DNA of 64,000 nt. Origin: Halobaculum saliterrae (lineage in GTDB: Archaea; Halobacteriota; Halobacteria; Halobacteriales; Haloferacaceae). The stretch spans positions 201,743-265,742 of the forward strand of contig NZ_WUUS01000004.1 of NCBI RefSeq assembly GCF_009831625.1, written 5' to 3'. Position numbers and translations under genes: made by a program. The notes beneath the pieces were generated by a model. The model worked only from the letters and a program-made list of their open reading frames with translations. It ran no database searches and was not told the origin of the DNA. This document shows positions 1 to 64,000 of the stretch, one piece after another. The first letter of the stretch is position 1. The number at the start of each line of letters is the position of its first letter.

Positions 1-873
1 CGTGAGTTGGGCGGCGACATGGAAGACATCTCGCTGTATGGTCAGGAGAAGAACCTGAATACGTGGGCCATCGGCCAGATGAACGTCCTGCTCCACGAAC
101 TATACGACGCCAAGGTCGAGAAGGGTGACACCATCACCGACCCGAAGCGCGTCACTAAGCACGACGAGCTGGAGGTGTTCGACCGGGTCATCGCGAACCC
201 GATGTGGAACCAGAAGGAGTGGAACAAGGACTGGGTGCAGGACAACGAACCGTACAACCGCTTCCCGTACGGGCTTCCGCCGTCGAACCGTGGTGACTGG
301 GCGTGGATTCAGCTCATGATCGCGTCGCTCAACGAGACTGGAAAGGCTGGTGTCGTGATGGACAATGGCGTGCTGTTCCGCTCGCGCTCGGAAAAGAAGA
401 TCCGCAAGCCGATTCTGGAGAACGATCTCGTTGAGGCCGTGATCGCACTTCCGGAGAACCTCTTCTACAACACTTCGTCGCCCGGCTGCATCCTGATCCT
501 GAACAAGAACAAGCCCGAGGAACGCGAGGGGAAAGTTCACTTCATCTATGCCGAGGACCAGACGCTTCGCGAGTCGAGCGTGCAGGTGTTCAAAGAACTC
601 TCGAACCAGAACCAGCTGACCGATGAGGGCGTCGAGTACATCTCCGAGACGTTCCGTACTGGGCGTAAGGAGGATCACCACAGTCGGCTCGTCGATCTGG
701 AAGAGATCGAAGAGAACGACTGGAACCTGAACGTGCCGCGGTATATCGATACAACCGAACCTCAAGAGCCGGTCGACGTGAGCCAGAAGCTACGGGAACT
801 CGACAAACTGGCTGAACAGCGGCGTAAGACCAACAAGGAATTGCAGCGGTACATGGAGGAGTTGGAGTACTAA
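1..873 (+). CDS. hsdM: Type I restriction enzyme modification subunit HsdM, 3' part
   Basis: This is the C-terminal part of the DNA adenine methyltransferase subunit of a type I restriction-modification system; the reading frame is open at base 1, so the N-terminus lies outside the window. HsdM with two copies and one HsdS forms the methyltransferase that protects host DNA. The segment LYGQEKNLNTWAIGQMN is typical of HsdM, and the catalytic N6-adenine motif IV is at bases 196-207 as NPMW, where most relatives have NPPF/NPPY/NPPW. The stop codon overlaps the hsdS start by one base (TAATG), which points to one operon and translational coupling. Family assignment is secure; activity with the altered motif is unproven. 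Confidence 0.93.
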   Translation, partial: RELGGDMEDISLYGQEKNLNTWAIGQMNVLLHELYDAKVEKGDTITDPKRVTKHDELEVFDRVIANPMWNQKEWNKDWVQDNEPYNRFPYGLPPSNRGDWAWIQLMIASLNETGKAGVVMDNGVLFRSRSEKKIRKPILENDLVEAVIALPENLFYNTSSPGCILILNKNKPEEREGKVHFIYAEDQTLRESSVQVFKELSNQNQLTDEGVEYISETFRTGRKEDHHSRLVDLEEIEENDWNLNVPRYIDTTEPQEPVDVSQKLRELDKLAEQRRKTNKELQRYMEELEY

Positions 874-2204
874 TGAGTGAATCGTCTAAACTCTCGAAGC
901 ATAGTGAGGAGGGCAAAAGGGTCAAGATGGGACCTCGAACCCTCATTATTCCGGAGGACTGGGAGGACGTAGCGTTCGAGGATGCCATTGAACTGAATCC
1001 AAGCTACGACAAGCCCGATCGCGAGTCATTTGCATTCCTCCCGATGGACGCAGTAGATGAGGACAAGCAAACAATCGAGTACTGGATGGAACGCGAAAGG
1101 GACGACTGTACGTCAACGTGGTTCACGAACGGCGATACCGTCTACCCGAAAATCACGCCCTGTACCGAGAACGGGAAAATCGCACTCATCGAGGGGGTGG
1201 AGACGGAGTTCGGTTCCGGTTCCACCGAGTTTCTGGTTTTTCACCCCCGAGAGGGCATAACTGATGATCGGTTCGTATACTACCTTTCGAACCTTCCGGA
1301 TTTCCGTGCAGTAACAATTTCTCTCATGGAGGGGTCGACGGGTCGTCAACGGGTGCCGAGTGACGTTTTCGAGGGGGGAATACATATTCCACTTCCGTCG
1401 CTTGCCGAACAGCGCCACCTCGCTGATATTCTCTCAACAGTTGACGAGCAGATTCAACAGACAGCTGAAATAATCGAAAAGCGGGATGAACTGCTCACAG
1501 GACTGAAACAGGATCTCCTGCTCGGTCGCAGTGGAACTGATCAACAGGAAATCCAGATGGGTCCGAAATCAGTATGGATTGATTCGAGTTGGGATGTATC
1601 GAAACTTGGCGACGTAGGGCACGACGGCGAGAAGTCGTTCGTTGATGGTGACTGGGTAGAGAGTGATGATATGGTTGCCGACGGTCCATACCAACTTATT
1701 CAACTGGGGAATATTGGAATTGGAGAATTCAAGGGAGAATGCGATAAGTTCGTCTCTGAAGGATTCTTTCAGGAAAATAACTGCACACTCGTTGAAAAGG
1801 GAGACCTCCTTATTTCACGGCTCGCCGACCCAGTCCTCCGCACAATTGAGGTTCCGGAGTTTGAAAAGAAATCTATCACTGCTGTAGATATCGTCGTCGC
1901 AAAAGTAGACGAGTCGGCGTGGGACAAACGCTATCTAAGATTCTTGCTGAATTCAAAAGTGATGAGCGATGTCGGTGGAGCGCTGGCTACCGGTTCAACG
2001 CGACAGAGGATCAGCCGAAAAAACATGGAGACGATAACAATTCCTAAACCTCCGCGTGAGACTCAAACACAAATCGCTGATGTTCTTGAAACAGCGCATA
2101 CCGAGGTAAAAGCCGAAAAAAGGTACAAAGAAAATCTTCAAGATCTTAAACGTGGGCTCATGCAGGACCTTCTTACTGGAAAGACCCGTGTAAACATCAA
2201 CTAG
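873..2204 (+). CDS. hsdS: Type I restriction enzyme specificity subunit HsdS
   Basis: HsdS recognises the bipartite DNA target of the type I enzyme. The 443 residues show the usual two-fold layout: two target-recognition domains, each opened by a matching segment (KMGPRTLIIPEDW near residue 18 and QMGPKSVWIDSSW near residue 228) and each followed by a helical conserved region (RHLADILSTVDEQI and TQIADVLETAHTEV). The last residues QDLLTGKTRV are a typical HsdS ending. The gene is clearly richer in A+T than hsdM and hsdR, most of all in the second half from about base 1560, as expected if recognition domains are exchanged by recombination. It starts inside the hsdM stop codon. Confidence 0.92.
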   Translation: MSESSKLSKHSEEGKRVKMGPRTLIIPEDWEDVAFEDAIELNPSYDKPDRESFAFLPMDAVDEDKQTIEYWMERERDDCTSTWFTNGDTVYPKITPCTENGKIALIEGVETEFGSGSTEFLVFHPREGITDDRFVYYLSNLPDFRAVTISLMEGSTGRQRVPSDVFEGGIHIPLPSLAEQRHLADILSTVDEQIQQTAEIIEKRDELLTGLKQDLLLGRSGTDQQEIQMGPKSVWIDSSWDVSKLGDVGHDGEKSFVDGDWVESDDMVADGPYQLIQLGNIGIGEFKGECDKFVSEGFFQENNCTLVEKGDLLISRLADPVLRTIEVPEFEKKSITAVDIVVAKVDESAWDKRYLRFLLNSKVMSDVGGALATGSTRQRISRKNMETITIPKPPRETQTQIADVLETAHTEVKAEKRYKENLQDLKRGLMQDLLTGKTRVNIN

Positions 2205-2208
2205 TCCC

Positions 2209-5169
2209 ATGCCCGACGAGTACGCCGAGTCTGAACGGCCTGCACTCGAAACCCTCCAGCGGCTCGGCTGGGAGGTCGTCGATCAACAACAGTCCACTTG
2301 GATCGACCCTCGCGATACGGGATCCTCGGCTGTACTCGAACCACGCCTCCGTGACGCTGTCGATCGCCTGAATCCCTGGATCAACGAGAACAATCTGAAC
2401 AAGGCCGTCCGGGATATCACGCAAGTCGCCGGAACGAGCACGATGGACGAGAACGAGCAGATCCACGAGAAGCTCGTCCGCCACACCTCCGTGGAGCAGG
2501 ACCGCGGCCACGGGAAGCAACATCAGACCGTCCAATACATTGACTACGAAAACCCAAAGAACAACGACTTCTTTGCGCTCAACCAGTTCCGGGTGGCGGG
2601 GCCGGTCGAGGTCGTCAAGCCCGACATCGTGCTATTCGTCAACGGAATCCCGCTCTGCGTTGTCGAGTGCAAGAGTCCCCTGATTCCGGAGCCGCGCTCG
2701 GAAGCACTCGATCAGCTCACCCGCTACCAGAACGAGCGAGACGGGGAGTCGGAGGGCGCGGAAGAACTCTTCCGGTACAACCAGTTCTCGGTCGCTGCTT
2801 GGATGGAGGGTGCGGTCATGGGTACCTACGGAACTCCGAAGGACCAGTACAAGCCGTGGCGGGACGCCTACCCGCTTGAGGACGACGAGCTGGCCGAGCT
2901 GTTCGATCTCGACGGCTACCTCCCTGATCAGTACCGGATGCTGTATGCGCTGTTCGAGCCCGAGCGCCTGCTCGACCAACTGCGGCACTTCACAGTGTTC
3001 GAGAACAAGCAGAGCGGTGCGGTGAAGATGGTCGCCCGCTACCAGCAGTACCGGGCAGTCCGGAAGGCGCTCGAACGGATCGACAAGCGCGGTCGCCGCG
3101 AGGCGCAGGGCGGTGTCGTCTGGCACACCCAGGGGTCGGGCAAATCGCTCACGATGCTGTTCCTCGCACTGAAGCTACGCCGACTCAAAGACGACCCGAC
3201 GCTCCTGCTGGTCACGGACCGCCGCGCGCTCAACGACCAGATTCACGCGACGTTCGAGCGGTGTGGCTTCCCGAATCCGAAGAAGGCCGAGAGTATCGAG
3301 GACCTCCGTGACCGACTGGGTTACGACGCGGGCGAGACGATCACGACGCTGATCCACAAGTTCCAGACAACGGATGACGAGGACGACTTCCCGGTGCTCT
3401 CCCGCAACGAGAACATCTACGTGATGGCCGACGAGGCCCACCGGACGCAGGACAAGGAGCTTGCGAACAACATGCGGACGGCGCTCCCGAACGCGTTTTA
3501 CGTCGGGTTCACTGGCACCCCCATCGAGAAGGACGAGCGCAACACCCGCCGGACGTTCGGGAACTACATCGACACGTACACCATCGACCAGTCGCTGGAG
3601 GACGGCGCGACCGTAGAGATCCTGTACCAGGGGCGGCTCGCCGACATCCACCTCGAAGGCGAGACGCTCGACCGCCTGTTCGATCGCATCTTCTCGAACA
3701 AGACAGACGAGGAGAAGGCGGAGATCCAGAGCCGGTACGCCCGCACGCAGGACCTCGCCGAGGCCCAGCCGCGGATTGACCGAGTCGCGCTGGACATCAT
3801 CGAACACTACGAGGAGGACGTCCCGTCGCCGTTCAAGGGCATGGTTGTCACCACCAGCAAGGAGGCGGCGATCCGGTACAAGGAGACGCTCGATAGCCTG
3901 AACGGGCCGGAGTCTCGGGTCGTCGTCTCCGAGGGACACAACGACCCCGAACACATCAAGAAGTGGACGCCGAGCGATTCCGAGAAGAGCCAGTACAAGG
4001 AGTCGTTCGTCGATCCGAACGGTGAAGTCGAGCTGCTCATCGTCTGCGACATGCTCCTGACGGGGTTTGACGCCCCCGTGGCGCAGGTGATGTATCTCGA
4101 CAAGCCACTGCGGGAACACAGCCTGTTGCAGGCGATCGCTCGCGTGAACCGACCGTTCGAGGAGAAGACCCACGGGCTCATCATCGACTACTACGGCGTC
4201 TCCGACGAGTTGAAGGAGGCACTCGCGATGTTCAGCTCGAAGGACGTCGAGCGGGCGATGGTACCCGTCGAAGACAAACAGCCAGATCTTGAGGCGGCCC
4301 ACAGCAAAGCGATCTCGTTCTTCGATGACCTCGACGAGGTCGAGCAGTGTGTCCAATCTCTAGAGCCTGATGACCGCCGGATCGAGTTCAAGAACGCGTT
4401 CAAGCGCTTCTCAAAGCTCATGGACGTAGTCCTGCCCGACCCAATGGCGAATCCATACTTGGAAGACCTTGAGCGGCTCTCCACGATCTACGGGACTGCG
4501 AAGGAGCGTTATCGCGACGAGACGATGAACCTCGAAGGCGCGGGGGCAAAGGTCCGGAAGCTGATTCAGGATCACATCACGTCGCGCGGCATCGAGGTCC
4601 TGAACGACGAACCGGTCTCGATCATGGACGAGGTCGAGTACGACGCGAAAGTTGAAGACCTGGAAAGCGACGAAGCCCGCGCGAGTGAGATGCAGAACGC
4701 CATCAAGCATGAGATCAACGTCCGATTCGACGAGGATCCGGTGCAGTATGGGTCACTCCGGGAGCGGCTTGAGGACCTCATCGAGGAGTATCGCGAGGAC
4801 CGCCTCAGCGAGCGCGAGACTATCGAGGAACTCCGGGCGCTGATGGACGAGATTCGCTCCCGCGACAGGGAGGCCCGGAACAAGGGACTACGTGGCGAGA
4901 CCGACCTCTCGTTCTACCACGCTGTTGAAGACGTCCTGGATGACCACGACGCTGAAGAGGAGGAGGTGGTCGAACTGACGGGAACACTGGTCGAGACCGT
5001 CGAGGGGTTCGTCACGAAGGTCGAGTGGAAAGAGCGTACGCACTTGCAGAACAAGATGCGGAAGGAGGTGACTGGCGACCTCTATCGGTCCAGTGTCGAC
5101 CTGTCTGGAGACCAGCGCCGGGAGCTCACGAACCGCGTCATCGAACTGGCGCGAGCTCACTACCAATGA
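2209..5169 (+). CDS. hsdR: Type I restriction enzyme endonuclease/translocase HsdR
   Basis: HsdR is the ATP-driven DNA translocase and nuclease of the type I complex. The 986-residue protein has an N-terminal PD-(D/E)XK nuclease (KPD at 137-139, ECK at 153-155), then superfamily 2 motor motifs: Walker A GSGKS at 309-313, DEAH at 408-411, motif III GFTGTP at 433-438 and motif VI QAIARVNR at 641-648. A long helical C-terminus follows, which in the family docks to the methyltransferase. All catalytic residues are present, so the enzyme looks intact. It lies four bases after hsdS, and its stop overlaps the next start (ATGA). Confidence 0.95.
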   Translation: MPDEYAESERPALETLQRLGWEVVDQQQSTWIDPRDTGSSAVLEPRLRDAVDRLNPWINENNLNKAVRDITQVAGTSTMDENEQIHEKLVRHTSVEQDRGHGKQHQTVQYIDYENPKNNDFFALNQFRVAGPVEVVKPDIVLFVNGIPLCVVECKSPLIPEPRSEALDQLTRYQNERDGESEGAEELFRYNQFSVAAWMEGAVMGTYGTPKDQYKPWRDAYPLEDDELAELFDLDGYLPDQYRMLYALFEPERLLDQLRHFTVFENKQSGAVKMVARYQQYRAVRKALERIDKRGRREAQGGVVWHTQGSGKSLTMLFLALKLRRLKDDPTLLLVTDRRALNDQIHATFERCGFPNPKKAESIEDLRDRLGYDAGETITTLIHKFQTTDDEDDFPVLSRNENIYVMADEAHRTQDKELANNMRTALPNAFYVGFTGTPIEKDERNTRRTFGNYIDTYTIDQSLEDGATVEILYQGRLADIHLEGETLDRLFDRIFSNKTDEEKAEIQSRYARTQDLAEAQPRIDRVALDIIEHYEEDVPSPFKGMVVTTSKEAAIRYKETLDSLNGPESRVVVSEGHNDPEHIKKWTPSDSEKSQYKESFVDPNGEVELLIVCDMLLTGFDAPVAQVMYLDKPLREHSLLQAIARVNRPFEEKTHGLIIDYYGVSDELKEALAMFSSKDVERAMVPVEDKQPDLEAAHSKAISFFDDLDEVEQCVQSLEPDDRRIEFKNAFKRFSKLMDVVLPDPMANPYLEDLERLSTIYGTAKERYRDETMNLEGAGAKVRKLIQDHITSRGIEVLNDEPVSIMDEVEYDAKVEDLESDEARASEMQNAIKHEINVRFDEDPVQYGSLRERLEDLIEEYREDRLSERETIEELRALMDEIRSRDREARNKGLRGETDLSFYHAVEDVLDDHDAEEEEVVELTGTLVETVEGFVTKVEWKERTHLQNKMRKEVTGDLYRSSVDLSGDQRRELTNRVIELARAHYQ

Positions 5170-5909
5170 GCGAGCAATTGAAACGCCACCACCACATCGG
5201 GCAGACGGTCGTACCGTATGCTGTCGATTGGTCGGAGGACCGTGAGACGATGTCGCTCTCGATCGACGAATCGTTGGAGCTGACCGTCACGGCGCCCATG
5301 ACCGCTACCTCCGATGATATCGAGGCCGTGCTGGAGTCACGACAGGAGTGGATCCTTCAGAAACTCTACGGGCTGAAAGAGCAGGAGGGTCCGCCGTATC
5401 CGCAGGAGTACCTGACTGGCGAGAAGCTCCAGTATCGGGGGCGGCAGTACCCGCTGGAAGTCGTTGAGGCGGATGTCTCTCAGCCCGTACTCTCGTTCGA
5501 CGAACAGACGTTCACGCTCCGGACGCACCGGTACGATGGGGGCGGTGATCGCGTGAGTGTTCACCGCAAGCGTCAGGCAGTAGTTGACTGGTTCATCGAA
5601 CAGGCCAGAGCGGAGCTACCGAAGCGCGCGACCGATTTTGAATCGAGGCTGGGGCTGGATGACGTCGACGTGGAGGTCAGCGAGATTGAGGGCCGGTGGG
5701 GCGAGTACGATGACGGCGTGGTGCGTCTGAACTGGCGACTGGTGCGGGCCCCTGTCCGGATTCAAGATTACGTCATCGCGCACGAGTTAGCGCATTCGGC
5801 GCACGACGAACATTCGGATTCCTTCTGGAACACAGTGGGCGCGCTTGTTCCTGACTACGAGGACCGGCGCGAATGGCTCCGATTAAACGGGAATACACTG
5901 GCAGTCTGA
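5166..5909 (+). CDS. YgjP/DUF45-type zinc metallopeptidase next to the type I system
   Basis: A 247-residue protein of the M48-like DUF45/YgjP group. The zinc site is visible as HELAH at residues 206-210, with a probable third ligand His216 in the sequence EHSDSFW, as in SprT/YgjP-like proteins. The start ATG at 5166 overlaps the hsdR stop (ATGA), so it is probably translated with hsdR. Genes of this family are often seen beside type I restriction genes, and a role in controlling or clearing restriction subunits has been suggested; that role is inference here. A longer upstream frame starting at 5025 would overlap hsdR by about 145 bases and is not favoured. Confidence 0.85.
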   Translation: MSEQLKRHHHIGQTVVPYAVDWSEDRETMSLSIDESLELTVTAPMTATSDDIEAVLESRQEWILQKLYGLKEQEGPPYPQEYLTGEKLQYRGRQYPLEVVEADVSQPVLSFDEQTFTLRTHRYDGGGDRVSVHRKRQAVVDWFIEQARAELPKRATDFESRLGLDDVDVEVSEIEGRWGEYDDGVVRLNWRLVRAPVRIQDYVIAHELAHSAHDEHSDSFWNTVGALVPDYEDRREWLRLNGNTLAV

Positions 5910-5936
5910 CTCTCTGCTGACGACTGCGGAATGTCG

Positions 5937-6398
5937 CTACCAGTCGTAATCGTACGTCGCGCGTAGGTATCGCTTCCACGTCTCTTTTTGACTACCAGAC
6001 AACCCACCAGTCATTTCGCTGGTGTTGTTCATCCGATCTTCTGGTTCGAGGAAGTCCCATTGGAAAAAGCCGTGCCCTGGACCGACTGTGCTTGCTGTTT
6101 CTACCAGAGAGGAGAGAACTGGCTCGTCTCGAGTATCTCCTGCCAAGTCTATCAACGCCAGTACGTTTGAGACGTAGGCAGCCTGGCTCCCAAGCCTATC
6201 TGCCAGCCAGCCGTAAGTAACGGTGGGCCGTTCTCTCGTTATCAGGTGCTCGTCGCCTGGATTACCCTCTTCGGCTTTGTCTATCAACAGCGGCCGAGCC
6301 TGCTTCGCGTACGGGACTACCGTCTCCTCGCTGACTTCCTTGTTCTGAAAGTGGTGCTTGTAGACCTTCCTGAGCTGTTCATCGTAATCCCCGTTCAT
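5937..6398 (-). CDS. Hypothetical protein, defence-island type
   Basis: A 153-residue soluble protein of unknown function, convergent with the metallopeptidase gene. The middle contains TYGWLADRLGS, then PVLSSLV and GPGHGFFQWDF, a pattern I associate with small domains found in restriction-type gene neighbourhoods; this link is from memory and weak. The C-terminus ends in KRYLRATYDYDW. I chose the ATG at 6398 instead of an upstream TTG because a TATA-like element (complement of 6424-6431) sits 26-33 bases before it, which fits a leaderless transcript. No catalytic motif is evident. Confidence 0.7.
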   Translation of the reverse strand: MNGDYDEQLRKVYKHHFQNKEVSEETVVPYAKQARPLLIDKAEEGNPGDEHLITRERPTVTYGWLADRLGSQAAYVSNVLALIDLAGDTRDEPVLSSLVETASTVGPGHGFFQWDFLEPEDRMNNTSEMTGGLSGSQKETWKRYLRATYDYDW

Positions 6399-6423
6399 CG
6401 TGAGCAACCTGTGATCGTACCGG

Positions 6424-6431
6424 TATAATTA
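6424..6431 (-). promoter_or_regulatory. TATA-like box for the 5937-6398 gene
   Basis: On the minus strand the sequence reads TAATTATA and lies 26-33 bases upstream of the ATG at 6398, the usual distance for a leaderless haloarchaeal mRNA. It is the main reason for preferring that start. Confidence 0.55.
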
Positions 6432-6705
6432 CTCGGCAGATCGTTCCCTGGCGTTGCCCACGACCCTTTCTCGCTGGCTCGCGCTTTGGTCACGTTGGCG
6501 CTCGGGGTCGGAGCGGTGGCGCGGCCCTCACAGCGGGTACGAGGCCAAAAGCGAGCTGGGCTCGTGGCCCTGTAGGCACGGACGGGCGCTACTGCCGGTG
6601 CTCCCGCATGTTGACAGAACATAAGCACAGTCTCACCAGAACTCCTCGAGTACGGATTCGGTGACGAGAGCGGGTTACCCCACCCTCGGATGCGCGTCCA
6701 AGAGT
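6432..6705. other. Intergenic region between divergent genes
   Basis: About 270 bases between the minus-strand hypothetical gene and the start of the zinc-finger/helicase operon. Apart from the minus-strand TATA box at its left edge, I see no convincing gene, RNA or strong repeat in it. A possible weak promoter element (GGTTACCC, near 6672) precedes the ATG at 6706. Confidence 0.4.
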
Positions 6706-6927
6706 ATGAACTGGATGCAACGAACCGAAGCACCCGAGCGAGACCCAGACGACGAATTGCGAACACCGCAGAGCGCAACCGACCTCGCGGGGGAAGCATT
6801 GACCCCCGCGTCGGTGGTTGAGCGACACAGGACCGCGCTTGAGCAGCACGCTGACTCAGATAAGCGCTCCGCGTGGGTCGCGGCGGTGCTACTCGCTGAG
6901 CACGGCGATTCGGGGGCGGACGCGTGA
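6706..6927 (+). CDS. Small acidic hypothetical protein, first gene of a coupled operon
   Basis: A 73-residue acidic protein with typical haloarchaeal composition and a helical C-terminal half (ASVVERHRTALEQHADSDKR, then a short Ala/Leu-rich end). Function unknown. A GTG at 6661 would add 15 residues; I prefer the ATG at 6706 because the added part looks non-coding. Its stop overlaps a GTG of the next frame (GTGA at 6924-6927), and the same 4-base overlap recurs through the following genes up to the helicase, which suggests a single transcription unit. Confidence 0.5.
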   Translation: MNWMQRTEAPERDPDDELRTPQSATDLAGEALTPASVVERHRTALEQHADSDKRSAWVAAVLLAEHGDSGADA

Positions 6928-7121
6928 GTCCTCCCGCAGCTCTCCGCCCTGACCCCACGAACCGCAGGACAGCGCGGGGATGGTCTACCCTTCACCAAAG
7001 TCCCTGTTTAAAAATAAAAAGAGGCGCTTTGGTGAAGCATGGACTGACCTGGAGCCGTCTGGCGGTTGGTGGTCGACATGACCGGTCCGCTGGCAGCTCA
7101 CTGGGGGTCGGGCAGCGATGA
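6924..7121 (+). CDS. Doubtful small ORF linking the operon
   Basis: A 65-codon frame that starts by GTGA overlap with the gene before it and ends by ATGA overlap with the zinc-finger gene after it. Against it: the product is strongly basic (about 12 Arg/Lys against 2 Asp/Glu), unlike haloarchaeal proteins, and it spans an A-rich segment inside an 11-base inverted repeat (6990-7037) that looks like a promoter or operator. It may be a chance frame across a regulatory region. No family recognised. Confidence 0.2.
   Translation: MSPPAALRPDPTNRRTARGWSTLHQSPCLKIKRGALVKHGLTWSRLAVGGRHDRSAGSSLGVGQR
6990..7037. promoter_or_regulatory. 11-base inverted repeat flanking an A/T-rich TATA-like core
   Basis: CTTCACCAAAG (6990-7000) is repeated exactly in inverted orientation as CTTTGGTGAAG (7027-7037). 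The 26-base spacer contains TTTAAAAATAAAA (7008-7020), by far the most A/T-rich stretch nearby. This is what a promoter framed by a dimeric repressor site would look like, about 80-100 bases ahead of the first zinc-finger gene. A hairpin in RNA is the alternative. The zinc-finger proteins encoded downstream are possible binders (inference). Confidence 0.5.
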
Positions 7122-7423
7122 CGGCCGATGACGACCGGTGGGCCAAGTACGAGACGCAGCCCGACGAGATCGACACCGACGCGCCCGATGATATGGTAGT
7201 CTGTCGGGTTTGCAGCGGTACCTACGGCCAGATCACGGCCCAACACCTCCGCGTGCACGGAATGACCCTGAAGGAGTACAGGCAGGAGCATTCGGACGCG
7301 CCGATCTACCCGGACCACCCCGATCGGCAACCTGGCGGGGGTTTCGAGGAACACACCGAGGAGTCGAAAGAGAAGATCTCGGAGGCGATCTTCGGCCTGC
7401 ATCAGGAGGGGCACTACGAATGA
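7118..7423 (+). CDS. Small Ros/MucR-like single zinc-finger protein
   Basis: A 101-residue protein with one zinc-binding module: Cys29-x2-Cys32, then His43 and His47 in QHLRVHGMTLKEYRQEH. The HLxxHGMTxxEY signature is that of Ros/MucR-type DNA-binding zinc fingers and related phage or restriction-associated modules. The C-terminal part is charged and probably flexible. It overlaps the next zinc-finger gene by ATGA. Likely a DNA-binding protein or the recognition subunit for the helicase encoded two genes on; the partner idea is inference from gene order. Confidence 0.75.
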   Translation: MTADDDRWAKYETQPDEIDTDAPDDMVVCRVCSGTYGQITAQHLRVHGMTLKEYRQEHSDAPIYPDHPDRQPGGGFEEHTEESKEKISEAIFGLHQEGHYE

Positions 7424-7788
7424 ACCAGATCGGAAACTCCGACTCGTGGAGTCGGGCCGACGCTGTCCTCGTTGGCACAGTCCCCCAGATCCGTCGAGCG
7501 GTCCGGAGAGTGTTGGAAGAGCACCCGACACCAAACGACAAAGACCAGCGTGACCCCTGGGCGCGTCCACTGGGCTACGACGCTGATAAGGCAGTCTGCC
7601 GGTGTTGCCTCCGCGCCTTCGACGAGATTACCGACAGACACCTTGCTCAGGCACACGGAATCCGGGCTTCAGAGTACGCCGACCAGTACGATGACCCGGT
7701 CAGAGACCCCGAACCGCTCGGCGAGGACGAACTCACAACAGCCGAGTGGAAGGGCTGGGCTCACTCCATTGGCGGTGGTCCAAAGTGA
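7420..7788 (+). CDS. Second Ros/MucR-like single zinc-finger protein
   Basis: A 122-residue protein with a zinc module like that of its neighbour: Cys60 and Cys63 in AVCRCCLRAF, then His74 and His79 in DRHLAQAHGIRASEY. The first 50 residues are a separate helical segment. The start at 7420 is chosen for the ATGA overlap with the previous gene; the frame itself is open further upstream. Its stop overlaps a GTG of the helicase gene (GTGA). Two diverged copies of one finger type in tandem suggest duplication followed by specialisation. Function unknown; DNA binding is likely. Confidence 0.72.
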   Translation: MNQIGNSDSWSRADAVLVGTVPQIRRAVRRVLEEHPTPNDKDQRDPWARPLGYDADKAVCRCCLRAFDEITDRHLAQAHGIRASEYADQYDDPVRDPEPLGEDELTTAEWKGWAHSIGGGPK

Positions 7789-10079
7789 CCGATGACCGCG
7801 GCGCCCCCTATGTGAAGCGGATCACTCACGAAGTCCCACAGTCGATAAGGCCGCGCTGGGAGTCGGGCGAGGAGATCCCGCCTGAAGAGATTCAGGACGC
7901 CTTCGACCCCACGGTCGAGCAACTGGTCGAGGCAGAGAGCTCTGGGGTAGATCTCGTACCGGTCCAGGGCCCGATCTCGTCCGGGAAATCGTGGCTTCTC
8001 GCTGCGACAGCAAGACGTTTCCAACGGTTGGGGAAGGAGGTGCTGGTGCTTTCGCCCCAGAAGCAGAACCGGAGGGAGCTAGTCGGTAGGCTCGGATCGC
8101 TCGGCGCAGACGTCATCGAATGCCCGAGCAACCGCGACCTCTGTCTTTGGGACAGCTGGAAACGAAGCTCAAACCGGTTCGATCACGGCGTCTGTTCGTG
8201 TAACGGGTGTCCGTACTACCCCGAGAACTGGGACGAACTTCACGAGCACGTACTGAATGGCTTGTCCGAACACATGGACGACGAGTCGCCGGTCGTTCTC
8301 TCCCAGCGTGAGCTCATCGAGTTAGCTGAAAACGGAGTAGTCGGGAACTGCCCGAAGTACTTGATAAGAGCCATAGATGGTTGTAGCGAGTTCGATCACG
8401 CTGTTCGGGTGGCAACCCACCAGAAAGCGCTACCAGATTCGTTGGTTGGAGACGGAGGCGGGCCGTTCGACCCAGACGTGGTTCTGGTAGACGAGGCGCA
8501 TAGTCTCGCTGCGGACACTGATGTTGTCAGTCAATCCGTGGACACAGACGAGCTGGTTGCCGACCTGAATGCCATCGCTGACGGAGCGAAATACGCTGAG
8601 GGACTCGAGAGCGTCCGGTACGGAGACTCAATCGACGATGTGGCGGACGCGCTAATCGACTGGTCCGAAGAAAGCAGTAGGAAGGAGGTAAGCCCAGAGT
8701 CACTGCTCAAGCGCGGAGTCGGTGTCGACGATCTCGATGAGACCCTGACGGATGTCGAAGAGGGTCTGCAATCTTGGCTCGGTATTGGCAGCACGCCTGA
8801 TGACGAAGTCCAAGCGGCCCTTGATGCCGTGGGCAGAATCCGTGAATTCGTAGCCTTGCTTCGGTCCTACTTGGAGGGTGAACACGAGTTCGTACACGCC
8901 CGGTACGAACAACAGGGGAACGACCTGAACTGGCTCGCGTTCAGGCGTCTACAGGATGGCCGGGAGAGTAGCGATTACTCAGGCGAAGAGGTATTCAACC
9001 ACTGGGAGAAGACGGGGACCCACTACGCAATTAGCGAACGTTGGGGTGGATTCCTGGAGGAACATATCAAGCAGATCTGGGAAGGTTACTCCGTGAGTCG
9101 GAGTGAAAAGACGTCAGCCAGTGCCCGCGTCCGGGGACCGCTCGAGTCGCTACAAGTCACCACAGGAGCAGACCTTGTCTGTGGGTTCTCTGCCACGCAC
9201 AATCAACTGTCCGACCCAAAGCGGCCAGTTGACGACCCTCGTGAGACAGCCCACGACATCGTTGTGGTCGAGCCGAATCTGAGGACAAGTGGAAAAGACA
9301 TCCAAACAGGAGGGGCGTCTCCGTCACGAGAGTGGTTCCAGAGATCGGTGCGCCAGGCGAAAAATGAGTCAGGGGCGAACCTCGCTGCTGTTCCAATAAA
9401 CAAACGCAACAGTGATCGGTGGACGAATCTGCCAGTGGAGAAACTGCGCTCAGAAGATCGCCTGGGCAGAGGGACTGAGATCAGCGGACTCGTTCCACAT
9501 AGCCGGAACGCGATCGGGAACAAGGATTATGAAGAACTTGAGATCGATGCCGTGCTGGCGGGCGTTCAAGTCCAGTCGCCTGCTGACACCGCCAGGAGGC
9601 TCATAGACCTCTGGTACTTACTCGCGCCGCGTTATCAGACTCCAGCGGAGGCACTAGAAGAGTCGTGGCGGATGTTGGCACAGGCGGCGCTTTCGGGAAC
9701 TATTCAGGCGGCCGGTAGGTTCTGCTCCGAGGCACCCACCGTCCTGTTCGATCTCCCCGGCCTCGTTGAGCTCGCAGGCTATGAGTTCGAGCAGGCCTCG
9801 ACTGAGACGGACGGGTTCCCCGGAGCGTTCACGCGGGCCTTCGAGGAGCGACGAGACCAGTTGAGGGAGGATCGGTCTGTTGACGGTGTGAAGAAGTCGG
9901 TTGACCACGTTATGGAACACAACTCTAAGTCACCTACTATCTCACAAACGACTTCGATGTACGAACGTGCCTTTGGTGGCCCAACAAAGCTCTCCGCCGA
10001 AGACGCCCTTGAGAGGGCACTTGACCGTGGAGAGCTGCAACTCGTGCGCGGCTATCTCAGATTCCCAAACGGCGCGTAG
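7785..10079 (+). CDS. XPD/DinG-like superfamily 2 helicase with iron-sulfur cysteines
   Basis: A 764-residue DNA helicase-like ATPase. Walker A is GPISSGKS (62-69), Walker B DEAH (236-239), and motif VI QAAGR (641-645). Between motifs I and II lie cysteines at 113, 120, 137, 139, 142 (CNGCPYYP) and 189 (NCPKYLIRA), an arrangement like the 4Fe-4S domain of XPD, FancJ and DinG. These enzymes unwind DNA 5' to 3'. I chose GTG 7785, which overlaps the previous stop (GTGA); a GTG at 7746 is possible. The coupled zinc-finger genes suggest a targeted helicase. It diverges strongly from housekeeping XPD and lies in an accessory island, so repair, plasmid or defence roles are all open. Confidence 0.8.
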   Translation: MTDDRGAPYVKRITHEVPQSIRPRWESGEEIPPEEIQDAFDPTVEQLVEAESSGVDLVPVQGPISSGKSWLLAATARRFQRLGKEVLVLSPQKQNRRELVGRLGSLGADVIECPSNRDLCLWDSWKRSSNRFDHGVCSCNGCPYYPENWDELHEHVLNGLSEHMDDESPVVLSQRELIELAENGVVGNCPKYLIRAIDGCSEFDHAVRVATHQKALPDSLVGDGGGPFDPDVVLVDEAHSLAADTDVVSQSVDTDELVADLNAIADGAKYAEGLESVRYGDSIDDVADALIDWSEESSRKEVSPESLLKRGVGVDDLDETLTDVEEGLQSWLGIGSTPDDEVQAALDAVGRIREFVALLRSYLEGEHEFVHARYEQQGNDLNWLAFRRLQDGRESSDYSGEEVFNHWEKTGTHYAISERWGGFLEEHIKQIWEGYSVSRSEKTSASARVRGPLESLQVTTGADLVCGFSATHNQLSDPKRPVDDPRETAHDIVVVEPNLRTSGKDIQTGGASPSREWFQRSVRQAKNESGANLAAVPINKRNSDRWTNLPVEKLRSEDRLGRGTEISGLVPHSRNAIGNKDYEELEIDAVLAGVQVQSPADTARRLIDLWYLLAPRYQTPAEALEESWRMLAQAALSGTIQAAGRFCSEAPTVLFDLPGLVELAGYEFEQASTETDGFPGAFTRAFEERRDQLREDRSVDGVKKSVDHVMEHNSKSPTISQTTSMYERAFGGPTKLSAEDALERALDRGELQLVRGYLRFPNGA

Positions 10080-10276
10080 AGTCGGGATGAGCGGGGGGCG
10101 CCGTGCGCGTGCGCGCGAGACCACAAAACAGCGGACATCTCGGAAACACCCCACTTGATACGCGCAATCCCGCTCACGGCCACTCAAAACCTCCCGTAGA
10201 GAGCGTCAACGGCAGATTTCGGCAGCGCTTGCTCAGATCGTAACGAATGGATTCAAAAGTGACAAAAAACGAATGA
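10080..10276. other. Intergenic region before the integrase gene
   Basis: About 200 bases with no gene. The part next to the integrase is A-rich (CAAAAGTGACAAAAAACG, about 10253-10270) just ahead of the ATG at 10277. No repeat matching the segment at 17800-18429 was seen. Confidence 0.35.
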
Positions 10277-11497
10277 ATGCCAGACCTGACCGACATCCAC
10301 GGCTTCGGTGAGCAGTTCCAGAACCAACTGGCGAAACTTGAGGAGGCCGACATCGACGATGCAGACAGAAAGGCGATCCGGGCGTTCACCCGTTATCAGG
10401 ACACCCAGCGAGACCTAGCGACGAGCACGCTGGTCAACAACCTCTCGGACTTGCGACTATGTGCCGAGCGCGCCGACCTACCGCTCGTTAAGATGGAGCG
10501 CGAAGATGTCGACGAGCTGCTGTTCCGGTACAAGCACGACCGGGGGCTGGCGAAGGGGACGCTCCGGAACTACCGCAAGGCGCTCAAGAAGTTCTTCCGG
10601 TACCAGGACTGCGAGTGGGCAACCGAGATCGAGATCGGTGCGAGTCCTGATAGGGAGGTCGACGCCGACAAGACGCTCGAAGAAGAAGAGATCGACGCGC
10701 TGCGCGACGCCGCGAACCATCCGCGGGACAAGGCGCTGCTCGAACTTCTGCTCGACACCGGACTCCGGATCAGCGCCGCGGGGACGCTTCGGGTTGGTGA
10801 TGTCCATCTGGACGGGCGCACCGGCGCGATCACGCTGAACAAGGAAGCAGTGGGTCGGAAGGGAGCGTCCGGCACCCGTCCCCTCGTCTGGAGCAAGCCG
10901 TACATCGCGAACTGGCTCGATGTCCACCCTCGCAGTGACGACCCCGACGCCCCGCTGTTCGTCTCACTCAAGAGGCCGGACGACCCCCAGTATGGCGACG
11001 GCTCCCTCACCTACTACCGCTACCAGCAGATCCTCAAGGAGCTCGCCGAGGACGCGGGAGTAGATGGCGAGAAAGTCAACCCCCACAACTTCCGCAAGAG
11101 CGCGATTTCGCGGTGGATCCGCGAGGGGTTCTCCGAACAGGAGATCAAACACCGCGCGATGTGGGTGAAGGACAGCCGGCAGTTCGAGACCTACTCGCAG
11201 GTCACGGACGAGGAGATGAACGACCAGATCCTCGGGAAATACGGGATGTCGGACGAGGGAGAGGACCACAGCCCGAAGATCGAAAACTGCCCGCAGTGCC
11301 AGACACCGCTTCGAGAAGACGCGAGCTTCTGCCCCGGATGCGGATTGCCGCTCAGCCAGACCGCAGCTCGCGACATGGAGGAGGCGGAGGACGACTTATT
11401 CGCGGATCTCGCGGATGCTCAGAGTCCGTCAGACATTGGGATGCTCCAAGACCTGCGCTCCGTCATCAAGGAGCATCCTGGACTGTTGAGTGACTGA
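10277..11497 (+). CDS. Tyrosine recombinase/integrase with C-terminal zinc ribbon
   Basis: A 406-residue XerC/D-like integrase. An N-terminal SAM-like core-binding domain (about 1-115) precedes the catalytic domain: Arg164 (TGLRIS), His270-x-x-Arg273 (HNFRK), and the nucleophile Tyr306 in FETYSQV. After the catalytic domain comes a zinc ribbon with CxxC pairs at 338/341 and 352/355. The enzyme looks intact. It stands alone between the helicase operon and a hypothetical gene, 197 bases after the helicase. It may move the island, resolve circular forms, or recombine local DNA; no flanking attachment repeats could be identified by eye. Confidence 0.9.
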   Translation: MPDLTDIHGFGEQFQNQLAKLEEADIDDADRKAIRAFTRYQDTQRDLATSTLVNNLSDLRLCAERADLPLVKMEREDVDELLFRYKHDRGLAKGTLRNYRKALKKFFRYQDCEWATEIEIGASPDREVDADKTLEEEEIDALRDAANHPRDKALLELLLDTGLRISAAGTLRVGDVHLDGRTGAITLNKEAVGRKGASGTRPLVWSKPYIANWLDVHPRSDDPDAPLFVSLKRPDDPQYGDGSLTYYRYQQILKELAEDAGVDGEKVNPHNFRKSAISRWIREGFSEQEIKHRAMWVKDSRQFETYSQVTDEEMNDQILGKYGMSDEGEDHSPKIENCPQCQTPLREDASFCPGCGLPLSQTAARDMEEAEDDLFADLADAQSPSDIGMLQDLRSVIKEHPGLLSD

Positions 11498-11551
11498 ATC
11501 ACGGCGCGTACCTGTAACTGCTCTTCGGAATGCCGGCGCGTTGAGTTGGGC

Positions 11552-11848
11552 CTATTGCGGGGAACCACAGTACTCGATGCTCTCTACCTCATGACCGCTC
11601 GTCATAGGGTTACTGCCACTCGGGTGGATCCAAGCAGTCTCCACATCGTGCGATGGGTTCCAAGAGAGAACCTGCTCAGAATTGTCTCGGGCAAGCGTCA
11701 AGTAGTAGACCGACTCCCCGGGCGATGGTGATCGAGCCTCCTTGTCGGCCACATCGTATCCGTCATCGTTCACGGTGAGTCGGTCCCCGACCTTGATCTC
11801 CTCGAAGTCGGGCAACTTCTCTCGCAGGTCATCGATCGTGACTGTCAC
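11552..11848 (-). CDS. Hypothetical protein
   Basis: A 98-residue acidic protein of unknown function, convergent with the integrase gene and divergent from the 11955 gene. It begins with a helix (TIDDLREKLPDFEEI) followed by beta-rich segments (KVGDRLTVNDDGYDVAD). It resembles small single-domain proteins common in haloarchaea. Nothing in it shows a catalytic site, and a link to the neighbouring nuclease gene is not established. Confidence 0.6.
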   Translation of the reverse strand: MTVTIDDLREKLPDFEEIKVGDRLTVNDDGYDVADKEARSPSPGESVYYLTLARDNSEQVLSWNPSHDVETAWIHPSGSNPMTSGHEVESIEYCGSPQ

Positions 11849-11920
11849 TGGTCAGTTGTAATCGCCTCTGGAGAAAGAAGTTGTGAGGTTCAGAGTAACC
11901 CTCGCTGGTTCTGCGACACA

Positions 11921-11928
11921 GTTAATCC
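11921..11928 (+). promoter_or_regulatory. TATA-like box of the PUA-like/nuclease gene
   Basis: GTTAATCC lies 27-34 bases before the ATG at 11955, the expected place for a leaderless haloarchaeal promoter. It supports that start codon. Confidence 0.4.
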
Positions 11929-11954
11929 AGACCAATCTCAGGTCTACTGCATAG

Positions 11955-12992
11955 ATGGCGGACATCTTTCTCGTACCCGTTGGCGACGGTTGGATAGAGG
12001 AGTTCCGAGATACAGTCGAATCACCGGTGCAGTTGGATGGAGAACAGACCATCGAGGAGCTTTCCGACCACGAGGAAGCGCGAATCTGGGGGACCACCAG
12101 AGGCGGCTTCAAGCAGGATTACTACGAGAGTATGGAGCCTGATGATGTACTCTTGTTCTATTCTGCTGGTGAATACTTCGCCACAGGCAGGGTCGGTGAG
12201 CGTTTCGAGAGCTCTGGAGTCGGCGAGTGGCTCTGGGACAACCCAGAAAGCCGGTTCAACTACACGATCACCGATTTCGAGCCAGTCTCTCTATCGCGGG
12301 AGGATCTGAACTCGCTCCTCGGATATGAGGAAAACCATTCGCCCCAAGGATTCCTCCGTGTATCGGATACCGCCCGCACGAACCTACTGCAGCGGTATAA
12401 CTCGGTCGAGGCAGCGTTCCAAGACATTCGTGACGGCGGTTTAGAACTCGAAGGACGTGACGATGGCAAAGAAGACGATGAAGATGAGCCAGATGACTCT
12501 CCGCGCGAACACACTGAAATCCAGTGGCACCTCGTCCAGTTGGGACTGAAGCATGACTATGAGGTCTACGTCGCGAAGAACGACCAGAACCTCACCTACG
12601 ACGGTCGGCGGCTCGCCGATGGATGTATGGAAGATTTGGAACTCACAGGTTTCAGCGATGCAGCGATGCGGATTATCGAGTATGTCGATGTCATCTGGCT
12701 TGACGGAGACTACATAGCGAAGATGTTCGAAGTCGAAAGTACGACGAGTGTCTACAGCGGTATTCTCCGGATGTCCGATTTCGTTGTGAAGGTGCCAAAT
12801 CTCGCCGTCGAGATGCATATCGTGGCGTCGGAGGAGGACGAGCAGAAGGTCCGACGTGAGATGGAGAGGCCCACCTTCCAGCGAGTCATGGGGATGCCCG
12901 ACCACTCGACCCTTCGATATACCTCGTTCGAGGAGGTGCGAAAGAAGCACCAGACGGTTCAGGACGCAGGCCCACTCCAATCAGTCTTCTGA
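11955..12992 (+). CDS. PUA/EVE-like domain fused to PD-(D/E)XK nuclease; candidate modification-dependent restriction enzyme
   Basis: A 345-residue two-domain protein. Residues 1 to about 150 look like a PUA-like (EVE/ASCH type) pocket domain: DIFLVPVGDGWIEEF, ARIWGTTRGG, DDVLLFYSAGEYFATGRV. Domains of this fold read modified bases. After an acidic linker (about 165-190) comes a nuclease-like domain with Asp245 in VDVIW and Glu259/Glu261 in KMFEVESTTSVYSGILRMSD, the pattern of a PD-(D/E)XK family often seen in restriction contexts. Reader plus nuclease is the classic design of type IV, modification-dependent restriction enzymes, so it may cut DNA with modified bases. The catalytic lysine position is not certain from the sequence alone. 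Confidence 0.72.
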   Translation: MADIFLVPVGDGWIEEFRDTVESPVQLDGEQTIEELSDHEEARIWGTTRGGFKQDYYESMEPDDVLLFYSAGEYFATGRVGERFESSGVGEWLWDNPESRFNYTITDFEPVSLSREDLNSLLGYEENHSPQGFLRVSDTARTNLLQRYNSVEAAFQDIRDGGLELEGRDDGKEDDEDEPDDSPREHTEIQWHLVQLGLKHDYEVYVAKNDQNLTYDGRRLADGCMEDLELTGFSDAAMRIIEYVDVIWLDGDYIAKMFEVESTTSVYSGILRMSDFVVKVPNLAVEMHIVASEEDEQKVRREMERPTFQRVMGMPDHSTLRYTSFEEVRKKHQTVQDAGPLQSVF

Positions 12993-13135
12993 GTTTATAC
13001 TGGCGTTCAGCACCTGAGTGGTCAGAAAGCATACGAGGACGGATCCGGTGCTGAACCGCACTGTCAGTCTCCCCCCGACCAAGTGCCTGTAACTATTCAC
13101 AATACTTTCAGTGTTTGACTGTGTTGACAGGTGGC

Positions 13136-15115
13136 ATGGCTACGGATTTAGAACCGGTCTGGACGACGACCCTCCCGCAGGCCTCAAGTCGGGATCCGCT
13201 TCGCGTCGATGGCGCTCGTGGGAGTATTCGAAATCAGCTATTTCCTCATTTGACTGCGGTCGCGAGTCGGACGCGGCTTCGGTATCTCTCGTTCCTCGCG
13301 TGGTGTCTCGACAACCGGGCACATGAGTTGGACTGTTCGCTGGAGTTGTTCGAGGTCCAGTTCCTGCTCGGGTCGATGGCCTGTGACGCCGATATTGGCC
13401 CGCTTGGTGGCAGCGGATTCGTCGGTGTAGGACGCGACGTTTCAGGAACCGACATCACCATCAGTGACCTCGTTAACCACGAGACACCACCGATCGATAT
13501 CTCGCCCGAGCGTGTTCGGATTCATAGCGGCAGCCCGACGTTCTCTGAAAGATACGCTCGAATGGCGACCGACCTCGCCCTCGTTGAACCGAACTCGGAC
13601 GAGCTTACGCCGCTTGGCGAGGCAGTGGCGACCGCCTACGAGGACGCCATTGATATCTCGTTCGACACGTTCATCGAACAAGCTCGTGATCAAACGGTCT
13701 CGGGGAGTTTCTTGACCGCGTTTTCGGGCAGTGGCTGTGCCTGTAGTCTGTCGGCAGCCGAAATCCAACTCTTCCGACGCCTCTTCTTCGGGTTATCCGA
13801 ACTATCACGAACCGGTAATGACCAGACGCTCACGTTCACGGAGACCCCACCAAGCCACCCGGCCGATCTGGAGCCGGTCTTCGAGCGCTATCGTCGAGCG
13901 ACCACGGATGTGGGGGTTGATTCCGTTCTTGATGTAGTAGCGGTTCAGGGCGACGTAGAGTTCGACACAGAGGTGACATCAGCGCTGGTTTCCCGCTTCG
14001 CCGAGGGCCAGCCCATCTTCGCTCGGGGGTCATTGCTATTCGTACTCGGGCTTGGCGCCCAACACAACGCAGACCGTGATATGCCAGTCATGGGCGATCT
14101 CGACCAGATCGCCGACGTGTGGGCACTCCACAATCTTGCCCGGCGGTTCGTCGGAGTCAACGAACAACTGCTTGAGCTCCTTATCGAGGTGGTACGCCTC
14201 CTCGAACCGGCTACGCCACAAGACGTCGCCCGGACGGTCGTCTCCACGGATGCCTTCACTCAGACGTTCGCGGCCGTCCCCGCTGATGTGACGATCACGC
14301 TGCCGGACAGTGATACTCAGACGACCGGTCTCCAACCCCTCTGGCAGGCCGCGACGTACGGGGAGTGGTTCCTTACCCAGCCGACAGTATCACTTGAGCC
14401 AGCCGGTGATGCAATCCATAATGAGGCATCGGAAGCTGTGCTCTCATGGACCGACATCCGGACGCGGCTCGAACGTGGGAACGATCAACCTCGGTTCTCG
14501 CTTGATAAGCGAGCTCCCTGGGCACTCTTTCATCTGTTCGATACCGCGGTCGATCGAGCCACGAGCGCCGCGCAAACCGGTGATAATAGGTCGGCACTCG
14601 CTGCGGCCGGGGAAGCCGTCTCGTTAGCTGCCCAGCTGTTCGCCAGGTGGCAAACGTGGCACGATACCTATCTCGCTACTCCAGAGCGGGAGGCGCTTGC
14701 AGCCTGGGTCGAGGCCCAGTTCGCTGCACCGCCGGCAAACGCCACACAGCCGACGGATCAACCCCTCTCACCGCGATTTCTCTGGGCGTTCCCTTACGAT
14801 ACCACACAGCCGGTCGCGGATATCATGGCAGCCTATCTCGAAACGTGGATCGTCCGCAGGTATGTTCGTGTCATGTACCGGAAATACCGAAACAATGGTC
14901 GGGCACCGACCTTCCTAACGATGAATGAGGTCGGTGAGCTGTTTTACGAGCAGTCATACCGGACGGCCGGTCCAAACCCGAATATCTACAAGCAGGTTGC
15001 TGACGTACTCTGTGAGCTCGACCTCATTGAGACAAACGATCGAAACGACATCCAGGTGACCGGTGAGGGGCGAGCGATCGTCGATCGGCTATGTTCGGAG
15101 GTGCCCTGTGAATGA
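13136..15115 (+). CDS. Unrecognised 659-residue protein coupled to a PLD-type protein
   Basis: First gene of a two-gene module. I do not recognise the full protein. Its N-terminus carries SIRNQLFPHLT and then SRTRLRYLSFLAWCLD, a segment that resembles the R-x-R-Y-x-x-F-x-W opening of large proteins such as DUF6361 found beside defence genes (recalled, not checked). LLGSMACDADIGPLGGSGFVG follows, then a mostly helical body; the last 70 residues look like a winged helix (MNEVGELFYEQS, VADVLCELDLIE). No transmembrane segment or ATPase motif is seen. The start ATG 13136 has an A/T-rich element about 30-45 bases upstream; an earlier TTG is less likely. Its stop overlaps the next start (ATGA). G+C is lower than in the core genome. 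Confidence 0.72.
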   Translation: MATDLEPVWTTTLPQASSRDPLRVDGARGSIRNQLFPHLTAVASRTRLRYLSFLAWCLDNRAHELDCSLELFEVQFLLGSMACDADIGPLGGSGFVGVGRDVSGTDITISDLVNHETPPIDISPERVRIHSGSPTFSERYARMATDLALVEPNSDELTPLGEAVATAYEDAIDISFDTFIEQARDQTVSGSFLTAFSGSGCACSLSAAEIQLFRRLFFGLSELSRTGNDQTLTFTETPPSHPADLEPVFERYRRATTDVGVDSVLDVVAVQGDVEFDTEVTSALVSRFAEGQPIFARGSLLFVLGLGAQHNADRDMPVMGDLDQIADVWALHNLARRFVGVNEQLLELLIEVVRLLEPATPQDVARTVVSTDAFTQTFAAVPADVTITLPDSDTQTTGLQPLWQAATYGEWFLTQPTVSLEPAGDAIHNEASEAVLSWTDIRTRLERGNDQPRFSLDKRAPWALFHLFDTAVDRATSAAQTGDNRSALAAAGEAVSLAAQLFARWQTWHDTYLATPEREALAAWVEAQFAAPPANATQPTDQPLSPRFLWAFPYDTTQPVADIMAAYLETWIVRRYVRVMYRKYRNNGRAPTFLTMNEVGELFYEQSYRTAGPNPNIYKQVADVLCELDLIETNDRNDIQVTGEGRAIVDRLCSEVPCE

Positions 15116-17799
15116 ACCTGATCCAGGATCTCCGAGATGGGCAGGCGGGTCTGACCGGGGCGCTCTTTTCGACGTACACCTTCGCACCGGAATATTTCGA
15201 GCAGATGGTCCGCTACCACGTCGCCGATCGCGGGGCGGGCACGACGGTTGTCGTGTTCACGGATGCAGAGACATATCAAACGACGCTTGAAGAGGAAGCA
15301 GTTAGTATCGGGAATCAATATCAGCTTGCTCCAGTCACGGTTCCAAACCGAACGTATCATCCGAAGCTGTGTTACCTTGCGGGCGAGGAGTACGCGGTCG
15401 GGTATGTTGGCAGCGTGAATCTCACCCAGCGAGGGATCAACAGCAACCGGGAGTTACTGACGAAGGTCCGCTGTACCAGTGGAGATGTTAAAGCACTCGG
15501 AGATGCACTAGCCAGTGGAGGGGAGTTGGACGCTGATGAGCAGGCGACGGCCCGCAAGGTATCGGTTCTCTACGGCGTCCATCAATTCTATGCACAGCTG
15601 CTTGAGGTCTCGAACGGCGACCGGATCGGACAAGTGGCCCGCTCCCACGTCGGTGATGTTCTTGAAGCAGCATCGTGGCTTGCAGAGATCGGCTCGGAGC
15701 TATCCGATTACTCACAGGTCAATACTACGAGCAGTCTCGTCCACAATTTTGAGACACCGCTGTGGCCACAGGTTAAGGCCGAACTCGATAGGCGTGAAGA
15801 GTCGTTCCGGCAGGTGGACATCGCCGTGCCATACTACGGTCAGACGCTAGATGTCCCCGAACGGATCATGGATGTTAGCGATAGTGTGACGCTGTGGCTC
15901 CAGCGTGGATCAACTAGCATCGATACAGACCAGTTGGCCGACCTGGTTGACCGACCCGGACTCACGCTCCGTGTATACGACGAGTCACGATTCGTCCATG
16001 GCAAATGGCTGCGGATTGAGACCGACACGGCGACCTATAGCCTACTGGGCAGTCAGAATGCGTCGCGATCGGCAATGTTAGAGTCAGCCAGCCGACCAAA
16101 AGACGGTGCCGGTGGCACCGGTAACGTGGAGGTCAGCCTCCTCCAACGGCGTGGGTCGACGGACGCGTTCGACGACATCATTGGGGATACACAGTTCGAG
16201 AACATCGAGGAATACACGGGCGAGCTGCCATCCGCGTCTTTCCGTGATCCTGGTAACCCGCAAGCTGCGCCCACCGACGGGACCGTTTTGGAGCTTGATT
16301 CCGTTAGTTTCCGGCCGGATCTGACCGAATCTGCGGGCACCCTACGGATTGCGGCACGCCGGCGATCAATCCTGCCGGCGGATCCCGATGAACGCTGCCT
16401 TGAGGTCGCGCCGGATATGTCCGACGAGATCGTAATTCCGCTCCGGTCAATTCATGCAGTCGAATCGGAGACAGCAGCTCACTCCGTGGATGACTGGCGG
16501 ACAGCGATCTACGAACGGCCCATACATCGAAGCAAATGGGTGGACGCGCTCTCAGGAAGTGTGACGGCTCAGCTGCGGTGGAGCGATGAGCGGTCGGCTC
16601 AGCGGTGGGTCGAGTACCATGCCGTTGAGGCGGGTGAGAATGCGCGGGCAGCAGAGGACGCCGGCGCGAATGCCATCATTACGAACCTATCGCGACTGCT
16701 GCAGGGTGACCAAGACGAAATCGAGGACGCGCTTGCAAGCCTCCAGAGTGTCGTGGCCAGTTTGGATGCACTTTCAGGCGAGCCGTTGTACTCAGTGGAG
16801 AGCGGACAGCTTCAGACACCGTTACCAACCAGCGAAGCGCCTGATAGTGACGACGGGTCAGTCACGCCCACGGCAACGCACCCGTCATGGAGTGGATCAA
16901 CGAATGAGGAGGATGCCGAATCGCTCGTTGAATCCTTCCTCGATGGGTGGGCAGGTGAGGTCAGCGTGCATCGCGACCAACTCCTACAAGAGCGCGATTT
17001 CACCGAGTCCATGCCGCCGGATCCGGAGACAGTCACGAACCAGAATATCACCGTTACGCAACACCTCGCGAGCCGCCTCGGGGCGCTTAATACTGTCACT
17101 CCCTATCTTGATGCGCTCGATACCCATCTTCAACGGCAAAGCGATGTAGATGTCTCGCTCGATGCGGTCGTTCGTGACCTCCCCGAACGATACCGTAGTC
17201 TCTACCTCGAACGAACGACCGTCGGAAGTGGCGAAACATTTCTTGACTCCCAACTTTGGGGCTTCCTGGATAGGGCGGGCAGGGTTGCAACTGACGAGTA
17301 TTGTGGAACCGAGCGCTTTCACATGGCACTCCACGACTCGATCGGGGCGGCAATTGTGACGGCAGCCGTCATCTGTGAATCGCAATTGGACTGTTATGAT
17401 CCTCTCGCCGATGAGTCGGCGAATTGGCCGCTGGCGAGACAATATTTGATGACGCTTCCAGAGTCTGCGCCTCCTGAACTTGACCAGCCAATACTCGAAT
17501 GGGGCGTGGCACAAGTGGACGCGGCAATGGACCCGATCGAAGTGACTATGACAGAGAGTGGGACCAAAGAACTCTGGTCACTCGTTGCGGATGCACTCCA
17601 GTACGAATCCGACCTTCGAAGTGTCGTGGGGCGGTTTTATGCTCGGGTAATATTGCTGGGAACCGACACGAGAGGGAAGTGGACAGACATGGAGATACCG
17701 ATTGAAGTACTCGAGTCGATGCAGATGTATGCGGACGAACTCGGTCGGTCGATCCCCGAGACGACGCTTTCGACGTGGGAGTTGTCAAGTACGCATTGA
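15112..17799 (+). CDS. Phospholipase D-like protein with two HxK motifs, probable nuclease
   Basis: An 895-residue protein whose first about 370 residues form a complete, two-half phospholipase D-type active site. Half one has His83-x-Lys85 (YHPKL) and GSVN at 100-103; half two has His296-x-Lys298 (VHGKW) and GSQN at 313-316. Many prokaryotic members of this superfamily are endonucleases (helicase-linked PLD, BfiI-like), so DNA or RNA cleavage is likely; lipid hydrolysis is less likely because there is no signal peptide. The remaining about 500 residues are helical with an acidic linker around 570-605 and match nothing I know. It overlaps the upstream gene by ATGA, so the two products probably work together. 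Confidence 0.78.
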   Translation: MNLIQDLRDGQAGLTGALFSTYTFAPEYFEQMVRYHVADRGAGTTVVVFTDAETYQTTLEEEAVSIGNQYQLAPVTVPNRTYHPKLCYLAGEEYAVGYVGSVNLTQRGINSNRELLTKVRCTSGDVKALGDALASGGELDADEQATARKVSVLYGVHQFYAQLLEVSNGDRIGQVARSHVGDVLEAASWLAEIGSELSDYSQVNTTSSLVHNFETPLWPQVKAELDRREESFRQVDIAVPYYGQTLDVPERIMDVSDSVTLWLQRGSTSIDTDQLADLVDRPGLTLRVYDESRFVHGKWLRIETDTATYSLLGSQNASRSAMLESASRPKDGAGGTGNVEVSLLQRRGSTDAFDDIIGDTQFENIEEYTGELPSASFRDPGNPQAAPTDGTVLELDSVSFRPDLTESAGTLRIAARRRSILPADPDERCLEVAPDMSDEIVIPLRSIHAVESETAAHSVDDWRTAIYERPIHRSKWVDALSGSVTAQLRWSDERSAQRWVEYHAVEAGENARAAEDAGANAIITNLSRLLQGDQDEIEDALASLQSVVASLDALSGEPLYSVESGQLQTPLPTSEAPDSDDGSVTPTATHPSWSGSTNEEDAESLVESFLDGWAGEVSVHRDQLLQERDFTESMPPDPETVTNQNITVTQHLASRLGALNTVTPYLDALDTHLQRQSDVDVSLDAVVRDLPERYRSLYLERTTVGSGETFLDSQLWGFLDRAGRVATDEYCGTERFHMALHDSIGAAIVTAAVICESQLDCYDPLADESANWPLARQYLMTLPESAPPELDQPILEWGVAQVDAAMDPIEVTMTESGTKELWSLVADALQYESDLRSVVGRFYARVILLGTDTRGKWTDMEIPIEVLESMQMYADELGRSIPETTLSTWELSSTH

Positions 17800-18429
17800 G
17801 GATTGATGGTGGCTCTATTGCCAGAATTATAACCCAATTGTGGCTCGTCCTCGCCGCCACCGACCCGTTTTTTCAGGAAACGCTCGTTCAGCCACGAGAC
17901 TTTACTGAGGCGCAACCGCTAAGCCCGAGAAGTTCCTGGTCGGAGACTTGTATTGGGGGAGTGCATCGATCCTGAACGAGGCAACTGGGGGCGCAACCGC
18001 GGCAATCCGAAGCGAATGACTCATTCTCTAGCCGTCGTTGCCGTGACAACGCTCAACACGCTGCCGTGTGTCTACATCTGGGCACCTTTCACTCATCCAA
18101 ACAAACTGAGGACCTCATCGGCTTGCCTGTCGCTCACTTTGCGGGTTTGAATACGCGGCCTGCAGCTATCGTCGCACATTTTGATTGGACTGGCAACCAT
18201 GCTAAATGTGCGCTCTGTATTCAGCACGACAGTTAAAAATTATAACTGGTTGGGTGTTTCAACAGAGCCAGCCAATCCGAACATTCCCTCTGAAAAGCGC
18301 TCAAGGATGCGAAAATCGAAGATTAGGGCCCGCCCGGGACTATTCTTCCGACACCGATGCCGTCGTCGCCGCCGGCGATGTCGATACCTCGTAACAACTC
18401 ATTAGTGTCGAACTAGTGAAGGGTTTGCC
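17800..18429. other. Gene-poor segment at the island/core boundary
   Basis: 630 bases of lower G+C with no convincing gene. A frame without stops from 17976 to 18236 has no ATG/GTG in a good position; its end (HFDWTGNHAKCALCIQHDS) has a CxxC and could be a remnant of a lost gene, but this is weak. A short inverted repeat CAGTTA/TAACTG (with a 7-base A/T spacer) lies at about 18229-18247. No tRNA or attachment-type repeat is visible. Base composition rises sharply to core level after about 18330. Confidence 0.5.
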
Positions 18430-19707
18430 ATGGTCGCGTTCTCCGGGGTCACGCAGACAGTCAAGCGGGTCGTGTCCGACTTCTCCGACAAGAACGTGAC
18501 GTTCATGGCGGCCGGTATCGCCTACAACGCCCTCGTCTCGCTGGCCCCGCTGGTGATCCTGTCGCTGCTCCTCGTCTCCGCGGTCGGCGGCGGGCTGGAG
18601 GAGCGACTGCTCGCCGTGGCCACCGACTCGCTGCCGGGCCCGATCGCCGACGCGATCGTCGGTATCGCCGGGAGCCAGCCGTCGCTCGCCGGCGTTTCCG
18701 TCGTCGGGGTCGTCGTGCTCCTGTGGGGGACGCTCAAGATATTTCGCGGGCTCGACACGGCCTTCTCGGAGATCTACGAGACCACGGTGGAGAACTCCCT
18801 TCGCGATCAACTCGTGGACGGAGCTGTCGTGTTCGCCGTACTCGTCGCCGCGATCGTCGCGACCGTCGGCGTCACCGCCCTCTTCTCGGTGCTCTCCGAG
18901 ACGATCCCGCTCGTCGGACTGTTGACCCCGGTCGTGCTGATCGCCGGACTCGTGGCCGCGTTCCTCCCCATGTACCGGCGGTTCCCGGACGCCGATCTCG
19001 AGTGGCGGGAGGCGCTCCCGGGTGCGGTCGTCGGCGCGGTCGGCTGGGCCGTGCTGCAGGGGATCTTTCAGGTGTACCTCACGTTCAAGGGCGACGGCTC
19101 TGGCGGCTTCTTCGGCGGCGTGATCGTCGTCGTGACCTGGCTCTACTTCTCGAGCCTCGTGCTCCTGCTCGGGGCCGTTCTCAACTCGGTTCTCGGCGGA
19201 CACTCGACGGGACAGCCGGGCGGCGTCGGCGCCAGCGTCGCTCAGCGCGGCACGGACACGGAGCTGGACACCGCGATGGATCGGGACGAGCTGTCCGGGT
19301 ACCTCCGCGACCTCCGCGAGCGACTCACCGGGCGCTACGAGGAACTCGACCCGTCGGACGAACCGGCGGGTGCGGCGTCGAACGGCGAGACGGTCGGGTC
19401 GAGGGCGTCGAGTCCCCGTCCGACGGGTGCGGGCCCGGAGAACGACGACGGCGCCGCCTTGTTGGCCGACGAACCAGTGACGAAGACGGGCCGACGCCGG
19501 GGAAGCGACGGTGGGGTTCGGGAGGATCGAGAGGTCAGGGAGATCCGGGGGACGCTGCGGACGTTCCGGCCGCGTTCGCTGGAGGGGGATCCGGTGGAAG
19601 TGATCGAGCGGTCGCGCGTCGACTGCGACGAGCGAGTCCACGAGATCACGATCACCTGGCGGACCGCCGAACCGGAAGTGGAGGACGACACGTCGGACCG
19701 GCGCTGA
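18430..19707 (+). CDS. YihY/BrkB family membrane protein
   Basis: A 425-residue inner-membrane protein. The first about 260 residues show the six hydrophobic segments and signature sequences of the YihY/BrkB (formerly RNase BN) family: NVTFMAAGIAYNALVSLAPL near the N-terminus and GSGGFFGGVIVVVTWLYFSS before the last helix. Its transport or structural role is unknown; family members are no longer thought to be RNases. The C-terminal about 165 residues are a charged, disordered, Gly/Asp/Arg-rich cytoplasmic tail, an extension not usual in bacteria. First clear core-genome gene right of the island. Confidence 0.9.
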   Translation: MVAFSGVTQTVKRVVSDFSDKNVTFMAAGIAYNALVSLAPLVILSLLLVSAVGGGLEERLLAVATDSLPGPIADAIVGIAGSQPSLAGVSVVGVVVLLWGTLKIFRGLDTAFSEIYETTVENSLRDQLVDGAVVFAVLVAAIVATVGVTALFSVLSETIPLVGLLTPVVLIAGLVAAFLPMYRRFPDADLEWREALPGAVVGAVGWAVLQGIFQVYLTFKGDGSGGFFGGVIVVVTWLYFSSLVLLLGAVLNSVLGGHSTGQPGGVGASVAQRGTDTELDTAMDRDELSGYLRDLRERLTGRYEELDPSDEPAGAASNGETVGSRASSPRPTGAGPENDDGAALLADEPVTKTGRRRGSDGGVREDREVREIRGTLRTFRPRSLEGDPVEVIERSRVDCDERVHEITITWRTAEPEVEDDTSDRR

Positions 19708-19846
19708 CGCGAACGCTCGGCCATCGCGCGCCGAACCGACGGGTGGGGTTCCGTCGTCTCGTTCCGGGGACATCGCGTGGAACGTGCCCGCTCGTCCTCG
19801 CGTCGGTTGCCGGCGACGTTTTCACCGTCGGCGTCAACCTCTCACC

Positions 19847-20149
19847 GTGACACTCACCGTTCACGACATCCGCAACGGCATCAGGGGCGGTGTGGGCCGG
19901 TTCAAGCGCGAGACGACCGCGACGTTCACCAAGGAGGAGCTGGCGGCGCTCGCGGACGCGCTCGACGTGCCTGCGCGGCACCGGTCGACGAACGAGACGA
20001 CTCGTGCGGCGATCAGGGTGGCCGTCGGGGTCGCCGAGGCGTTCGACGGGGCCGACCCGGGGAGCTTCTCGAAGCCGGAACTGAAGGCGATCGCGGACGC
20101 GCTCGGCGTCGAGCCCGTCGAGGGCGACGACCCGGATCCGCTGTACTGA
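19847..20149 (+). CDS. Hypothetical haloarchaeal protein
   Basis: A 100-residue acidic, mainly helical protein with two related segments, TFTKEELAALADALDV and SFSKPELKAIADALGV, which look like an internal duplication of a short helical motif reminiscent of SAP-like folds. GTG 19847 is chosen because a TTTT element (19819-19822) lies about 26 bases upstream, and the longer frame's added residues are basic and unlikely. Function unknown. Confidence 0.6.
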   Translation: MTLTVHDIRNGIRGGVGRFKRETTATFTKEELAALADALDVPARHRSTNETTRAAIRVAVGVAEAFDGADPGSFSKPELKAIADALGVEPVEGDDPDPLY

Positions 20150-20155
20150 ACGGAG

Positions 20156-20239
20156 TCAGAGGAACGAGACGGCGTACGCGAGCGACGAGAACACCATCAG
20201 GCCGACGAGAAACAACGCGAGCATCTGCTGGCGATCCAT
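20156..20239 (-). CDS. 27-residue membrane microprotein
   Basis: A very short gene: the product begins MDRQQMLALFLVGLMVFSS and ends with a few more hydrophobic residues before TGA. It is one transmembrane helix after a charged start. The ATG, the hydrophobic run and the tight fit between the genes at 20149 and 20277 support it; similar tiny proteins beginning MDRQQ occur in haloarchaea as far as I recall. Function unknown. Confidence 0.6.
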   Translation of the reverse strand: MDRQQMLALFLVGLMVFSSLAYAVSFL

Positions 20240-20276
20240 ACCGGTATCTCCGCCGGGACCGACAAAACGGTGACGC

Positions 20277-20411
20277 TCAGAGACTGAACAGGAGGTACGG
20301 AACGCCGAACAACAGGAGCGTCATGACGGCGAGGATCGCGCCGTAGCCGGCGGCGGTGCCGACGGCCGCGCGAAACGACTCGTGATCGAGGGCGCCGAGA
20401 CCGATGTTCAT
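20277..20411 (-). CDS. 44-residue small membrane protein
   Basis: A short protein starting MNIGLGALDHESFRAAVGTA and followed by one hydrophobic helix ending in GVPYLLFSL. The frame continues upstream to 20705, but that part lies antisense to nth and contains non-haloarchaeal composition, so the internal ATG at 20411 is the likely start. It lies 37 bases upstream of the 27-residue protein gene on the same strand; the two may be co-transcribed. Function unknown. Confidence 0.6.
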   Translation of the reverse strand: MNIGLGALDHESFRAAVGTAAGYGAILAVMTLLLFGVPYLLFSL

Positions 20412-20559
20412 ACCTCCCGATTCGAGGGGCTCGACTAAGTCGTTACCCTCGACGCTGCGAGGCGGCGACGCCCGGGACGCCCATCGAGACCTGTCGGGTT
20501 CGCCACAGTCAGAGTGCCGGGTCCGAACCGTTGAAGCCCGCGGCACCGCAGGGTCGACT

Positions 20560-21243
20560 ATGGGAACGCCGCTGAAGTCTCGTGAGGCGCAGGTCGTCGA
20601 GGTACTCGACCGGCTGTACGAGGAGTACCCCGACACGGACATCTCGCTGAACTTCTCGACGGAACTGGAGTTGCTCGTCGCGGTCGTCCTCTCGGCGCAG
20701 TGCACCGACGAGCGGGTGAACGAGGTCTGTGCGGACCTGTTCGAGAAGTATCGGACCCCGGCGGACTACGCCGAGGCGAGCGAGGAGGAGCTCGCCGACG
20801 ACATCTACGGGATCACCTTCCACAACAACAAGGCCGGATACCTGAAGGGGATCGGCGAGATCCTCCTCGATGAACACGACGGCGAGGTCCCCGACACGAT
20901 GAGCGAGCTGACCGACCTCCCAGGGGTCGGCCGAAAGACCGCGAACGTCGTCCTCCAGCACGCACACGACGTGACCGAGGGGATCGTCGTCGACACGCAC
21001 GTCCAGCGCATCTCGCGGCGTCTCGGGATCACCGAGGAGGAGCGCCCCGAGGCCATCGAGGAGGACCTCGTCGGGGTCGTCCCCGAGGAGGACTGGCGGA
21101 TGTTCACCCATCTGTTCATCAGCCACGGGCGAGCGACCTGCACGGCGCGGACTCCCGACTGCGACGACTGCGTGCTCGCGGACGTCTGCCCGTCCCAGCG
21201 GGGCGACGCCGATGTCGACCTCGCCAGCGGCGAGGCGTGGTGA
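20560..21243 (+). CDS. nth: Endonuclease III, DNA glycosylase/AP lyase
   Basis: A 227-residue base-excision-repair enzyme that removes oxidised pyrimidines and nicks the abasic site. Helix-hairpin-helix LPGVGRKTANVV includes the catalytic Lys126; Asp145 in VVDTHVQR is the conserved acid; the iron-sulfur loop is Cys194-x6-Cys201-x2-Cys204-x5-Cys210. All key residues are in place, and the length matches the family plus a short acidic tail. The ATG at 20560 begins MGTPLKSREAQVVEVLD; upstream extension to 20404 lacks conserved features. Confidence 0.96.
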   Translation: MGTPLKSREAQVVEVLDRLYEEYPDTDISLNFSTELELLVAVVLSAQCTDERVNEVCADLFEKYRTPADYAEASEEELADDIYGITFHNNKAGYLKGIGEILLDEHDGEVPDTMSELTDLPGVGRKTANVVLQHAHDVTEGIVVDTHVQRISRRLGITEEERPEAIEEDLVGVVPEEDWRMFTHLFISHGRATCTARTPDCDDCVLADVCPSQRGDADVDLASGEAW

Positions 21244-21340
21244 CCCCCCGCCCGAACCGAACGGCCGTCGGCTTCGGTCGAGCTGAGGCGTCCCGGCGGA
21301 GCGTGACGGGGCGACGGGACCGCTCCGCCCCACTGGCGGC

Positions 21341-21838
21341 TCAAGCGACGTACAGCCCGTAGTAGCGGTACAGGCCGATGACGTAGGCGAGGATCCAGAA
21401 CACGACGTACCCGAACACACCGATCCGCAGGCGACCCCGCCACGCGGCCATGTTCTCGTGGAGGTCGTTGAGGTTCGTGTCGGGGTCCTCCAGCTCGTAG
21501 AGGTCGGCGTCGCGCTTCACCTGAAAGATTCGGACGATGCCGGTCAGTCCGAACGCGAGCAGGGCGTACGCCTGCAGCCCGAGGAACGCGTGGAGCGCCG
21601 CGACGCCCCCGAACTGGTCGAACAGCCGCGGCGCCATCCAGAACGCGACCGGGACCGTGTTGAGTACCAACCCCGGGACGATGATCCGGAGGTGACGCAT
21701 GAGGCGGTCCCAGGTGACGTGATCCTGATCGCGCCCGACCATGATCCACGCCCCGTAGAGGTAGAACGGCAGGCTGGCCGTCACCATCGTCGCGGCCGCC
21801 GTCGCCGTCATCACATCGGAGGCCATCCGTCCGGCCAT
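21341..21838 (-). CDS. Membrane protein of the cytochrome b locus, unknown function
   Basis: A 165-residue protein with four likely transmembrane helices (around 14-34, 50-70, 80-102 and 138-160) and a polar loop between helices 3 and 4 containing DADLYELEDPDTN. It is divergent from the cluster of halocyanin and cytochrome b genes (21958 onward), with 119 bases between the starts, so a shared control region is possible. Histidines near helices could bind heme, but no known motif is seen. Confidence 0.7.
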   Translation of the reverse strand: MAGRMASDVMTATAAATMVTASLPFYLYGAWIMVGRDQDHVTWDRLMRHLRIIVPGLVLNTVPVAFWMAPRLFDQFGGVAALHAFLGLQAYALLAFGLTGIVRIFQVKRDADLYELEDPDTNLNDLHENMAAWRGRLRIGVFGYVVFWILAYVIGLYRYYGLYVA

Positions 21839-21957
21839 CGGAGCGGGGAACTCCTAAGCCCTCCGACGGCGGTCTGATCCTCGCGGCGGCGGTCGACCGC
21901 CCGGTTCACCGCCGAACGTCGCGGCGCTTATGCGCCTACAGCACCGACATCGAGACG

Positions 21958-22851
21958 ATGACCGACGCCTCGGACGAGCCGACGGGTGCGCGCGCCGTCG
22001 ACGGCGGATCGGCGGACGACGGGGCCGCCGACGATTCCATCGAGGCGCTTCGCGCCGAAGTCGAGGAGAAGTACGACTTTGACGACTTCGGACCGGCCGA
22101 CATGGCCGAGATGACCGCGGCCGAGTGGGACGCGGCGTTCGACCCTGACGCGTGGATCACCGGGCGGGATCTGCTCGACCGCGTCGAGCGGGACCTCCGG
22201 AACCAGATCGCCTCCCGGGAGGTGTTCGCGGTGCTCGACCGGCGGAACGACCCACCCTCGGTCGTCGCCTACTCCGACGAGGGGTGGGCGGTCGTCCACG
22301 AGGACGGGAGCGTCGAGGGGGAGGGAACGGTGCTCAGGGACGTGAAGCCAACCGTGGCGCTGTGCTCGATGGACTCCTACGAGGTCCGCGACCCGCCCGA
22401 GGAGTACGAGCTCCCGACGCCCGAGGAGGTCGAGGGGGGGACCGGCGAGTTCGGGAACCTGATGATCCAGGCCGTCGCGGCGATGCAGATCCTCGGCGGA
22501 CTGGGGCTGTTCGTCGCGTGGCTGTTCCTGGGCGTCGAAACGATCGTCGCCCCCGTCATGGGGGGGTTCTTCCTCCTCGTCGGGGTGCTGTTGTTCGCGC
22601 TGGTCGCGAACGCCAGGCTGTCGGACCGATTCCGGGCCGAGGAGTACCGCGACCGACTCCGCGCGGCCGGCATCACCGACCCGGGCGAGGACGCCGAGTT
22701 CGTCCCCTTCGAGGAGGTCGCAGAGGAGGCACTCGCGGCCGCCCGTGCCGAGGGGTCCGACTCGCTGGACACGAGCGGTTCACCCGAGAACGGCGACGGG
22801 GAGTCCGTCGGCTCCTCCGCCGACGCGACCCGCCCCGAAACCGACGGATAG
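21958..22851 (+). CDS. Acidic two-helix membrane protein of the respiratory cluster
   Basis: A 297-residue protein: acidic soluble N-terminal domain of about 150 residues (KYDFDDFGPADMAEMTAAEW, then a beta-rich part with VVAYSDEGWAVVHEDGSVEG), two adjacent transmembrane helices around 165-215, and an acidic disordered tail. It is the first gene in the direction of the halocyanin and cytochrome b genes, 77 bases before the halocyanin gene. Function unknown; a subunit or assembly factor of the cytochrome b complex is the natural guess from position. Confidence 0.7.
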   Translation: MTDASDEPTGARAVDGGSADDGAADDSIEALRAEVEEKYDFDDFGPADMAEMTAAEWDAAFDPDAWITGRDLLDRVERDLRNQIASREVFAVLDRRNDPPSVVAYSDEGWAVVHEDGSVEGEGTVLRDVKPTVALCSMDSYEVRDPPEEYELPTPEEVEGGTGEFGNLMIQAVAAMQILGGLGLFVAWLFLGVETIVAPVMGGFFLLVGVLLFALVANARLSDRFRAEEYRDRLRAAGITDPGEDAEFVPFEEVAEEALAAARAEGSDSLDTSGSPENGDGESVGSSADATRPETDG

Positions 22852-22928
22852 CGGGCCGTTGTATGGGCTATGCGCCGGCCGAGAGGTCGGTGGGTTTATG
22901 CGCGCGCAACCCCGACCCTCAAACACCC

Positions 22929-23555
22929 ATGAAGAGGCGGGATTTTATGCGACAGGCCGGCGGTGCGACGGCCGCCATCGGGGCGGGCGCGACCGCGACG
23001 GCCGGCACCGCCGCGGCCCAGGAGGGCGGCGGCGGCCAACGGCCCGACTTCGGCGGCTACACCGACGGCGCCAAAGGCGGCGAGTACCTCGATGCCCGCG
23101 GCGAGTCGGAGGTGACCGTCGAGGTCGGCGGCGGCGGGGGCCTCGCGTTCCTGCCGACCGACCTGTGGATCGACACCGGGACCACCGTGGTGTTCGACTG
23201 GGTCTCCGACGGACACAACGTCCTGTTCGAAGACAACCCCGGCGACGTCTCCGGGCACGAGCCGCTCGAGGGAGAGGGGTTCTCCTTCGAGGTGACGTTC
23301 GAGTCCGGCGGGATCTACACGTACTACTGTGACCCCCACAAGTCGCTGGGAATGCTCGGCGCCATCGCCGTCGGCGAGGACGTTCCGACGGTGTCCACCG
23401 GCGGCGGCGGTCCGAAGGAACTCGACGAGCTGGGCGTCGCCATCCAGGCCCACTGGGTCGGCGCGGCGACCATCCTCGGCATCATCATGAGCGTGATCTT
23501 CACGTTCTACCTGGTGAAGTACGGGGAGTCCGCACACACGGGCACGGGGAGATAA
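22929..23555 (+). CDS. Halocyanin-type blue copper protein, Tat-exported and membrane-anchored
   Basis: A 208-residue electron-carrier protein. The N-terminus MKRRDFMRQAGG is a twin-arginine signal. A plastocyanin-like domain carries the type 1 copper ligands His96 (DGHNV), Cys134, His137 and Met142 (YYCDPHKSLGM). A C-terminal helix (about 178-200) should anchor it in the membrane with the copper domain outside. Position before cytochrome b genes suggests it takes electrons from that complex, the role of plastocyanin or cytochrome c elsewhere. Start chosen at the ATG giving the Tat signal. Confidence 0.92.
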   Translation: MKRRDFMRQAGGATAAIGAGATATAGTAAAQEGGGGQRPDFGGYTDGAKGGEYLDARGESEVTVEVGGGGGLAFLPTDLWIDTGTTVVFDWVSDGHNVLFEDNPGDVSGHEPLEGEGFSFEVTFESGGIYTYYCDPHKSLGMLGAIAVGEDVPTVSTGGGGPKELDELGVAIQAHWVGAATILGIIMSVIFTFYLVKYGESAHTGTGR

Positions 23556-23558
23556 CAC

Positions 23559-23945
23559 ATGTCAAGCACCGGATCAACCTACGGCGACATCCATCGCTAC
23601 GAACCGGCGCGCGAGAGCACCGCCGCGGCCATCGCTATCGTCCTCCTGACGATCGTGGAGGTCGTGTTCGTGTTCATGTTCACCTACGGCCTCGTCAACG
23701 GCTGGGGCCTCTCGGACACGGGGAACATGTTCCTCGGCGGCATCCTCGCGGTGGTCTTCATCGACCTCGCGTTCATCCTGGCGCTGTACCGCAAGGAGTT
23801 CCTCCCGGACGTCGTGATCGTCAAGAAACGGCGTCGCAAGTGGGAGGACCTCTACATCCGTGAGGACGACGTGGACGGAACCGACCTCGGCGGCGACGCG
23901 TGGGAGCAGGTGAAACGCGCCGTCTACCCCTACTACAAACGGTGA
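23559..23945 (+). CDS. Small two-helix subunit-like protein next to cytochrome b
   Basis: A 128-residue protein with two transmembrane helices (about 24-46 and 58-76), then a basic patch KKRRRKW and an amphipathic acidic end. It lies 3 bases after the halocyanin stop and 4 bases before the cytochrome b start, so it is almost certainly co-translated with them. It shows no iron-sulfur or heme motif. Probably an accessory subunit of the complex; function inferred from position only. Confidence 0.7.
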   Translation: MSSTGSTYGDIHRYEPARESTAAAIAIVLLTIVEVVFVFMFTYGLVNGWGLSDTGNMFLGGILAVVFIDLAFILALYRKEFLPDVVIVKKRRRKWEDLYIREDDVDGTDLGGDAWEQVKRAVYPYYKR

Positions 23946-23949
23946 GACG

Positions 23950-24756
23950 ATGAGTCTGGAAAAGAAAGACGAGTACGACCACAAGAACTGGCTCGAGAGC
24001 AAGGACCTCACGCCGGTGGAGGCGACGTTCCTCACCGCGCTCATCTGGGTCGACAAGCGTCTCCGCATCGTCGACTACCTCGAACTGCTGGAGTCGCTGT
24101 ACTACCGGTCGAACCTCCAGATGCCGAAGTCCCACACGGAGCAGTACGACCTGGACAACAAGTTCTGGTACTGGTACGCGCTGTACACGCTGGGCTTCTT
24201 CAGCACGCTCGCGTACGTCGTGGCGGCGATATCGGGCGCCCTACTGGGGTTCTACTACGTCCCGGCTGTCGGATCGGCGGGACCGGGCGAGGCGTCGATC
24301 GCGTACAGCCAGATCGCGTTCATCATGCGCGACCTCCAGTTCGGCTTCATGCTGCGCTCCATCCACCGGTGGTCCGCGCAGGTGATGACTGCCGCGGTCT
24401 TCCTGCACATGCTGCGCGTCTACTTCACTGGCGCGTACAAGGAGCCGCGCGAACTGAACTGGCTGCTCGGCATCGTGCTCATCTCGCTGACGATGGTGTT
24501 CGGGTACTCCGGATACCTCCTGCCGTGGGACCAGCTGGCGTTCTGGGCCGGCCAGATCGGCGTCGAGATGAGCCTCTCGATCCCGCTCATCGGCGAGTGG
24601 GTCGCTCAGCTCCTGTTCGGCGGGTTCTCGCTGAGCCAGGCGACGCTGCAGCGCATGTACATCCTGCACGTGTTCCTGCTCCCGTTCGTGGTGACGGCGC
24701 TCATCGCGCTCCACATCGGCATCGTGTGGGTGCAGGGCATCGCGGAGCCGCACTAA
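23950..24756 (+). CDS. petB: Cytochrome b, N-terminal half (cytochrome b6-like)
   Basis: A 268-residue heme-carrying membrane subunit of a quinol-oxidising complex. Four heme ligands are visible: His139 (SIHRW) and His153 (FLHML), His240 (ILHVF) and His255 (ALHIG). The second pair is 15 positions apart, as in cytochrome b6, not 14 as in mitochondrial cytochrome b. GYSGYLLPWDQ matches the family's quinol-site region. A long hydrophilic N-terminus (about 80 residues) is typical of haloarchaeal forms. The C-terminal half is encoded by the next gene. Confidence 0.92.
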   Translation: MSLEKKDEYDHKNWLESKDLTPVEATFLTALIWVDKRLRIVDYLELLESLYYRSNLQMPKSHTEQYDLDNKFWYWYALYTLGFFSTLAYVVAAISGALLGFYYVPAVGSAGPGEASIAYSQIAFIMRDLQFGFMLRSIHRWSAQVMTAAVFLHMLRVYFTGAYKEPRELNWLLGIVLISLTMVFGYSGYLLPWDQLAFWAGQIGVEMSLSIPLIGEWVAQLLFGGFSLSQATLQRMYILHVFLLPFVVTALIALHIGIVWVQGIAEPH

Positions 24757-24765
24757 GCCAAACCA

Positions 24766-25539
24766 ATGACCGACGACACCACCAACACGGACGACGAACC
24801 GCGGACGGACGGCGGCGGTACCGGCATCGTCGCGCCGGACGACGAGACCCCGACGTGGCGCGAGCGCAAGGAGCGCACCGAGGGGCTCTCCCGGCTGACG
24901 TACGAGTACTTCGAGCGTGCGCGCAGCGAGGACGAGTCGCTGCGCCGCGAGTCCGACTACGTCGAGCGCGACGTGCTCGCGTTCCCGACGTGGCCCCACG
25001 AGACGGTCCGCAACCTCGCGCTCACCAGCTTCTTCGTCGGGATGATCATCTTCCTGTCGGCGACGCTGCCGCCGCACATCGGCAACCCGGCGAACCCGAA
25101 CTCCACGCCGGCGATCATCCTGCCCGACTGGTACCTCTACTGGTCGTTCGGGCTGCTCAAGCTCGGCCCGCTCAACCCCGAGCTCGCCATTCTCGGCGGA
25201 CAGAAGCTGATGGCCGACCGCACGTACGGCGTGCTCACGAACGGCGTCGTCGTCGGCGCCATCGCCATCGTCCCCTTCATCAACAAGGGGAGCGCGCGTC
25301 GGCCCGTCGAACAACCGTTCTGGGCGGCCGTCGGCATGTTCGGCGTGACGCTCGCGTTCACGCTGTCGATGCTGTCGGTGAAGAACCTCATGCCGATGAA
25401 CGTCGACCTGCTGTTCGACCTGACGTTCCTCGTCCCGCCGATCGTCGCCGCGATCACCTACGCGGTGCTGAAGACGATGCGGGAGGGATACATGTACGAC
25501 CTCAATCGGCGGTACTACCGGCTGCGCCCCCCGAAGTAG
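24766..25539 (+). CDS. petD: Cytochrome b, C-terminal half (subunit IV-like)
   Basis: A 257-residue membrane protein equivalent to subunit IV of cytochrome b6f. PDWY at 120-123 stands for the PEWY quinol-oxidation motif, in the sequence LPDWYLYWSFGLLK, and is followed by three transmembrane helices. An acidic N-terminal tail of about 70 residues precedes the first helix. It lies 9 bases after the petB-like gene. Split cytochrome b with a PDWY motif is known in high-G+C bacteria and archaea, so function as quinol oxidase-side subunit is well supported. Confidence 0.88.
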   Translation: MTDDTTNTDDEPRTDGGGTGIVAPDDETPTWRERKERTEGLSRLTYEYFERARSEDESLRRESDYVERDVLAFPTWPHETVRNLALTSFFVGMIIFLSATLPPHIGNPANPNSTPAIILPDWYLYWSFGLLKLGPLNPELAILGGQKLMADRTYGVLTNGVVVGAIAIVPFINKGSARRPVEQPFWAAVGMFGVTLAFTLSMLSVKNLMPMNVDLLFDLTFLVPPIVAAITYAVLKTMREGYMYDLNRRYYRLRPPK

Positions 25540-25775
25540 GGACCGCGCCGGCCCGCCACGCCCCGTCCCGCCTCTTCGATTCGCCGTCCGTTCCGTTCCC
25601 GTCTCCGTCCGTCCCGTCCGATATCTCCCCGATCGCACGACGACCATCCTCGCGTCCGCCATGACTCCTCGTGTCCGCTGTAAGTGCCCTCGTCCGCCGG
25701 GATGCCGCGCCTTCGAACGACTCCCGAACGGGCGATGCCGCAGGACATAGTACCGTCGAGCCCTTCCGACGAGAC

Positions 25776-26240
25776 ATGAGCGATACGTCCCCCGAGGGGG
25801 ACACCGTGGCCGTGTCAGACGACGGTCCGCCGGGGACGACCGCGAGCGCCGACGCCGCGTCCACACGGGACGACGCGTCCGAGCCCGACGCGCCGGTCGC
25901 GAGCGGCGAGGGTCGCGCCCGGGACGTGGTCGTGCCGATCGCGCTGTACAAGCGGGTCACCGCGTACTCGACGCTGGCGGCGGTCGTCGCGGTCGTTCTC
26001 GGGTTCGTCATGCTCGATGCGGCGACGCTGCAGGTGTCGTTGACGCGGCGGTTCGTGGTGGCCGCCGCGGGTACCGTCGGGATCGTCCCGCCGGAGACCC
26101 TCCTGACTGCGTTGTTCTCTGTCGCCGGATTGGGGTTGATCGCGTTCGGCGCCGGCGTGTACGTGCTCGGATCGCGGTTCCGCGCGGCCGGGATGAGCGC
26201 GGGGAACGGAAACGCTCAAGACGGCGACGACGAAGTGTAG
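25776..26240 (+). CDS. Two-helix membrane protein of the respiratory cluster
   Basis: A 154-residue protein: about 55 disordered acidic residues, then two transmembrane helices (about 62-84 and 103-128) and a short acidic end. ATG 25776 is used; the frame upstream to 25671 is poorer in acidic residues and lacks a promoter. It sits 4 bases before the next small membrane gene. The 236 bases between petD and this gene hold no other gene I can support. Function unknown; likely part of the same complex. Confidence 0.65.
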   Translation: MSDTSPEGDTVAVSDDGPPGTTASADAASTRDDASEPDAPVASGEGRARDVVVPIALYKRVTAYSTLAAVVAVVLGFVMLDAATLQVSLTRRFVVAAAGTVGIVPPETLLTALFSVAGLGLIAFGAGVYVLGSRFRAAGMSAGNGNAQDGDDEV

Positions 26241-26244
26241 GACA

Positions 26245-26508
26245 ATGGCAGACGAGTTCATCAAGGGCCTCGGGCTGTTCTGCGGCGCGGGCCTCGCGTG
26301 GATGGTGCTCGCGGGCTGGTACCGGACGCCCTCGTTCGAGAGCCCCAAGCAGTTGATCGCGGCGCCCCCCGAGCCGAATTCCGTCTTCGACGCCATCGGC
26401 ATCTTCCTCAACGACGTGTTCTTCTGGACGGCGATCATCGGCGCGTTGACGTTCTGGGTGCTGATCCCGGCCGTCAACCAGGTCCGCGAGTCGTCCTCCT
26501 CGGCGTAA
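26245..26508 (+). CDS. Small two-helix membrane protein
   Basis: An 87-residue protein with two hydrophobic helices (about 7-27 and 50-72) joined by a loop containing WYRTPSFESPKQLIAAPPEP. Four bases after the preceding gene, so co-translated. It is the last gene of the cytochrome b cluster. No motif for cofactor binding; an accessory subunit is inferred from position. Confidence 0.65.
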   Translation: MADEFIKGLGLFCGAGLAWMVLAGWYRTPSFESPKQLIAAPPEPNSVFDAIGIFLNDVFFWTAIIGALTFWVLIPAVNQVRESSSSA

Positions 26509-26590
26509 CCCCTCGTCGTAACCCATCGTATCGACGAACCAGCCGCGACTGCTCCGACGCCGTCGCCCGATTCGATCACCCGTGCGGAGC

Positions 26591-26599
26591 GTTTTTCAT
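26591..26599 (+). promoter_or_regulatory. TATA-like box of the cation transporter gene
   Basis: GTTTTTCAT is 22-30 bases before the ATG at 26621 and fits a leaderless promoter; it favours that start over the in-frame upstream codon at 26582. Confidence 0.4.
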
Positions 26600-26620
26600 C
26601 GCCCGGGGTCCCACACCGGT

Positions 26621-27595
26621 ATGGACCGCCGCGCGACCGTCCGCCGGGTGGGCGTCGTCATCCTCGTCGTCAACCTGCTGTTGGCGGTCGCGAAGGCGAT
26701 CGTCTGGCAGGTGACCGGGAGCCTGGCGGTGGGTTCGGAGGCGGTGAACTCCGTCGCGGACGTGGCGTACTCCGCGGTGGTGGTCGCGGGACTGTTCCTC
26801 ACGACGCAGCCGCCGGACTTCGAACATCCGCACGGCCACGAGCGCATCGAGCCGTTCGTCTCGCTGTTCGTCGCGGCGGGGGTGTTCGTCGCGGGGATCG
26901 GGGTCGCCTACTCCGGCGTCACGGCGCTCGTCTCCGCCGGGCCGCCGCGAACGGTCACCGGCGGCCCCCTTGCGATCGCCGTGCTCGTCGCCACGGGCGC
27001 GGTGAAGCTCCTCCTGTACCGCTACTGCGTGCGCGTCGGCCGCCGGCGGGACTCCCCGGCGCTGGTCGCGACCGCCCTCGACAACCGCAACGACACGTTC
27101 ACGGCGCTGGCGGCGCTGATCGGGGTTCTCGGGGCGACGGCGGGATTCCCGCTGCTCGACCCGCTTGCGGCGGTGGCCGTCTCCGTCGGCATCCTCTACA
27201 CGGGCTATGAGATCGTCCGCGACAACGTCGGCTACCTCGTCGGCGCGGCCCCCCCGGAGGATCTCCGTGCGGAGATCCTCGATCGGGCGCTCTCCCACCC
27301 GGAGGTCCGGGGCGCCCACGACGTGGTCGCCCACTACGTCGGGCCCGAGGTCGACGTGAGCCTCCACATCGAGGTCGAGGGCGAGCGCTCGCTGTTCGAG
27401 GCCCACGACATCGAGACCGAGGTGGTGGACTCGATCCGGTCGATAGCCGCCGTCGACGACGTGTTCGTCCACGTCGACCCGAAGGAACTGGGCGAGTGGA
27501 AGGAGGCGGACGACGTGCGGATCGCCGCCGAGGAGGTCACCGAGGGGGACGAGCAGGAGGCGGACGTCCGGCCGCCGGACGCCACGGACCGGTAG
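26621..27595 (+). CDS. Cation diffusion facilitator transporter
   Basis: A 324-residue metal exporter of the CDF family (Zn, Fe, Co or Mn against protons). It has six membrane helices, with the metal-site region SEAVNSVADVAYS in helix 2, the HPHGHERIE signature after helix 2, and DNRNDTFTAL in helix 5. The C-terminal cytoplasmic domain (about 205-290) has the ferredoxin-like dimer fold pattern with HVDP near its end, and is followed by an acidic tail. The metal cannot be told from sequence. Encoded alone, after the respiratory cluster. Confidence 0.9.
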   Translation: MDRRATVRRVGVVILVVNLLLAVAKAIVWQVTGSLAVGSEAVNSVADVAYSAVVVAGLFLTTQPPDFEHPHGHERIEPFVSLFVAAGVFVAGIGVAYSGVTALVSAGPPRTVTGGPLAIAVLVATGAVKLLLYRYCVRVGRRRDSPALVATALDNRNDTFTALAALIGVLGATAGFPLLDPLAAVAVSVGILYTGYEIVRDNVGYLVGAAPPEDLRAEILDRALSHPEVRGAHDVVAHYVGPEVDVSLHIEVEGERSLFEAHDIETEVVDSIRSIAAVDDVFVHVDPKELGEWKEADDVRIAAEEVTEGDEQEADVRPPDATDR

Positions 27596-27602
27596 GCCAC
27601 GG

Positions 27603-28091
27603 TCAGTAGAAGTTCACCCGTCGGTCGTCATCGCTCGACAGCGACACCGATGGATCCGCCTGGTCGACGGTCGACTCGCCCGAGACGCCCGTCTCGATCC
27701 GCGCGGCCATTCGACTCGCCGCACGGAGCGCCGCCGCCAGTTCCTCGCGGTCGTCGCCGGTCGCGGGGACGTCCGCGACGACGGTTCGACGGCCGGCGAC
27801 GCGGTCCCGTTCGTGGACGACGAGCGCCTCGTCGCCGTCGGCGCCCGCGTCGGAGATCACGAGGTCGCGGGGGTAGTCGTCGTGCCCGAGGGTGACGCCG
27901 TCGGCGGGAAGCCGGTCCTCGAACTGCACCACCTCGGTGCCGACGCGCCAGCCCGCGGGGACGAGCGCGTCGACCGGGATCTCGTGGAGGGTGTCCCGGA
28001 GAGTGCGCTGGGTCCGCGTCGCGCTCAGGTCGCCCGCGCGGTCCCCGCCGCGAGGCCGAGTCATGCATGTCAATTCGTTGGCGTCCGACAT
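27603..28091 (-). CDS. Hypothetical haloarchaeal protein
   Basis: A 162-residue acidic soluble protein with a possible beta-rich core (VVQFEDRLPADGVTLGH, DLVISDAGADGDEALVVHE). It ends eight bases after the transporter gene, convergent with it. The ATG at 28091 (MSDANELTC) or that at 28064 (MTRPRGGD) may be used. No known domain recognised. Confidence 0.6.
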   Translation of the reverse strand: MSDANELTCMTRPRGGDRAGDLSATRTQRTLRDTLHEIPVDALVPAGWRVGTEVVQFEDRLPADGVTLGHDDYPRDLVISDAGADGDEALVVHERDRVAGRRTVVADVPATGDDREELAAALRAASRMAARIETGVSGESTVDQADPSVSLSSDDDRRVNFY

Positions 28092-28177
28092 GAATCCGGC
28101 GGTCGTTCGGGTGGGGAGCTCGTCGCCGTCGGCGTCGCCCGGGCGTTCCCGAGGATCCCGGAAACCCTCCCGGCGTC

Positions 28178-28819
28178 TCAGGCGCCGGTGAGCGCGAGCC
28201 GAACGTGGCCGAGCAGCGGGATCCTGACGCGCGCCTCCGCTCGGATCCGGTCTGCGGTGACGATCGGCGAGTTCCCGTTCACCTGGTCGTACCGGTCGTT
28301 GGCGTCGCCCTTCGTGACGAACCCCGTCCGCGGCGCCGGACACCGGGTCAACTCCGTGCAGGAGTCGACTCCGGGCGGGAGGTACTCCGGGTTCGCCTCG
28401 CCGTACCAGTTCTCCCCGCGCTCGACGTGGAAGTGCGCTCGATGGATGATCGGCGTCCCGGGAAGCGCGGGGGAGGAGAACACGATCACGTCGCCGCGCG
28501 CGCCGAGCGTCCGGCTTCCGGACGGTGCGCCGTGGGCCGTTCGGACGCCGGCGGCCGTCCCGTCGGCGCCGAAGCGGGCCGGCTCGGAGACGACGATCAG
28601 GTCGCCCCGTTCCATGTGCGGCTCCATGCTCCCCGACTGGACGGCCACCATCGGCGGCCACACGCCGACGAGGGCGAACAGCAGCGCCGCGACGACGGCC
28701 ACCGCGAGCGCCGTGCTCGCGGCGTCGCGGACGACCTGCCGGAGGGCACGGATCACGACCGGAGGTACGACCGGGAGGGAATCAGTCTTCGGGTCGGACG
28801 GGGTTCGACCGCCCGACAC
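28178..28819 (-). CDS. Signal peptidase I, archaeal Sec11-like
   Basis: A 213-residue membrane-bound peptidase of family S26, which cleaves signal peptides outside the membrane. One N-terminal transmembrane helix (about 36-55) precedes SGSM with catalytic Ser64, and His126 in IIHRAHF replaces the bacterial lysine, as in archaeal and eukaryotic Sec11. Compared with short archaeal forms it has an inserted loop around 135-165. The GTG start at 28819 lies within a 34-base tandem duplication; a GTG at 28756, just before the helix, is a good alternative. Confidence 0.88.
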   Translation of the reverse strand: MSGGRTPSDPKTDSLPVVPPVVIRALRQVVRDAASTALAVAVVAALLFALVGVWPPMVAVQSGSMEPHMERGDLIVVSEPARFGADGTAAGVRTAHGAPSGSRTLGARGDVIVFSSPALPGTPIIHRAHFHVERGENWYGEANPEYLPPGVDSCTELTRCPAPRTGFVTKGDANDRYDQVNGNSPIVTADRIRAEARVRIPLLGHVRLALTGA

Positions 28820-28870
28820 GCGAGCGTACGGCCGGCGTTCGACCGCCCGACACGCGAGCGTACGGCCGGC
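28803..28870. repeat. Perfect tandem duplication of 34 bases
   Basis: Two identical 34-base units (28803-28836 and 28837-28870), each starting GTTCGACCGCCCGACACG and ending GTACGGCCGGC, followed by the first five bases of a third. The repeat lies between the signal peptidase gene and the tRNA methylthiotransferase gene and overlaps the proposed GTG start of the former, so slippage here could change the leader or the N-terminus. Only two units, so it is not a CRISPR array. Confidence 0.9.
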
Positions 28871-28880
28871 GTTCGCCGCG

Positions 28881-30131
28881 TCAGACCGGCTCGCCGAAGG
28901 CGTACATCGTGTTCTGTCCGGTGATCTCCACGTCGAGGAAGTCGCCGGGCTCGACGCCGTGCTCGTCGGCGTGCTGGACGATCACCTGCCGGTAGGCGCC
29001 GTCGCGACACTTGACGGAGTCGCCGGTGCCCTCCTCGACGACGAGCACGCGGCGGGAGGAGCCGACCATCGACTCGTACGCCTCGCCGACGATCTCGCGC
29101 TTGGCCGCGCTCATCTCCTTCGAGCGGTCCTTCTTCGTCTGGCCGCCCAACCCCTTCAGATCGGCCGCCTCGGTGCCCGGGCGCTTGGAGAACCGGGTGA
29201 CGTTCACCTTCTCGGGGCGGATCTCCCTGAGCAGCGCCATCGACTGCTCGTGGTCGTGATCGGTTTCGGTGGGGAACCCGACGATGAAGTCCGTCGAGAG
29301 CGTCCACTCGTCGAGGCGCTCGTCGAACGTCTCGACGATCTCGAGGAACTCCTCGACGCGGTGTTGCCGGCGCATCTCCTCGAGCACCTCGTCGCTGCCG
29401 GACTGGACCGGGAGGTGGATGAAGTCGTACAGCTTCTCGTTGCGGGCGAACACGTCGGCCAGTTCCTCGCGGATGCCGTGGATGCCGCCCGGGTTCGCCA
29501 TCCCGACGCGCACGCGGAACTCGCCGTCGATGTCGCAGATGCGGTCGAGCAGCTCGGGAAGCTTCCGCTCGCCCTCGTCCCAGCCGTACACGCCGGTGTC
29601 CTGCCCGGTGACCCGGATCTCGGTGGCGCCGGCGTGGACGAGCGCCCGGGCCTTCTCGACGTTCTCGGCGACGGGCGGGGAGTCGATGCGGCCGGTCGCG
29701 AACTTCGTGATGCAGTACGAGCAGTTGCTCATACAGCCGCGGGCGATCGGGAGGATGCCGACCTGTCCGTCGAGGACGGGGGCGGTCCCCTCGGTCGGCG
29801 TCGGGCACTCGCCGTTCATGACGGCCGTGGGGACGTCCTCCCAATGGAGCACCTGCGCGTCCACGTCCGCCTCGGCGAACTGTTCGCCCTGCGCGAGCGC
29901 CATGCAGCCGGTGACGATGAGATCGGCCGTCTCGTCGGACAGCTCCTCGGCCCGTCGGAGCATGTTGCGCTCGGTCTTCTCGACGACGGTGCAGGTGTTG
30001 AGGATGGCCACGTCCGCCTCGGCCGGCCCGTCCACCGGGCGGTGGCCGCCGTCGCGGAGCCGTCGCTCGATCTCGCGGCTCTCACCCCGGTTGGACGTGC
30101 AGCCGTAGGTCTCGATGTGGTACGTCGCCAT
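28881..30131 (-). CDS. tRNA t6A37 methylthiotransferase, MiaB/MtaB family
   Basis: A 416-residue radical SAM enzyme that adds a methylthio group to threonylcarbamoyl-adenosine 37 of tRNAs reading ANN codons. The N-terminal auxiliary cluster cysteines are Cys11, Cys47 and Cys76; the radical SAM triad is Cys133-x3-Cys137-x2-Cys140 (RGCMSNCSYC). A C-terminal TRAM domain (about 355-416) binds tRNA. Archaeal members act on t6A, the eukaryotic CDKAL1 type. All key residues are present. Confidence 0.93.
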   Translation of the reverse strand: MATYHIETYGCTSNRGESREIERRLRDGGHRPVDGPAEADVAILNTCTVVEKTERNMLRRAEELSDETADLIVTGCMALAQGEQFAEADVDAQVLHWEDVPTAVMNGECPTPTEGTAPVLDGQVGILPIARGCMSNCSYCITKFATGRIDSPPVAENVEKARALVHAGATEIRVTGQDTGVYGWDEGERKLPELLDRICDIDGEFRVRVGMANPGGIHGIREELADVFARNEKLYDFIHLPVQSGSDEVLEEMRRQHRVEEFLEIVETFDERLDEWTLSTDFIVGFPTETDHDHEQSMALLREIRPEKVNVTRFSKRPGTEAADLKGLGGQTKKDRSKEMSAAKREIVGEAYESMVGSSRRVLVVEEGTGDSVKCRDGAYRQVIVQHADEHGVEPGDFLDVEITGQNTMYAFGEPV

Positions 30132-30242
30132 TCGCTTGGACGGATCTTCCCGCGAGCGAGGTTAAGGGGTGCGGTCCGGGGAGAGTGTGTGGTTCGGGGC
30201 GACGGGCCGATTCGCTCCGATCGGCCTCACGGATGGGAAACG

Positions 30243-30250
30243 GATATACG
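30243..30250 (+). promoter_or_regulatory. TATA-like box of the beta-propeller lipoprotein gene
   Basis: GATATACG lies 27-34 bases before the ATG at 30277, a good haloarchaeal promoter position; it supports this start over an in-frame codon at 30169. Confidence 0.45.
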
Positions 30251-30276
30251 CCGTCCGTCGAAGGATCCGTCGAACG

Positions 30277-31464
30277 ATGCCCTCGCGTCGCCGGTTCCTC
30301 ACCGGGCTCGCCGCCGCCGGAGCCGCGGGACTGGCGGGCTGTTCCGGGGGTGGCTCCCGGGGCACGAACTTCTCGCCGGGGCGCGAGTCGAACACGGAGT
30401 GGCCGCTCCCGGGACACGGCGCGCGCGCGAGGAGTTACGTCCCCGACGCCGTCGCCCCGCGCACGCCGCCGGCCGAGCGCTGGCGCGCGGAGACGGGACG
30501 GGCGGTCGGGCGCGTCGTCGTCGCCGACGGAACGGCGTTCGTCCCGGCCGAGGACGGCCTGCACGCCCTCGGACTGCGGGACGGCGAGGAGCGCTGGCGC
30601 GCCTCGATCAGGCCGTACGGGGTGGCCGTCGACGACGGCGTCGCGTACGCCTCGAGCCGATCGGAGCCGCTGGTGTACGCCTTCGAGGCCGACACCGGCG
30701 AGGTGCGCTGGCGCGCCGAGACGAGCGGCGACTTCGCGGTCGCGCCGCTGCCAGCGCCCGCCGGCGACGCGGTGATCGTCGGCGACACCGACGGACGAGT
30801 CGCGGCGCTGGCGCCCCGGACGGGGGAGCCGCGCTGGACGTTCGACGCGTTCACCGGCGTCTACTCGATGGCCGCGCGCGACGACCGGATCTACGTCGGG
30901 ACCACCGGCGGCGAGGCGTACGAGCTGCACGTCGTCGAGGAGGAGCCGGGCGACCCCCGCGGCGTCCCGCTATGGCGCCGCAAGCTCCCCGGCACCGTCC
31001 GCGCGCTGACGGCGGCGCCCGAGTCGGTGTACGCGGCCACCTTCGGCGGCGGGCTCCTCCGGCTCGCGACGGGACCCGCGGCCGGCCGCACGGAGTGGCA
31101 CGCGCCGGACGCGCCGACGGTGACGGACGCGCTCGTGCACGCCGGCGGGCTCGTCGCCGGCGCGGGGTCGGAGGGCGTCTCCGCGTTCGGCGCCGCCGAC
31201 GGCGCGCCGCGGTGGCGCGTCGCCGTCGACCGCGTCGCCCCGGTGTCTCCGGCGATCGCCGCGGGGGACACGCTGTACGTCGGCGTCGGCGGGGCGCTCC
31301 GGGCGTACGCGCTCGGCGGGGGCGTCGGCGTCGGCCCCTACCGGGCGGACATGCAGCGGTGGCGTCGTGACCTGTCCGTCAGAACCCTCGCGATCGCCGA
31401 CGGCGCGCTCGTCGTCGCGTCCGACGACCTCGACGGCTCGCCGGGCGTCGTCGTGCTGGAGTGA
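30277..31464 (+). CDS. PQQ-like beta-propeller lipoprotein, Tat-exported
   Basis: A 395-residue surface protein. The N-terminus MPSRRRFLTGLAAAG is a twin-arginine signal and LAGC a lipobox, so the mature protein should be lipid-anchored at Cys outside the cell. The rest consists of repeated blades with the W-R-x-(E/A) pattern of PQQ/YVTN propellers (EERWRASI, EVRWRAET, EPRWTFDA, APRWRVAV). Such proteins bind partners or serve as scaffolds; no PQQ catalytic residues are evident. Encoded as a single gene, divergent from the methylthiotransferase. Confidence 0.85.
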   Translation: MPSRRRFLTGLAAAGAAGLAGCSGGGSRGTNFSPGRESNTEWPLPGHGARARSYVPDAVAPRTPPAERWRAETGRAVGRVVVADGTAFVPAEDGLHALGLRDGEERWRASIRPYGVAVDDGVAYASSRSEPLVYAFEADTGEVRWRAETSGDFAVAPLPAPAGDAVIVGDTDGRVAALAPRTGEPRWTFDAFTGVYSMAARDDRIYVGTTGGEAYELHVVEEEPGDPRGVPLWRRKLPGTVRALTAAPESVYAATFGGGLLRLATGPAAGRTEWHAPDAPTVTDALVHAGGLVAGAGSEGVSAFGAADGAPRWRVAVDRVAPVSPAIAAGDTLYVGVGGALRAYALGGGVGVGPYRADMQRWRRDLSVRTLAIADGALVVASDDLDGSPGVVVLE

Positions 31465-31528
31465 TCGCCGGCGGTGCGCGCCGTCGGGGCCGTCGGCGGT
31501 CCCGTTCCCCCGTCGAGGCTCGAACCGC

Positions 31529-32221
31529 TCAGGCGTCCGGGTGGCCGCTGACGATGGCGGCGCCCGAGGACGCGCCGATCCGGACGGCGCCCGCATCCAG
31601 CATCGCGATCGCCTCCTCGTAGCTGCCGACGCCGCCGCTGGCCTTCACCGGGAGGTACTCGCTCATCAACTCCACGTCGGCGACGGTCGCGCCCCCGTCC
31701 GCGAAGCCGGTGGCGGTCTTCACCATCGCGGCGTCGGCGTCGCGGGCGGCAGCGCACGCCCGCCGCTTCTCCTCGTCGGTGAGCAGCGCCGTCTCGATGA
31801 TCACCTTCACCGGAAGGGGGACGGCGGCGACGATCTCGGCGATCTCCTCGCGGACCGTGTCGTCGTCGCCCGCCTTCAGGCGGCCGACGTTGATCACGAG
31901 GTCGAGTTCGTCGGCGCCCGCACGCCAGGCGTCCTCCGCCTCGGCGCGCTTGGCGGCCGGAGTGTGCTGTCCGTGGGGGAAACCGATCACCGTCGCGGTC
32001 GTCACGTCCGGGGCGTACTCGACGGCTTCGGCGACGTAACACGGGGGAATACAGGCGTTCATGCCGTGCTCGGCCGCCTCGTCGAGGACGCGCTCCACGT
32101 CCGCGAGCGTCGTCTCCGGCCCGAGCACGGTGTGATCGATGGTCGCGGCGAACTCCCCCAGCGAGAGGGACGTGGGGTCGTCGATGGCGTGCGCGTCGGC
32201 GGCGTCGTCGGCGTCAGTCAT
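31529..32221 (-). CDS. deoC: Deoxyribose-phosphate aldolase
   Basis: A 230-residue class I aldolase that splits 2-deoxyribose 5-phosphate into glyceraldehyde 3-phosphate and acetaldehyde in nucleoside breakdown. The Schiff-base lysine is Lys168 in MVKTATGF; Lys193 in PVKASGGV and Asp107 in ELDLVINV complete the catalytic set. The chosen ATG (32221) gives an acidic 20-residue lead before the TIDHTVLGP segment conserved at the start of the family. The frame beyond 32221 is a shadow of the opposite strand. Confidence 0.94.
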
Positions 32222-32354
32222 GTCGGTCACTCCGACGCGCCGCCCGGAAAAGCTACCGAGTGGCGGCGATCGCGACTCGCGAGGCGGGCCTCGACGCGAG
32301 CGAACGCGCGCCGACTTCCCCAACGCTTTCACTCGCCGACACGCCCCCACGAAC

Positions 32355-33215
32355 ATGGACGCCTTCGCCCTCTCCCTCGCCCGCCGGCCCTCGACCCCGG
32401 GACAGGTGCTCCCGGCCGGCTTCGGGCTGCCGCCGTTGCCGTACCTCCTCGCGCTCGCGGTCGTGCTCGCGGGCGTCGCCCTCGGCCTCCGGCGACGCGA
32501 CCCCGACTTCGGCGGGCGCCACGTGCTTGCGCTGGTGCCGTGGATGTGCGTCGGCGCCGCCGGCCACGTCCTGTACGCCCTCGGCGCGCTCCCGAGCGCA
32601 CTCACGCCGCTGTTCGGCACGCCGAGCGCGTACCTCACGACCGCGGCGATCGCGGGGGTCGTGTGGCTCGTCGCGCTCTCCCTCGACCGCGCGGACGATG
32701 CCCTCGCGCTCGGCGTCGCCGGCGCGGTCGCGCTGGTCCCGGCGGTCGCCGGCGTCGTCGACCACGGGCTCTCGAACGGAACCCTCTCCCCGGCCCTCCC
32801 GGCTGCGGGGCTCGTCGGCGGCGCCGCCCTCGGCGTCGGCGCCGGGGCGTTGCTGTACCGCGTTCGCGAGCCGGCCCGGATCGCCGGCCGCGCGGGCCTC
32901 CTCGCGGTCGCCGCCCACGGCGTCGACGGCGTCACGACCGCCGTGGGCATCGACCTGCTCGGCTTCGGCGAGCGCACGCCCGCCTCGCGGCTGATCATCG
33001 AGTTCGCGGCCGGCCTGCCCACGGCCGACGCGCTCGGCGCCGGCTGGCTGTTCGTGCTCGTGAAGCTCGCGGTCGCGTGTCTGGTCGTCGTCGCCGTCGC
33101 GCCGACCGTCCGCGAGGAGCCGCGCTATGGGCACGCCCTGCTCGCGCTCGTAACGGCCGTCGGGTTGGGCCCCGGCGTCCACAACGCGCTGCTGTTCACA
33201 GTGGAAGTCGCGTAG
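32355..33215 (+). CDS. DUF63 family multi-helix membrane protein
   Basis: A 286-residue archaeal membrane protein with about seven to eight hydrophobic helices and the family features RRRDPDF after the first helix, [14 protein letters not shown] and [19 protein letters not shown]63 occurs widely in archaea and its function is unknown. Divergent from deoC by about 130 bases. The ATG at 32355 follows the usual short spacing to an upstream T-rich element (TTTCA near 32326). Confidence 0.85.
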
Positions 33216-33263
33216 AAACGCGTCGAACCCGTCCGAGGAGGTGAGCGTGTCGAACGTCGCAGG

Positions 33264-34127
33264 CTACTCCGAGGTCGCGACGCTCGTCTGCATCCCCTCC
33301 GAGTTGTACGCCGACCCGGCGCCCGCCTCGTCGAGGACGATGACGCCCGCCGAGGAGCCGGTCAGCTCCCCGAACTCCGCGATCGCGCGGTCGGCCGCCG
33401 CCTGCGCGTCCAGCCCGTTCTCCAGGTGGCGAACCGCCCGGCGCGTCAGCGTCGCCTTCGCGATGTCCTCGCCGGCGCCGGTGGCGCTGGCGCCGCCGGC
33501 GGGCGCACAGAAGAAGCCCGAGCCGATCTGGGGCACGTCGCCGACGCGCCCCGCGAGCGCGAACGTCCGTCCGCCGGTAGAGGTACAGGCGGCGAACGTC
33601 CCCGTCTCGGGGTCGTGGGCGACCGCTCCGACGGTGTCGTGGCCGCCGAACTTCTCGTCCAGCCACTCCAGGTGGGCCTTCGGCCCGGCGTCGTGCGCCG
33701 GCGGGTCGGCGTCCTCGTAGTCCGCGCGGCCGTCGTCGGTCAGCAGCTCCCGCTCGACTTCGATTCCGAAATCGTCGGCGAGATCGACCGCGTGGACGCC
33801 CGAGACGAACACGTGGGGCGTCTCCTCCATGACGACGCGCGCGACGCCGGCCGCGTTGGCGACGCCCGGCATCGACGCGACGGCGCCGGCCTCGCGCTCG
33901 TCGGTCATGATCCCCGCGTCCGTGCGGACGACGCCGTCCGACTGGACCGCGCCGCCGTAGCCGGCGTTGAATCGGGGCGACTCCTCCAGCACCTCGACCG
34001 CCGAGACGACAGCGTCGACGACACCCGACTCGCCCGCGCCGGTCTCGGCCGCCTCGTCGAGGATCGCCTGTCGGGGCTCCGGTTCGTCCGGGACGCCGCC
34101 CGCGCCGCCGTGGCAGATGACTCGCAT
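33264..34127 (-). CDS. Isoaspartyl peptidase/L-asparaginase, N-terminal nucleophile type
   Basis: A 287-residue precursor of the plant-type asparaginase family. It should cut itself before Thr165 in GGHDTVGAVA to expose the threonine nucleophile. CHGGAGG near the N-terminus, NAGYGGAVQ and STGGRTFALAGRVGD are family signatures. It hydrolyses asparagine and isoaspartyl dipeptides from damaged proteins. ATG 34127 (MRVICHGG) is preferred to one ten codons earlier because family members start near here. Confidence 0.9.
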   Translation of the reverse strand: MRVICHGGAGGVPDEPEPRQAILDEAAETGAGESGVVDAVVSAVEVLEESPRFNAGYGGAVQSDGVVRTDAGIMTDEREAGAVASMPGVANAAGVARVVMEETPHVFVSGVHAVDLADDFGIEVERELLTDDGRADYEDADPPAHDAGPKAHLEWLDEKFGGHDTVGAVAHDPETGTFAACTSTGGRTFALAGRVGDVPQIGSGFFCAPAGGASATGAGEDIAKATLTRRAVRHLENGLDAQAAADRAIAEFGELTGSSAGVIVLDEAGAGSAYNSEGMQTSVATSE

Positions 34128-34197
34128 GGGAGTCCCGGCGGCGTCGCCCCGCATCAATCCACGGGAACCGGCGCGGCGGGGGGACGCGTGGCGGGAA

Positions 34198-35010
34198 TCA
34201 GTCGTCGCCGGCGCCGGTCACGTCGCCCGCGGTTTCGGATCCCTCGCTGCCGGTTCCGTTCGACCTGTCGCCCTCGCCCCCGATGCGCCCCGCGACGACG
34301 AGGTAGTCCCGCGCGAACACCGCGAGCGAGGGGACGACGACCACGGCGGCGATCACGGCGACCACCGAGGGCGGGAGCACGGGCGCGAGCGCGACGGCGA
34401 TGAACGCCATCTGAACCCCCGCGAGCGGTCGTCGCACCCGGCTCGGCGGGAGGTCGAACACGGGGAGGCCATGTCGCTGCCGTCGCCAGCGACCCAGCTT
34501 GAACAGGTAGCGCGCGGCCGACAGCGACAGGTACCAGATCGGGATCCGTCCCCACGCGACCCCCGCCAGCGGCGCGACGAGGAACCCGAGCGTGTCGGTC
34601 CCCATGTCCAGTTTCTCCCCGAGGACGGTCGGATGACCGAGTCGGCGCGCGACCGCGCCGTCGACGGCGTCCAGCGCCGCGCCCGACCCGTACAGCAGCG
34701 CCGGCGCCCACGCCCAGGTCCCCGAGATCGGCCCGGTCAGGACGAACCCCGCGACGCCGGCGTACAACAGCCCCCGCCCGAGCGTCACCGCGTTCGCGAC
34801 GCCGAGGCCGTCGGCGACCGCGTTCGGGTCGCCGGGCGGATGGTTCAGGCCGGTTCGACGGGAGAGGAACACGGCCTCCCAGGCGACGACGACCGCCGCC
34901 GGAAGGAGCCACGCGCCGGCGGCCTCGGGGCCGATCCCGGCGGTTACCGCGCCGGCGCCGACCGCGAGTCCGATCGCGAGCACCGCCGAGACGACCGGGA
35001 CGGGGGTCAT
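34198..35010 (-). CDS. CDP-alcohol phosphatidyltransferase family protein
   Basis: A 270-residue integral membrane enzyme. The catalytic motif D-x2-D-G-x2-A-R-x8-G-x3-D-x3-D is complete: DAVDGAVARRLG followed by GEKLDMGTD. Such enzymes transfer a phosphoalcohol from a CDP-activated lipid or CDP-alcohol to an acceptor in polar-lipid synthesis; the substrate is not clear, and the core looks like a shortened form. Its ATG overlaps the stop of the fusion dehydrogenase (ATGA), so both are in one operon and may serve one pathway. Confidence 0.88.
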   Translation of the reverse strand: MTPVPVVSAVLAIGLAVGAGAVTAGIGPEAAGAWLLPAAVVVAWEAVFLSRRTGLNHPPGDPNAVADGLGVANAVTLGRGLLYAGVAGFVLTGPISGTWAWAPALLYGSGAALDAVDGAVARRLGHPTVLGEKLDMGTDTLGFLVAPLAGVAWGRIPIWYLSLSAARYLFKLGRWRRQRHGLPVFDLPPSRVRRPLAGVQMAFIAVALAPVLPPSVVAVIAAVVVVPSLAVFARDYLVVAGRIGGEGDRSNGTGSEGSETAGDVTGAGDD

Positions 35011-37088
35011 CGCTCGAAGTCCGGGTCGGCGAGCGCGTCGAGGCGCTCGCGCTGGTCGGTGGTCAGTTCGACCCGCGCGGCCGCGAGGTTCGAGACGACG
35101 TGCTCGGGGTCGGTGCTTGCCGGGATCGGGACGACGCCGGCGGCGACGTTCCACGCGAGGACGACCCCCGCGGGCGTCGCGTCCGCCTCAGCGGCGACCG
35201 CGGTCACGACGGGATCGTCGAGCAGTCCCGGCGCCGACAACGGGGAGTGCGCGACCACCCGGATCCCCCGGTCGTGGCACCAGTCGACGAGGTCTACCTT
35301 CGGCGCGTACGGGTGGCGCTCCACCTGCACGAGCGCCGGCTCGATATCCGTCTCGGCGACGAGGTCGCGTAGGTCGTCCAGACCGACGTTGCAGATGCCG
35401 ATGGTTCGGGTGAGCCCCTCCTCGCGGAGCGCGGCGAGGTCGCGCCAGGTGTCCGCGAGGTCGCGGTCGACGGTCGCGCGCTCCCCCTCGTCGGTCTCCG
35501 GGAACGCGAGCCGCTCCTGCTCCTCGACGGGGCGCTCGGCCAGCTCGCGGAGCGGTCCCTGATACGCCCAGGCGTCCGGCCAGTGGAGCGCGTAGCAGTC
35601 GAACGCGTCGACGCCAAGTTCCGACAGCGACCCCTCACACGCCTCGCGGAGGTGCCCGTGGTTCGTGTTCCACGCCTTCCCGAGCAGGAACACCCCCTCG
35701 CGGTCGGGCGTCCCCGGCGACGCGAGCAGGTCGCCGATCCGCGACTCGTTGCCGTACAGCTCCGCCGAGTCGAGCAGGCGGTACCCCGCGTCCAGCGCGG
35801 TGCCGATCGACTCGATCCGGTCGACGTACTCCTCCCCCCGGTAGCGTGAGCAGCCGAATCCCACCGGGGGGAGACGGAGCGCGGCGCCGTCGGGAACCCC
35901 GGACGCGGGCGGACGGACGGTCGGGGCCGACCGGGACCCGACGGCCGCGAGCGCGGCGAGGTCGCCGAGGTCGCGGTCGTCACACACGGTCGCGTCGACG
36001 CCGCCGACCGCATGACCCGTCCCGTCCGATCCCGTCGTGTCCGGTTCGGTCGCCGCCGCCTCGATCGCGGCGCAGACGGCGACGACGTGGGCCGCGCGCC
36101 GCGCCGACGCTCGCGGGCGATCGCCGCGGTCGACCGCCCGGGCGAGCCGTTCGGGGCCGTCGAGGTGCGAGCGCTCGCGTCGCGGGCGCGGATGGGGCGC
36201 GGACACCGACCCGCGGTCGCCCCCGCGGACCCGGACCGCGTCGCGGTCGGCGGCCATCGCGCCGGCGTCCGCCAGATACAGGGTGCCGTCGTCGCCGTGA
36301 CACTCCAGCGAGTAGAACTCCCGGCTGCGGTGGTCGGCGTACAGGCTCGCCCGCAGGGAGACGACCGGCCCGTCGGCGAACTCGACGGTCGCCTCGACGT
36401 GCGCGGGCGCCTCCGGCCGGCGTTCCTCGCGGTCGGGCCAGGCGTCGACGGCGTCGGCCGAGCGCACCCGCGCGACGGGGCCGAACCAGTCGACGAGGAC
36501 CGACAGCGGGTACACCGCCCCGTCGAACAGCGGGCCGACCGCGAGGAAGGAGTCGGGTCGCTCGTGCCACTCGGTCACGCGGCCGACGTGAGCCGTCGCA
36601 TACACGAGCCTCACGTCGCCGAGGCGGCCGTCCGACAGGAGCGTCCGCGCGTGGCGCTGGGCGTCGCAGTCGGGAGCGATCGGCGCACAGCCGAGCGCGA
36701 GGTCGCGCTCGCGGGCGAGCCGGAGGAGATCGCCGGCTTCCGCCGGATCGAGCGCCAGCGGCTTCTCGGAGAAGACGTGTCTCCCCGCCGCCAGACAGGT
36801 CCGCGTCACCTGCGCGTGGGCGGCGTGGCTCGTGAGGTTCACGACGACCGGGGCCGACTCGGCGTCGAGCATCGCGTCGAGGTCGGCGTAGACGGCGGGG
36901 GATCCCGCGTCCGATCCCGCGTTCTCTCCGGGCTCCGTCTCGGACTCCGATCCCGTCACCGTCCGCGCGAGCGACGCGGCGCGGTCGCGATCGGTGTCAC
37001 AGACGGCCGCGAGCGACAGTCGAGAGCCGCCGAGGTCGGCCGCGTACTGGCGGGCGACCGCGCCGGCGCCGACGAACAGACAGTCCAC
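35007..37088 (-). CDS. Fusion of Gfo/Idh/MocA oxidoreductase and aldo-keto reductase
   Basis: A 693-residue two-enzyme protein. Residues 1 to about 350 are a Gfo/Idh/MocA-type NAD(P)-dependent dehydrogenase (VGAGAVARQYA nucleotide-binding loop, SEKPLAL with the catalytic lysine). An Ala/Asp-rich linker leads to a full aldo-keto reductase barrel from about 405 (GFGCSRYRG, then DSAELYGNE with the catalytic tyrosine, LLGKAWNTNHG with the lysine region, and ALHWPDAW). Both modules look complete. They probably act on the same sugar or polyol in sequence, perhaps the head group made for the downstream CDP-alcohol transferase (inference). Confidence 0.88.
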   Translation of the reverse strand: MDCLFVGAGAVARQYAADLGGSRLSLAAVCDTDRDRAASLARTVTGSESETEPGENAGSDAGSPAVYADLDAMLDAESAPVVVNLTSHAAHAQVTRTCLAAGRHVFSEKPLALDPAEAGDLLRLARERDLALGCAPIAPDCDAQRHARTLLSDGRLGDVRLVYATAHVGRVTEWHERPDSFLAVGPLFDGAVYPLSVLVDWFGPVARVRSADAVDAWPDREERRPEAPAHVEATVEFADGPVVSLRASLYADHRSREFYSLECHGDDGTLYLADAGAMAADRDAVRVRGGDRGSVSAPHPRPRRERSHLDGPERLARAVDRGDRPRASARRAAHVVAVCAAIEAAATEPDTTGSDGTGHAVGGVDATVCDDRDLGDLAALAAVGSRSAPTVRPPASGVPDGAALRLPPVGFGCSRYRGEEYVDRIESIGTALDAGYRLLDSAELYGNESRIGDLLASPGTPDREGVFLLGKAWNTNHGHLREACEGSLSELGVDAFDCYALHWPDAWAYQGPLRELAERPVEEQERLAFPETDEGERATVDRDLADTWRDLAALREEGLTRTIGICNVGLDDLRDLVAETDIEPALVQVERHPYAPKVDLVDWCHDRGIRVVAHSPLSAPGLLDDPVVTAVAAEADATPAGVVLAWNVAAGVVPIPASTDPEHVVSNLAAARVELTTDQRERLDALADPDFER

Positions 37089-37267
37089 GTCCCGTCAACG
37101 GGACGATCGACCAAATAACCGGAGGGCGGGTCCCCATGGCGAGTATCGGAACGGCGTTCGGTGGCGTCGTCCGCCGACCGGTTACCGACGTTCATCCCCC
37201 GAGTTAGTCGCCGGGAGACGGAGAACGGCAGGCTTTTTCGCGCGCCCTCGGAACTCGCCTGTAGCCT

Positions 37268-38530
37268 ATGAGCTACGACATCGCCGAACGCCCCGAGGAG
37301 GGCGAGGTCATCACCCTCGCCGACGAGGAGACGGGCGAACTCGACGTTCCCGAGAACCCGATCATCCCGATCATCCACGGCGACGGTATCGGCACCGACG
37401 TCGGTCCCGCCGCCCAGAAGGTACTGGACGCGGCCGCCGAGGCCACGGGCCGCTCCATCGCCTGGATGCGCGTATACGCCGGCGAGTCCGCCCGCGAGAA
37501 GTACGACGAGAACCTGCCCGAGGAGACCGTCGAGGCGTTCCGCGAGTTCCGCGTCGGCATCAAGGGACCGCTGACGACGCCCGTCGGCTCCGGCTTCCGC
37601 TCGCTCAACGTCGCGCTGCGGAAGACGCTCGACCTGTACGCGAACGTCCGACCCACCTACCACCTCGACGGCGTCCCCTCGCCGGTCAAGAACCCCGGCG
37701 AGATGGACATGGTCACGTTCCGGGAGAACACCGAGGACGTGTACGCCGGCATCGAGTGGGAGGCCGGCACCGACGAGGTCGAGGAGGTCCGCGAGTTCGT
37801 CGAGGACGACATGGGATTCGACTCGACCATCCACGACGGCCCCGTCGGTATCGGCGTCAAGCCCATCTCCGAGTTCGGGTCCAAGCGCCTCATCCGCCAG
37901 GCGATCGACTACGCGGTCAAGAACGACCGCGACTCGGTCACGCTCGTCCACAAGGGGAACATCATGAAGTTCACCGAGGCCGCCTTCCGCGACTGGGGCT
38001 ACGAGGTCGCCGAGGAGGAGTACGGCGAGGACGTGATCACCGAGGACGAGCTGTGGGACGAGCACGACGGCGAGCAGCCCGAGGGCACGGTCGTGGTCAA
38101 CGACCGCATCGCCGACAACATGCTCCAGCAGCTCCTCACGCGGACGGACCAGTACGACGTCATCGCGACGATGAACCTCAACGGCGACTACATGTCCGAC
38201 GCCGCGGGCGCCCAGATCGGCGGCCTCGGCATCGCGCCGGGCGTCAACTACGGCGAGGGCAAGGCGCTGGCCGAGCCGGTCCACGGCTCCGCCCCGAAGT
38301 ACGCGGGCGAGGACAAGGTCAACCCGACCGCGATGATCCTCTCGGGCCGCGAGATGCTCGACTACCTCGGCTGGAACGACGCCGCGGACCTCGTCCGCGA
38401 CGCCGTCGAGGAGCAGATCAGCGAGGGTCGCGTCACCTACGACCTCGAACGGCAGCGCGAGGGCGCCACGAAGCTCGCCACCTCCGAGTTCGCCGAGGAG
38501 GTCGTCGAGCGCATCCACGACCTCGCGTAA
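37268..38530 (+). CDS. icd: Isocitrate dehydrogenase, NADP type
   Basis: A 420-residue citric-acid-cycle enzyme making 2-oxoglutarate from isocitrate. Family signatures are GDGIGTDVGPAAQKVLD near the N-terminus, GSGFRSLNVALRKTLDLYAN with substrate-binding Ser and Arg residues, HKGNIMKFTEAAF, and the C-terminal metal site DYMSDAAGAQIGGLG. Length matches bacterial and haloarchaeal Icd. Encoded alone, divergent from the fusion dehydrogenase. Coenzyme is taken as NADP by similarity to the haloarchaeal enzyme. Confidence 0.95.
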   Translation: MSYDIAERPEEGEVITLADEETGELDVPENPIIPIIHGDGIGTDVGPAAQKVLDAAAEATGRSIAWMRVYAGESAREKYDENLPEETVEAFREFRVGIKGPLTTPVGSGFRSLNVALRKTLDLYANVRPTYHLDGVPSPVKNPGEMDMVTFRENTEDVYAGIEWEAGTDEVEEVREFVEDDMGFDSTIHDGPVGIGVKPISEFGSKRLIRQAIDYAVKNDRDSVTLVHKGNIMKFTEAAFRDWGYEVAEEEYGEDVITEDELWDEHDGEQPEGTVVVNDRIADNMLQQLLTRTDQYDVIATMNLNGDYMSDAAGAQIGGLGIAPGVNYGEGKALAEPVHGSAPKYAGEDKVNPTAMILSGREMLDYLGWNDAADLVRDAVEEQISEGRVTYDLERQREGATKLATSEFAEEVVERIHDLA

Positions 38531-38711
38531 GCGGGTCGCACCGCTCGGCCGGACGCATCGGCCGAACCCGATACCGCGCGCCCGCCGTTCGCGGCGCGTC
38601 CACGACTGCACCGCTGTTCTTTCGCCATCGCCGCGTACGGACGCCCGTGAGCGACGGTCACACCGACGGTGATCGTCGCGCGCCCGCACGACGGAACCGT
38701 TCCGGGGACGA

Positions 38712-40061
38712 TCAGCTCGGGGACGATCGGTTCCCGAGGATCCGGTCGGCGCACTCGTAGCCCGCGACGACGCCGCCGTTCAGACTTCGCTCGGGGTACT
38801 GCGCCTCGCTTGCCATTCCCGCGTAGTACAGTCCGTCGGCGACGTCGTCCGCGAGGTCGTAGGGGACGACCATCTCGCGGTAGCCGCGCTCGTAGACGGG
38901 CGCCGCCCGCGGCGCGCGGGCGATGCGGAACTGCGAGACCGAGTCGCGCGAGAAGTCCGGGAACATCTCCTCCACGTGGTCGAGCCAGCGCTCCTCCACC
39001 TCCGCGTCGCTCGCGTCCCAGAGCCACTCGTCGGGCGACTGGACGTAGCTGGCGACGTACAGGAGGTGGTCGCCGCCGTAGCGCTCGGGCGGCACGAAGT
39101 TCGTGTGCTCGATGAGCGCGCCGAACGGGGCGTCGTGGCCGATGTTGAGCCAGTAGGTGTCCGTCAGCGGTTCGTCCATCGTCGCGACCGCACAGACGGC
39201 GCCCTGGAAGTCGATGTCGCAGACGTAGCCGGTGAGGTCCTCCAGCACGTTCGGCATCGTCGCGACGACGACGCCGTCGACGGCCTCCGTTCGCGTCTCG
39301 CCGTCCCGCTCGACGGTGATCGCGGAGACCGCGTCGCCCTCGCTGTCGCCAGCCTCGTGGACGTCGAGGTCGACGACGCGGGCGTTCGTCTCGATGTGCT
39401 CGCGGCCCACGTCGTCGATCAGCGCGTCGATGACGGGCGCGAAGCCGCCGTCGAAGTAGCCGAGGATCTCCCCGCGAAGGAGGTCGCGCTCGCCGCGGAA
39501 CTTCACCCGACCGAGCAGCCACGCCGCGCTCACGTCGTCCTTGCGGGAGCCGAACTTCGCGTCCAGCAGCGGCTCGAAGAAGTTCTCGTACACGCCGCGA
39601 GAGGTGTGGTCCAACAGGAAGTCCCTGATAGGCACGTCCTCGAAGTCCGCGAGGTCGTCGTAGGTGTCGAAGGAGGGGATCCCGCCGCGCACGTCGATCT
39701 CGAGGGTGAGCATCCCGAGGCGGAACTTGTCGTACACGCTCATGTGCGGGTACGCGAGGATCTGCCAGGGGGTGTCCAGCGGATGGACGACGCCGTCGAC
39801 GTAGTACGCGTTCTTGCCGACCAGCCACTCCAACCGGTCGCCCAGCCCGAGGTCCTCGGCCAACTCGACGATCGTCTCCTCGGACTTCGAGAGGTGGTGG
39901 TAGAACTGCTCGATGTCGTCTCCCGCGGTCTCGTAGGTGCGCGCGAGCCCGCCCAGCGCGTCGTCGCCCCCGGCCTCGTAGACCGTCACCTCGCGGCCGT
40001 TCGCGCGCAGGCGACGTGCGGCGGCCAGCCCCGCGATGCCGCCGCCGACGATAGCGATCAT
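38712..40061 (-). CDS. FAD-dependent amine oxidase/protoporphyrinogen oxidase-like protein
   Basis: A 449-residue flavoprotein. The N-terminal dinucleotide-binding motif is MIAIVGGGIAGLAAARRL, followed by the conserved YEAGGDDALGGLARTYE region; the C-terminal FAD segment is GLYYAGMASEAQYPERSLNG. The middle resembles the UDP-galactopyranose mutase/amine oxidase fold (YHHLSKSEETIVELAEDLGL). Substrate is unknown; related proteins sit in lipid or carotenoid and sugar pathways. The ATG at 40061 is exactly before the FAD motif; the longer frame upstream is antisense to the next gene. Confidence 0.85.
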   Translation of the reverse strand: MIAIVGGGIAGLAAARRLRANGREVTVYEAGGDDALGGLARTYETAGDDIEQFYHHLSKSEETIVELAEDLGLGDRLEWLVGKNAYYVDGVVHPLDTPWQILAYPHMSVYDKFRLGMLTLEIDVRGGIPSFDTYDDLADFEDVPIRDFLLDHTSRGVYENFFEPLLDAKFGSRKDDVSAAWLLGRVKFRGERDLLRGEILGYFDGGFAPVIDALIDDVGREHIETNARVVDLDVHEAGDSEGDAVSAITVERDGETRTEAVDGVVVATMPNVLEDLTGYVCDIDFQGAVCAVATMDEPLTDTYWLNIGHDAPFGALIEHTNFVPPERYGGDHLLYVASYVQSPDEWLWDASDAEVEERWLDHVEEMFPDFSRDSVSQFRIARAPRAAPVYERGYREMVVPYDLADDVADGLYYAGMASEAQYPERSLNGGVVAGYECADRILGNRSSPS

Positions 40062-40188
40062 GTCGGAGCGTGCGCGACGGCGTGGCAAGTCGCTTGTGGA
40101 TGGTCGGCGGGAGGAAGTCGACGGCGGGACTCGACGCGGCGCCGACGCGGCGAGAACGTTGAAATCGCTGGCGAGCGAACACGGCGGC

Positions 40189-40485
40189 ATGGCAGACGAG
40201 GACATCGAAGTGGACGTCGAGGTGGAGATCGAGGTCGACAGCGACGAACTGGAGGTCGAGGTCGGCGACGCCGCTGAGTACGAGGCCGAACTGGAGACCG
40301 ACGGGCTGGAGATCGAGATCGAAGTCGAGGTGGAACGCGGCGGCGACGAGCACGGCGAGCACGAGCCCGGGGAACACGAGGGGGAGGACGAGCCGGACGA
40401 GGTCGGCGAACCGAGCCACGAGGCCGAGCCGGACGGGAACACCGACCGGGACTCGGAGGGGGAGGAGCACGAGACCGACGGGTAG
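40189..40485 (+). CDS. Extremely acidic protein with alternating charged and branched residues
   Basis: A 98-residue protein of nearly only Glu, Asp, Val, Ile, Gly and His. The first 60 residues alternate acidic and hydrophobic (VDVEVEIEVDSDELEVEVGD), which would make beta strands with one acidic face, and the last 40 are a disordered acidic tail with many GEHE-like units. No family recognised. ATG 40189 follows GGCGGC and is preferred to an upstream frame that overlaps the flavoprotein gene. Metal or cation binding is possible but speculative. Confidence 0.65.
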   Translation: MADEDIEVDVEVEIEVDSDELEVEVGDAAEYEAELETDGLEIEIEVEVERGGDEHGEHEPGEHEGEDEPDEVGEPSHEAEPDGNTDRDSEGEEHETDG

Positions 40486-40534
40486 CCGTCGCCCAGGGTC
40501 GTGGCCGACCGAAGCCGAGTCGCCGACGAACGCG

Positions 40535-40543
40535 CTTTTTAAC
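40535..40543 (+). promoter_or_regulatory. TATA-like box of the 40567 gene
   Basis: CTTTTTAAC lies 24-32 bases ahead of the ATG at 40567, a standard leaderless promoter layout in haloarchaea. Confidence 0.45.
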
Positions 40544-40566
40544 CCACGCGGCCGCCAACGACGGGT

Positions 40567-41100
40567 ATGAGCGAACCGCGCGTCCCCGGAGGCGGGGACG
40601 ACGCCGTCGAGTTGCCCTGCGGCGAGACGCGGGCGCTGTCGGTGTTCGACCTCGGCATGCGCGAGTACGACTGCGCCTGTGGGGCGACCCACGGCGTCGT
40701 CACCGACGTGAACCCCCCCGAGCGCTTCCTCCCGGAGTTCCTCGTCACGACCCTCCGGGAGGCCGTCGAGACGACCAGCGAGGAGATGCCCGAGTTCGGG
40801 ACCCCACACCTGATGGGGGTCGTGCTGGAGGAGTTCCCCGAACAGGTGACGGCCGTCGACGCCAGCGAGAACCCCGACATGGGGTACTCGATGCTGTGGG
40901 TGACCGAGTTCGACTCGCGGCGCCTTCACGAGATCATCGTCGAGTTGGTGATCGAGCTGATGGAGCACGCGGTGAGTCACGCCGACGACTCGACCGCGAT
41001 GACGCAGTTCGAGGAGAAGATGCTGCAGTTCGACGTGGCGGAGTTCGTCGACCAGTACCGCGCGGAGCGGGACCTCGACGCCGACGACGTGTACGTCTGA
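40567..41100 (+). CDS. Haloarchaeal protein of the DUF5815 type
   Basis: A 177-residue acidic protein. The N-terminal part has a possible metal site, ELPCGE and then YDCACGATHG (Cys and His ligands), and the C-terminal half is helical (RRLHEIIVELVIELMEHAVSH). It occurs in many haloarchaea as far as I recall. Function unknown. The frame starts at the ATG after a good TATA-like box. Confidence 0.7.
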   Translation: MSEPRVPGGGDDAVELPCGETRALSVFDLGMREYDCACGATHGVVTDVNPPERFLPEFLVTTLREAVETTSEEMPEFGTPHLMGVVLEEFPEQVTAVDASENPDMGYSMLWVTEFDSRRLHEIIVELVIELMEHAVSHADDSTAMTQFEEKMLQFDVAEFVDQYRAERDLDADDVYV

Positions 41101-41236
41101 CATCGACGGTCCGTCCGATCCCGCGACGTGTCCGTCCCTCCCCGTGGAGCGGCGTTCTCGCCACGGTTCCGACCCCGGCCGGACAGCGACTGCGACGGGG
41201 AACGAGGCCGCGCTGTGAGGTGTGGCACACCGCCTC

Positions 41237-41253
41237 ATTACGAATTTCGTAAT
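41237..41253. promoter_or_regulatory. 17-base palindrome, likely operator upstream of carB
   Basis: ATTACGAA-T-TTCGTAAT is a perfect 8-base inverted repeat around one base, in an A/T-rich patch 63-79 bases before the carB ATG. Related half sites (ACTACGAAAA at 41257-41266 and ATTACG at 41288-41293) follow, so a dimeric regulator could bind repeatedly near the promoter. Regulator unknown; a pyrimidine or arginine response would fit the gene. Confidence 0.5.
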
Positions 41254-41284
41254 GACACTACGAAAATCGGTGCAAGTCGTCGGC

Positions 41285-41293
41285 CTTATTACG
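41285..41293 (+). promoter_or_regulatory. TATA-like box of carB
   Basis: CTTATTACG is 23-31 bases before the ATG at 41316, supporting this start instead of the GTG three codons earlier. Confidence 0.45.
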
Positions 41294-41315
41294 ATGAGCG
41301 CACTCGGTGGCGGTA

Positions 41316-44300
41316 ATGAGTCAGGACACCGACGGGGAGGACCGCACTATCCTCCTCATCGGCAGCGGGCCCATCCAGATCGGACAGGCGGCAGAGTTCG
41401 ACTACTCCGGCGCGCAGGCGTGTCGCGCGCTGCAGGAGGAGGGCGCGCGAGTCGTCCTCGTCAACTCCAACCCGGCGACGATCATGACGGACCCCGAGAT
41501 GGCGGACAAGGTGTACATCGAGCCGATCACGGTCGAGGCGATCTCGGAGGTCATCGCGAAGGAGACGCCCGACGGCGTCATCGCCGGCCTCGGCGGGCAG
41601 ACCGGCCTCAACGTCACGGCCGAGCTGGCCGAGGAGGGCGTGCTCGAGGAGTACGACGTGGAGATCATGGGCACGCCGCTGGACACCATCTACGCGACCG
41701 AGGACCGCGACCTGTTCCGGCAGCGGATGGAGGAGTTGGGCCAGCCGGTCCCCGCCTCGACCACCATCTCGCTGGACGAGGGTGAGTCGGTTGCGGCCCT
41801 TACCGAGGAGAGCTTGCGCGAGCGCGTCGAGGACGCCGTCGACGCCGTCGGCGGCCTCCCGGTCATCGCGCGGACGACCTACACCCTCGGCGGGAGCGGG
41901 TCGGGCGTCGTCGACGAGATGGAGGAGCTGATCGACCGCGTTCGGAAGGGGCTCCGCCTCTCGCGCAACTCCGAGGTGCTCATCACCGAGTCCATCTCCG
42001 GGTGGGTCGAGCTGGAGTACGAGGTGATGCGCGACGCTGACGACTCCTGTGTCATCATCTGCAACATGGAGAACCTCGACCCGATGGGCATCCACACGGG
42101 CGAGTCGACAGTCGTCACGCCCTCGCAGGTCATCCCCGACGACGGCCACCAGGAGATGCGCGACGCCGCGCTCGAAGTGATCCGCGACTTGGGGATCCAG
42201 GGCGGCTGTAACATCCAGTTCGCGTGGCGCGACGACGGCACGCCCGGCGGCGAGTACCGCGTCGTGGAGGTGAACCCCAGGGTGTCGCGCTCCTCCGCGC
42301 TGGCGTCGAAGGCGACGGGCTACCCCATCGCCCGCGTCACCGCGAAGGTCGCGCTCGGCAAGCGCCTCCACGAGATCACAAACGAGATCACCGGCGAGAC
42401 GACCGCGGCGTTCGAGCCCGCGATCGACTACGTCGTGACGAAGGTGCCGCGCTGGCCCATCGACAAGTTCGAGGACACCGACTTCACGCTCTCGACGGCG
42501 ATGAAGTCGACCGGCGAGGCGATGGCGATCGGCAGGACCTTCGAGGAGAGCCTCCTGAAGGCGCTTCGCTCGTCGGAGTACGACCCCGCCGTCGACTTCG
42601 GCGATCTCGAGGACGACGAGCTCACCGAGGAGTACCTCGTCCGTCCCAGCCCCGACCGGCCGTACGCGATGTTCGAGGCGTTCGAGCGCGGCTTCTCGAT
42701 CGACGAGGTCGTCGAGGCGACGGGCATCTACGAGTGGTACGTCGAGCGGTTCGCCCGCATCGTCGAGGCGAGCAAGGAGGTCGTCGACGGCGAGTTCACG
42801 CCCGCGGCGACCGCCGGCTTCACGAACGCGGAGATCTCGGCGCTCGCGGGCAACGTCTTCGAGGACAGCAGCCTCACGTGGCTCCCCGAGACGCGCGGCG
42901 CCTGGCGCACCGCGGAGGCGACGGAGGCGGCCGCCGCGGGCGCCGCCGGCATCGAGACGACCGACGACGGGGTGCCGGTGTCGGCCGCCCGCGCTGGCGT
43001 GGGCCAGGTCGAGGCGGACGTGCCCGGCCGGACGTACAAACAGGTCGACACCTGCGCCGGTGAGTTCGAGGCGTCGACGCCGTACTACTACTCCTCGCGC
43101 AAGCCGGAGTGGTTCTCCGGCCCCTACGAGGGCGACGCCGCAGCGGGCGAACTCCGCGTGAACCGCGACGCCGAGAGCGTGGTCGTCGTCGGGGGCGGCC
43201 CGATCCGCATCGGCCAGGGCGTCGAGTTCGACTACTGCTCGGTCCACGCGGTCCGCGCGCTCCGGGAGGCGGGCATCGAGGCGCACGTCGTCAACAACAA
43301 CCCCGAGACGGTGTCCACCGACTACGACACCTCCGACGGCCTGTTCTTCGAGCCCATCACCGCCGAGGAGGTCGCCGACGTGATCGAGGCGACCGCCGCC
43401 GACGGGGTCATGATCCAGTTCGGCGGACAGACCTCCGTCGACATCGGCGAGCCGCTTCGCGACGAACTGGAGCGCCGCGGCGTCGACTGCGACATCATGG
43501 GCACCTCGGTCGAGGCGATGGATCTGGCGGAGGACCGCGACCGGTTCAACCGCCTCATGGACGAGCGCGGCATCGCCCAGCCCGAGGGTGGCAGCGCCAC
43601 CAGCGAGGAGGAGGCGCTGGAGCTCGCTCGGGAACTGGGCTACCCGGTACTGGTCCGCCCGAGCTACGTGCTCGGCGGTCGCGCGATGCGCGTCGTCGAC
43701 GACGACGCGGAGCTGAAGGAGTACATCGAGGAGGCGGTCCGCGTCTCCCCGGACAAGCCGATCCTCGTCGACGAGTTCCTCGCGGACGCGATCGAGCTCG
43801 ACGTGGACGCCGTCTCGGACGGCGAGGACACCCTCATCGGCGGCGTGATGGAGCACGTCGAGGCAGCGGGCGTCCACTCGGGCGACTCCGCATGCGTCAT
43901 CCCGCCGCGCTCGCTGGACGCGGAGACGATGACCCGCGTGCGCGAGGTGACCGAGGAGATCGCCGACGCGCTCGACACGGTCGGCCTCATGAACGTGCAG
44001 CTCGCTGTCCGCGACGGCGAGGTGTACGTGCTGGAGGCGAACCCGCGCTCCTCGCGCACGGTTCCGTTCGTCTCGAAGGCGACGGGCGTCCCGATCGCGA
44101 AGCTCGCCGCGCGCGTGATGGCCGGCGAGTCGCTGGCGGACATGGACATCGACGAGGCCGTCCCGGAGCACTACTCGGTGAAGGAGGTCGTCCTGCCGTT
44201 CGACCGCCTGCCGAACTCGGACCCGCGCCTCGGTCCCGAGATGAAGTCGACGGGCGAGGTGATGGGGACGGCGAGCGACTTCGGCGTCGCCTACGGGAAG

Positions 44301-44669
44301 GCCCTCGACGCGGCCGGACAGCGGCTCCCCGACGGGGGGACGGTCGCCTTCGAGACGGTCGGCGACAGCCTCCCGCTGAAGGCCACCGAGGAGTACGAAC
44401 ACCTCCGTGCGGGGCTGGAGGAGTACTACGATATCGAGCCCATCGGCGACATCGAGGAGGCGCTGCGCCGCGGCGACATCGACCTGCTGATCTCCGACGA
44501 GGTAGACGCGCTGCGCGCGGCGGTCTCCGAGGAGGTCGCGTACCTCTCGACGACCGAGTCGGTCGAGGCCTCGCTGGAGGCGCTCGCCTCCCGCGGAAAG
44601 GACCTGGACGTGCTCGCGGTCTCGGAGCGCCCCCGCCGCTTGGAGGCGTGGGGACGCGCGGACGACTGA
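41316..44669 (+). CDS. carB: Carbamoyl-phosphate synthase large subunit
   Basis: A 1117-residue enzyme that makes carbamoyl phosphate from bicarbonate, ammonia (delivered by CarA) and two ATP, for arginine and pyrimidine synthesis. Two homologous halves are visible, each opening with IGSGPIQIGQAAEFDYSGAQ or the matching GGGPIRIGQGVEFDYCSVH, and each with an ATP-grasp domain (PRVSRSSALASKATGYP and PRSSRTVPFVSKATGVP). A C-terminal allosteric MGS-like domain follows. An inserted linker of about 60 residues between the halves is longer than in bacteria. carA is not in this window. Confidence 0.96.
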   Translation: MSQDTDGEDRTILLIGSGPIQIGQAAEFDYSGAQACRALQEEGARVVLVNSNPATIMTDPEMADKVYIEPITVEAISEVIAKETPDGVIAGLGGQTGLNVTAELAEEGVLEEYDVEIMGTPLDTIYATEDRDLFRQRMEELGQPVPASTTISLDEGESVAALTEESLRERVEDAVDAVGGLPVIARTTYTLGGSGSGVVDEMEELIDRVRKGLRLSRNSEVLITESISGWVELEYEVMRDADDSCVIICNMENLDPMGIHTGESTVVTPSQVIPDDGHQEMRDAALEVIRDLGIQGGCNIQFAWRDDGTPGGEYRVVEVNPRVSRSSALASKATGYPIARVTAKVALGKRLHEITNEITGETTAAFEPAIDYVVTKVPRWPIDKFEDTDFTLSTAMKSTGEAMAIGRTFEESLLKALRSSEYDPAVDFGDLEDDELTEEYLVRPSPDRPYAMFEAFERGFSIDEVVEATGIYEWYVERFARIVEASKEVVDGEFTPAATAGFTNAEISALAGNVFEDSSLTWLPETRGAWRTAEATEAAAAGAAGIETTDDGVPVSAARAGVGQVEADVPGRTYKQVDTCAGEFEASTPYYYSSRKPEWFSGPYEGDAAAGELRVNRDAESVVVVGGGPIRIGQGVEFDYCSVHAVRALREAGIEAHVVNNNPETVSTDYDTSDGLFFEPITAEEVADVIEATAADGVMIQFGGQTSVDIGEPLRDELERRGVDCDIMGTSVEAMDLAEDRDRFNRLMDERGIAQPEGGSATSEEEALELARELGYPVLVRPSYVLGGRAMRVVDDDAELKEYIEEAVRVSPDKPILVDEFLADAIELDVDAVSDGEDTLIGGVMEHVEAAGVHSGDSACVIPPRSLDAETMTRVREVTEEIADALDTVGLMNVQLAVRDGEVYVLEANPRSSRTVPFVSKATGVPIAKLAARVMAGESLADMDIDEAVPEHYSVKEVVLPFDRLPNSDPRLGPEMKSTGEVMGTASDFGVAYGKALDAAGQRLPDGGTVAFETVGDSLPLKATEEYEHLRAGLEEYYDIEPIGDIEEALRRGDIDLLISDEVDALRAAVSEEVAYLSTTESVEASLEALASRGKDLDVLAVSERPRRLEAWGRADD

Positions 44670-44710
44670 GGCGCGCGACGACCCGATCCGTCGACCGTAG
44701 CCGCGACCCG

Positions 44711-44716
44711 TTTTTT
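44711..44716 (+). promoter_or_regulatory. T-rich promoter element of the HD-domain gene
   Basis: TTTTTT lies 26-31 bases before the ATG at 44742. It may also act as a weak end signal for carB, 42 bases downstream of its stop. Confidence 0.4.
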
Positions 44717-44741
44717 CACCGTTTCCCGCGTACGGCCGCAC

Positions 44742-45395
44742 ATGAGCGACGACCCGACCGACCACGCGGGCGCTCCCGACGGTTCCGACCGACTCCCCGC
44801 GGATCTCGCCGACGTGTTCCCGGCGTACGACGAGATCGAGGACCCCGACCTCCGAGACGGAGTCCGCGACGCGTACGCCCTCGCGCTTGCCGAGACCGGG
44901 TGGGACGACCTCCGGGCGGTGCCGTGGCTCCCGGACGAGCAGGCGCGCCTCGGGCTCCCCGACGAGACGAACGTCGAGCACGTCAACGACGTGGCCGCGC
45001 TGTCGACGGCGCTGGCCGACGGGTTGCTCGAACGTCGACCGGACATCGGCCTCGACCGCGATCTCGTCGTCGCGGGCGCGCTCGTCCACGATATCAGCAA
45101 GCTGTACGAGTTCTCCCCCGAGGGCGTGGGCGGGGTCGCCCCCGGAGACGACGAGCCGGCCGCGGACGGGTCACACGGCACCGACTACTACGATCTCCTC
45201 GGCCACCCGTACGTCGGCGTCCACGTCTGTGAGGCCGCGGGGCTGCCGGTCGTGGTGTCGCATATCGTCCTCTCACACACCGGACGGACGAACGTGGAAC
45301 CGGCGACGATCGAGGCCGCGGTCGTCAAGCGCGCGGACGAGGTCGCCGCCGCTGCGATACGATCGCGGGCGCTGGCGGACCTGCGCGACGCGTGA
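44742..45395 (+). CDS. HD-domain metal-dependent phosphohydrolase
   Basis: A 217-residue hydrolase-type protein with the HD signature: EHVNDVAALSTALADG, ALVHDISKLYEF with the paired His-Asp, and a later His in VVVSHIVLSHTGR. HD proteins cleave phosphate esters of nucleotides. The substrate is not known. The N-terminal about 35 residues are disordered and acidic. Located between carB and the convergent NAD kinase gene. Confidence 0.85.
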   Translation: MSDDPTDHAGAPDGSDRLPADLADVFPAYDEIEDPDLRDGVRDAYALALAETGWDDLRAVPWLPDEQARLGLPDETNVEHVNDVAALSTALADGLLERRPDIGLDRDLVVAGALVHDISKLYEFSPEGVGGVAPGDDEPAADGSHGTDYYDLLGHPYVGVHVCEAAGLPVVVSHIVLSHTGRTNVEPATIEAAVVKRADEVAAAAIRSRALADLRDA

Positions 45396-45430
45396 CTCGG
45401 TCGTCCGGAGGGCGTCGGCCGCTCCCCGCG

Positions 45431-46252
45431 TTACTGTAGCTTCCCGAGCGCCTCGAAGAAGTCCGAGGAGGGCCCGGCGACCCGGACCGGCGGCTCCGTC
45501 GTCGCGACGGTCACCTCCGTGGGCACGTCGAGGGTGCGCTGTCCCCGGCCGTCGGTGATGACGACGGCCTCGTCGGCGTCGGTGAGCGTGACGCTCACCG
45601 CGGCCCCGGGATCCGCAAGCAACGGGGGCATGCCTCCCTCGGCGCACATCTCGGTGACGACGAGGCCGTCGACCGACGGATGGACGAGCGGTCCGCCCTC
45701 CGAGAGGTTGTACGCCGTCGATCCCGTCGGGGTCGCGACGAGCACGCCGTCGGCGTGGCCGCTGGAGTACAGCGAGCCGTCGACGCGAACCTCGTAGCCG
45801 ACGCCGCCGCCGCGGCCCCGACGGGCGCCCTGCACGACGACCTCGTTTGCCGCCGGCTCCGAGCGCCAGCCGTCACACTCGGCGGCGAGGCGAGGAGCCT
45901 CGCGCACGCGCATTCCCTCGCCGCGGAAGGCCTCGACCTCCGCGAGCACGGCGTCGACGGCTTCCTCGGGGGCGACCGCGTTGAGAAAGCCAACCTCGCC
46001 GAGGTTCACGCCCAGGATCGGCACGCCGCCGGCGCCGCGGGCCGCGAACAGGAACGTCCCGTCGCCGCCGACGGAGACGACGAGGTCGACGCCGTCCATC
46101 TCTGCGACGGGGATCCCATCGAGGCCCAGCGCGTCGGCGGTCGCCTCGTCGACGGCGACGCGCACGTCGACCTCGCGGAGCCTGTCGCGGAGGTCCTCCG
46201 CGAGGAACGCGGCGCGGTTGTTCCCCTTCTGGGCGACGATGCCGACTTCCAT
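45431..46252 (-). CDS. nadK: NAD kinase
   Basis: A 273-residue kinase making NADP from NAD. The conserved [12 protein letters not shown] contains the phosphate-binding [14 protein letters not shown] follows, and [15 protein letters not shown] is the second family signature; all are intact. Start ATG 46252 gives [11 protein letters not shown], the usual first strand. Convergent with the HD gene and divergent from the KaiC-like gene. Confidence 0.93.
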
Positions 46253-46455
46253 ACGCGCCCGTCGCCGTCCCCGGGCAAAAAGCCATCCGACAGCGGCTCG
46301 CCGTCCACACGGCGCCCTCGACTGCGCACTGGGGAACATTCATGCCCGCGGACCGTCTCCGGGGTGACGATGAGCGAACGACCGACGACGCCGTACGCCG
46401 TCCACGACACGCCGCGGCCGGCGCCAGTCGGTTGGATTCGCCGGGGGAACCGACC

Positions 46456-47877
46456 GTGAGCGACGACGACGACTGGTTCGAACGCGCGCTCCGTGAAGCC
46501 GACCGGGACGACGGGGGGGAAGCGGAGGGCGGCGATGCGGAAACGGGGCCGGACGAGGATCGGACGGACGATAGCGACGCCGGGACGGACGCCGAACGGA
46601 CGGACGTCGGGGACGCGGCCGCCGACACTGAGACGCCGGATCCCGCCGACGAGGACGTGTTCGGCGGCGGGGAGTTCGGCGGGGACGGCTTCGACGGAGA
46701 CGAGTTCGGCGGGGACGGCTTCGACGGAGACGAGTTCGGCGGCGAGGAGTTCAGTGAGGACGGGTTCGATGGCGAGGGGTTCGATGGGGACGGATTCGGC
46801 GGCCTCGACGGAAACGGCGGCGTCGACGACGGCGGAGGAGCTCCGGACCGTCCGACGGGGGACGCGGAGGACGACCGGGCGACCCCGCCGGCAACCTCGG
46901 ACGACGCCGACCCGTTCGGCGGCGCGAGCGGCGAGCCTGCGGACGGTGCGACCGCCGGCCGCGACCCCATCGACGGCGACGGCGGCCCGGCGAACGACCC
47001 GTTCGGTGAGGACTTCGGCGCCGCGATGGAGCGGTCGCCCGGAGCGGGCGGACCGGACGCCGGCGCGCCGGGAGGGGGCGGCGCCGACTTCGGCGGCGGC
47101 TTCGGGAACTTCGGTGGCGGGGCCGGCGGCGACGACTTCGGGGGCGGCCCGGAGTTCGACGAGGAGGAGTTCGACTCCGACATCGACCGCATCGACGTCG
47201 GGATCGAGGGCCTCGACGAGATGATCCTCGGCGGGGTTCCCGAGCGGTCGCTGATGGCGGTCATCGGGAGCGCGGGGACGGGGAAGACGACGTTCGGGCT
47301 CCAGTTCCTCAACGAGGCGCTGGAGAACGACGGCGACGCGGTGTACATCACGCTGGAGGAGTCCAAGGAGGCGATCCTCTCGACGGCCGAGGAGAAGGGG
47401 TGGGAGTACCGGCGGTACGCCGAGGAGGACCGGCTCGCAGTCATCGCCATGGACCCCATCGAGATGGCGAACTCGCTGGACTCCATCCGGGACGACATCT
47501 CCCGGCTGATCACCGACTTCGGGGCCGACAGGCTCGTCCTCGACTCGGTGTCGCTGCTGGAGATGATGTACGACAGCCCGAGCAAGCGGCGCTCGGAGGT
47601 GTTCGACTTCGCCCGCTCGCTGAAACAGGCCGGCGTGACGACGATGCTGACGAGCGAGGCCTCCCAGGAGAACGCCTACGCCTCCCGCCACGGCATCGTC
47701 GAGTACCTCACCGACGCCGTGTTCGTCCTCCAGTACGTCCGCCCGTCGGACTTCCGTGAGACCCGCCTCGCCGTCGAGATACAGAAGATCCGCGACGCGA
47801 ACCACTCGCGCGAGACGAAGCCCTACGAGATCATGAACGACGGCATCTCCGTGTACCGACAGGCGAACATCTTCTGA
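46456..47877 (+). CDS. KaiC-like/RAD55 family ATPase with acidic glycine-rich N-terminal domain
   Basis: A 473-residue protein. The last 240 residues form a RecA/KaiC-type ATPase: Walker A GSAGTGKTT, the DRLVLDSVSLLE Walker B strand, and SEASQE near the end. The first about 230 residues are disordered, rich in Asp, Gly, Phe and Glu, with tandem copies of a GDGFDGDEFG-like unit. Archaeal single-domain KaiC-like ATPases act in signalling, chemotaxis-type switching or protein assembly; the exact job here is unknown. GTG 46456 was chosen as start because the protein before it is basic and non-haloarchaeal in composition. Confidence 0.82.
   Translation: MSDDDDWFERALREADRDDGGEAEGGDAETGPDEDRTDDSDAGTDAERTDVGDAAADTETPDPADEDVFGGGEFGGDGFDGDEFGGDGFDGDEFGGEEFSEDGFDGEGFDGDGFGGLDGNGGVDDGGGAPDRPTGDAEDDRATPPATSDDADPFGGASGEPADGATAGRDPIDGDGGPANDPFGEDFGAAMERSPGAGGPDAGAPGGGGADFGGGFGNFGGGAGGDDFGGGPEFDEEEFDSDIDRIDVGIEGLDEMILGGVPERSLMAVIGSAGTGKTTFGLQFLNEALENDGDAVYITLEESKEAILSTAEEKGWEYRRYAEEDRLAVIAMDPIEMANSLDSIRDDISRLITDFGADRLVLDSVSLLEMMYDSPSKRRSEVFDFARSLKQAGVTTMLTSEASQENAYASRHGIVEYLTDAVFVLQYVRPSDFRETRLAVEIQKIRDANHSRETKPYEIMNDGISVYRQANIF
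46681..46740 (+). repeat. Two identical 30-base units inside the KaiC-like gene
   Basis: The 30-base unit beginning GGGGACGGCTTCGACGGAGA occurs twice without a difference (46681-46710 and 46711-46740), coding for ten residues each, with degenerate copies on both sides. Recent slippage or unequal exchange is the simplest cause. Confidence 0.85.
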
Positions 47878-48185
47878 CCGACCGTCGTTCCGACGGGGGA
47901 GGAGTTCGATCGGCCGGCCGAGGACCCGATCGACCGGTCTCTACCGTGTAGGGTCGCAGTCCTCACCCAGCGACAGGCCGTGTTCGTCCCGTGTTCTCGC
48001 TGTCATTGCCTGCCGTCGATCGTCGCACACGCCTGTCGCCCCGCCGGCGACGGATCGCGATCCATCACGAACGTCGACAATGTAATGGATATTCATACGC
48101 TATTCGTCTGTAACGGTCGATGATTTCGTTGTATTCGGCGCATGTATGGACAAATATTTGGTGATGGGGCCCTATTGGTGTAGTA
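47878..48185. other. Intergenic region before the universal stress gene
   Basis: About 308 bases with no gene I can support. The right 120 bases are A/T-rich and carry a TATA-like AAATATTT (48152-48159) 27-34 bases before the ATG at 48186. The left part is plain high-G+C sequence. Confidence 0.5.
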
Positions 48186-48674
48186 ATGGCAACTACGAGT
48201 TCGAGCATCGACGCGGCGGACACGCGGGCGGTCGGGTCGGGCGCGGCGGCCGGCACGTTCGACCGGGTGCTTCTCGCGGTCGACGACGACACGGACGATC
48301 GGGTACGCGACGTGGCGGTCTCGCTGGCCGCCGCACACGGCGCCGAGTTGGACGCGCTGTCGGTCGTTCGGATGGACGCGTCGGTGGACCACTGGGACAT
48401 GGTCGTCGAGCGGCGCGAGGAGGAGGCGGAGACGGCGCTCGACGCCGTCGGCGACGCCGGTCGGAAGGCGGACGTACCGGTACACAAGCGGCTCCGCTAC
48501 GGCACGCCCTCGGCGGAGATCGGCCTGTACGCCGACGGCAACGACGTGGACCTCGTCGTCGTCCCCGAGCCCGACCGGAGCGGGCTCAAGCGGCTGTTCT
48601 CCCCGTCCAACCTGGCGAGCAACGTGCGGGACGCGACCGCCGTTCCGGTCGTCTCCGTGCCGACGAACGAGTGA
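48186..48674 (+). CDS. Universal stress protein, UspA family
   Basis: A 162-residue alpha/beta nucleotide-binding protein: FDRVLLAVDDDTDD first strand, then ATP-type loop residues VPEPDRSGLKRLFSPS, and the end TAVPVVSVP, as in the family. It may bind ATP or act in stress signalling. A 27-residue acidic N-terminal extension precedes the domain. Good TATA-like box upstream. Confidence 0.88.
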   Translation: MATTSSSIDAADTRAVGSGAAAGTFDRVLLAVDDDTDDRVRDVAVSLAAAHGAELDALSVVRMDASVDHWDMVVERREEEAETALDAVGDAGRKADVPVHKRLRYGTPSAEIGLYADGNDVDLVVVPEPDRSGLKRLFSPSNLASNVRDATAVPVVSVPTNE

Positions 48675-48752
48675 CGAGCGGCGGTAGCTGTGCGTGGCGA
48701 CGGCCGACGACGTGGTGACCGGATACGACGGAGCCGCCGCCGATCCGGCGGG

Positions 48753-49457
48753 TCAGACCTCGGTCGTCCAGTAGGAGACGGAGGAGAGCTTCTCCCCCAG
48801 AGCGTTCGAGCCGACCGCCCCATCGAGCGACCAGAACGGGTCGGCGACCGCGTTGGGGACCTCGCGGTAGAAGCCGTAGGGGAACACGAAGTCGTGGTCG
48901 GCACGACGGAGACGCAACCCGGCGCCGTCGATGAGCCGCTCGACCTCCTCGCGACCGTACAGGCGCGAGCCCATCGGCAACGCCCAGTTGTACAGGACGC
49001 GGAACGAGGACCCGCGGAACGTGTCGAAGAAGACGACGTCCTTGGAGACGCGAGCCATCTCCGCGAGGAACTTCGCCGGGGTGTCCGCGAGGTGGAAGAA
49101 GCGCATCGCGAACACGGCGTCGAAGTGGTCGTCGGGGAACGGCAGCCGGGCGGCGTCGCCGCGCATGAACTCGACGGTCGACTCGAGGCCGGCGCGGCGG
49201 GCCTTCTCCCGGCCCTGCGCCAGCATCGCGTCGGAGATGTCGAGGCCGACGATGTCGGCGCCCCGCTCGGCGAGCATCACGGTGAACCGGCCGGTGCCGC
49301 AGGCGATCTCGAGCACGCGCTCGTCCTCGACCGGCCCGAGCGCCTCGAGCACGGCGCGCTTCTCGCGGCGGTCGATGAGCCGCCCGCCCTTCGAGAACCG
49401 CTTGTCGTCGTACTCCTCGGCGACCGAGTCGGCCTGGTACCACTCCTGGCCCTTCAC
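48753..49457 (-). CDS. SAM-dependent class I methyltransferase
   Basis: A 234-residue methyltransferase of the Rossmann-fold UbiE/COQ5-like group. Motif I is VLEIACGTGRFT, motif II VGLDISDAML, and FMRGDAARLPFPDDHFDAVF shows motifs III and IV. Substrate unknown; small molecule or quinone/lipid-type is likely. It is convergent with the stress protein gene. Confidence 0.85.
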   Translation of the reverse strand: MKGQEWYQADSVAEEYDDKRFSKGGRLIDRREKRAVLEALGPVEDERVLEIACGTGRFTVMLAERGADIVGLDISDAMLAQGREKARRAGLESTVEFMRGDAARLPFPDDHFDAVFAMRFFHLADTPAKFLAEMARVSKDVVFFDTFRGSSFRVLYNWALPMGSRLYGREEVERLIDGAGLRLRRADHDFVFPYGFYREVPNAVADPFWSLDGAVGSNALGEKLSSVSYWTTEV

Positions 49458-49580
49458 ACTACACTCGACTGCTCGGGCGAGCGGTAAAACGATACTGATA
49501 GCCCGACGACCGGGACGCCGTCGGCTGACCTCGCCCGTCCCCGGTTCCCGTTGGGCATCCGGCCGCGGTTGCCGGATCGA

Positions 49581-49973
49581 TCACCCGCTGGTGACGATCC
49601 GCTCCGTCGGGATACGAACGATGACACGCGGTCCGGACTCCTCGCCGTGATGCGGGTACTCGTCGACGTCGAAGTACCGTCGGGCCAGCTCGTCGATGTG
49701 TTCGACGGCCCCCTCCTCGGTGAGCTCGGCCTCGCCCATCACGGACACGTAGCGGTACGGGTCGTCGGGGTCGGTGACCGAGAGCCCGACCTTCGGGTTG
49801 TTCCGAACGTTCCGTTCCTTGCGTCGCCCGCGGGCGGTGTTCACGAGCACGTACTCCCGGTCCTCGTGGTCGACCCACACCGGCGTCACCTGCGGGGTGC
49901 CGTCCGGCATGACCGTCGAGAGGTGGGCGAACGACTCCGACTCGAAGATGTCGACGTGTGACTCGGGGATCAC
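49581..49973 (-). CDS. PPOX-class F420- or FMN-dependent oxidoreductase
   Basis: A 130-residue split-barrel flavin/F420-binding protein: FESESFAHLSTVMPDGTPQVTPVW, then RGRRKERNVRNNPKVGLSV, as in pyridoxamine-5'-phosphate oxidase-like families. In archaea such proteins reduce substrates with F420H2 or FMN. The substrate cannot be told. It faces the HTH regulator gene across a 233-base divergent region. Confidence 0.85.
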   Translation of the reverse strand: MIPESHVDIFESESFAHLSTVMPDGTPQVTPVWVDHEDREYVLVNTARGRRKERNVRNNPKVGLSVTDPDDPYRYVSVMGEAELTEEGAVEHIDELARRYFDVDEYPHHGEESGPRVIVRIPTERIVTSG

Positions 49974-50124
49974 GCCGGCACACTCGTCCGGAGATCACTT
50001 GGTCGTTCGCGTCCCGTCGCTCCCGTCCGCGCCATCGCGGTCGGTCCATAGCGTCGCCTCCGACGCACGTGTCGACGCGAGTATCGGGAGACGGCGCCGC
50101 CTTCCACCCCCTCACGATCGGCTT

Positions 50125-50141
50125 CTTATAATGAGTATAAG
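50125..50141. promoter_or_regulatory. Inverted repeat CTTATA/TATAAG
   Basis: CTTATA (50125-50130) and TATAAG (50136-50141) around a 5-base spacer, in the divergent region between the oxidoreductase and HTH genes. It could be part of a promoter or operator for the left gene or a second site for the HTH protein. Confidence 0.35.
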
Positions 50142-50152
50142 GGATATGGAGG

Positions 50153-50176
50153 GGTTGCACTTGTATTGAGGCAACC
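50153..50176. promoter_or_regulatory. Inverted repeat next to the HTH gene promoter, likely autoregulatory site
   Basis: GGTTGC (50153-50158) and GCAACC (50171-50176) are exact inverted halves with 12 bases between. They end directly before the TATA-like CTTTACC (50176-50182), which lies 25-31 bases ahead of the HTH gene ATG at 50207. A dimeric winged-helix protein bound here would block TFB/TBP, so self-repression is plausible. Confidence 0.5.
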
Positions 50177-50206
50177 TTTACCATCACCCTCGGACTTCGG
50201 ACGGGT

Positions 50207-50479
50207 ATGAGCACCAGTACCGCGGACCCGGACGCCGCAGACGCGCTCACCGACACGGAGTATCGCGACCTCCTCAGGGATCTGCCCCCGAGCGCGAAGC
50301 TCGTCGCCAAGGTCCTCGAGGGCGATGCGCCGCTCTCGCAGGGCCAGTTGGCCGAGGAGTCGCTGCTGCCCGACCGCACCGTGCGCTACGCGCTCAACCG
50401 GCTGGAGGAACAGGGACTCGTCGGCTCGCGCTACTCGTTCAAGGACGCGCGCAAGCAGGTCTACTACCTGAACCGCTGA
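50207..50479 (+). CDS. Small winged-helix transcription regulator
   Basis: A 90-residue DNA-binding protein with one winged helix: APLSQGQLAEESLLPDRTVR is the helix-turn-helix, YALNRLEEQGLVGSRY the recognition helix and wing, ending in KQVYYLNR. It belongs to the MarR/TrmB-like fold with no effector domain. Strong TATA-like box and an inverted repeat precede it, pointing to autoregulation. Confidence 0.85.
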   Translation: MSTSTADPDAADALTDTEYRDLLRDLPPSAKLVAKVLEGDAPLSQGQLAEESLLPDRTVRYALNRLEEQGLVGSRYSFKDARKQVYYLNR

Positions 50480-50585
50480 CCGGTCGACCGTCCACCTGAA
50501 CCGCAGACCGTTCGAACGCCACCGCGGGCCCTCGAGGGCGCCGTCGTCCGCTGTGCGTTCGGCTCGACCCCGGCGCGAAACCCCT

Positions 50586-50594
50586 CTTTTAAGT
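50586..50594 (+). promoter_or_regulatory. TATA-like box of the glycosyltransferase gene
   Basis: CTTTTAAGT is 23-31 bases before the ATG at 50617, as expected for a leaderless haloarchaeal gene. Confidence 0.45.
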
Positions 50595-50616
50595 CTCCGA
50601 CCGCCTATCTCCGGCT

Positions 50617-51531
50617 ATGGAGATCTCGGTCGTCGTCCCGACGCTCAACGGTCGGGACAGGCTGGCGACGGCCCTCGACGCCCTGTCGGCCGTCGCGCCG
50701 AACGTGGAGGTGATCGTCGTGAACGGTCCCTCCGCCGACGGGACGACCGGGATGGTGCGCGACCGCGACGACGTGGACGTCCTCGTCGAGATCGCGGCGC
50801 GCAACGTGAACGTCGCCCGCAACGCGGGCCTCGAGGTGGCGAACGGGGACGCGATCGCGTTCCTCGGCTACGACCACGAACTCGAGCCGGGGTGGCGCGA
50901 GGCGGTCGAGGAGGCGTTCGCCCGGGGCGCGTCGGTCGTCACCGGACCCCTGCGCCGGACGGTGCGCGGCGGCGCGACCAGCGACGGGCTCGAGCGTCGT
51001 CGGATCGCCGACCGGGAAGTGTCGTACTTCAACGGCCGCAACGTCGTCTTCGCGCGGCACGTCCTGGAGGAGTTGGACGGCTTCGACGAGTACCTCGAGA
51101 CCGGCGGCGCCCGCGACGCCGCCCACCGCCTCGCCGGGATGGACGTGGACGTGACCTGGCGGGGCGACGTCGCGGCCAGACGCCCCACGGAGGCCACAGA
51201 CGGGGGGATCGAGCGCCGCGACCTCGGGTGGAAGTACCGGGCGCTCGCGTACCGGCTCACGAAGAACTACGGGCTCCGTCCGACGGTGCTCCGCCGAACG
51301 ATCGGCCACGCCGTCGGCGACGCCGCGGACGCGATGCGCGACGTCCTCGGCGGCGACGCGACTCCGACCTCGTGGGCGCGGAACGGACGCGACGTGGTCG
51401 GGGGTATCTCCACGGGTGCGTCCGACGGCCTCGTCGCCCGCGCGCGCGACCGCTCCCCGAAGCGAAATCCCAACGGGGTCACCGCGCGCGCCGACCGGGC
51501 CGTCGCGCGGTACGACCGGCGAACGGACTAG
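50617..51531 (+). CDS. Family 2 glycosyltransferase
   Basis: A 304-residue GT-A fold enzyme: MEISVVVPTLNGRDRL, then EVIVVNGPSADGT as nucleotide-sugar binding loops, ARNVNVARNAGLEVANGDAI, and a YDHELEPGW segment where a DxD-like metal motif is usual. It transfers a sugar to lipid, protein or polysaccharide. The donor and acceptor are unknown. No membrane segment is seen. Encoded alone, convergent with the hydrolase gene. Confidence 0.85.
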   Translation: MEISVVVPTLNGRDRLATALDALSAVAPNVEVIVVNGPSADGTTGMVRDRDDVDVLVEIAARNVNVARNAGLEVANGDAIAFLGYDHELEPGWREAVEEAFARGASVVTGPLRRTVRGGATSDGLERRRIADREVSYFNGRNVVFARHVLEELDGFDEYLETGGARDAAHRLAGMDVDVTWRGDVAARRPTEATDGGIERRDLGWKYRALAYRLTKNYGLRPTVLRRTIGHAVGDAADAMRDVLGGDATPTSWARNGRDVVGGISTGASDGLVARARDRSPKRNPNGVTARADRAVARYDRRTD

Positions 51532-51570
51532 GCGATCGATGCGGGGTCGGACCGGACGGTCGGTGCGGAG

Positions 51571-52404
51571 TCAGGCGTCGGCGCCGGGCGCCAGTCCCTC
51601 GATGACGCGCGCGGCGTTCTTCGAGAGCGCGCGGTCGAGCAGGTCCTCGGGCACGTCGAGCGTGAGCACCTCCATCACGCCCACGTCCGGGTGCGTGTCG
51701 GGCGCGCCCGAGCCGAACAGGACGCGATCGGGGTGTTCCAGCAGTCCGCGTTCGAGAACGTCCCGGAACCGCACGAACGCGGTGTCGAGGTACAGGTCGT
51801 CGTAGGAGTCCAACAGCTCCAGCGCCTCGTCCATCAGCGCCCGGTCGAGGGGGTAGCCGCCGAACGACGAGAGGATCGTCGGAAAGTCGTACGACAGCAC
51901 CGTCTCGGCGACCACGTCGGGCGGATAGCCGCGCCCGGCGTGGACGAGCACAGGTTCGCCGGCGGCCGCGATCTGGTCGAGCGTCGCCTCCGTGGGAAGT
52001 CCGTCGTTGATCGGGTCGAGCACGAAGCCGTGGAGGCGGCTGTCGTAGGCGTACTGCTCGACGTCGCCGGGGTCGGTGTGGTGATCCGCCGGGGCGGCGG
52101 CGAGGTTGCGCAGCCTGGAGACCGCGGAGTCGCCGGGATCGCGGGGACCGTTCAGCCGCGCCATCGCGCGGAACGGTCGATCGACCGAGAGGCGCGCGAC
52201 GGCGTTGTTCGCGCGGAGGTACCCCTCGCCCGCCGGGCGCGGCCCCGGGGAGACGGCCGACAGCACGACGCCCGCCTGGTGCATCTCGCGCTGGAGTCGC
52301 TCGGGGGAGATGTCGCGCCCCCGAGAGGCGACGACGGCTCCGTCGTCGGGGTCGAGGCGGGCGTGCACGTCGACCACACGGAACCCGTGCTCTAACTCCA
52401 GCAT
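51571..52404 (-). CDS. Amidohydrolase/TatD-like metal-dependent hydrolase
   Basis: A 277-residue barrel-type hydrolase. The segment FRVVDVHARLDPD stands where metal-binding HxH is usual, with only one His; VLVHAGRGYPPD, FGSGAPDTHPD, and LSKNAARVIEGL are features of the amidohydrolase-2 group. Reduced metal ligands may mean an altered reaction. Substrate unknown. Haloarchaeal relatives are usual as single genes. Confidence 0.75.
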   Translation of the reverse strand: MLELEHGFRVVDVHARLDPDDGAVVASRGRDISPERLQREMHQAGVVLSAVSPGPRPAGEGYLRANNAVARLSVDRPFRAMARLNGPRDPGDSAVSRLRNLAAAPADHHTDPGDVEQYAYDSRLHGFVLDPINDGLPTEATLDQIAAAGEPVLVHAGRGYPPDVVAETVLSYDFPTILSSFGGYPLDRALMDEALELLDSYDDLYLDTAFVRFRDVLERGLLEHPDRVLFGSGAPDTHPDVGVMEVLTLDVPEDLLDRALSKNAARVIEGLAPGADA

Positions 52405-52569
52405 CTACCAGTTCCCAACGACGCGCTCGACTTGAGTGTTGCAGTCTCCAGTTGCGCCCGACACCCCGGGCGGTCAGGTACGTTCGGCGGACGTTCGGCC
52501 CTCGACCCACACACGACTCGCGCGCGACCGTTCCCCGTCTCGCGTCAAGTCGATCGGACGACCCCCGAG

Positions 52570-53202
52570 TCAGACGGTCGGCAGCGACCACCCGCGCCGA
52601 ACCGCGACGACCCGGAGGACGAACACGCCGACTGCGACCCCGAGCGTCGCCGTCGCGCCCCGAACGCCGGCCGCCGCGGCGACGACGTAGGCGGCGCCGC
52701 CGAGCAGCGCGGGCGTCGCGTAGAAGTCCTCGCGGAGCACGACCGGCGTCCGCGTGAGCAGCAGGTCAGACAGCGAACCGCCGCCGACGCCGGTGAGCGT
52801 CGCGGTGACGACGACGCCGAACGCCGAGAGGCCGGCGTCGGCGCCGACGGCCGCGCCCGAGGCGGCGAACGCCGCGAGCCCGACCGCGTCGGCGACGAGG
52901 AACGCCGAGTGATCGCGGACGCGGCCCGTTCCTCCGGTCAGCGCCCACGCGACGAGGAGGCCGACGCCGACGCCCGCGAGGACGACGAGCACGTCGCCGG
53001 TCGAGCGAAGCGCGGCGGGGACGCGTCCGACGAGCACGTCCCGGATTGTGCCGCCGCCGAGCGCGGTGAGGACGCCGAGGGTCGCGACGCCGAAGGGGTC
53101 GAGGTCCGCGTCGGCGCCCTTGAGCGAGCCCGCGACGGCGAACGCAAGCAGGCCGACGAGGTTCATCGCGGCGACCGCGGCGGCGGCGGAGACGACGCCC
53201 AT
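52570..53202 (-). CDS. TRIC-type (UPF0126/YadS) membrane protein
   Basis: A 210-residue membrane protein with seven helices in two matching halves, each with a conserved glycine-rich part: LGGGTIRDVLVGRVP and VGGGSLSDLLLTRTP. This is the prokaryotic TRIC cation channel family. It begins 3 bases after the SAM-hydroxide adenosyltransferase-like gene, so it is in the nadM operon. Ion specificity is not determined. Confidence 0.88.
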   Translation of the reverse strand: MGVVSAAAAVAAMNLVGLLAFAVAGSLKGADADLDPFGVATLGVLTALGGGTIRDVLVGRVPAALRSTGDVLVVLAGVGVGLLVAWALTGGTGRVRDHSAFLVADAVGLAAFAASGAAVGADAGLSAFGVVVTATLTGVGGGSLSDLLLTRTPVVLREDFYATPALLGGAAYVVAAAAGVRGATATLGVAVGVFVLRVVAVRRGWSLPTV

Positions 53203-53205
53203 GGG

Positions 53206-54030
53206 TCAGGCCGTCGGCACCGTCGCCGCGATGGCCTCCTCGAACGAGAGCGTCACGGCCCGCCCCGGCGCCAGGTCGAACGCCTCGTCCCCGCGTCCCT
53301 GGTTCGCGTCGCACTCCACGAAGCCGTGGCTGCCGACGGTGACCAACGGGTCGTGTTTGTCCACGTCGGCGAACGTCTCGACGACCGGCACCTCCCGGGT
53401 CCCTGCGGCCGTCTCGACGGCGATGGTCTCGCCGACGCGTCCGTCGAGGAACGAGCCGGGGACGTTGGTGATCGCGTTGCCGAAGTCGTCGACGACGAGC
53501 ACCTCCCCGGCGGCCGTCTCGGCCTCCACCCACGCCTCGGGAAGCGCGTAGTCGTCGTACTCGTCGGTCCGCGAGAGGCCCTCAAGCGACTCGATCGCGT
53601 CGACGCCGGCCTCGTGGACGCGGGCGGCGGTCGGCGCGAACACGTCCCGTCCGTGGAAGGTGCTGGACCTGGGGTCGTCGTCGTCGACCGCGAACACCTC
53701 GATCCCCCCGTCGGTATCGCCGTCGTCGGCCGCCGCCAGCGCCCTCGCGGGCGGGAGGAGACAACCGTTGTCCGGGCCGACGAGCGCGTGATCGCCCGCG
53801 CGAACGCAGACTGCCGCGCGGTCGGTGCCGACGCCGGGGTCGACGACGACGAGGTGGACACCGGGCGGGAACTCCGGGAGGACGAAGCGCAGCCAGAAGG
53901 CGGCCGCGCGGGGGTCGCCCTGCGGGAGGTCGTGCGTGACGTCGACGAGGTCGGTCACGCCGCGCGAGCGGAGCACTCCCTTCATCGCGGCGGGGTACGG
54001 GCTGCCGAAGTCGGATGCGAGCGTCAACAC
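53206..54030 (-). CDS. SAM hydroxide adenosyltransferase (DUF62) family protein
   Basis: A 274-residue enzyme of the family that hydrolyses S-adenosylmethionine to adenosine and methionine, related to fluorinases and chlorinases. N-terminal LTLASDFGSPYPAAMKGVL has the conserved Asp-Phe-Gly; VVVDPGVGTDRAAV and GPDNGCLLP are signatures of the SAM and water site. No halogenase-type loop is evident. It is 7 bases after nadM on the minus strand. Confidence 0.9.
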   Translation of the reverse strand: MLTLASDFGSPYPAAMKGVLRSRGVTDLVDVTHDLPQGDPRAAAFWLRFVLPEFPPGVHLVVVDPGVGTDRAAVCVRAGDHALVGPDNGCLLPPARALAAADDGDTDGGIEVFAVDDDDPRSSTFHGRDVFAPTAARVHEAGVDAIESLEGLSRTDEYDDYALPEAWVEAETAAGEVLVVDDFGNAITNVPGSFLDGRVGETIAVETAAGTREVPVVETFADVDKHDPLVTVGSHGFVECDANQGRGDEAFDLAPGRAVTLSFEEAIAATVPTA

Positions 54031-54037
54031 GGGTGGA

Positions 54038-54598
54038 TCACTCCGGGTCGGGGGCCGCGTCGCGGTCGGTCGGTACGCCGTCGTTCGCGCCGTTGGCGTC
54101 CGAGGAGGCCACCTGTCGGATGCGGTCGACGCCGTCGATCTCCTCGATCGTCCCGGCGACCTCGTCGGGGACGAGCCCCTTCCAGCCGTCGCCGCGGATC
54201 ATGCGCTGGCGGAGCTCGCTGCCCTCCAACACCTCGCGTCGGAACATCGGCGACGAGCGAACCTCGACGCCGGCCTCCTCGAACAGTCGGACCACGAGCG
54301 GGTTGTTGGAGTACGCCACGTCGAACTTCGGCGACATCGACTGGACGTGGCTCACCCACACGGAGTTGCGCTCGAGGTCCTCGATCGGAACCACGTACGT
54401 CGTCACGTCCAGATCCCCCAACGCCTTCGTCACCATCATGACGCGCTCGCCGGCGGTGAACGGGTTGCGACGGGTGTGCGAGTCGCCCGCCGAGCCGATG
54501 CCGAGAACGATCTCGTCCACCTCGTCGGCGATCTCCTCGACCATGTGGTGATGGCCGTTGTGGTACGGCTGGAACCGCCCGATGTAGAACCCCCGCAT
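54038..54598 (-). CDS. nadM: Nicotinamide-nucleotide adenylyltransferase, archaeal type
   Basis: A 186-residue enzyme making NAD from NMN and ATP. The nucleotidyltransferase motif HxGH is in RFQPYHNGHHHM and the second motif in GSAGDSHTRRNPFTAGER, both typical of archaeal NadM. First gene of a minus-strand operon with the SAM hydrolase and TRIC-type genes; a shared role is not obvious. Start is at an ATG directly giving MRGFYIGRFQ. Confidence 0.94.
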   Translation of the reverse strand: MRGFYIGRFQPYHNGHHHMVEEIADEVDEIVLGIGSAGDSHTRRNPFTAGERVMMVTKALGDLDVTTYVVPIEDLERNSVWVSHVQSMSPKFDVAYSNNPLVVRLFEEAGVEVRSSPMFRREVLEGSELRQRMIRGDGWKGLVPDEVAGTIEEIDGVDRIRQVASSDANGANDGVPTDRDAAPDPE

Positions 54599-54720
54599 GC
54601 GTGGACGTATCTCGTGGCGAGTTTAAAAGCCCGGCGAGAGGCGCGGATGCCATCGAACGGCGTCATCAGGGCCTCTGTTGCCGGTTCCCGTTCGGGCGGG
54701 CGGGACTCACAGGGGGAGAA

Positions 54721-54729
54721 AGTATATGA
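54721..54729 (+). promoter_or_regulatory. TATA-like box of lonB
   Basis: AGTATATGA lies 36-44 bases before the ATG at 54765 and overlaps another in-frame ATG (54726). A transcript starting about 25 bases further on would lack the first ATG, so the second is the likely start. Confidence 0.5.
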
Positions 54730-54764
54730 ATCGACGGACCCTGTTTATCGGTAGCGACGATTCT

Positions 54765-56891
54765 ATGAGCAACGATCGAAACGACAGCCGGGACGGCGGT
54801 GATGTCCTGGATCCGGAGGACGCCCCCGACGGCGGCGGTCCCGACTCGAACGGGACCGGCGGCGGGAGGTCCGGCGGAACGACCGGCGGTCGGTCGGTGG
54901 GCGCCTCCAACGATCCCTCCGAACAGGAGGCGGACATCGACGACCTCGGGAGCGACGTCGAGATCGACGCCGAGATCGACGAGGAGATCGCGGAGGACCA
55001 CCTCCTCGGCGGCCTCAGGATCGACTCGACCGACGACATCGAGGTCCCCGATCGTCTGGTCGACCAGGTGATCGGACAGGAGCACGCCCGCGACGTGGTC
55101 ATGAAGGCGGCCAAACAGCGGCGCCACGTCATGATGATCGGCTCGCCCGGGACGGGCAAATCGATGCTCGCGAAGGCGATGTCCGAACTGCTCCCGAAGG
55201 AGGAGCTACAGGACGTGCTCGTGTATCACAACCCCGACGACGGCAACAATCCCAAGGTGCGGACTGTGCCGGCGGGCAAGGGCGAACAGATCGTCGAGGC
55301 CCACAAGGAGGAGGCCCGGAAGCGCAACCAGATGCGCAGCTTCCTCATGTGGATCATCATCGCGGTGGTGCTGGGCTACTCGCTGCTCGTCGTGAGCAAC
55401 ATCCTGCTCGGCATCCTCGCGGCCGGTATCATCTACCTCGCGTTCCGGTACGGCTCCCGGGGCTCGGACTCGATGATCCCGAACCTCCTCGTCAACAACG
55501 CCGACGAGCAGTCGGCGCCGTTCGAGGACGCCACCGGCGCCCACGCCGGCGCGCTGCTGGGCGACGTTCGCCACGACCCGTTCCAGTCGGGCGGGATGGA
55601 GACGCCGAGCCACGACCGCGTCGAGGCCGGCGCCATCCACAAATCGAACAAGGGCGTCCTGTTCGTCGACGAGATCAACACCCTCGACATCCGGTCCCAG
55701 CAGAAGCTGATGACCGCGATCCAGGAGGGCGAGTTCTCTATCACCGGGCAGTCCGAGCGCTCCTCGGGAGCGATGGTCCAGACGGAGCCGGTGCCGACGG
55801 ACTTCATCATGATCGCGGCGGGGAACCTCGACGCGATGGAGAACATGCACCCGGCGCTGCGCTCGCGCATCAAGGGGTACGGCTACGAGGTGTACATGGA
55901 CGACACCATCGACGACACCCCCGAGATGCGGCGCAAGTACGCCCGCTTCGTCGCCCAGGAGGTGGCCAAGGACGGTCGCCTCCCGGCGTTCGCCGACGAG
56001 GCCATCGAGGAGCTCATCCTCGAGGCGCGCCGTCGCGCGGGCCGGAAGGGACACCTCACGCTGAAGCTGCGGAACCTCGGCGGGCTCGTCCGCGTCTCGG
56101 GCGACATCGCCCGCGGCGAGGACGCCGAGGTCGTCACCCGCGACCACGTGCTGCAGGCGAAGGGGCGCTCGCGCTCGATCGAACAGCAGCTCGCCGACGA
56201 CTACATCGAACGCCGCAAGGACTACGAGCTGCAGGTCGCCGACGGCTTCCAGGTCGGCCGCGTGAACGGCCTCGCCGTCATGGGCGAGGACTCGGGTATC
56301 ATGCTCCCGGTCATGGCCGAGGTCACCCCCTCGCAGGGGCCGGGACAGGTGATCGCCACGGGGCAGCTCCAGGAGATGGCCGAGGAGGCCGTCCAGAACG
56401 TCTCGGCGATCATCAAGAAGTTCTCCGACGAGGACATCACCGAGAAGGACATCCACATCCAGTTCGTCCAGACGGGCCAGCAGGGCGTCGACGGCGACTC
56501 GGCGTCGATCACGGTCGCCACGGCCGTCATCTCGGCGCTGGAGAACGTCGGCGTCGACCAGAGCCTCGCGATGACGGGGTCGCTGTCGGTCCGGGGCGAC
56601 GTGCTTCCGGTCGGCGGCGTCACCCACAAGATCGAGGCGGCCGCCAAGTCCGGCTGCGACCGCGTCATCATCCCGAAGGCGAACGAGCAGGACGTGATGA
56701 TCGAGGACGAGTACCAGGAGATGGTGGAGATCATCCCGGTCTCGCACATCTCGGAGGTGCTCGACATCGCGCTGGAGGGCGAGCCCGAGAAGGACTCGCT
56801 GGTCGCCCGGCTCAAGAGCATCACCGGCTCCGCGCTGGAGAAGACGGGCGAGGGCGCCGGCGCCGGCCCGACCAGCCCCAGCCCGCAGTAG
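54765..56891 (+). CDS. lonB: ATP-dependent protease LonB, membrane-bound
   Basis: A 708-residue archaeal Lon protease, membrane-anchored on the cytoplasmic side, which degrades damaged and regulatory proteins and is essential in studied haloarchaea. Walker A is GSPGTGKS (126-133), a two-helix membrane segment is inserted in the AAA domain around 195-230 (MWIIIAVVLGYSLLVVSN), and the proteolytic Ser-Lys pair is Ser579 (VDGDSASI) and Lys622 (GGVTHKIEA), 43 residues apart as in other Lons. An acidic, disordered N-terminus of about 80 residues is haloarchaeal. Start chosen from the TATA box position. Confidence 0.95.
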   Translation: MSNDRNDSRDGGDVLDPEDAPDGGGPDSNGTGGGRSGGTTGGRSVGASNDPSEQEADIDDLGSDVEIDAEIDEEIAEDHLLGGLRIDSTDDIEVPDRLVDQVIGQEHARDVVMKAAKQRRHVMMIGSPGTGKSMLAKAMSELLPKEELQDVLVYHNPDDGNNPKVRTVPAGKGEQIVEAHKEEARKRNQMRSFLMWIIIAVVLGYSLLVVSNILLGILAAGIIYLAFRYGSRGSDSMIPNLLVNNADEQSAPFEDATGAHAGALLGDVRHDPFQSGGMETPSHDRVEAGAIHKSNKGVLFVDEINTLDIRSQQKLMTAIQEGEFSITGQSERSSGAMVQTEPVPTDFIMIAAGNLDAMENMHPALRSRIKGYGYEVYMDDTIDDTPEMRRKYARFVAQEVAKDGRLPAFADEAIEELILEARRRAGRKGHLTLKLRNLGGLVRVSGDIARGEDAEVVTRDHVLQAKGRSRSIEQQLADDYIERRKDYELQVADGFQVGRVNGLAVMGEDSGIMLPVMAEVTPSQGPGQVIATGQLQEMAEEAVQNVSAIIKKFSDEDITEKDIHIQFVQTGQQGVDGDSASITVATAVISALENVGVDQSLAMTGSLSVRGDVLPVGGVTHKIEAAAKSGCDRVIIPKANEQDVMIEDEYQEMVEIIPVSHISEVLDIALEGEPEKDSLVARLKSITGSALEKTGEGAGAGPTSPSPQ

Positions 56892-56900
56892 CGACCCGAC

Positions 56901-57815
56901 GTGACGCGCTGGACGGCGTTCGCCGGCCTGACGGGCGTCGTCCTCCTCCTGTTGCTCGGCCTCGCGCGGCTTTCCGCGGCGCAGTTCTCCTCGACCCCAC
57001 AGCCCGACCGCCGCGAGCGGGTCGGCGGCGACGGCGGCGACTCCCGATGGGCCCCGGAGGACGCGGCACCCGCGGCGCCGTCGCCGTCCCACCCGGCATA
57101 CGACACCGCCCCGACGCTCTCCACGCCGGAGCGTAGCCCCGTCGCCGCCGGTGGAGCGGAGGCGTCGATGTCGCCGGGCGCACTGCTCGCGAACGTCGCG
57201 CTCTCCCAGGGGCTGTTCGGCGCGATGCTCGTCGCCGCCGCGGTGTGGGCCGGGGTGCCGGCGGCGGCGCTCGGGCTCGTGCCGCCCGCGACGGCGACGG
57301 ACGTGGCACTCGGGGCCGGCCTCGGGGCGACGCTGTGGCTCGCCAGCGAGGCGGCCGGCCGCCTCGCGGAACGTGTCGGGATCGAGGTGAACGAGTCGCT
57401 CCGGGGCGCACTCGCGCCCGACACCGCCCTCGGGTGGGCGGTGCTCCTGCTCGCGGTGTTGCCGACGGTCGCGCTGTTCGAGGAGTTCCTCTTTCGTGCG
57501 GCGCTGGTGGGTGCGCTCTCTGTCGGGCTCGACGCGCCGGCGTGGCTCCCGGCGGCGGTCCTCGGGACCGACCCGTGGCCGTGGCTGCTGGCGGGCGCCT
57601 CCTCGGTCGCGTTCGCGCTCGGGCACGGCGCCCAGGGTCGCGCCGGGATCGTCGCCACGGGCGTGCTGGGGTTCGTTCTCGCGGGGGCGTTCGTGCTCAC
57701 CGGGAGCTTCGCGCTCGTCGCCGTCGCACACTACGTCGTCAACGCGGTCACGCTCGTCGTCCACGAGTTCGACCCGGCCACGCTCGGCGCCGGACCCGCC
57801 CGCGCCCGTCGGTAA
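56901..57815 (+). CDS. CPBP family intramembrane glutamic protease
   Basis: A 304-residue membrane protein of the CAAX protease/bacteriocin-processing (ABI) family. The catalytic EExxxR is E194, E195 and R199 (ALFEEFLFRAAL), and the second motif histidine is in AFALGHGAQGR. An N-terminal helix and a linker rich in Pro/Ala/Ser (about 30-85) precede the core helices. GTG start 56901 lies 9 bases after the lonB stop, so co-transcription is likely. Substrate unknown. Confidence 0.88.
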   Translation: MTRWTAFAGLTGVVLLLLLGLARLSAAQFSSTPQPDRRERVGGDGGDSRWAPEDAAPAAPSPSHPAYDTAPTLSTPERSPVAAGGAEASMSPGALLANVALSQGLFGAMLVAAAVWAGVPAAALGLVPPATATDVALGAGLGATLWLASEAAGRLAERVGIEVNESLRGALAPDTALGWAVLLLAVLPTVALFEEFLFRAALVGALSVGLDAPAWLPAAVLGTDPWPWLLAGASSVAFALGHGAQGRAGIVATGVLGFVLAGAFVLTGSFALVAVAHYVVNAVTLVVHEFDPATLGAGPARARR

Positions 57816-58067
57816 GCGTCTCTCACGGGTACCCACGCGCCCCCGTGTGCTGACCGAACGCGGTCGCACGTGGAACACGGCCGCCGGGGCCGAGGTGGAC
57901 CGACCCGACGGCTCGGACCGCCGGGTCCCGGGCCCGAGTCCGCGCCTGCCCGCGGGAACCTCATCCGAACGCGGCAGCGACGGCGCCGGCACCGGCGTTG
58001 GACGCGCGACCGACGGACGGCAGACGCACCCGTCGCACTTACGTCGATCCCGCTCCCGTCATGCGGT
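57816..58067. other. Intergenic region, 252 bases
   Basis: High-G+C sequence without a gene I can support. The ACTTACGTCGA just before the next ATG (58037-58047) may be its promoter element. Confidence 0.35.
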
Positions 58068-58415
58068 ATGCACGTTTCGAACCGTGGCGTCGACCTGTCG
58101 GCCTGGGCGGCGGTGTTCCTCGCCTGTGCCGCCGTCTTCGTCGGCGTCAGCGGGTGGGTCCGTGGGCTGGTCCCCGCGGACATGGCGGTCGGGGCGGCGA
58201 TGCTGGCGGTCGGCGTCCTCGCGAGTCAGCGGACGATGTGGCTCCACAGCGCGCCCACCGAGGCCGGCGCGCTCTCGAACGCCGGGCTGTTCGCGCTCGC
58301 GGCGGGCGCGAAGATCGGCGGCGTCGAGGTGGGTCTCGGCCCCCTCGAAACCGCCGGGGAGGCGCTGTTCCTCATCGCCCTCGCCTACTACCTCGTCCGG
58401 GCGTACGGCCGCTAA
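58068..58415 (+). CDS. Small membrane protein, four helices
   Basis: A 115-residue hydrophobic protein with four probable transmembrane helices (around 10-28, 36-52, 64-80 and 90-110), starting MHVSNRGVDLSAW. No family recognised with certainty. The internal ATG is preferred to an upstream start at 57870 because that segment lacks haloarchaeal membrane character. Function unknown. Confidence 0.6.
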   Translation: MHVSNRGVDLSAWAAVFLACAAVFVGVSGWVRGLVPADMAVGAAMLAVGVLASQRTMWLHSAPTEAGALSNAGLFALAAGAKIGGVEVGLGPLETAGEALFLIALAYYLVRAYGR

Positions 58416-58465
58416 CGCCACGCTCGCCGGCCCGGTCAACAGTCCGACTGACGCCCCCTTCGCGG

Positions 58466-58957
58466 TCAGAACGACCTGACTCCCTCTATCTCCCTGAGCC
58501 GGGCGGCCGTCGCCTCGGGCGTCGCCCCCGCGGCGTCGCGGACCCGGTGATCCGGGACGACGATCGGGAGCGGATTCGCGCGCAACGCCTCCCGCGCGAG
58601 TTGGAGGTCCGTCTCCTCCTCGTGATCGAGCCCCGCGGTCATCCTCGCGATCCGCGCGAGGTCGACCGACTCGCCGTAGGGGACGTTCCGAACCGACTCC
58701 AGTACCGACCGCTGATCGGTCGGGACGGTGAGGGCGATCTCGACGTCGGCGAAGTCGTCCTCGGCGCCGTCGAGGTACTCCTGAATTCGGTCCAACAGCG
58801 CGTGGTCGGCGGCGGCGTCCGCCGAGAGCGCCTCCGGGAGGGTGACGGAGATGAGCCGTCCGCTCGCGGTCCCCAGTTCGACCGCGCGGTCGATCGCGTC
58901 GTACTCGCGTCCGAACACGCCGGTGTCGCCGACGCCGGCGCCCGTGTCCGCTGTCAT
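58466..58957 (-). CDS. MGMT-fold protein lacking the catalytic cysteine
   Basis: A 163-residue relative of O6-methylguanine-DNA methyltransferase. VPYGESVDLARIARMTAG matches the helix-turn-helix region and NPLPIVVPDHRVRDAAG the active-site loop, but the cysteine of the PCHR motif is Asp136 (PDHR). It cannot accept a methyl group the normal way, so it may bind damaged DNA without repair, as alkyltransferase-like (ATL) proteins do; those usually carry Trp here. Divergent from trpC with 89 bases between the starts. Confidence 0.82.
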   Translation of the reverse strand: MTADTGAGVGDTGVFGREYDAIDRAVELGTASGRLISVTLPEALSADAAADHALLDRIQEYLDGAEDDFADVEIALTVPTDQRSVLESVRNVPYGESVDLARIARMTAGLDHEEETDLQLAREALRANPLPIVVPDHRVRDAAGATPEATAARLREIEGVRSF

Positions 58958-59046
58958 ATCGGATCGAAGGCGACGACGGCGTTTGAATCCACCCCTGCCC
59001 CACCGACGCAACACTTTTGAACGAAAGAGCCCACCGATGTACATAG

Positions 59047-59853
59047 ATGAACACACAATCCGACGACCTCGCGCCGGCCGTGCGCTCCATTCTGGAGGCC
59101 GCGGCCGAGCGGTCCGGCGCCGACGGGCGGACGTCCGTCGACGCGCGATCGCTGCCGGCGGCGTTCGCGGCCGCGGAGGCGGACGGGCGGGTGCCGGTGA
59201 TCGCCGAGGTGAAGCCGACGAGTCCGACGACCGACGGGACGCGCCGCGACGACCCGGTCGACCTCGCGGAGGCGATGGTCGAGGGCGGCGCGGCGGCGCT
59301 GTCGGTGCTGACCGAGCCCGAGCACTTCGACGGCTCCGTCGAGAACCTCCGACGGGTGCGCGAGGCGGTCGACGTCCCTGTCCTGCGCAAGGACTTCCTC
59401 GTCCGCGAGGACCAACTGGACGCCGTCGAGGCGGACGTGGTGCTGCTCATCGCCCGGTTCCTCGAGGACGACCTCGCGGACCTCGTGACGGCGGCGCGCG
59501 ACCGCGGGTTCCAGCCGCTCGTCGAGGTGCACACCCGGGAGGAGCTCGCGGCGGCGCTGGCGGCGGGCGCGGAGCTGATCGGCGTCAACAACCGCGATCT
59601 CGGGAGGCTGGAGGTGGACCTCTCGACGTTCGAGGCGCTCGCCCCGGAGGCGCCCGACCGCGTGACGCTGATCGCGGAGTCGGGGATCGCGACGCCGGCG
59701 GACGCGCGACGAATGCGCGAGGCGGGCGCGGACGGCCTGCTCATCGGGTCGGCGATCATGGACGCCGAGGGGGCCGACGAGGCGGGCACCGACGGCGACG
59801 TCGCCGCCAATACCCGGCGGTTTACGGCCGCGGAGACGGAGGGTGACGTATGA
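59047..59853 (+). CDS. trpC: Indole-3-glycerol-phosphate synthase
   Basis: A 268-residue TIM barrel enzyme closing the indole ring in tryptophan synthesis. [12 protein letters not shown] has the catalytic Lys, [13 protein letters not shown] and LIGVNNRDL are family strands, and [23 protein letters not shown] binds phosphate. It has an N-terminal extension typical of archaeal forms. Overlaps trpB by ATGA (59850-59853). TATA-like CTTTTGAA about 35 bases upstream. Confidence 0.95.
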
Positions 59854-61139
59854 GCAGCGACGCAGGGTTCGGTGAGCCGTCCGACGGGGAACACGTCTCC
59901 GCCGGCGACGGGAAGTTCGGCCGCTACGGGGGCCAGTACGTTCCCGAGGCGTTGATGCCGGCGATCGAGGAGCTGACGGACGCCTACGAGCGATACGTCC
60001 TCAACAACGAGGACGGCTTCATGGACGAGTTCCGCCGACGCATCCGCGAGTTCGGCGGACGACCGACCCCGCTCCAGCGCGCGGATCGGCTCTCCGAGCG
60101 CTACGACACCGAAGTGTACCTCAAGCGCGAGGACCTGCTCCACGGCGGCGCACACAAGCTGAACAACGCGCTCGGGCAGGTGCTGCTCGCGAAGTACATG
60201 GGGAAAGAGCGCATCATCGCCGAGACCGGCGCCGGGCAACACGGCACCGCGACCGCGATGGCGGCGGCCCACCTCGACATGCCCTGCGAGGTGTACATGG
60301 GCGAGCGCGACATCAACCGCCAGCGGCCGAACGTCTTCCGCATGAAGATCAACGGCAGCGAGGTGACGCCGGTGACGACGGGCCGAGGGACGCTGAAGGA
60401 GGCGATCTCGGAGACGATGCGCGACTGGGCGACGAACGTCGAGGACACCCACTACGTCATCGGCAGCGTCGTCGGTCCACACCCGTTCCCGCGGATGGTG
60501 CGGGACTTCCAGTCGCTCATCTCCGAGGAGGCACGCGAACAGGTGATCGACCGGACCGGCGGCCTCCCCGACTCGGTCGTCGCCTGCGCGGGCGGCGGGT
60601 CGAACACGATGGGCACCTTCCACAACTTCGTCGGCGACGAGGCGGTCGACCTTCTCGCCGTCGAGGCCGGCGGCTCCTCGCTCGGGGTCGACGCCGAGGA
60701 GGGCGTGGCGCCCAACTCCGCGTCGCTGTCGACCGGGAGCGAGGGCGTGCTCCACGGCGCGCGCACGAAGCTCCTGCAGGACGGCGACGGCCAGATCGTC
60801 GAGAGCCACTCCGTCTCCTCCGGGCTCGACTACGCCGGCGTCGGACCGGAGCTCGCGCACCTCGTCGACGAGGGACGCGTCTCTCCGGTGAACGTCGACG
60901 ACGACGCGGCCCTCGAGGGGTTCCACCGGCTCTCACAGGAGGAGGGGATCATCCCGGCGCTGGAGACGGCCCACGCGTTCGGCTACCTCCACGAGCACCA
61001 CGACGAACTCGGCGACGTGACGGTGATCAACGTCTCCGGGCGCGGCGACAAGGACCTCGACACGGCCATCGAGGAGACCACGAAACGGGACATCCCGAAC
61101 GCGCCGGACATGTCGATGTTCGAGGGGGGACTGCGATGA
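59850..61139 (+). CDS. trpB: Tryptophan synthase beta subunit
   Basis: A 429-residue PLP enzyme joining indole and serine to tryptophan. The PLP lysine is Lys103 in [13 protein letters not shown], and the phosphate-binding glycine loop is [25 protein letters not shown] near the N-terminus is TrpB1-type, consistent with pairing with TrpA encoded next. Overlaps trpA by four bases (ATGA). Confidence 0.97.
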
Positions 61140-61996
61140 GCGACGACGGAGCATCCGACCGTGTCGCCGCCGCGTTCGCCGACGGCCCGGCGTTCGTCCC
61201 CTATCTCGCCGTCGGCGACCCGGACTACGAGTCGTCGCTGGCGTACGTCGAGGCGCTCGCCGAGGGCGGCGCCGACGTGATCGAGCTCGGACTCCCCTTC
61301 TCCGAGCCCATCGCCGAGGGGCCGACGATCCAGAACGCCGTCGTGCGCGCGCTGGAGTCGGGCATGACGCCGACGCGCTTCTTCGAGTTCGTCGAGGAGG
61401 TGGACGTCGACGTGCCGCTCGTGTGCATGACGTACTACAACCTGATCTACCAGTACGGGGACGAGCAGGGGCCGCGCCCGTTCGTCGAGAAGGCGGCCTC
61501 GGTCGGCGTCGCCGGGTTCGTCGTCCCCGACCTCCCGGCCGAGGAGGCCGGGCCCCTCCGGGAGGCGTGCGACGAGTTCGGCCTCCACCTGATCTCCATC
61601 GTCGCGCCGACGACCGACGAGGACCGGCTGGAGCGGCTGGTCGAGGTGTCCTCCGGGTACCTCTACGTCCAGGCGCGACTGGGCGTCACCGGGGCGTCGT
61701 CGTCGGTGTCCGACCGGACGGGCGAGTCGCTCGCGCGCCTCTCGGACGTGGACCTGCCGAAGGCGGTCGGGTTCGGCATCTCCTCGGGCGAGCAGGCCGC
61801 GACGATCGTCGAGGCGGGCGCCGACGGGATCATCGTCGGCTCCGCGCTCGTCGACATCGTCGCCGAGGGTCACGAGCGGGGCGAACCGACCGAGGAGACC
61901 GCGGCCCGCCTCGAAACGAAGGCGCGCGAACTGAAGCGGGGAGCCCTCGACGGGTACGGGCGACGGACGCCGACACCCGAAGGTACTTCCGATTGA
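61136..61996 (+). CDS. trpA: Tryptophan synthase alpha subunit
   Basis: A 286-residue barrel enzyme that cleaves indole-glycerol phosphate. The catalytic Glu is in [11 protein letters not shown], but the second acid, usually Asp in LADGP, is Glu here (IAEGPTIQ); I do not know whether this is general in haloarchaea. [13 protein letters not shown] and [10 protein letters not shown] are the expected phosphate-loop regions. The acidic end of about 15 residues is a lineage feature. Confidence 0.95.
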
Positions 61997-62009
61997 CCCG
62001 TTCGCAAGC

Positions 62010-62018
62010 CATTTACGC
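62010..62018 (+). promoter_or_regulatory. TATA-like box of the aldolase-type gene after trpA
   Basis: CATTTACGC is 23-31 bases before the ATG at 62041, so this gene has its own promoter within the aromatic cluster. Confidence 0.45.
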
Positions 62019-62040
62019 CCGATCACGCCATACCACACCA

Positions 62041-62838
62041 ATGGAACACGCCGGCCTCACAGCACGACTGGATCGCATCTCCACGGACGACCGAATCCTC
62101 ATGGTGCCGATGGACCACGGCATCACCCTCGGCGCGGTGAAGGGCCTGAAGGACATCGAGGGCACCATCGACGCCGTCACGCGCGGCGGCGCAGACGCGG
62201 TGCTCACCCAGAAGGGGATCGCCCCGCGTGTCCACGCGAACCTCAACGGCGCGGGCTACGTCGTCCACCTGAACGCCTCCACGTCGGTCGGTCCCGAGAA
62301 CAACGACAAACGACCCACGGGAACCGTGAAGGCCGCCATCCGCGCGGGCGCCGACGCCGTCTCGATGCACATCAACGTCGGCTCCGACTACGAGCCCGGC
62401 CAGATGACGTTCCTCTCGGAACTGTGTGAGGAGGCCGGCGACTACGGCGTCCCCGTCCTCGCGATGGCGTACGCCCGCGGCGCGAACCTGGAGGGCGACG
62501 ACCCCGAGCACGACGCCGAGTACCTCGGGCACGCCGTCCGACTGGCGGAGGAGTGCGGCGCCGACCTGGTGAAGACCGCGTACTCGGGCGACGCCGCGAG
62601 CTTCGAGCACGTCTGCGAGTCGACCCGCCTGCCGGTGATCATCGCCGGCGGGTCCCCGTCGGGCGACCGTCGGACTCTGGAGAACGTGCGCGGCGCGATG
62701 GACGCCGGCGCCGCCGGCGTCTCGATGGGGCGCACCATCTTCCAGCACGACGACCCCGAGGCGATGACCGCGGCGGTGTCGGCGGTCGTCCACGACGACG
62801 CCGACGCGGAGGACGCGCTGTCGGCGTCCGGGCTGTAG
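62041..62838 (+). CDS. 2-amino-3,7-dideoxy-D-threo-hept-6-ulosonate synthase (archaeal class I aldolase)
   Basis: A 265-residue aldolase of the archaeal DeoC/FbaB group, with MVPMDHGITLGAVKGL at the start, a Schiff-base lysine in DLVKTAYSGD and GGSPSGDRRTL as phosphate loop. In archaea without the usual DAHP route, this enzyme makes the precursor used by 3-dehydroquinate synthase II, whose gene follows here at 63644. The neighbouring trp genes and that partner support this role over fructose-bisphosphate aldolase. Confidence 0.85.
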   Translation: MEHAGLTARLDRISTDDRILMVPMDHGITLGAVKGLKDIEGTIDAVTRGGADAVLTQKGIAPRVHANLNGAGYVVHLNASTSVGPENNDKRPTGTVKAAIRAGADAVSMHINVGSDYEPGQMTFLSELCEEAGDYGVPVLAMAYARGANLEGDDPEHDAEYLGHAVRLAEECGADLVKTAYSGDAASFEHVCESTRLPVIIAGGSPSGDRRTLENVRGAMDAGAAGVSMGRTIFQHDDPEAMTAAVSAVVHDDADAEDALSASGL

Positions 62839-62864
62839 CGGGTCGGACGCCCGTCGTCGCGCGC

Positions 62865-63578
62865 TCAGATCAGTTCGGCGAGCTCCGCCATCGCGTCGAT
62901 CGTGTGGTCCGGCGACGGTCCGCCGCCGGGGACCGGCCGACCCGACCCCCCGCGGTACCAGACCGCCTCGATCCCGAGGGCGTTCGCGCCGGCGATGTCG
63001 GCGTCGAGGCTGTCGCCGACGGCCGTCGTCTCGCCCGCCTCGACGCCCAGTCGCTCCAGCGCCGCCTCGAACGGCTCCGGGTCAGGCTTCGCGGGCCCGC
63101 CGGGCTCGGCGAAGACACACGCGTCGAACCGGTCGCGGACCCCCAGGGCCGCCAGCTTCGTCGTTTGCGTCTCGCGGCTCCCGTTCGTGACGAGCCCGAC
63201 CGGCCGGTCGGAGGCGACCGCTGCCTCCAGGGCCACCTCGGCGCCGGGGACGAACGAGACCCGCCGGTGGTCGCGCTCGGCGTCGTAGGCGGCGGCGAGC
63301 TCCGTCAGCACGGGCGAGTGGGGGTCGGGGACCGACGGGTCGTCCGCGCGGCGCTCGGCGACGATCCGGAACTGCTCGCGGTAGAACCCCGCCTCGGTGT
63401 CGGCGTCGTCGACCTTGGTCCACGTCGCGACGAACTCGTCGGCATCACAGAACGGCTCGACCCCGACCCGGTCGCACGCAGCCGACAGCATCGCGGCGGG
63501 GGACTGGTCGTCGACACAGAGCGTGCCGTCGAGGTCGAACACGACCGCCATCACGGGGCGGTGTCCCCGCTCGGACAT
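62865..63578 (-). CDS. HAD-superfamily phosphatase-like hydrolase
   Basis: A 237-residue hydrolase. The nucleophile motif is VVFDLDGTLCVDD, the second motif is VGLVTNGSRE, the lysine is in AKPDPEPFEAAL and the acidic motif in AVGDSLDADIAGA: all HAD motifs are intact. Small-molecule phosphatase or 2-haloacid-type, substrate unknown. It interrupts the aromatic cluster on the opposite strand. Start may be ATG 63551 (MAVVFDLDG) instead of 63578. Confidence 0.88.
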   Translation of the reverse strand: MSERGHRPVMAVVFDLDGTLCVDDQSPAAMLSAACDRVGVEPFCDADEFVATWTKVDDADTEAGFYREQFRIVAERRADDPSVPDPHSPVLTELAAAYDAERDHRRVSFVPGAEVALEAAVASDRPVGLVTNGSRETQTTKLAALGVRDRFDACVFAEPGGPAKPDPEPFEAALERLGVEAGETTAVGDSLDADIAGANALGIEAVWYRGGSGRPVPGGGPSPDHTIDAMAELAELI

Positions 63579-63643
63579 GACTGTTGTCCCGCGGCGTCAC
63601 CGTATCCGCCAACTTCAAGCGCCGTCCGCGATAGCGACCGACA

Positions 63644-64000
63644 ATGACACGAACGCGGTCCGTCTGGATCCGCGCCGACGGCGACGTGGGCGACTGGAAC
63701 ACGCGACGCGAACGGATCACCGCGGGCCTCGAGGCCGGCGTCGACTGGGTGCTCGTCGACGAGCGGGACGTGGCGAAGGTGCGCGAGCTTGGCGACGTGA
63801 ACGTCGCGGCGTTCCTGTCGGACGCCGACGTCGACGTGATCGACGACGCCGAGTCCGGCGGCGACGACGCGGTCGCGGACGCCTACGTCGTCGGCAAGAA
63901 CGGCGAGGGCGACGGCACGGTCGACCTCCCCGCGGACCTCTCGGGCTCCGCGGACCTGTCGACGCTCCGGCGCGACGACGACCGCGCGCAGGGCGCGTTC
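63644..64000 (+). CDS. 3-Dehydroquinate synthase II, 5' part
   Basis: The first 119 residues of the archaeal dehydroquinate synthase (aroB'), cut by the window end while still open. MTRTRSVWIRADGDVGDW followed by LEAGVDWVLVDERDVAKVRE is characteristic of the haloarchaeal protein. It uses the product of the aldolase-like gene upstream to make dehydroquinate for chorismate. A 65-base gap separates it from the divergent HAD gene. Confidence 0.85.
   Translation, partial: MTRTRSVWIRADGDVGDWNTRRERITAGLEAGVDWVLVDERDVAKVRELGDVNVAAFLSDADVDVIDDAESGGDDAVADAYVVGKNGEGDGTVDLPADLSGSADLSTLRRDDDRAQGAF

Follow-up and report, generated by a model that had tools for sequence, protein, structure and literature searches.

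Locus and encoded proteins

The genes studied here lie in a stretch of 64 000 nucleotides of Halobaculum saliterrae DNA, which was analysed as a whole and is referred to as the window. Gene A (13136..15115, + strand; ATG at 13136, stop at 15113-15115) encodes 659 aa, and gene B (15112..17799, + strand; ATG at 15112) an 895-aa protein of the PLD superfamily that is distantly related to ZacB. The A stop and the B start share the letters ATGA (15112..15115, + strand), a 4-nt overlap that is kept in most relatives. The first 18 kb of the window, with the pair at their right-hand end, have a lower G+C content than the rest (0.53-0.61 across window positions 1-18000 vs. 0.65-0.76 across 18000-64000), and the same island carries HsdM, HsdS, HsdR, a YgjP-like metalloprotease and a 777-aa P-loop protein together with a tyrosine recombinase and a type II-REase-like protein. 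An earlier interpretation made from the DNA letters (the sequence-only reading) had described two genes overlapping by ATGA in a lower-G+C island with restriction-type genes; ORF coordinates, G+C profile and R-M neighbours agree with this description.

The type I R-M genes HsdM, HsdS and HsdR, followed by the overlapping gene of the YgjP-like metalloprotease, occupy window positions 7-5909. The 777-aa protein (7746-10079), a putative helicase or ATPase with a P-loop (GPISSGKSW) and a Cys-rich segment (CSCNGCPYY), gave only weak matches to nSTAND, DinG-like and MAD8 models. The tyrosine recombinase (10277-11497) is of the XerC/D type with a C-terminal zinc ribbon, lies within the low-G+C island and may mark a mobile element. 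An integrase gene is also found upstream of the pair on a Halorussus plasmid (L036 7597-8835); no similarity to the window recombinase was detected by tblastn. The REase-like protein encoded immediately upstream of A (11955-12992; PADLOC REase_II, 8.6e-15) shares its N-terminal ~135 residues with proteins of two other haloarchaeal pair loci (L022 4110-5456 and L023 4022-5398); one of these two proteins has a catalytic domain of the Mrr type. The REase-like protein may be a companion that recurs with the pair and carries a modified-base reader domain.

Protein B was matched by PLDc_2 in a Pfam scan (E = 2e-7). The model of residues 1-360 (15112..16191, + strand) shows two PLD lobes at high confidence, a Tdp1-like catalytic region; the C-terminal region, residues 361-895 (16192..17796, + strand), is fast-diverging and mostly helical, and most of these 535 residues were modelled with low confidence. 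A Foldseek search with the B model returned Tdp1 as the nearest structure (E 1.2e-7), followed by PPK1, which has the same two-lobed fold, SauUSI, NgoAVII and BfiI. The first HxK...GSxN motif (H83, K85, GSVN 100-103; 15358..15420, + strand) and the second (H296, K298, GSQN 313-316; 15997..16059, + strand) are highly conserved: H83, K85, S101 and N103 in the first half and H296, K298, G313, S314, N338 and E340 in the second are invariant in all 56 divergent B relatives aligned, and N316 is kept in 55/56. Since invariant residues are found in both halves, neither half has been lost, which is what a single pseudo-dimeric active site would require. As each half carries HxK and GSxN and the fold is that of PLD proteins, B belongs to the PLD superfamily.

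The two-half PLD active site at His83/Lys85 and His296/Lys298, each with GSxN, had thus been placed at the right positions by the sequence-only reading, and its conservation is far from chance. The halves are complete with respect to HxK and GSxN; the description of the site needs correction in that the classical HKD aspartate is absent from both, which makes the motifs HKN type, as in Tdp1 and BfiI, and in that each half has a conserved Glu (E114 in 54/56, E340 in 56/56). DNA cutting by PLD-family nucleases requires neither metal nor NTP, as established for Nuc and BfiI.

Protein A is predicted to be all-helical (659 aa), with a conserved N-terminal RxRYxxFxxW block and a winged-helix-like C-terminal unit. 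The family-defining motif RLRYLSFLAW (A residues 47-56; 13274..13303, + strand) was recognised in alignments, in which R49 is invariant and R47, Y50 and W56 are invariant or nearly so. Its presence had been noticed correctly; the spacing is R-x-R-Y-x-x-F-x-x-W, with one residue more before the tryptophan than had been given. The possible winged-helix end (A residues 617-654; 14984..15097, + strand) is consistent with the structure model, in which helix 617-627, strands 631-633 and 639-641 and helix 643-654 are predicted with pLDDT ~82. A has also held up as an unrecognised protein without known fold: no family was matched among Pfam and NCBIfam models, and a search of the A model against the PDB gave nothing below E 0.28. 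Because A has no fold match, the term DNA-binding for this protein is based on the predicted winged helix and its position. Sequence searches of the PDB with the single proteins and with 40-row profiles yielded no relative; the fold searches proposed earlier returned Tdp1 and PLD restriction nucleases for the lobes of B and no PDB match for A.

Distribution, coupling and surroundings

B was found in 9/293 genomes of the haloarchaeal order, and A lies directly upstream with a 4-nt overlap in all nine; Halobaculum limi is a relative from the same genus. These pairs comprise the window, five identified by BLAST and three identified by profile (hhalign E 1e-16, full length). Four further archaea across the phylum carry B with A upstream, so that A is present at 13/13 archaeal loci where B was strongly matched; four archaeal genomes with partial PLD matches only are without A. 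At one of the four further archaeal loci (L132, G490:C3, 8154-9527) the N-terminal match of A is interrupted by a stop, whereas B is intact; this A gene may be a partner in decay.

A search of genome contigs with window B as single query gave no match; the bacterial loci were found with an alignment of bacterial B proteins as query. Among the 58 genome loci from bacteria, 57 have an A-family gene or fragment upstream of B, including a few broken or cut copies (L063, L083, L112, L116 and L118). In L063 (370-3327) an internal deletion has fused the A and B frames, with loss of the A C-terminus and B residues 1-32; it was rejected as an A-B fusion and classed as a broken copy with both genes truncated. 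The pair occurs in haloarchaea, other archaea, Proteobacteria, Actinomycetota and Bacteroidota, and is plasmid-borne in Halorussus, Halobaculum, Novosphingobium, Streptomyces, Sphingopyxis, Mycobacterium avium, Polaromonas, Roseovarius, Undibacterium and Myroides. No relative was found in phage records and viral contigs.

At the A stop, ATGA was read in 64 of 73 records and GTGA in one (a few records are near duplicates); five minus-strand haloarchaeal loci have ATGA (three) or GTGA (two), all with a 4-nt overlap. Across 56 loci, the A and B distance matrices were correlated with r = 0.97 (no shuffle out of 2000 exceeded 0.23), which shows, at the level of sequence, that the genes travel together and is no evidence on physical contact. 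In a B tree rooted on ZacB, the haloarchaeal proteins form one clade (support 0.95) inside a mainly bacterial family. Judged from these genomes, A-B is a real and widespread unit.

The surroundings of the pair vary between loci. In haloarchaea, an Argonaute and a PDC-S01 protein (L022, the only locus with a pAgo near the pair, which it does not adjoin), a Mokosh-like helicase (L023), a type II REase (L021) and, on the Halorussus plasmid (L036), a Tiamat-like protein are encoded nearby. UvrD-like helicases are found near the pair in L018 and L020, with an HNH nuclease in L018. A 1536-aa UvrD-like helicase gene lies directly upstream of the pair in L020 (4739-9349), preceded by a second UvrD-like gene, and a PD-(D/E)xK and UvrD-like gene pair adjoins A in L018; these may be AddAB-like defence neighbours. 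In bacteria, the pair immediately follows Zorya (L058), is inserted into a type I R-M operon between HsdS and HsdR on a Myroides plasmid (L059 7346-11463), and lies next to type I R-M in Roseovarius (L056) and next to a methylase-REase pair (L054). A scan of 60 neighbour proteins added MmeI-type R-M, SoFic, Mokosh-like and Gabija-B-like proteins. Many pairs have no adjoining R-M, no neighbour is as constant as A, and neither a fixed methylase partner nor an evident self-non-self mark was found across the pair loci.

The survey of orthologous pairs called for earlier thus gave A upstream of B in 9/9 haloarchaeal genomes, repeatedly in defence neighbourhoods. Instead of consistently occupying non-defence operons, the pairs recur beside R-M, Argonaute, Zorya and other defence-type genes; as read from gene content, the indication of defence-rich surroundings is strong in qualitative terms.

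Relation to ZacABC

For ZacABC, two archaeal loci served as the only reference (L129 9549-16007 and L130 9826-16288), both detected by a ZacA model search (E 1e-127 and 1e-130). Each encodes ZacA (410-415 aa; DUF6361, PF19888 at 2.3e-60), ZacB (~630 aa, two HxK) and then a ~1110-aa SF2 helicase with DEAD and Helicase_C domains, to which we assign the name ZacC by inference. Window B matched the PADLOC ZacB model (PDLC03829) with E = 4.7e-9 over part of the model, and window A matched the ZacA model (PDLC03828) with E = 0.0049 over 49 residues (15-63). In profile-profile comparisons, B and ZacB aligned over 286 columns of the PLD region (E 6.8e-9, probability 96), the rest of the protein being different; for A and ZacA, where the template had two sequences, the alignment spanned 89 columns (E 1.9e-4, probability 48). 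Comparing A with ZacB and B with ZacA gave nothing.

The likeness extends to the A-then-B order with overlapping genes, to the two HxK motifs of ZacB and to the ZacA N-terminal block DELG...LFPG...RARYFLFVPW, which matches the A block DPLG/DPLR...RLRYLSFLAW. Unlike ZacA, A has no Pfam match to DUF6361 in the window, which leaves it outside the ZacA kind, and is ~100-250 aa longer; the C-terminus of B is longer than that of ZacB, and no counterpart of the reference SF2 helicase was found in the pair loci. When the reference helicases were searched by tblastn over the window and the pair loci (83 sequences), nothing was found except a 42-residue helicase-motif match in L117. By sequence comparison, the two genes are distantly homologous to ZacA and ZacB, whose order they share. 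The earlier statement that no named system contains this exact pair therefore needs narrowing, because ZacABC has distant homologues of both genes; it stands insofar as the helicase and a match to the ZacA model are missing here.

A literature search returned no relevant paper on ZacA, ZacB, ZacABC or DUF6361. The single Zorya-linked pair (L058) is no evidence on the origin of the name Zac.

Proposed function and comparison with known systems

We assign a probability of roughly 0.55 to the reading that A-B is a stand-alone two-gene system against viruses or plasmids without an NTPase motor of its own, with B as the nuclease and A as its obligate partner. B would be a monomeric, pseudo-dimeric PLD-type DNA nuclease with two HKN half-sites that form one active centre, and would cut or degrade invader DNA, the putative substrate. 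A would be a helical DNA-binding protein with a predicted winged-helix end that binds B, probably recruiting it to invader DNA and otherwise holding it inactive. DNA as substrate, the A-B complex, recognition by A, nuclease activity and defence are what we infer from the comparisons above. The co-diverging A and the repeated defence neighbourhoods lend good support to what the sequence-only reading had anticipated, a nuclease of PLD type that has its own partner and is set among defence genes.

A precedent is provided by APAP of haloarchaea, in which the PLD nuclease AgaP is paired with a pAgo and gives immunity against DNA; AgaP restricts plasmid DNA by means of its catalytic centre and is toxic without pAgo (PMC11442185). 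By analogy with AgaP and pAgo, B may cut DNA under the direction or restraint of A.

The toxicity of AgaP on its own, tamed by pAgo (PMC11442185), would also suit a toxin-antitoxin-like abortive system, in which A neutralises a broadly toxic nuclease B until infection breaks or titrates A and the cell destroys its own nucleic acid. This is the strongest competitor, albeit a distinctly less probable one: the partner-first gene order with translational coupling is typical of toxin-antitoxin pairs, and among strong B matches it is rare for B to persist without A, but both proteins are far larger than usual toxin-antitoxin proteins, a DNA-binding end is predicted on A, and APAP itself reportedly acts without noticeable abortive infection (PMC11442185). 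Sequence cannot separate direct restriction from abortive toxicity.

That B is an accessory nuclease of adjoining restriction systems, using their motor or modification signal, appears improbable: type I R-M is present in the island of the window, around the Myroides pair and beside the Roseovarius pair, but, as described above, neighbours vary by locus, many pairs lack R-M and none is as constant as A. We consider it just as improbable that the pair is a divergent ZacABC with a helicase supplied from elsewhere in the genome; A and B are related to ZacA and ZacB and helicases are close by in L018, L020 and L023, but these are UvrD- or Mokosh-type with no common partner among them, and a ZacC-like gene was absent from the 83 sequences, barring the short L117 match. 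Least probable of all is a role in DNA repair or mobile-element maintenance, with Tdp1-like chemistry clearing protein-linked DNA ends, for which the best structural match to Tdp1, itself a repair enzyme, the shared HKN motifs and the several plasmid-borne pairs would speak, but against which stand the patchy spread (9/293 haloarchaeal genomes), defence neighbours unlike repair genes and the match of the B fold to PLD restriction nucleases as well.

If the stand-alone reading holds, the DUF6361-PLD core of ZacABC can function without helicase. More tentatively, and with somewhat less than even odds, the pair could represent an undescribed NTPase-free immune system across archaea and bacteria, in which A senses invader DNA directly or, for example, by its ends and licenses the Tdp1-like B; ZacABC may then be a derivative of this core with an added helicase. 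The pair is widespread, yet neither Pfam nor NCBIfam has a family for A, and PADLOC models catch the pair only weakly; no published description of A-B was found in a literature search that covered few subscription papers. Its small size and haloarchaeal origin make the pair readily testable in Haloferax or Haloarcula.

Among known systems, Tdp1 resembles B as a two-lobed monomer with two HKN motifs; B differs in being prokaryotic, in its ~13% identity, its extra C-terminus of ~500 residues and its obligate partner gene. BfiI, NgoFVII/NgoAVII and SauUSI use the same PLD catalytic fold against DNA, whereas B holds both half-sites in one chain and no effector domain, helicase or methylase partner was recognised; RE_NgoFVII scored 15 bits with window B (cut-off 23.8), and no methylase directly adjoins the pair there. 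APAP shares with the pair a haloarchaeal PLD-family nuclease and a dedicated partner; its partner is an Argonaute, however, and AgaP has one HxK with a remote GSxN in contrast to the two HxK-GSxN halves of B (PMC11442185). No pAgo match, and hence no adjacent Argonaute, was obtained among the ten proteins of window 1-19773.

DISARM DrmC and Dpd DpdK are, like B, PLD-superfamily proteins in a defence context, with weak matches (E ~0.035) and none of their other subunits seen. DISARM was rejected on a DrmC match of E = 0.035 and the absence of DrmA and DrmB among the ten window proteins scanned with PADLOC, which bears out the earlier separation of the pair from this system; for Dpd and Pbe only weak PLD-core matches were obtained. 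It is ZacABC that the pair comes closest to, and it looks like a stripped-down relative of this three-gene system. We conclude from the sequence comparisons that a two-gene core is common to A-B and ZacABC, a candidate defence system, but that A-B constitutes a separate, helicase-free branch.
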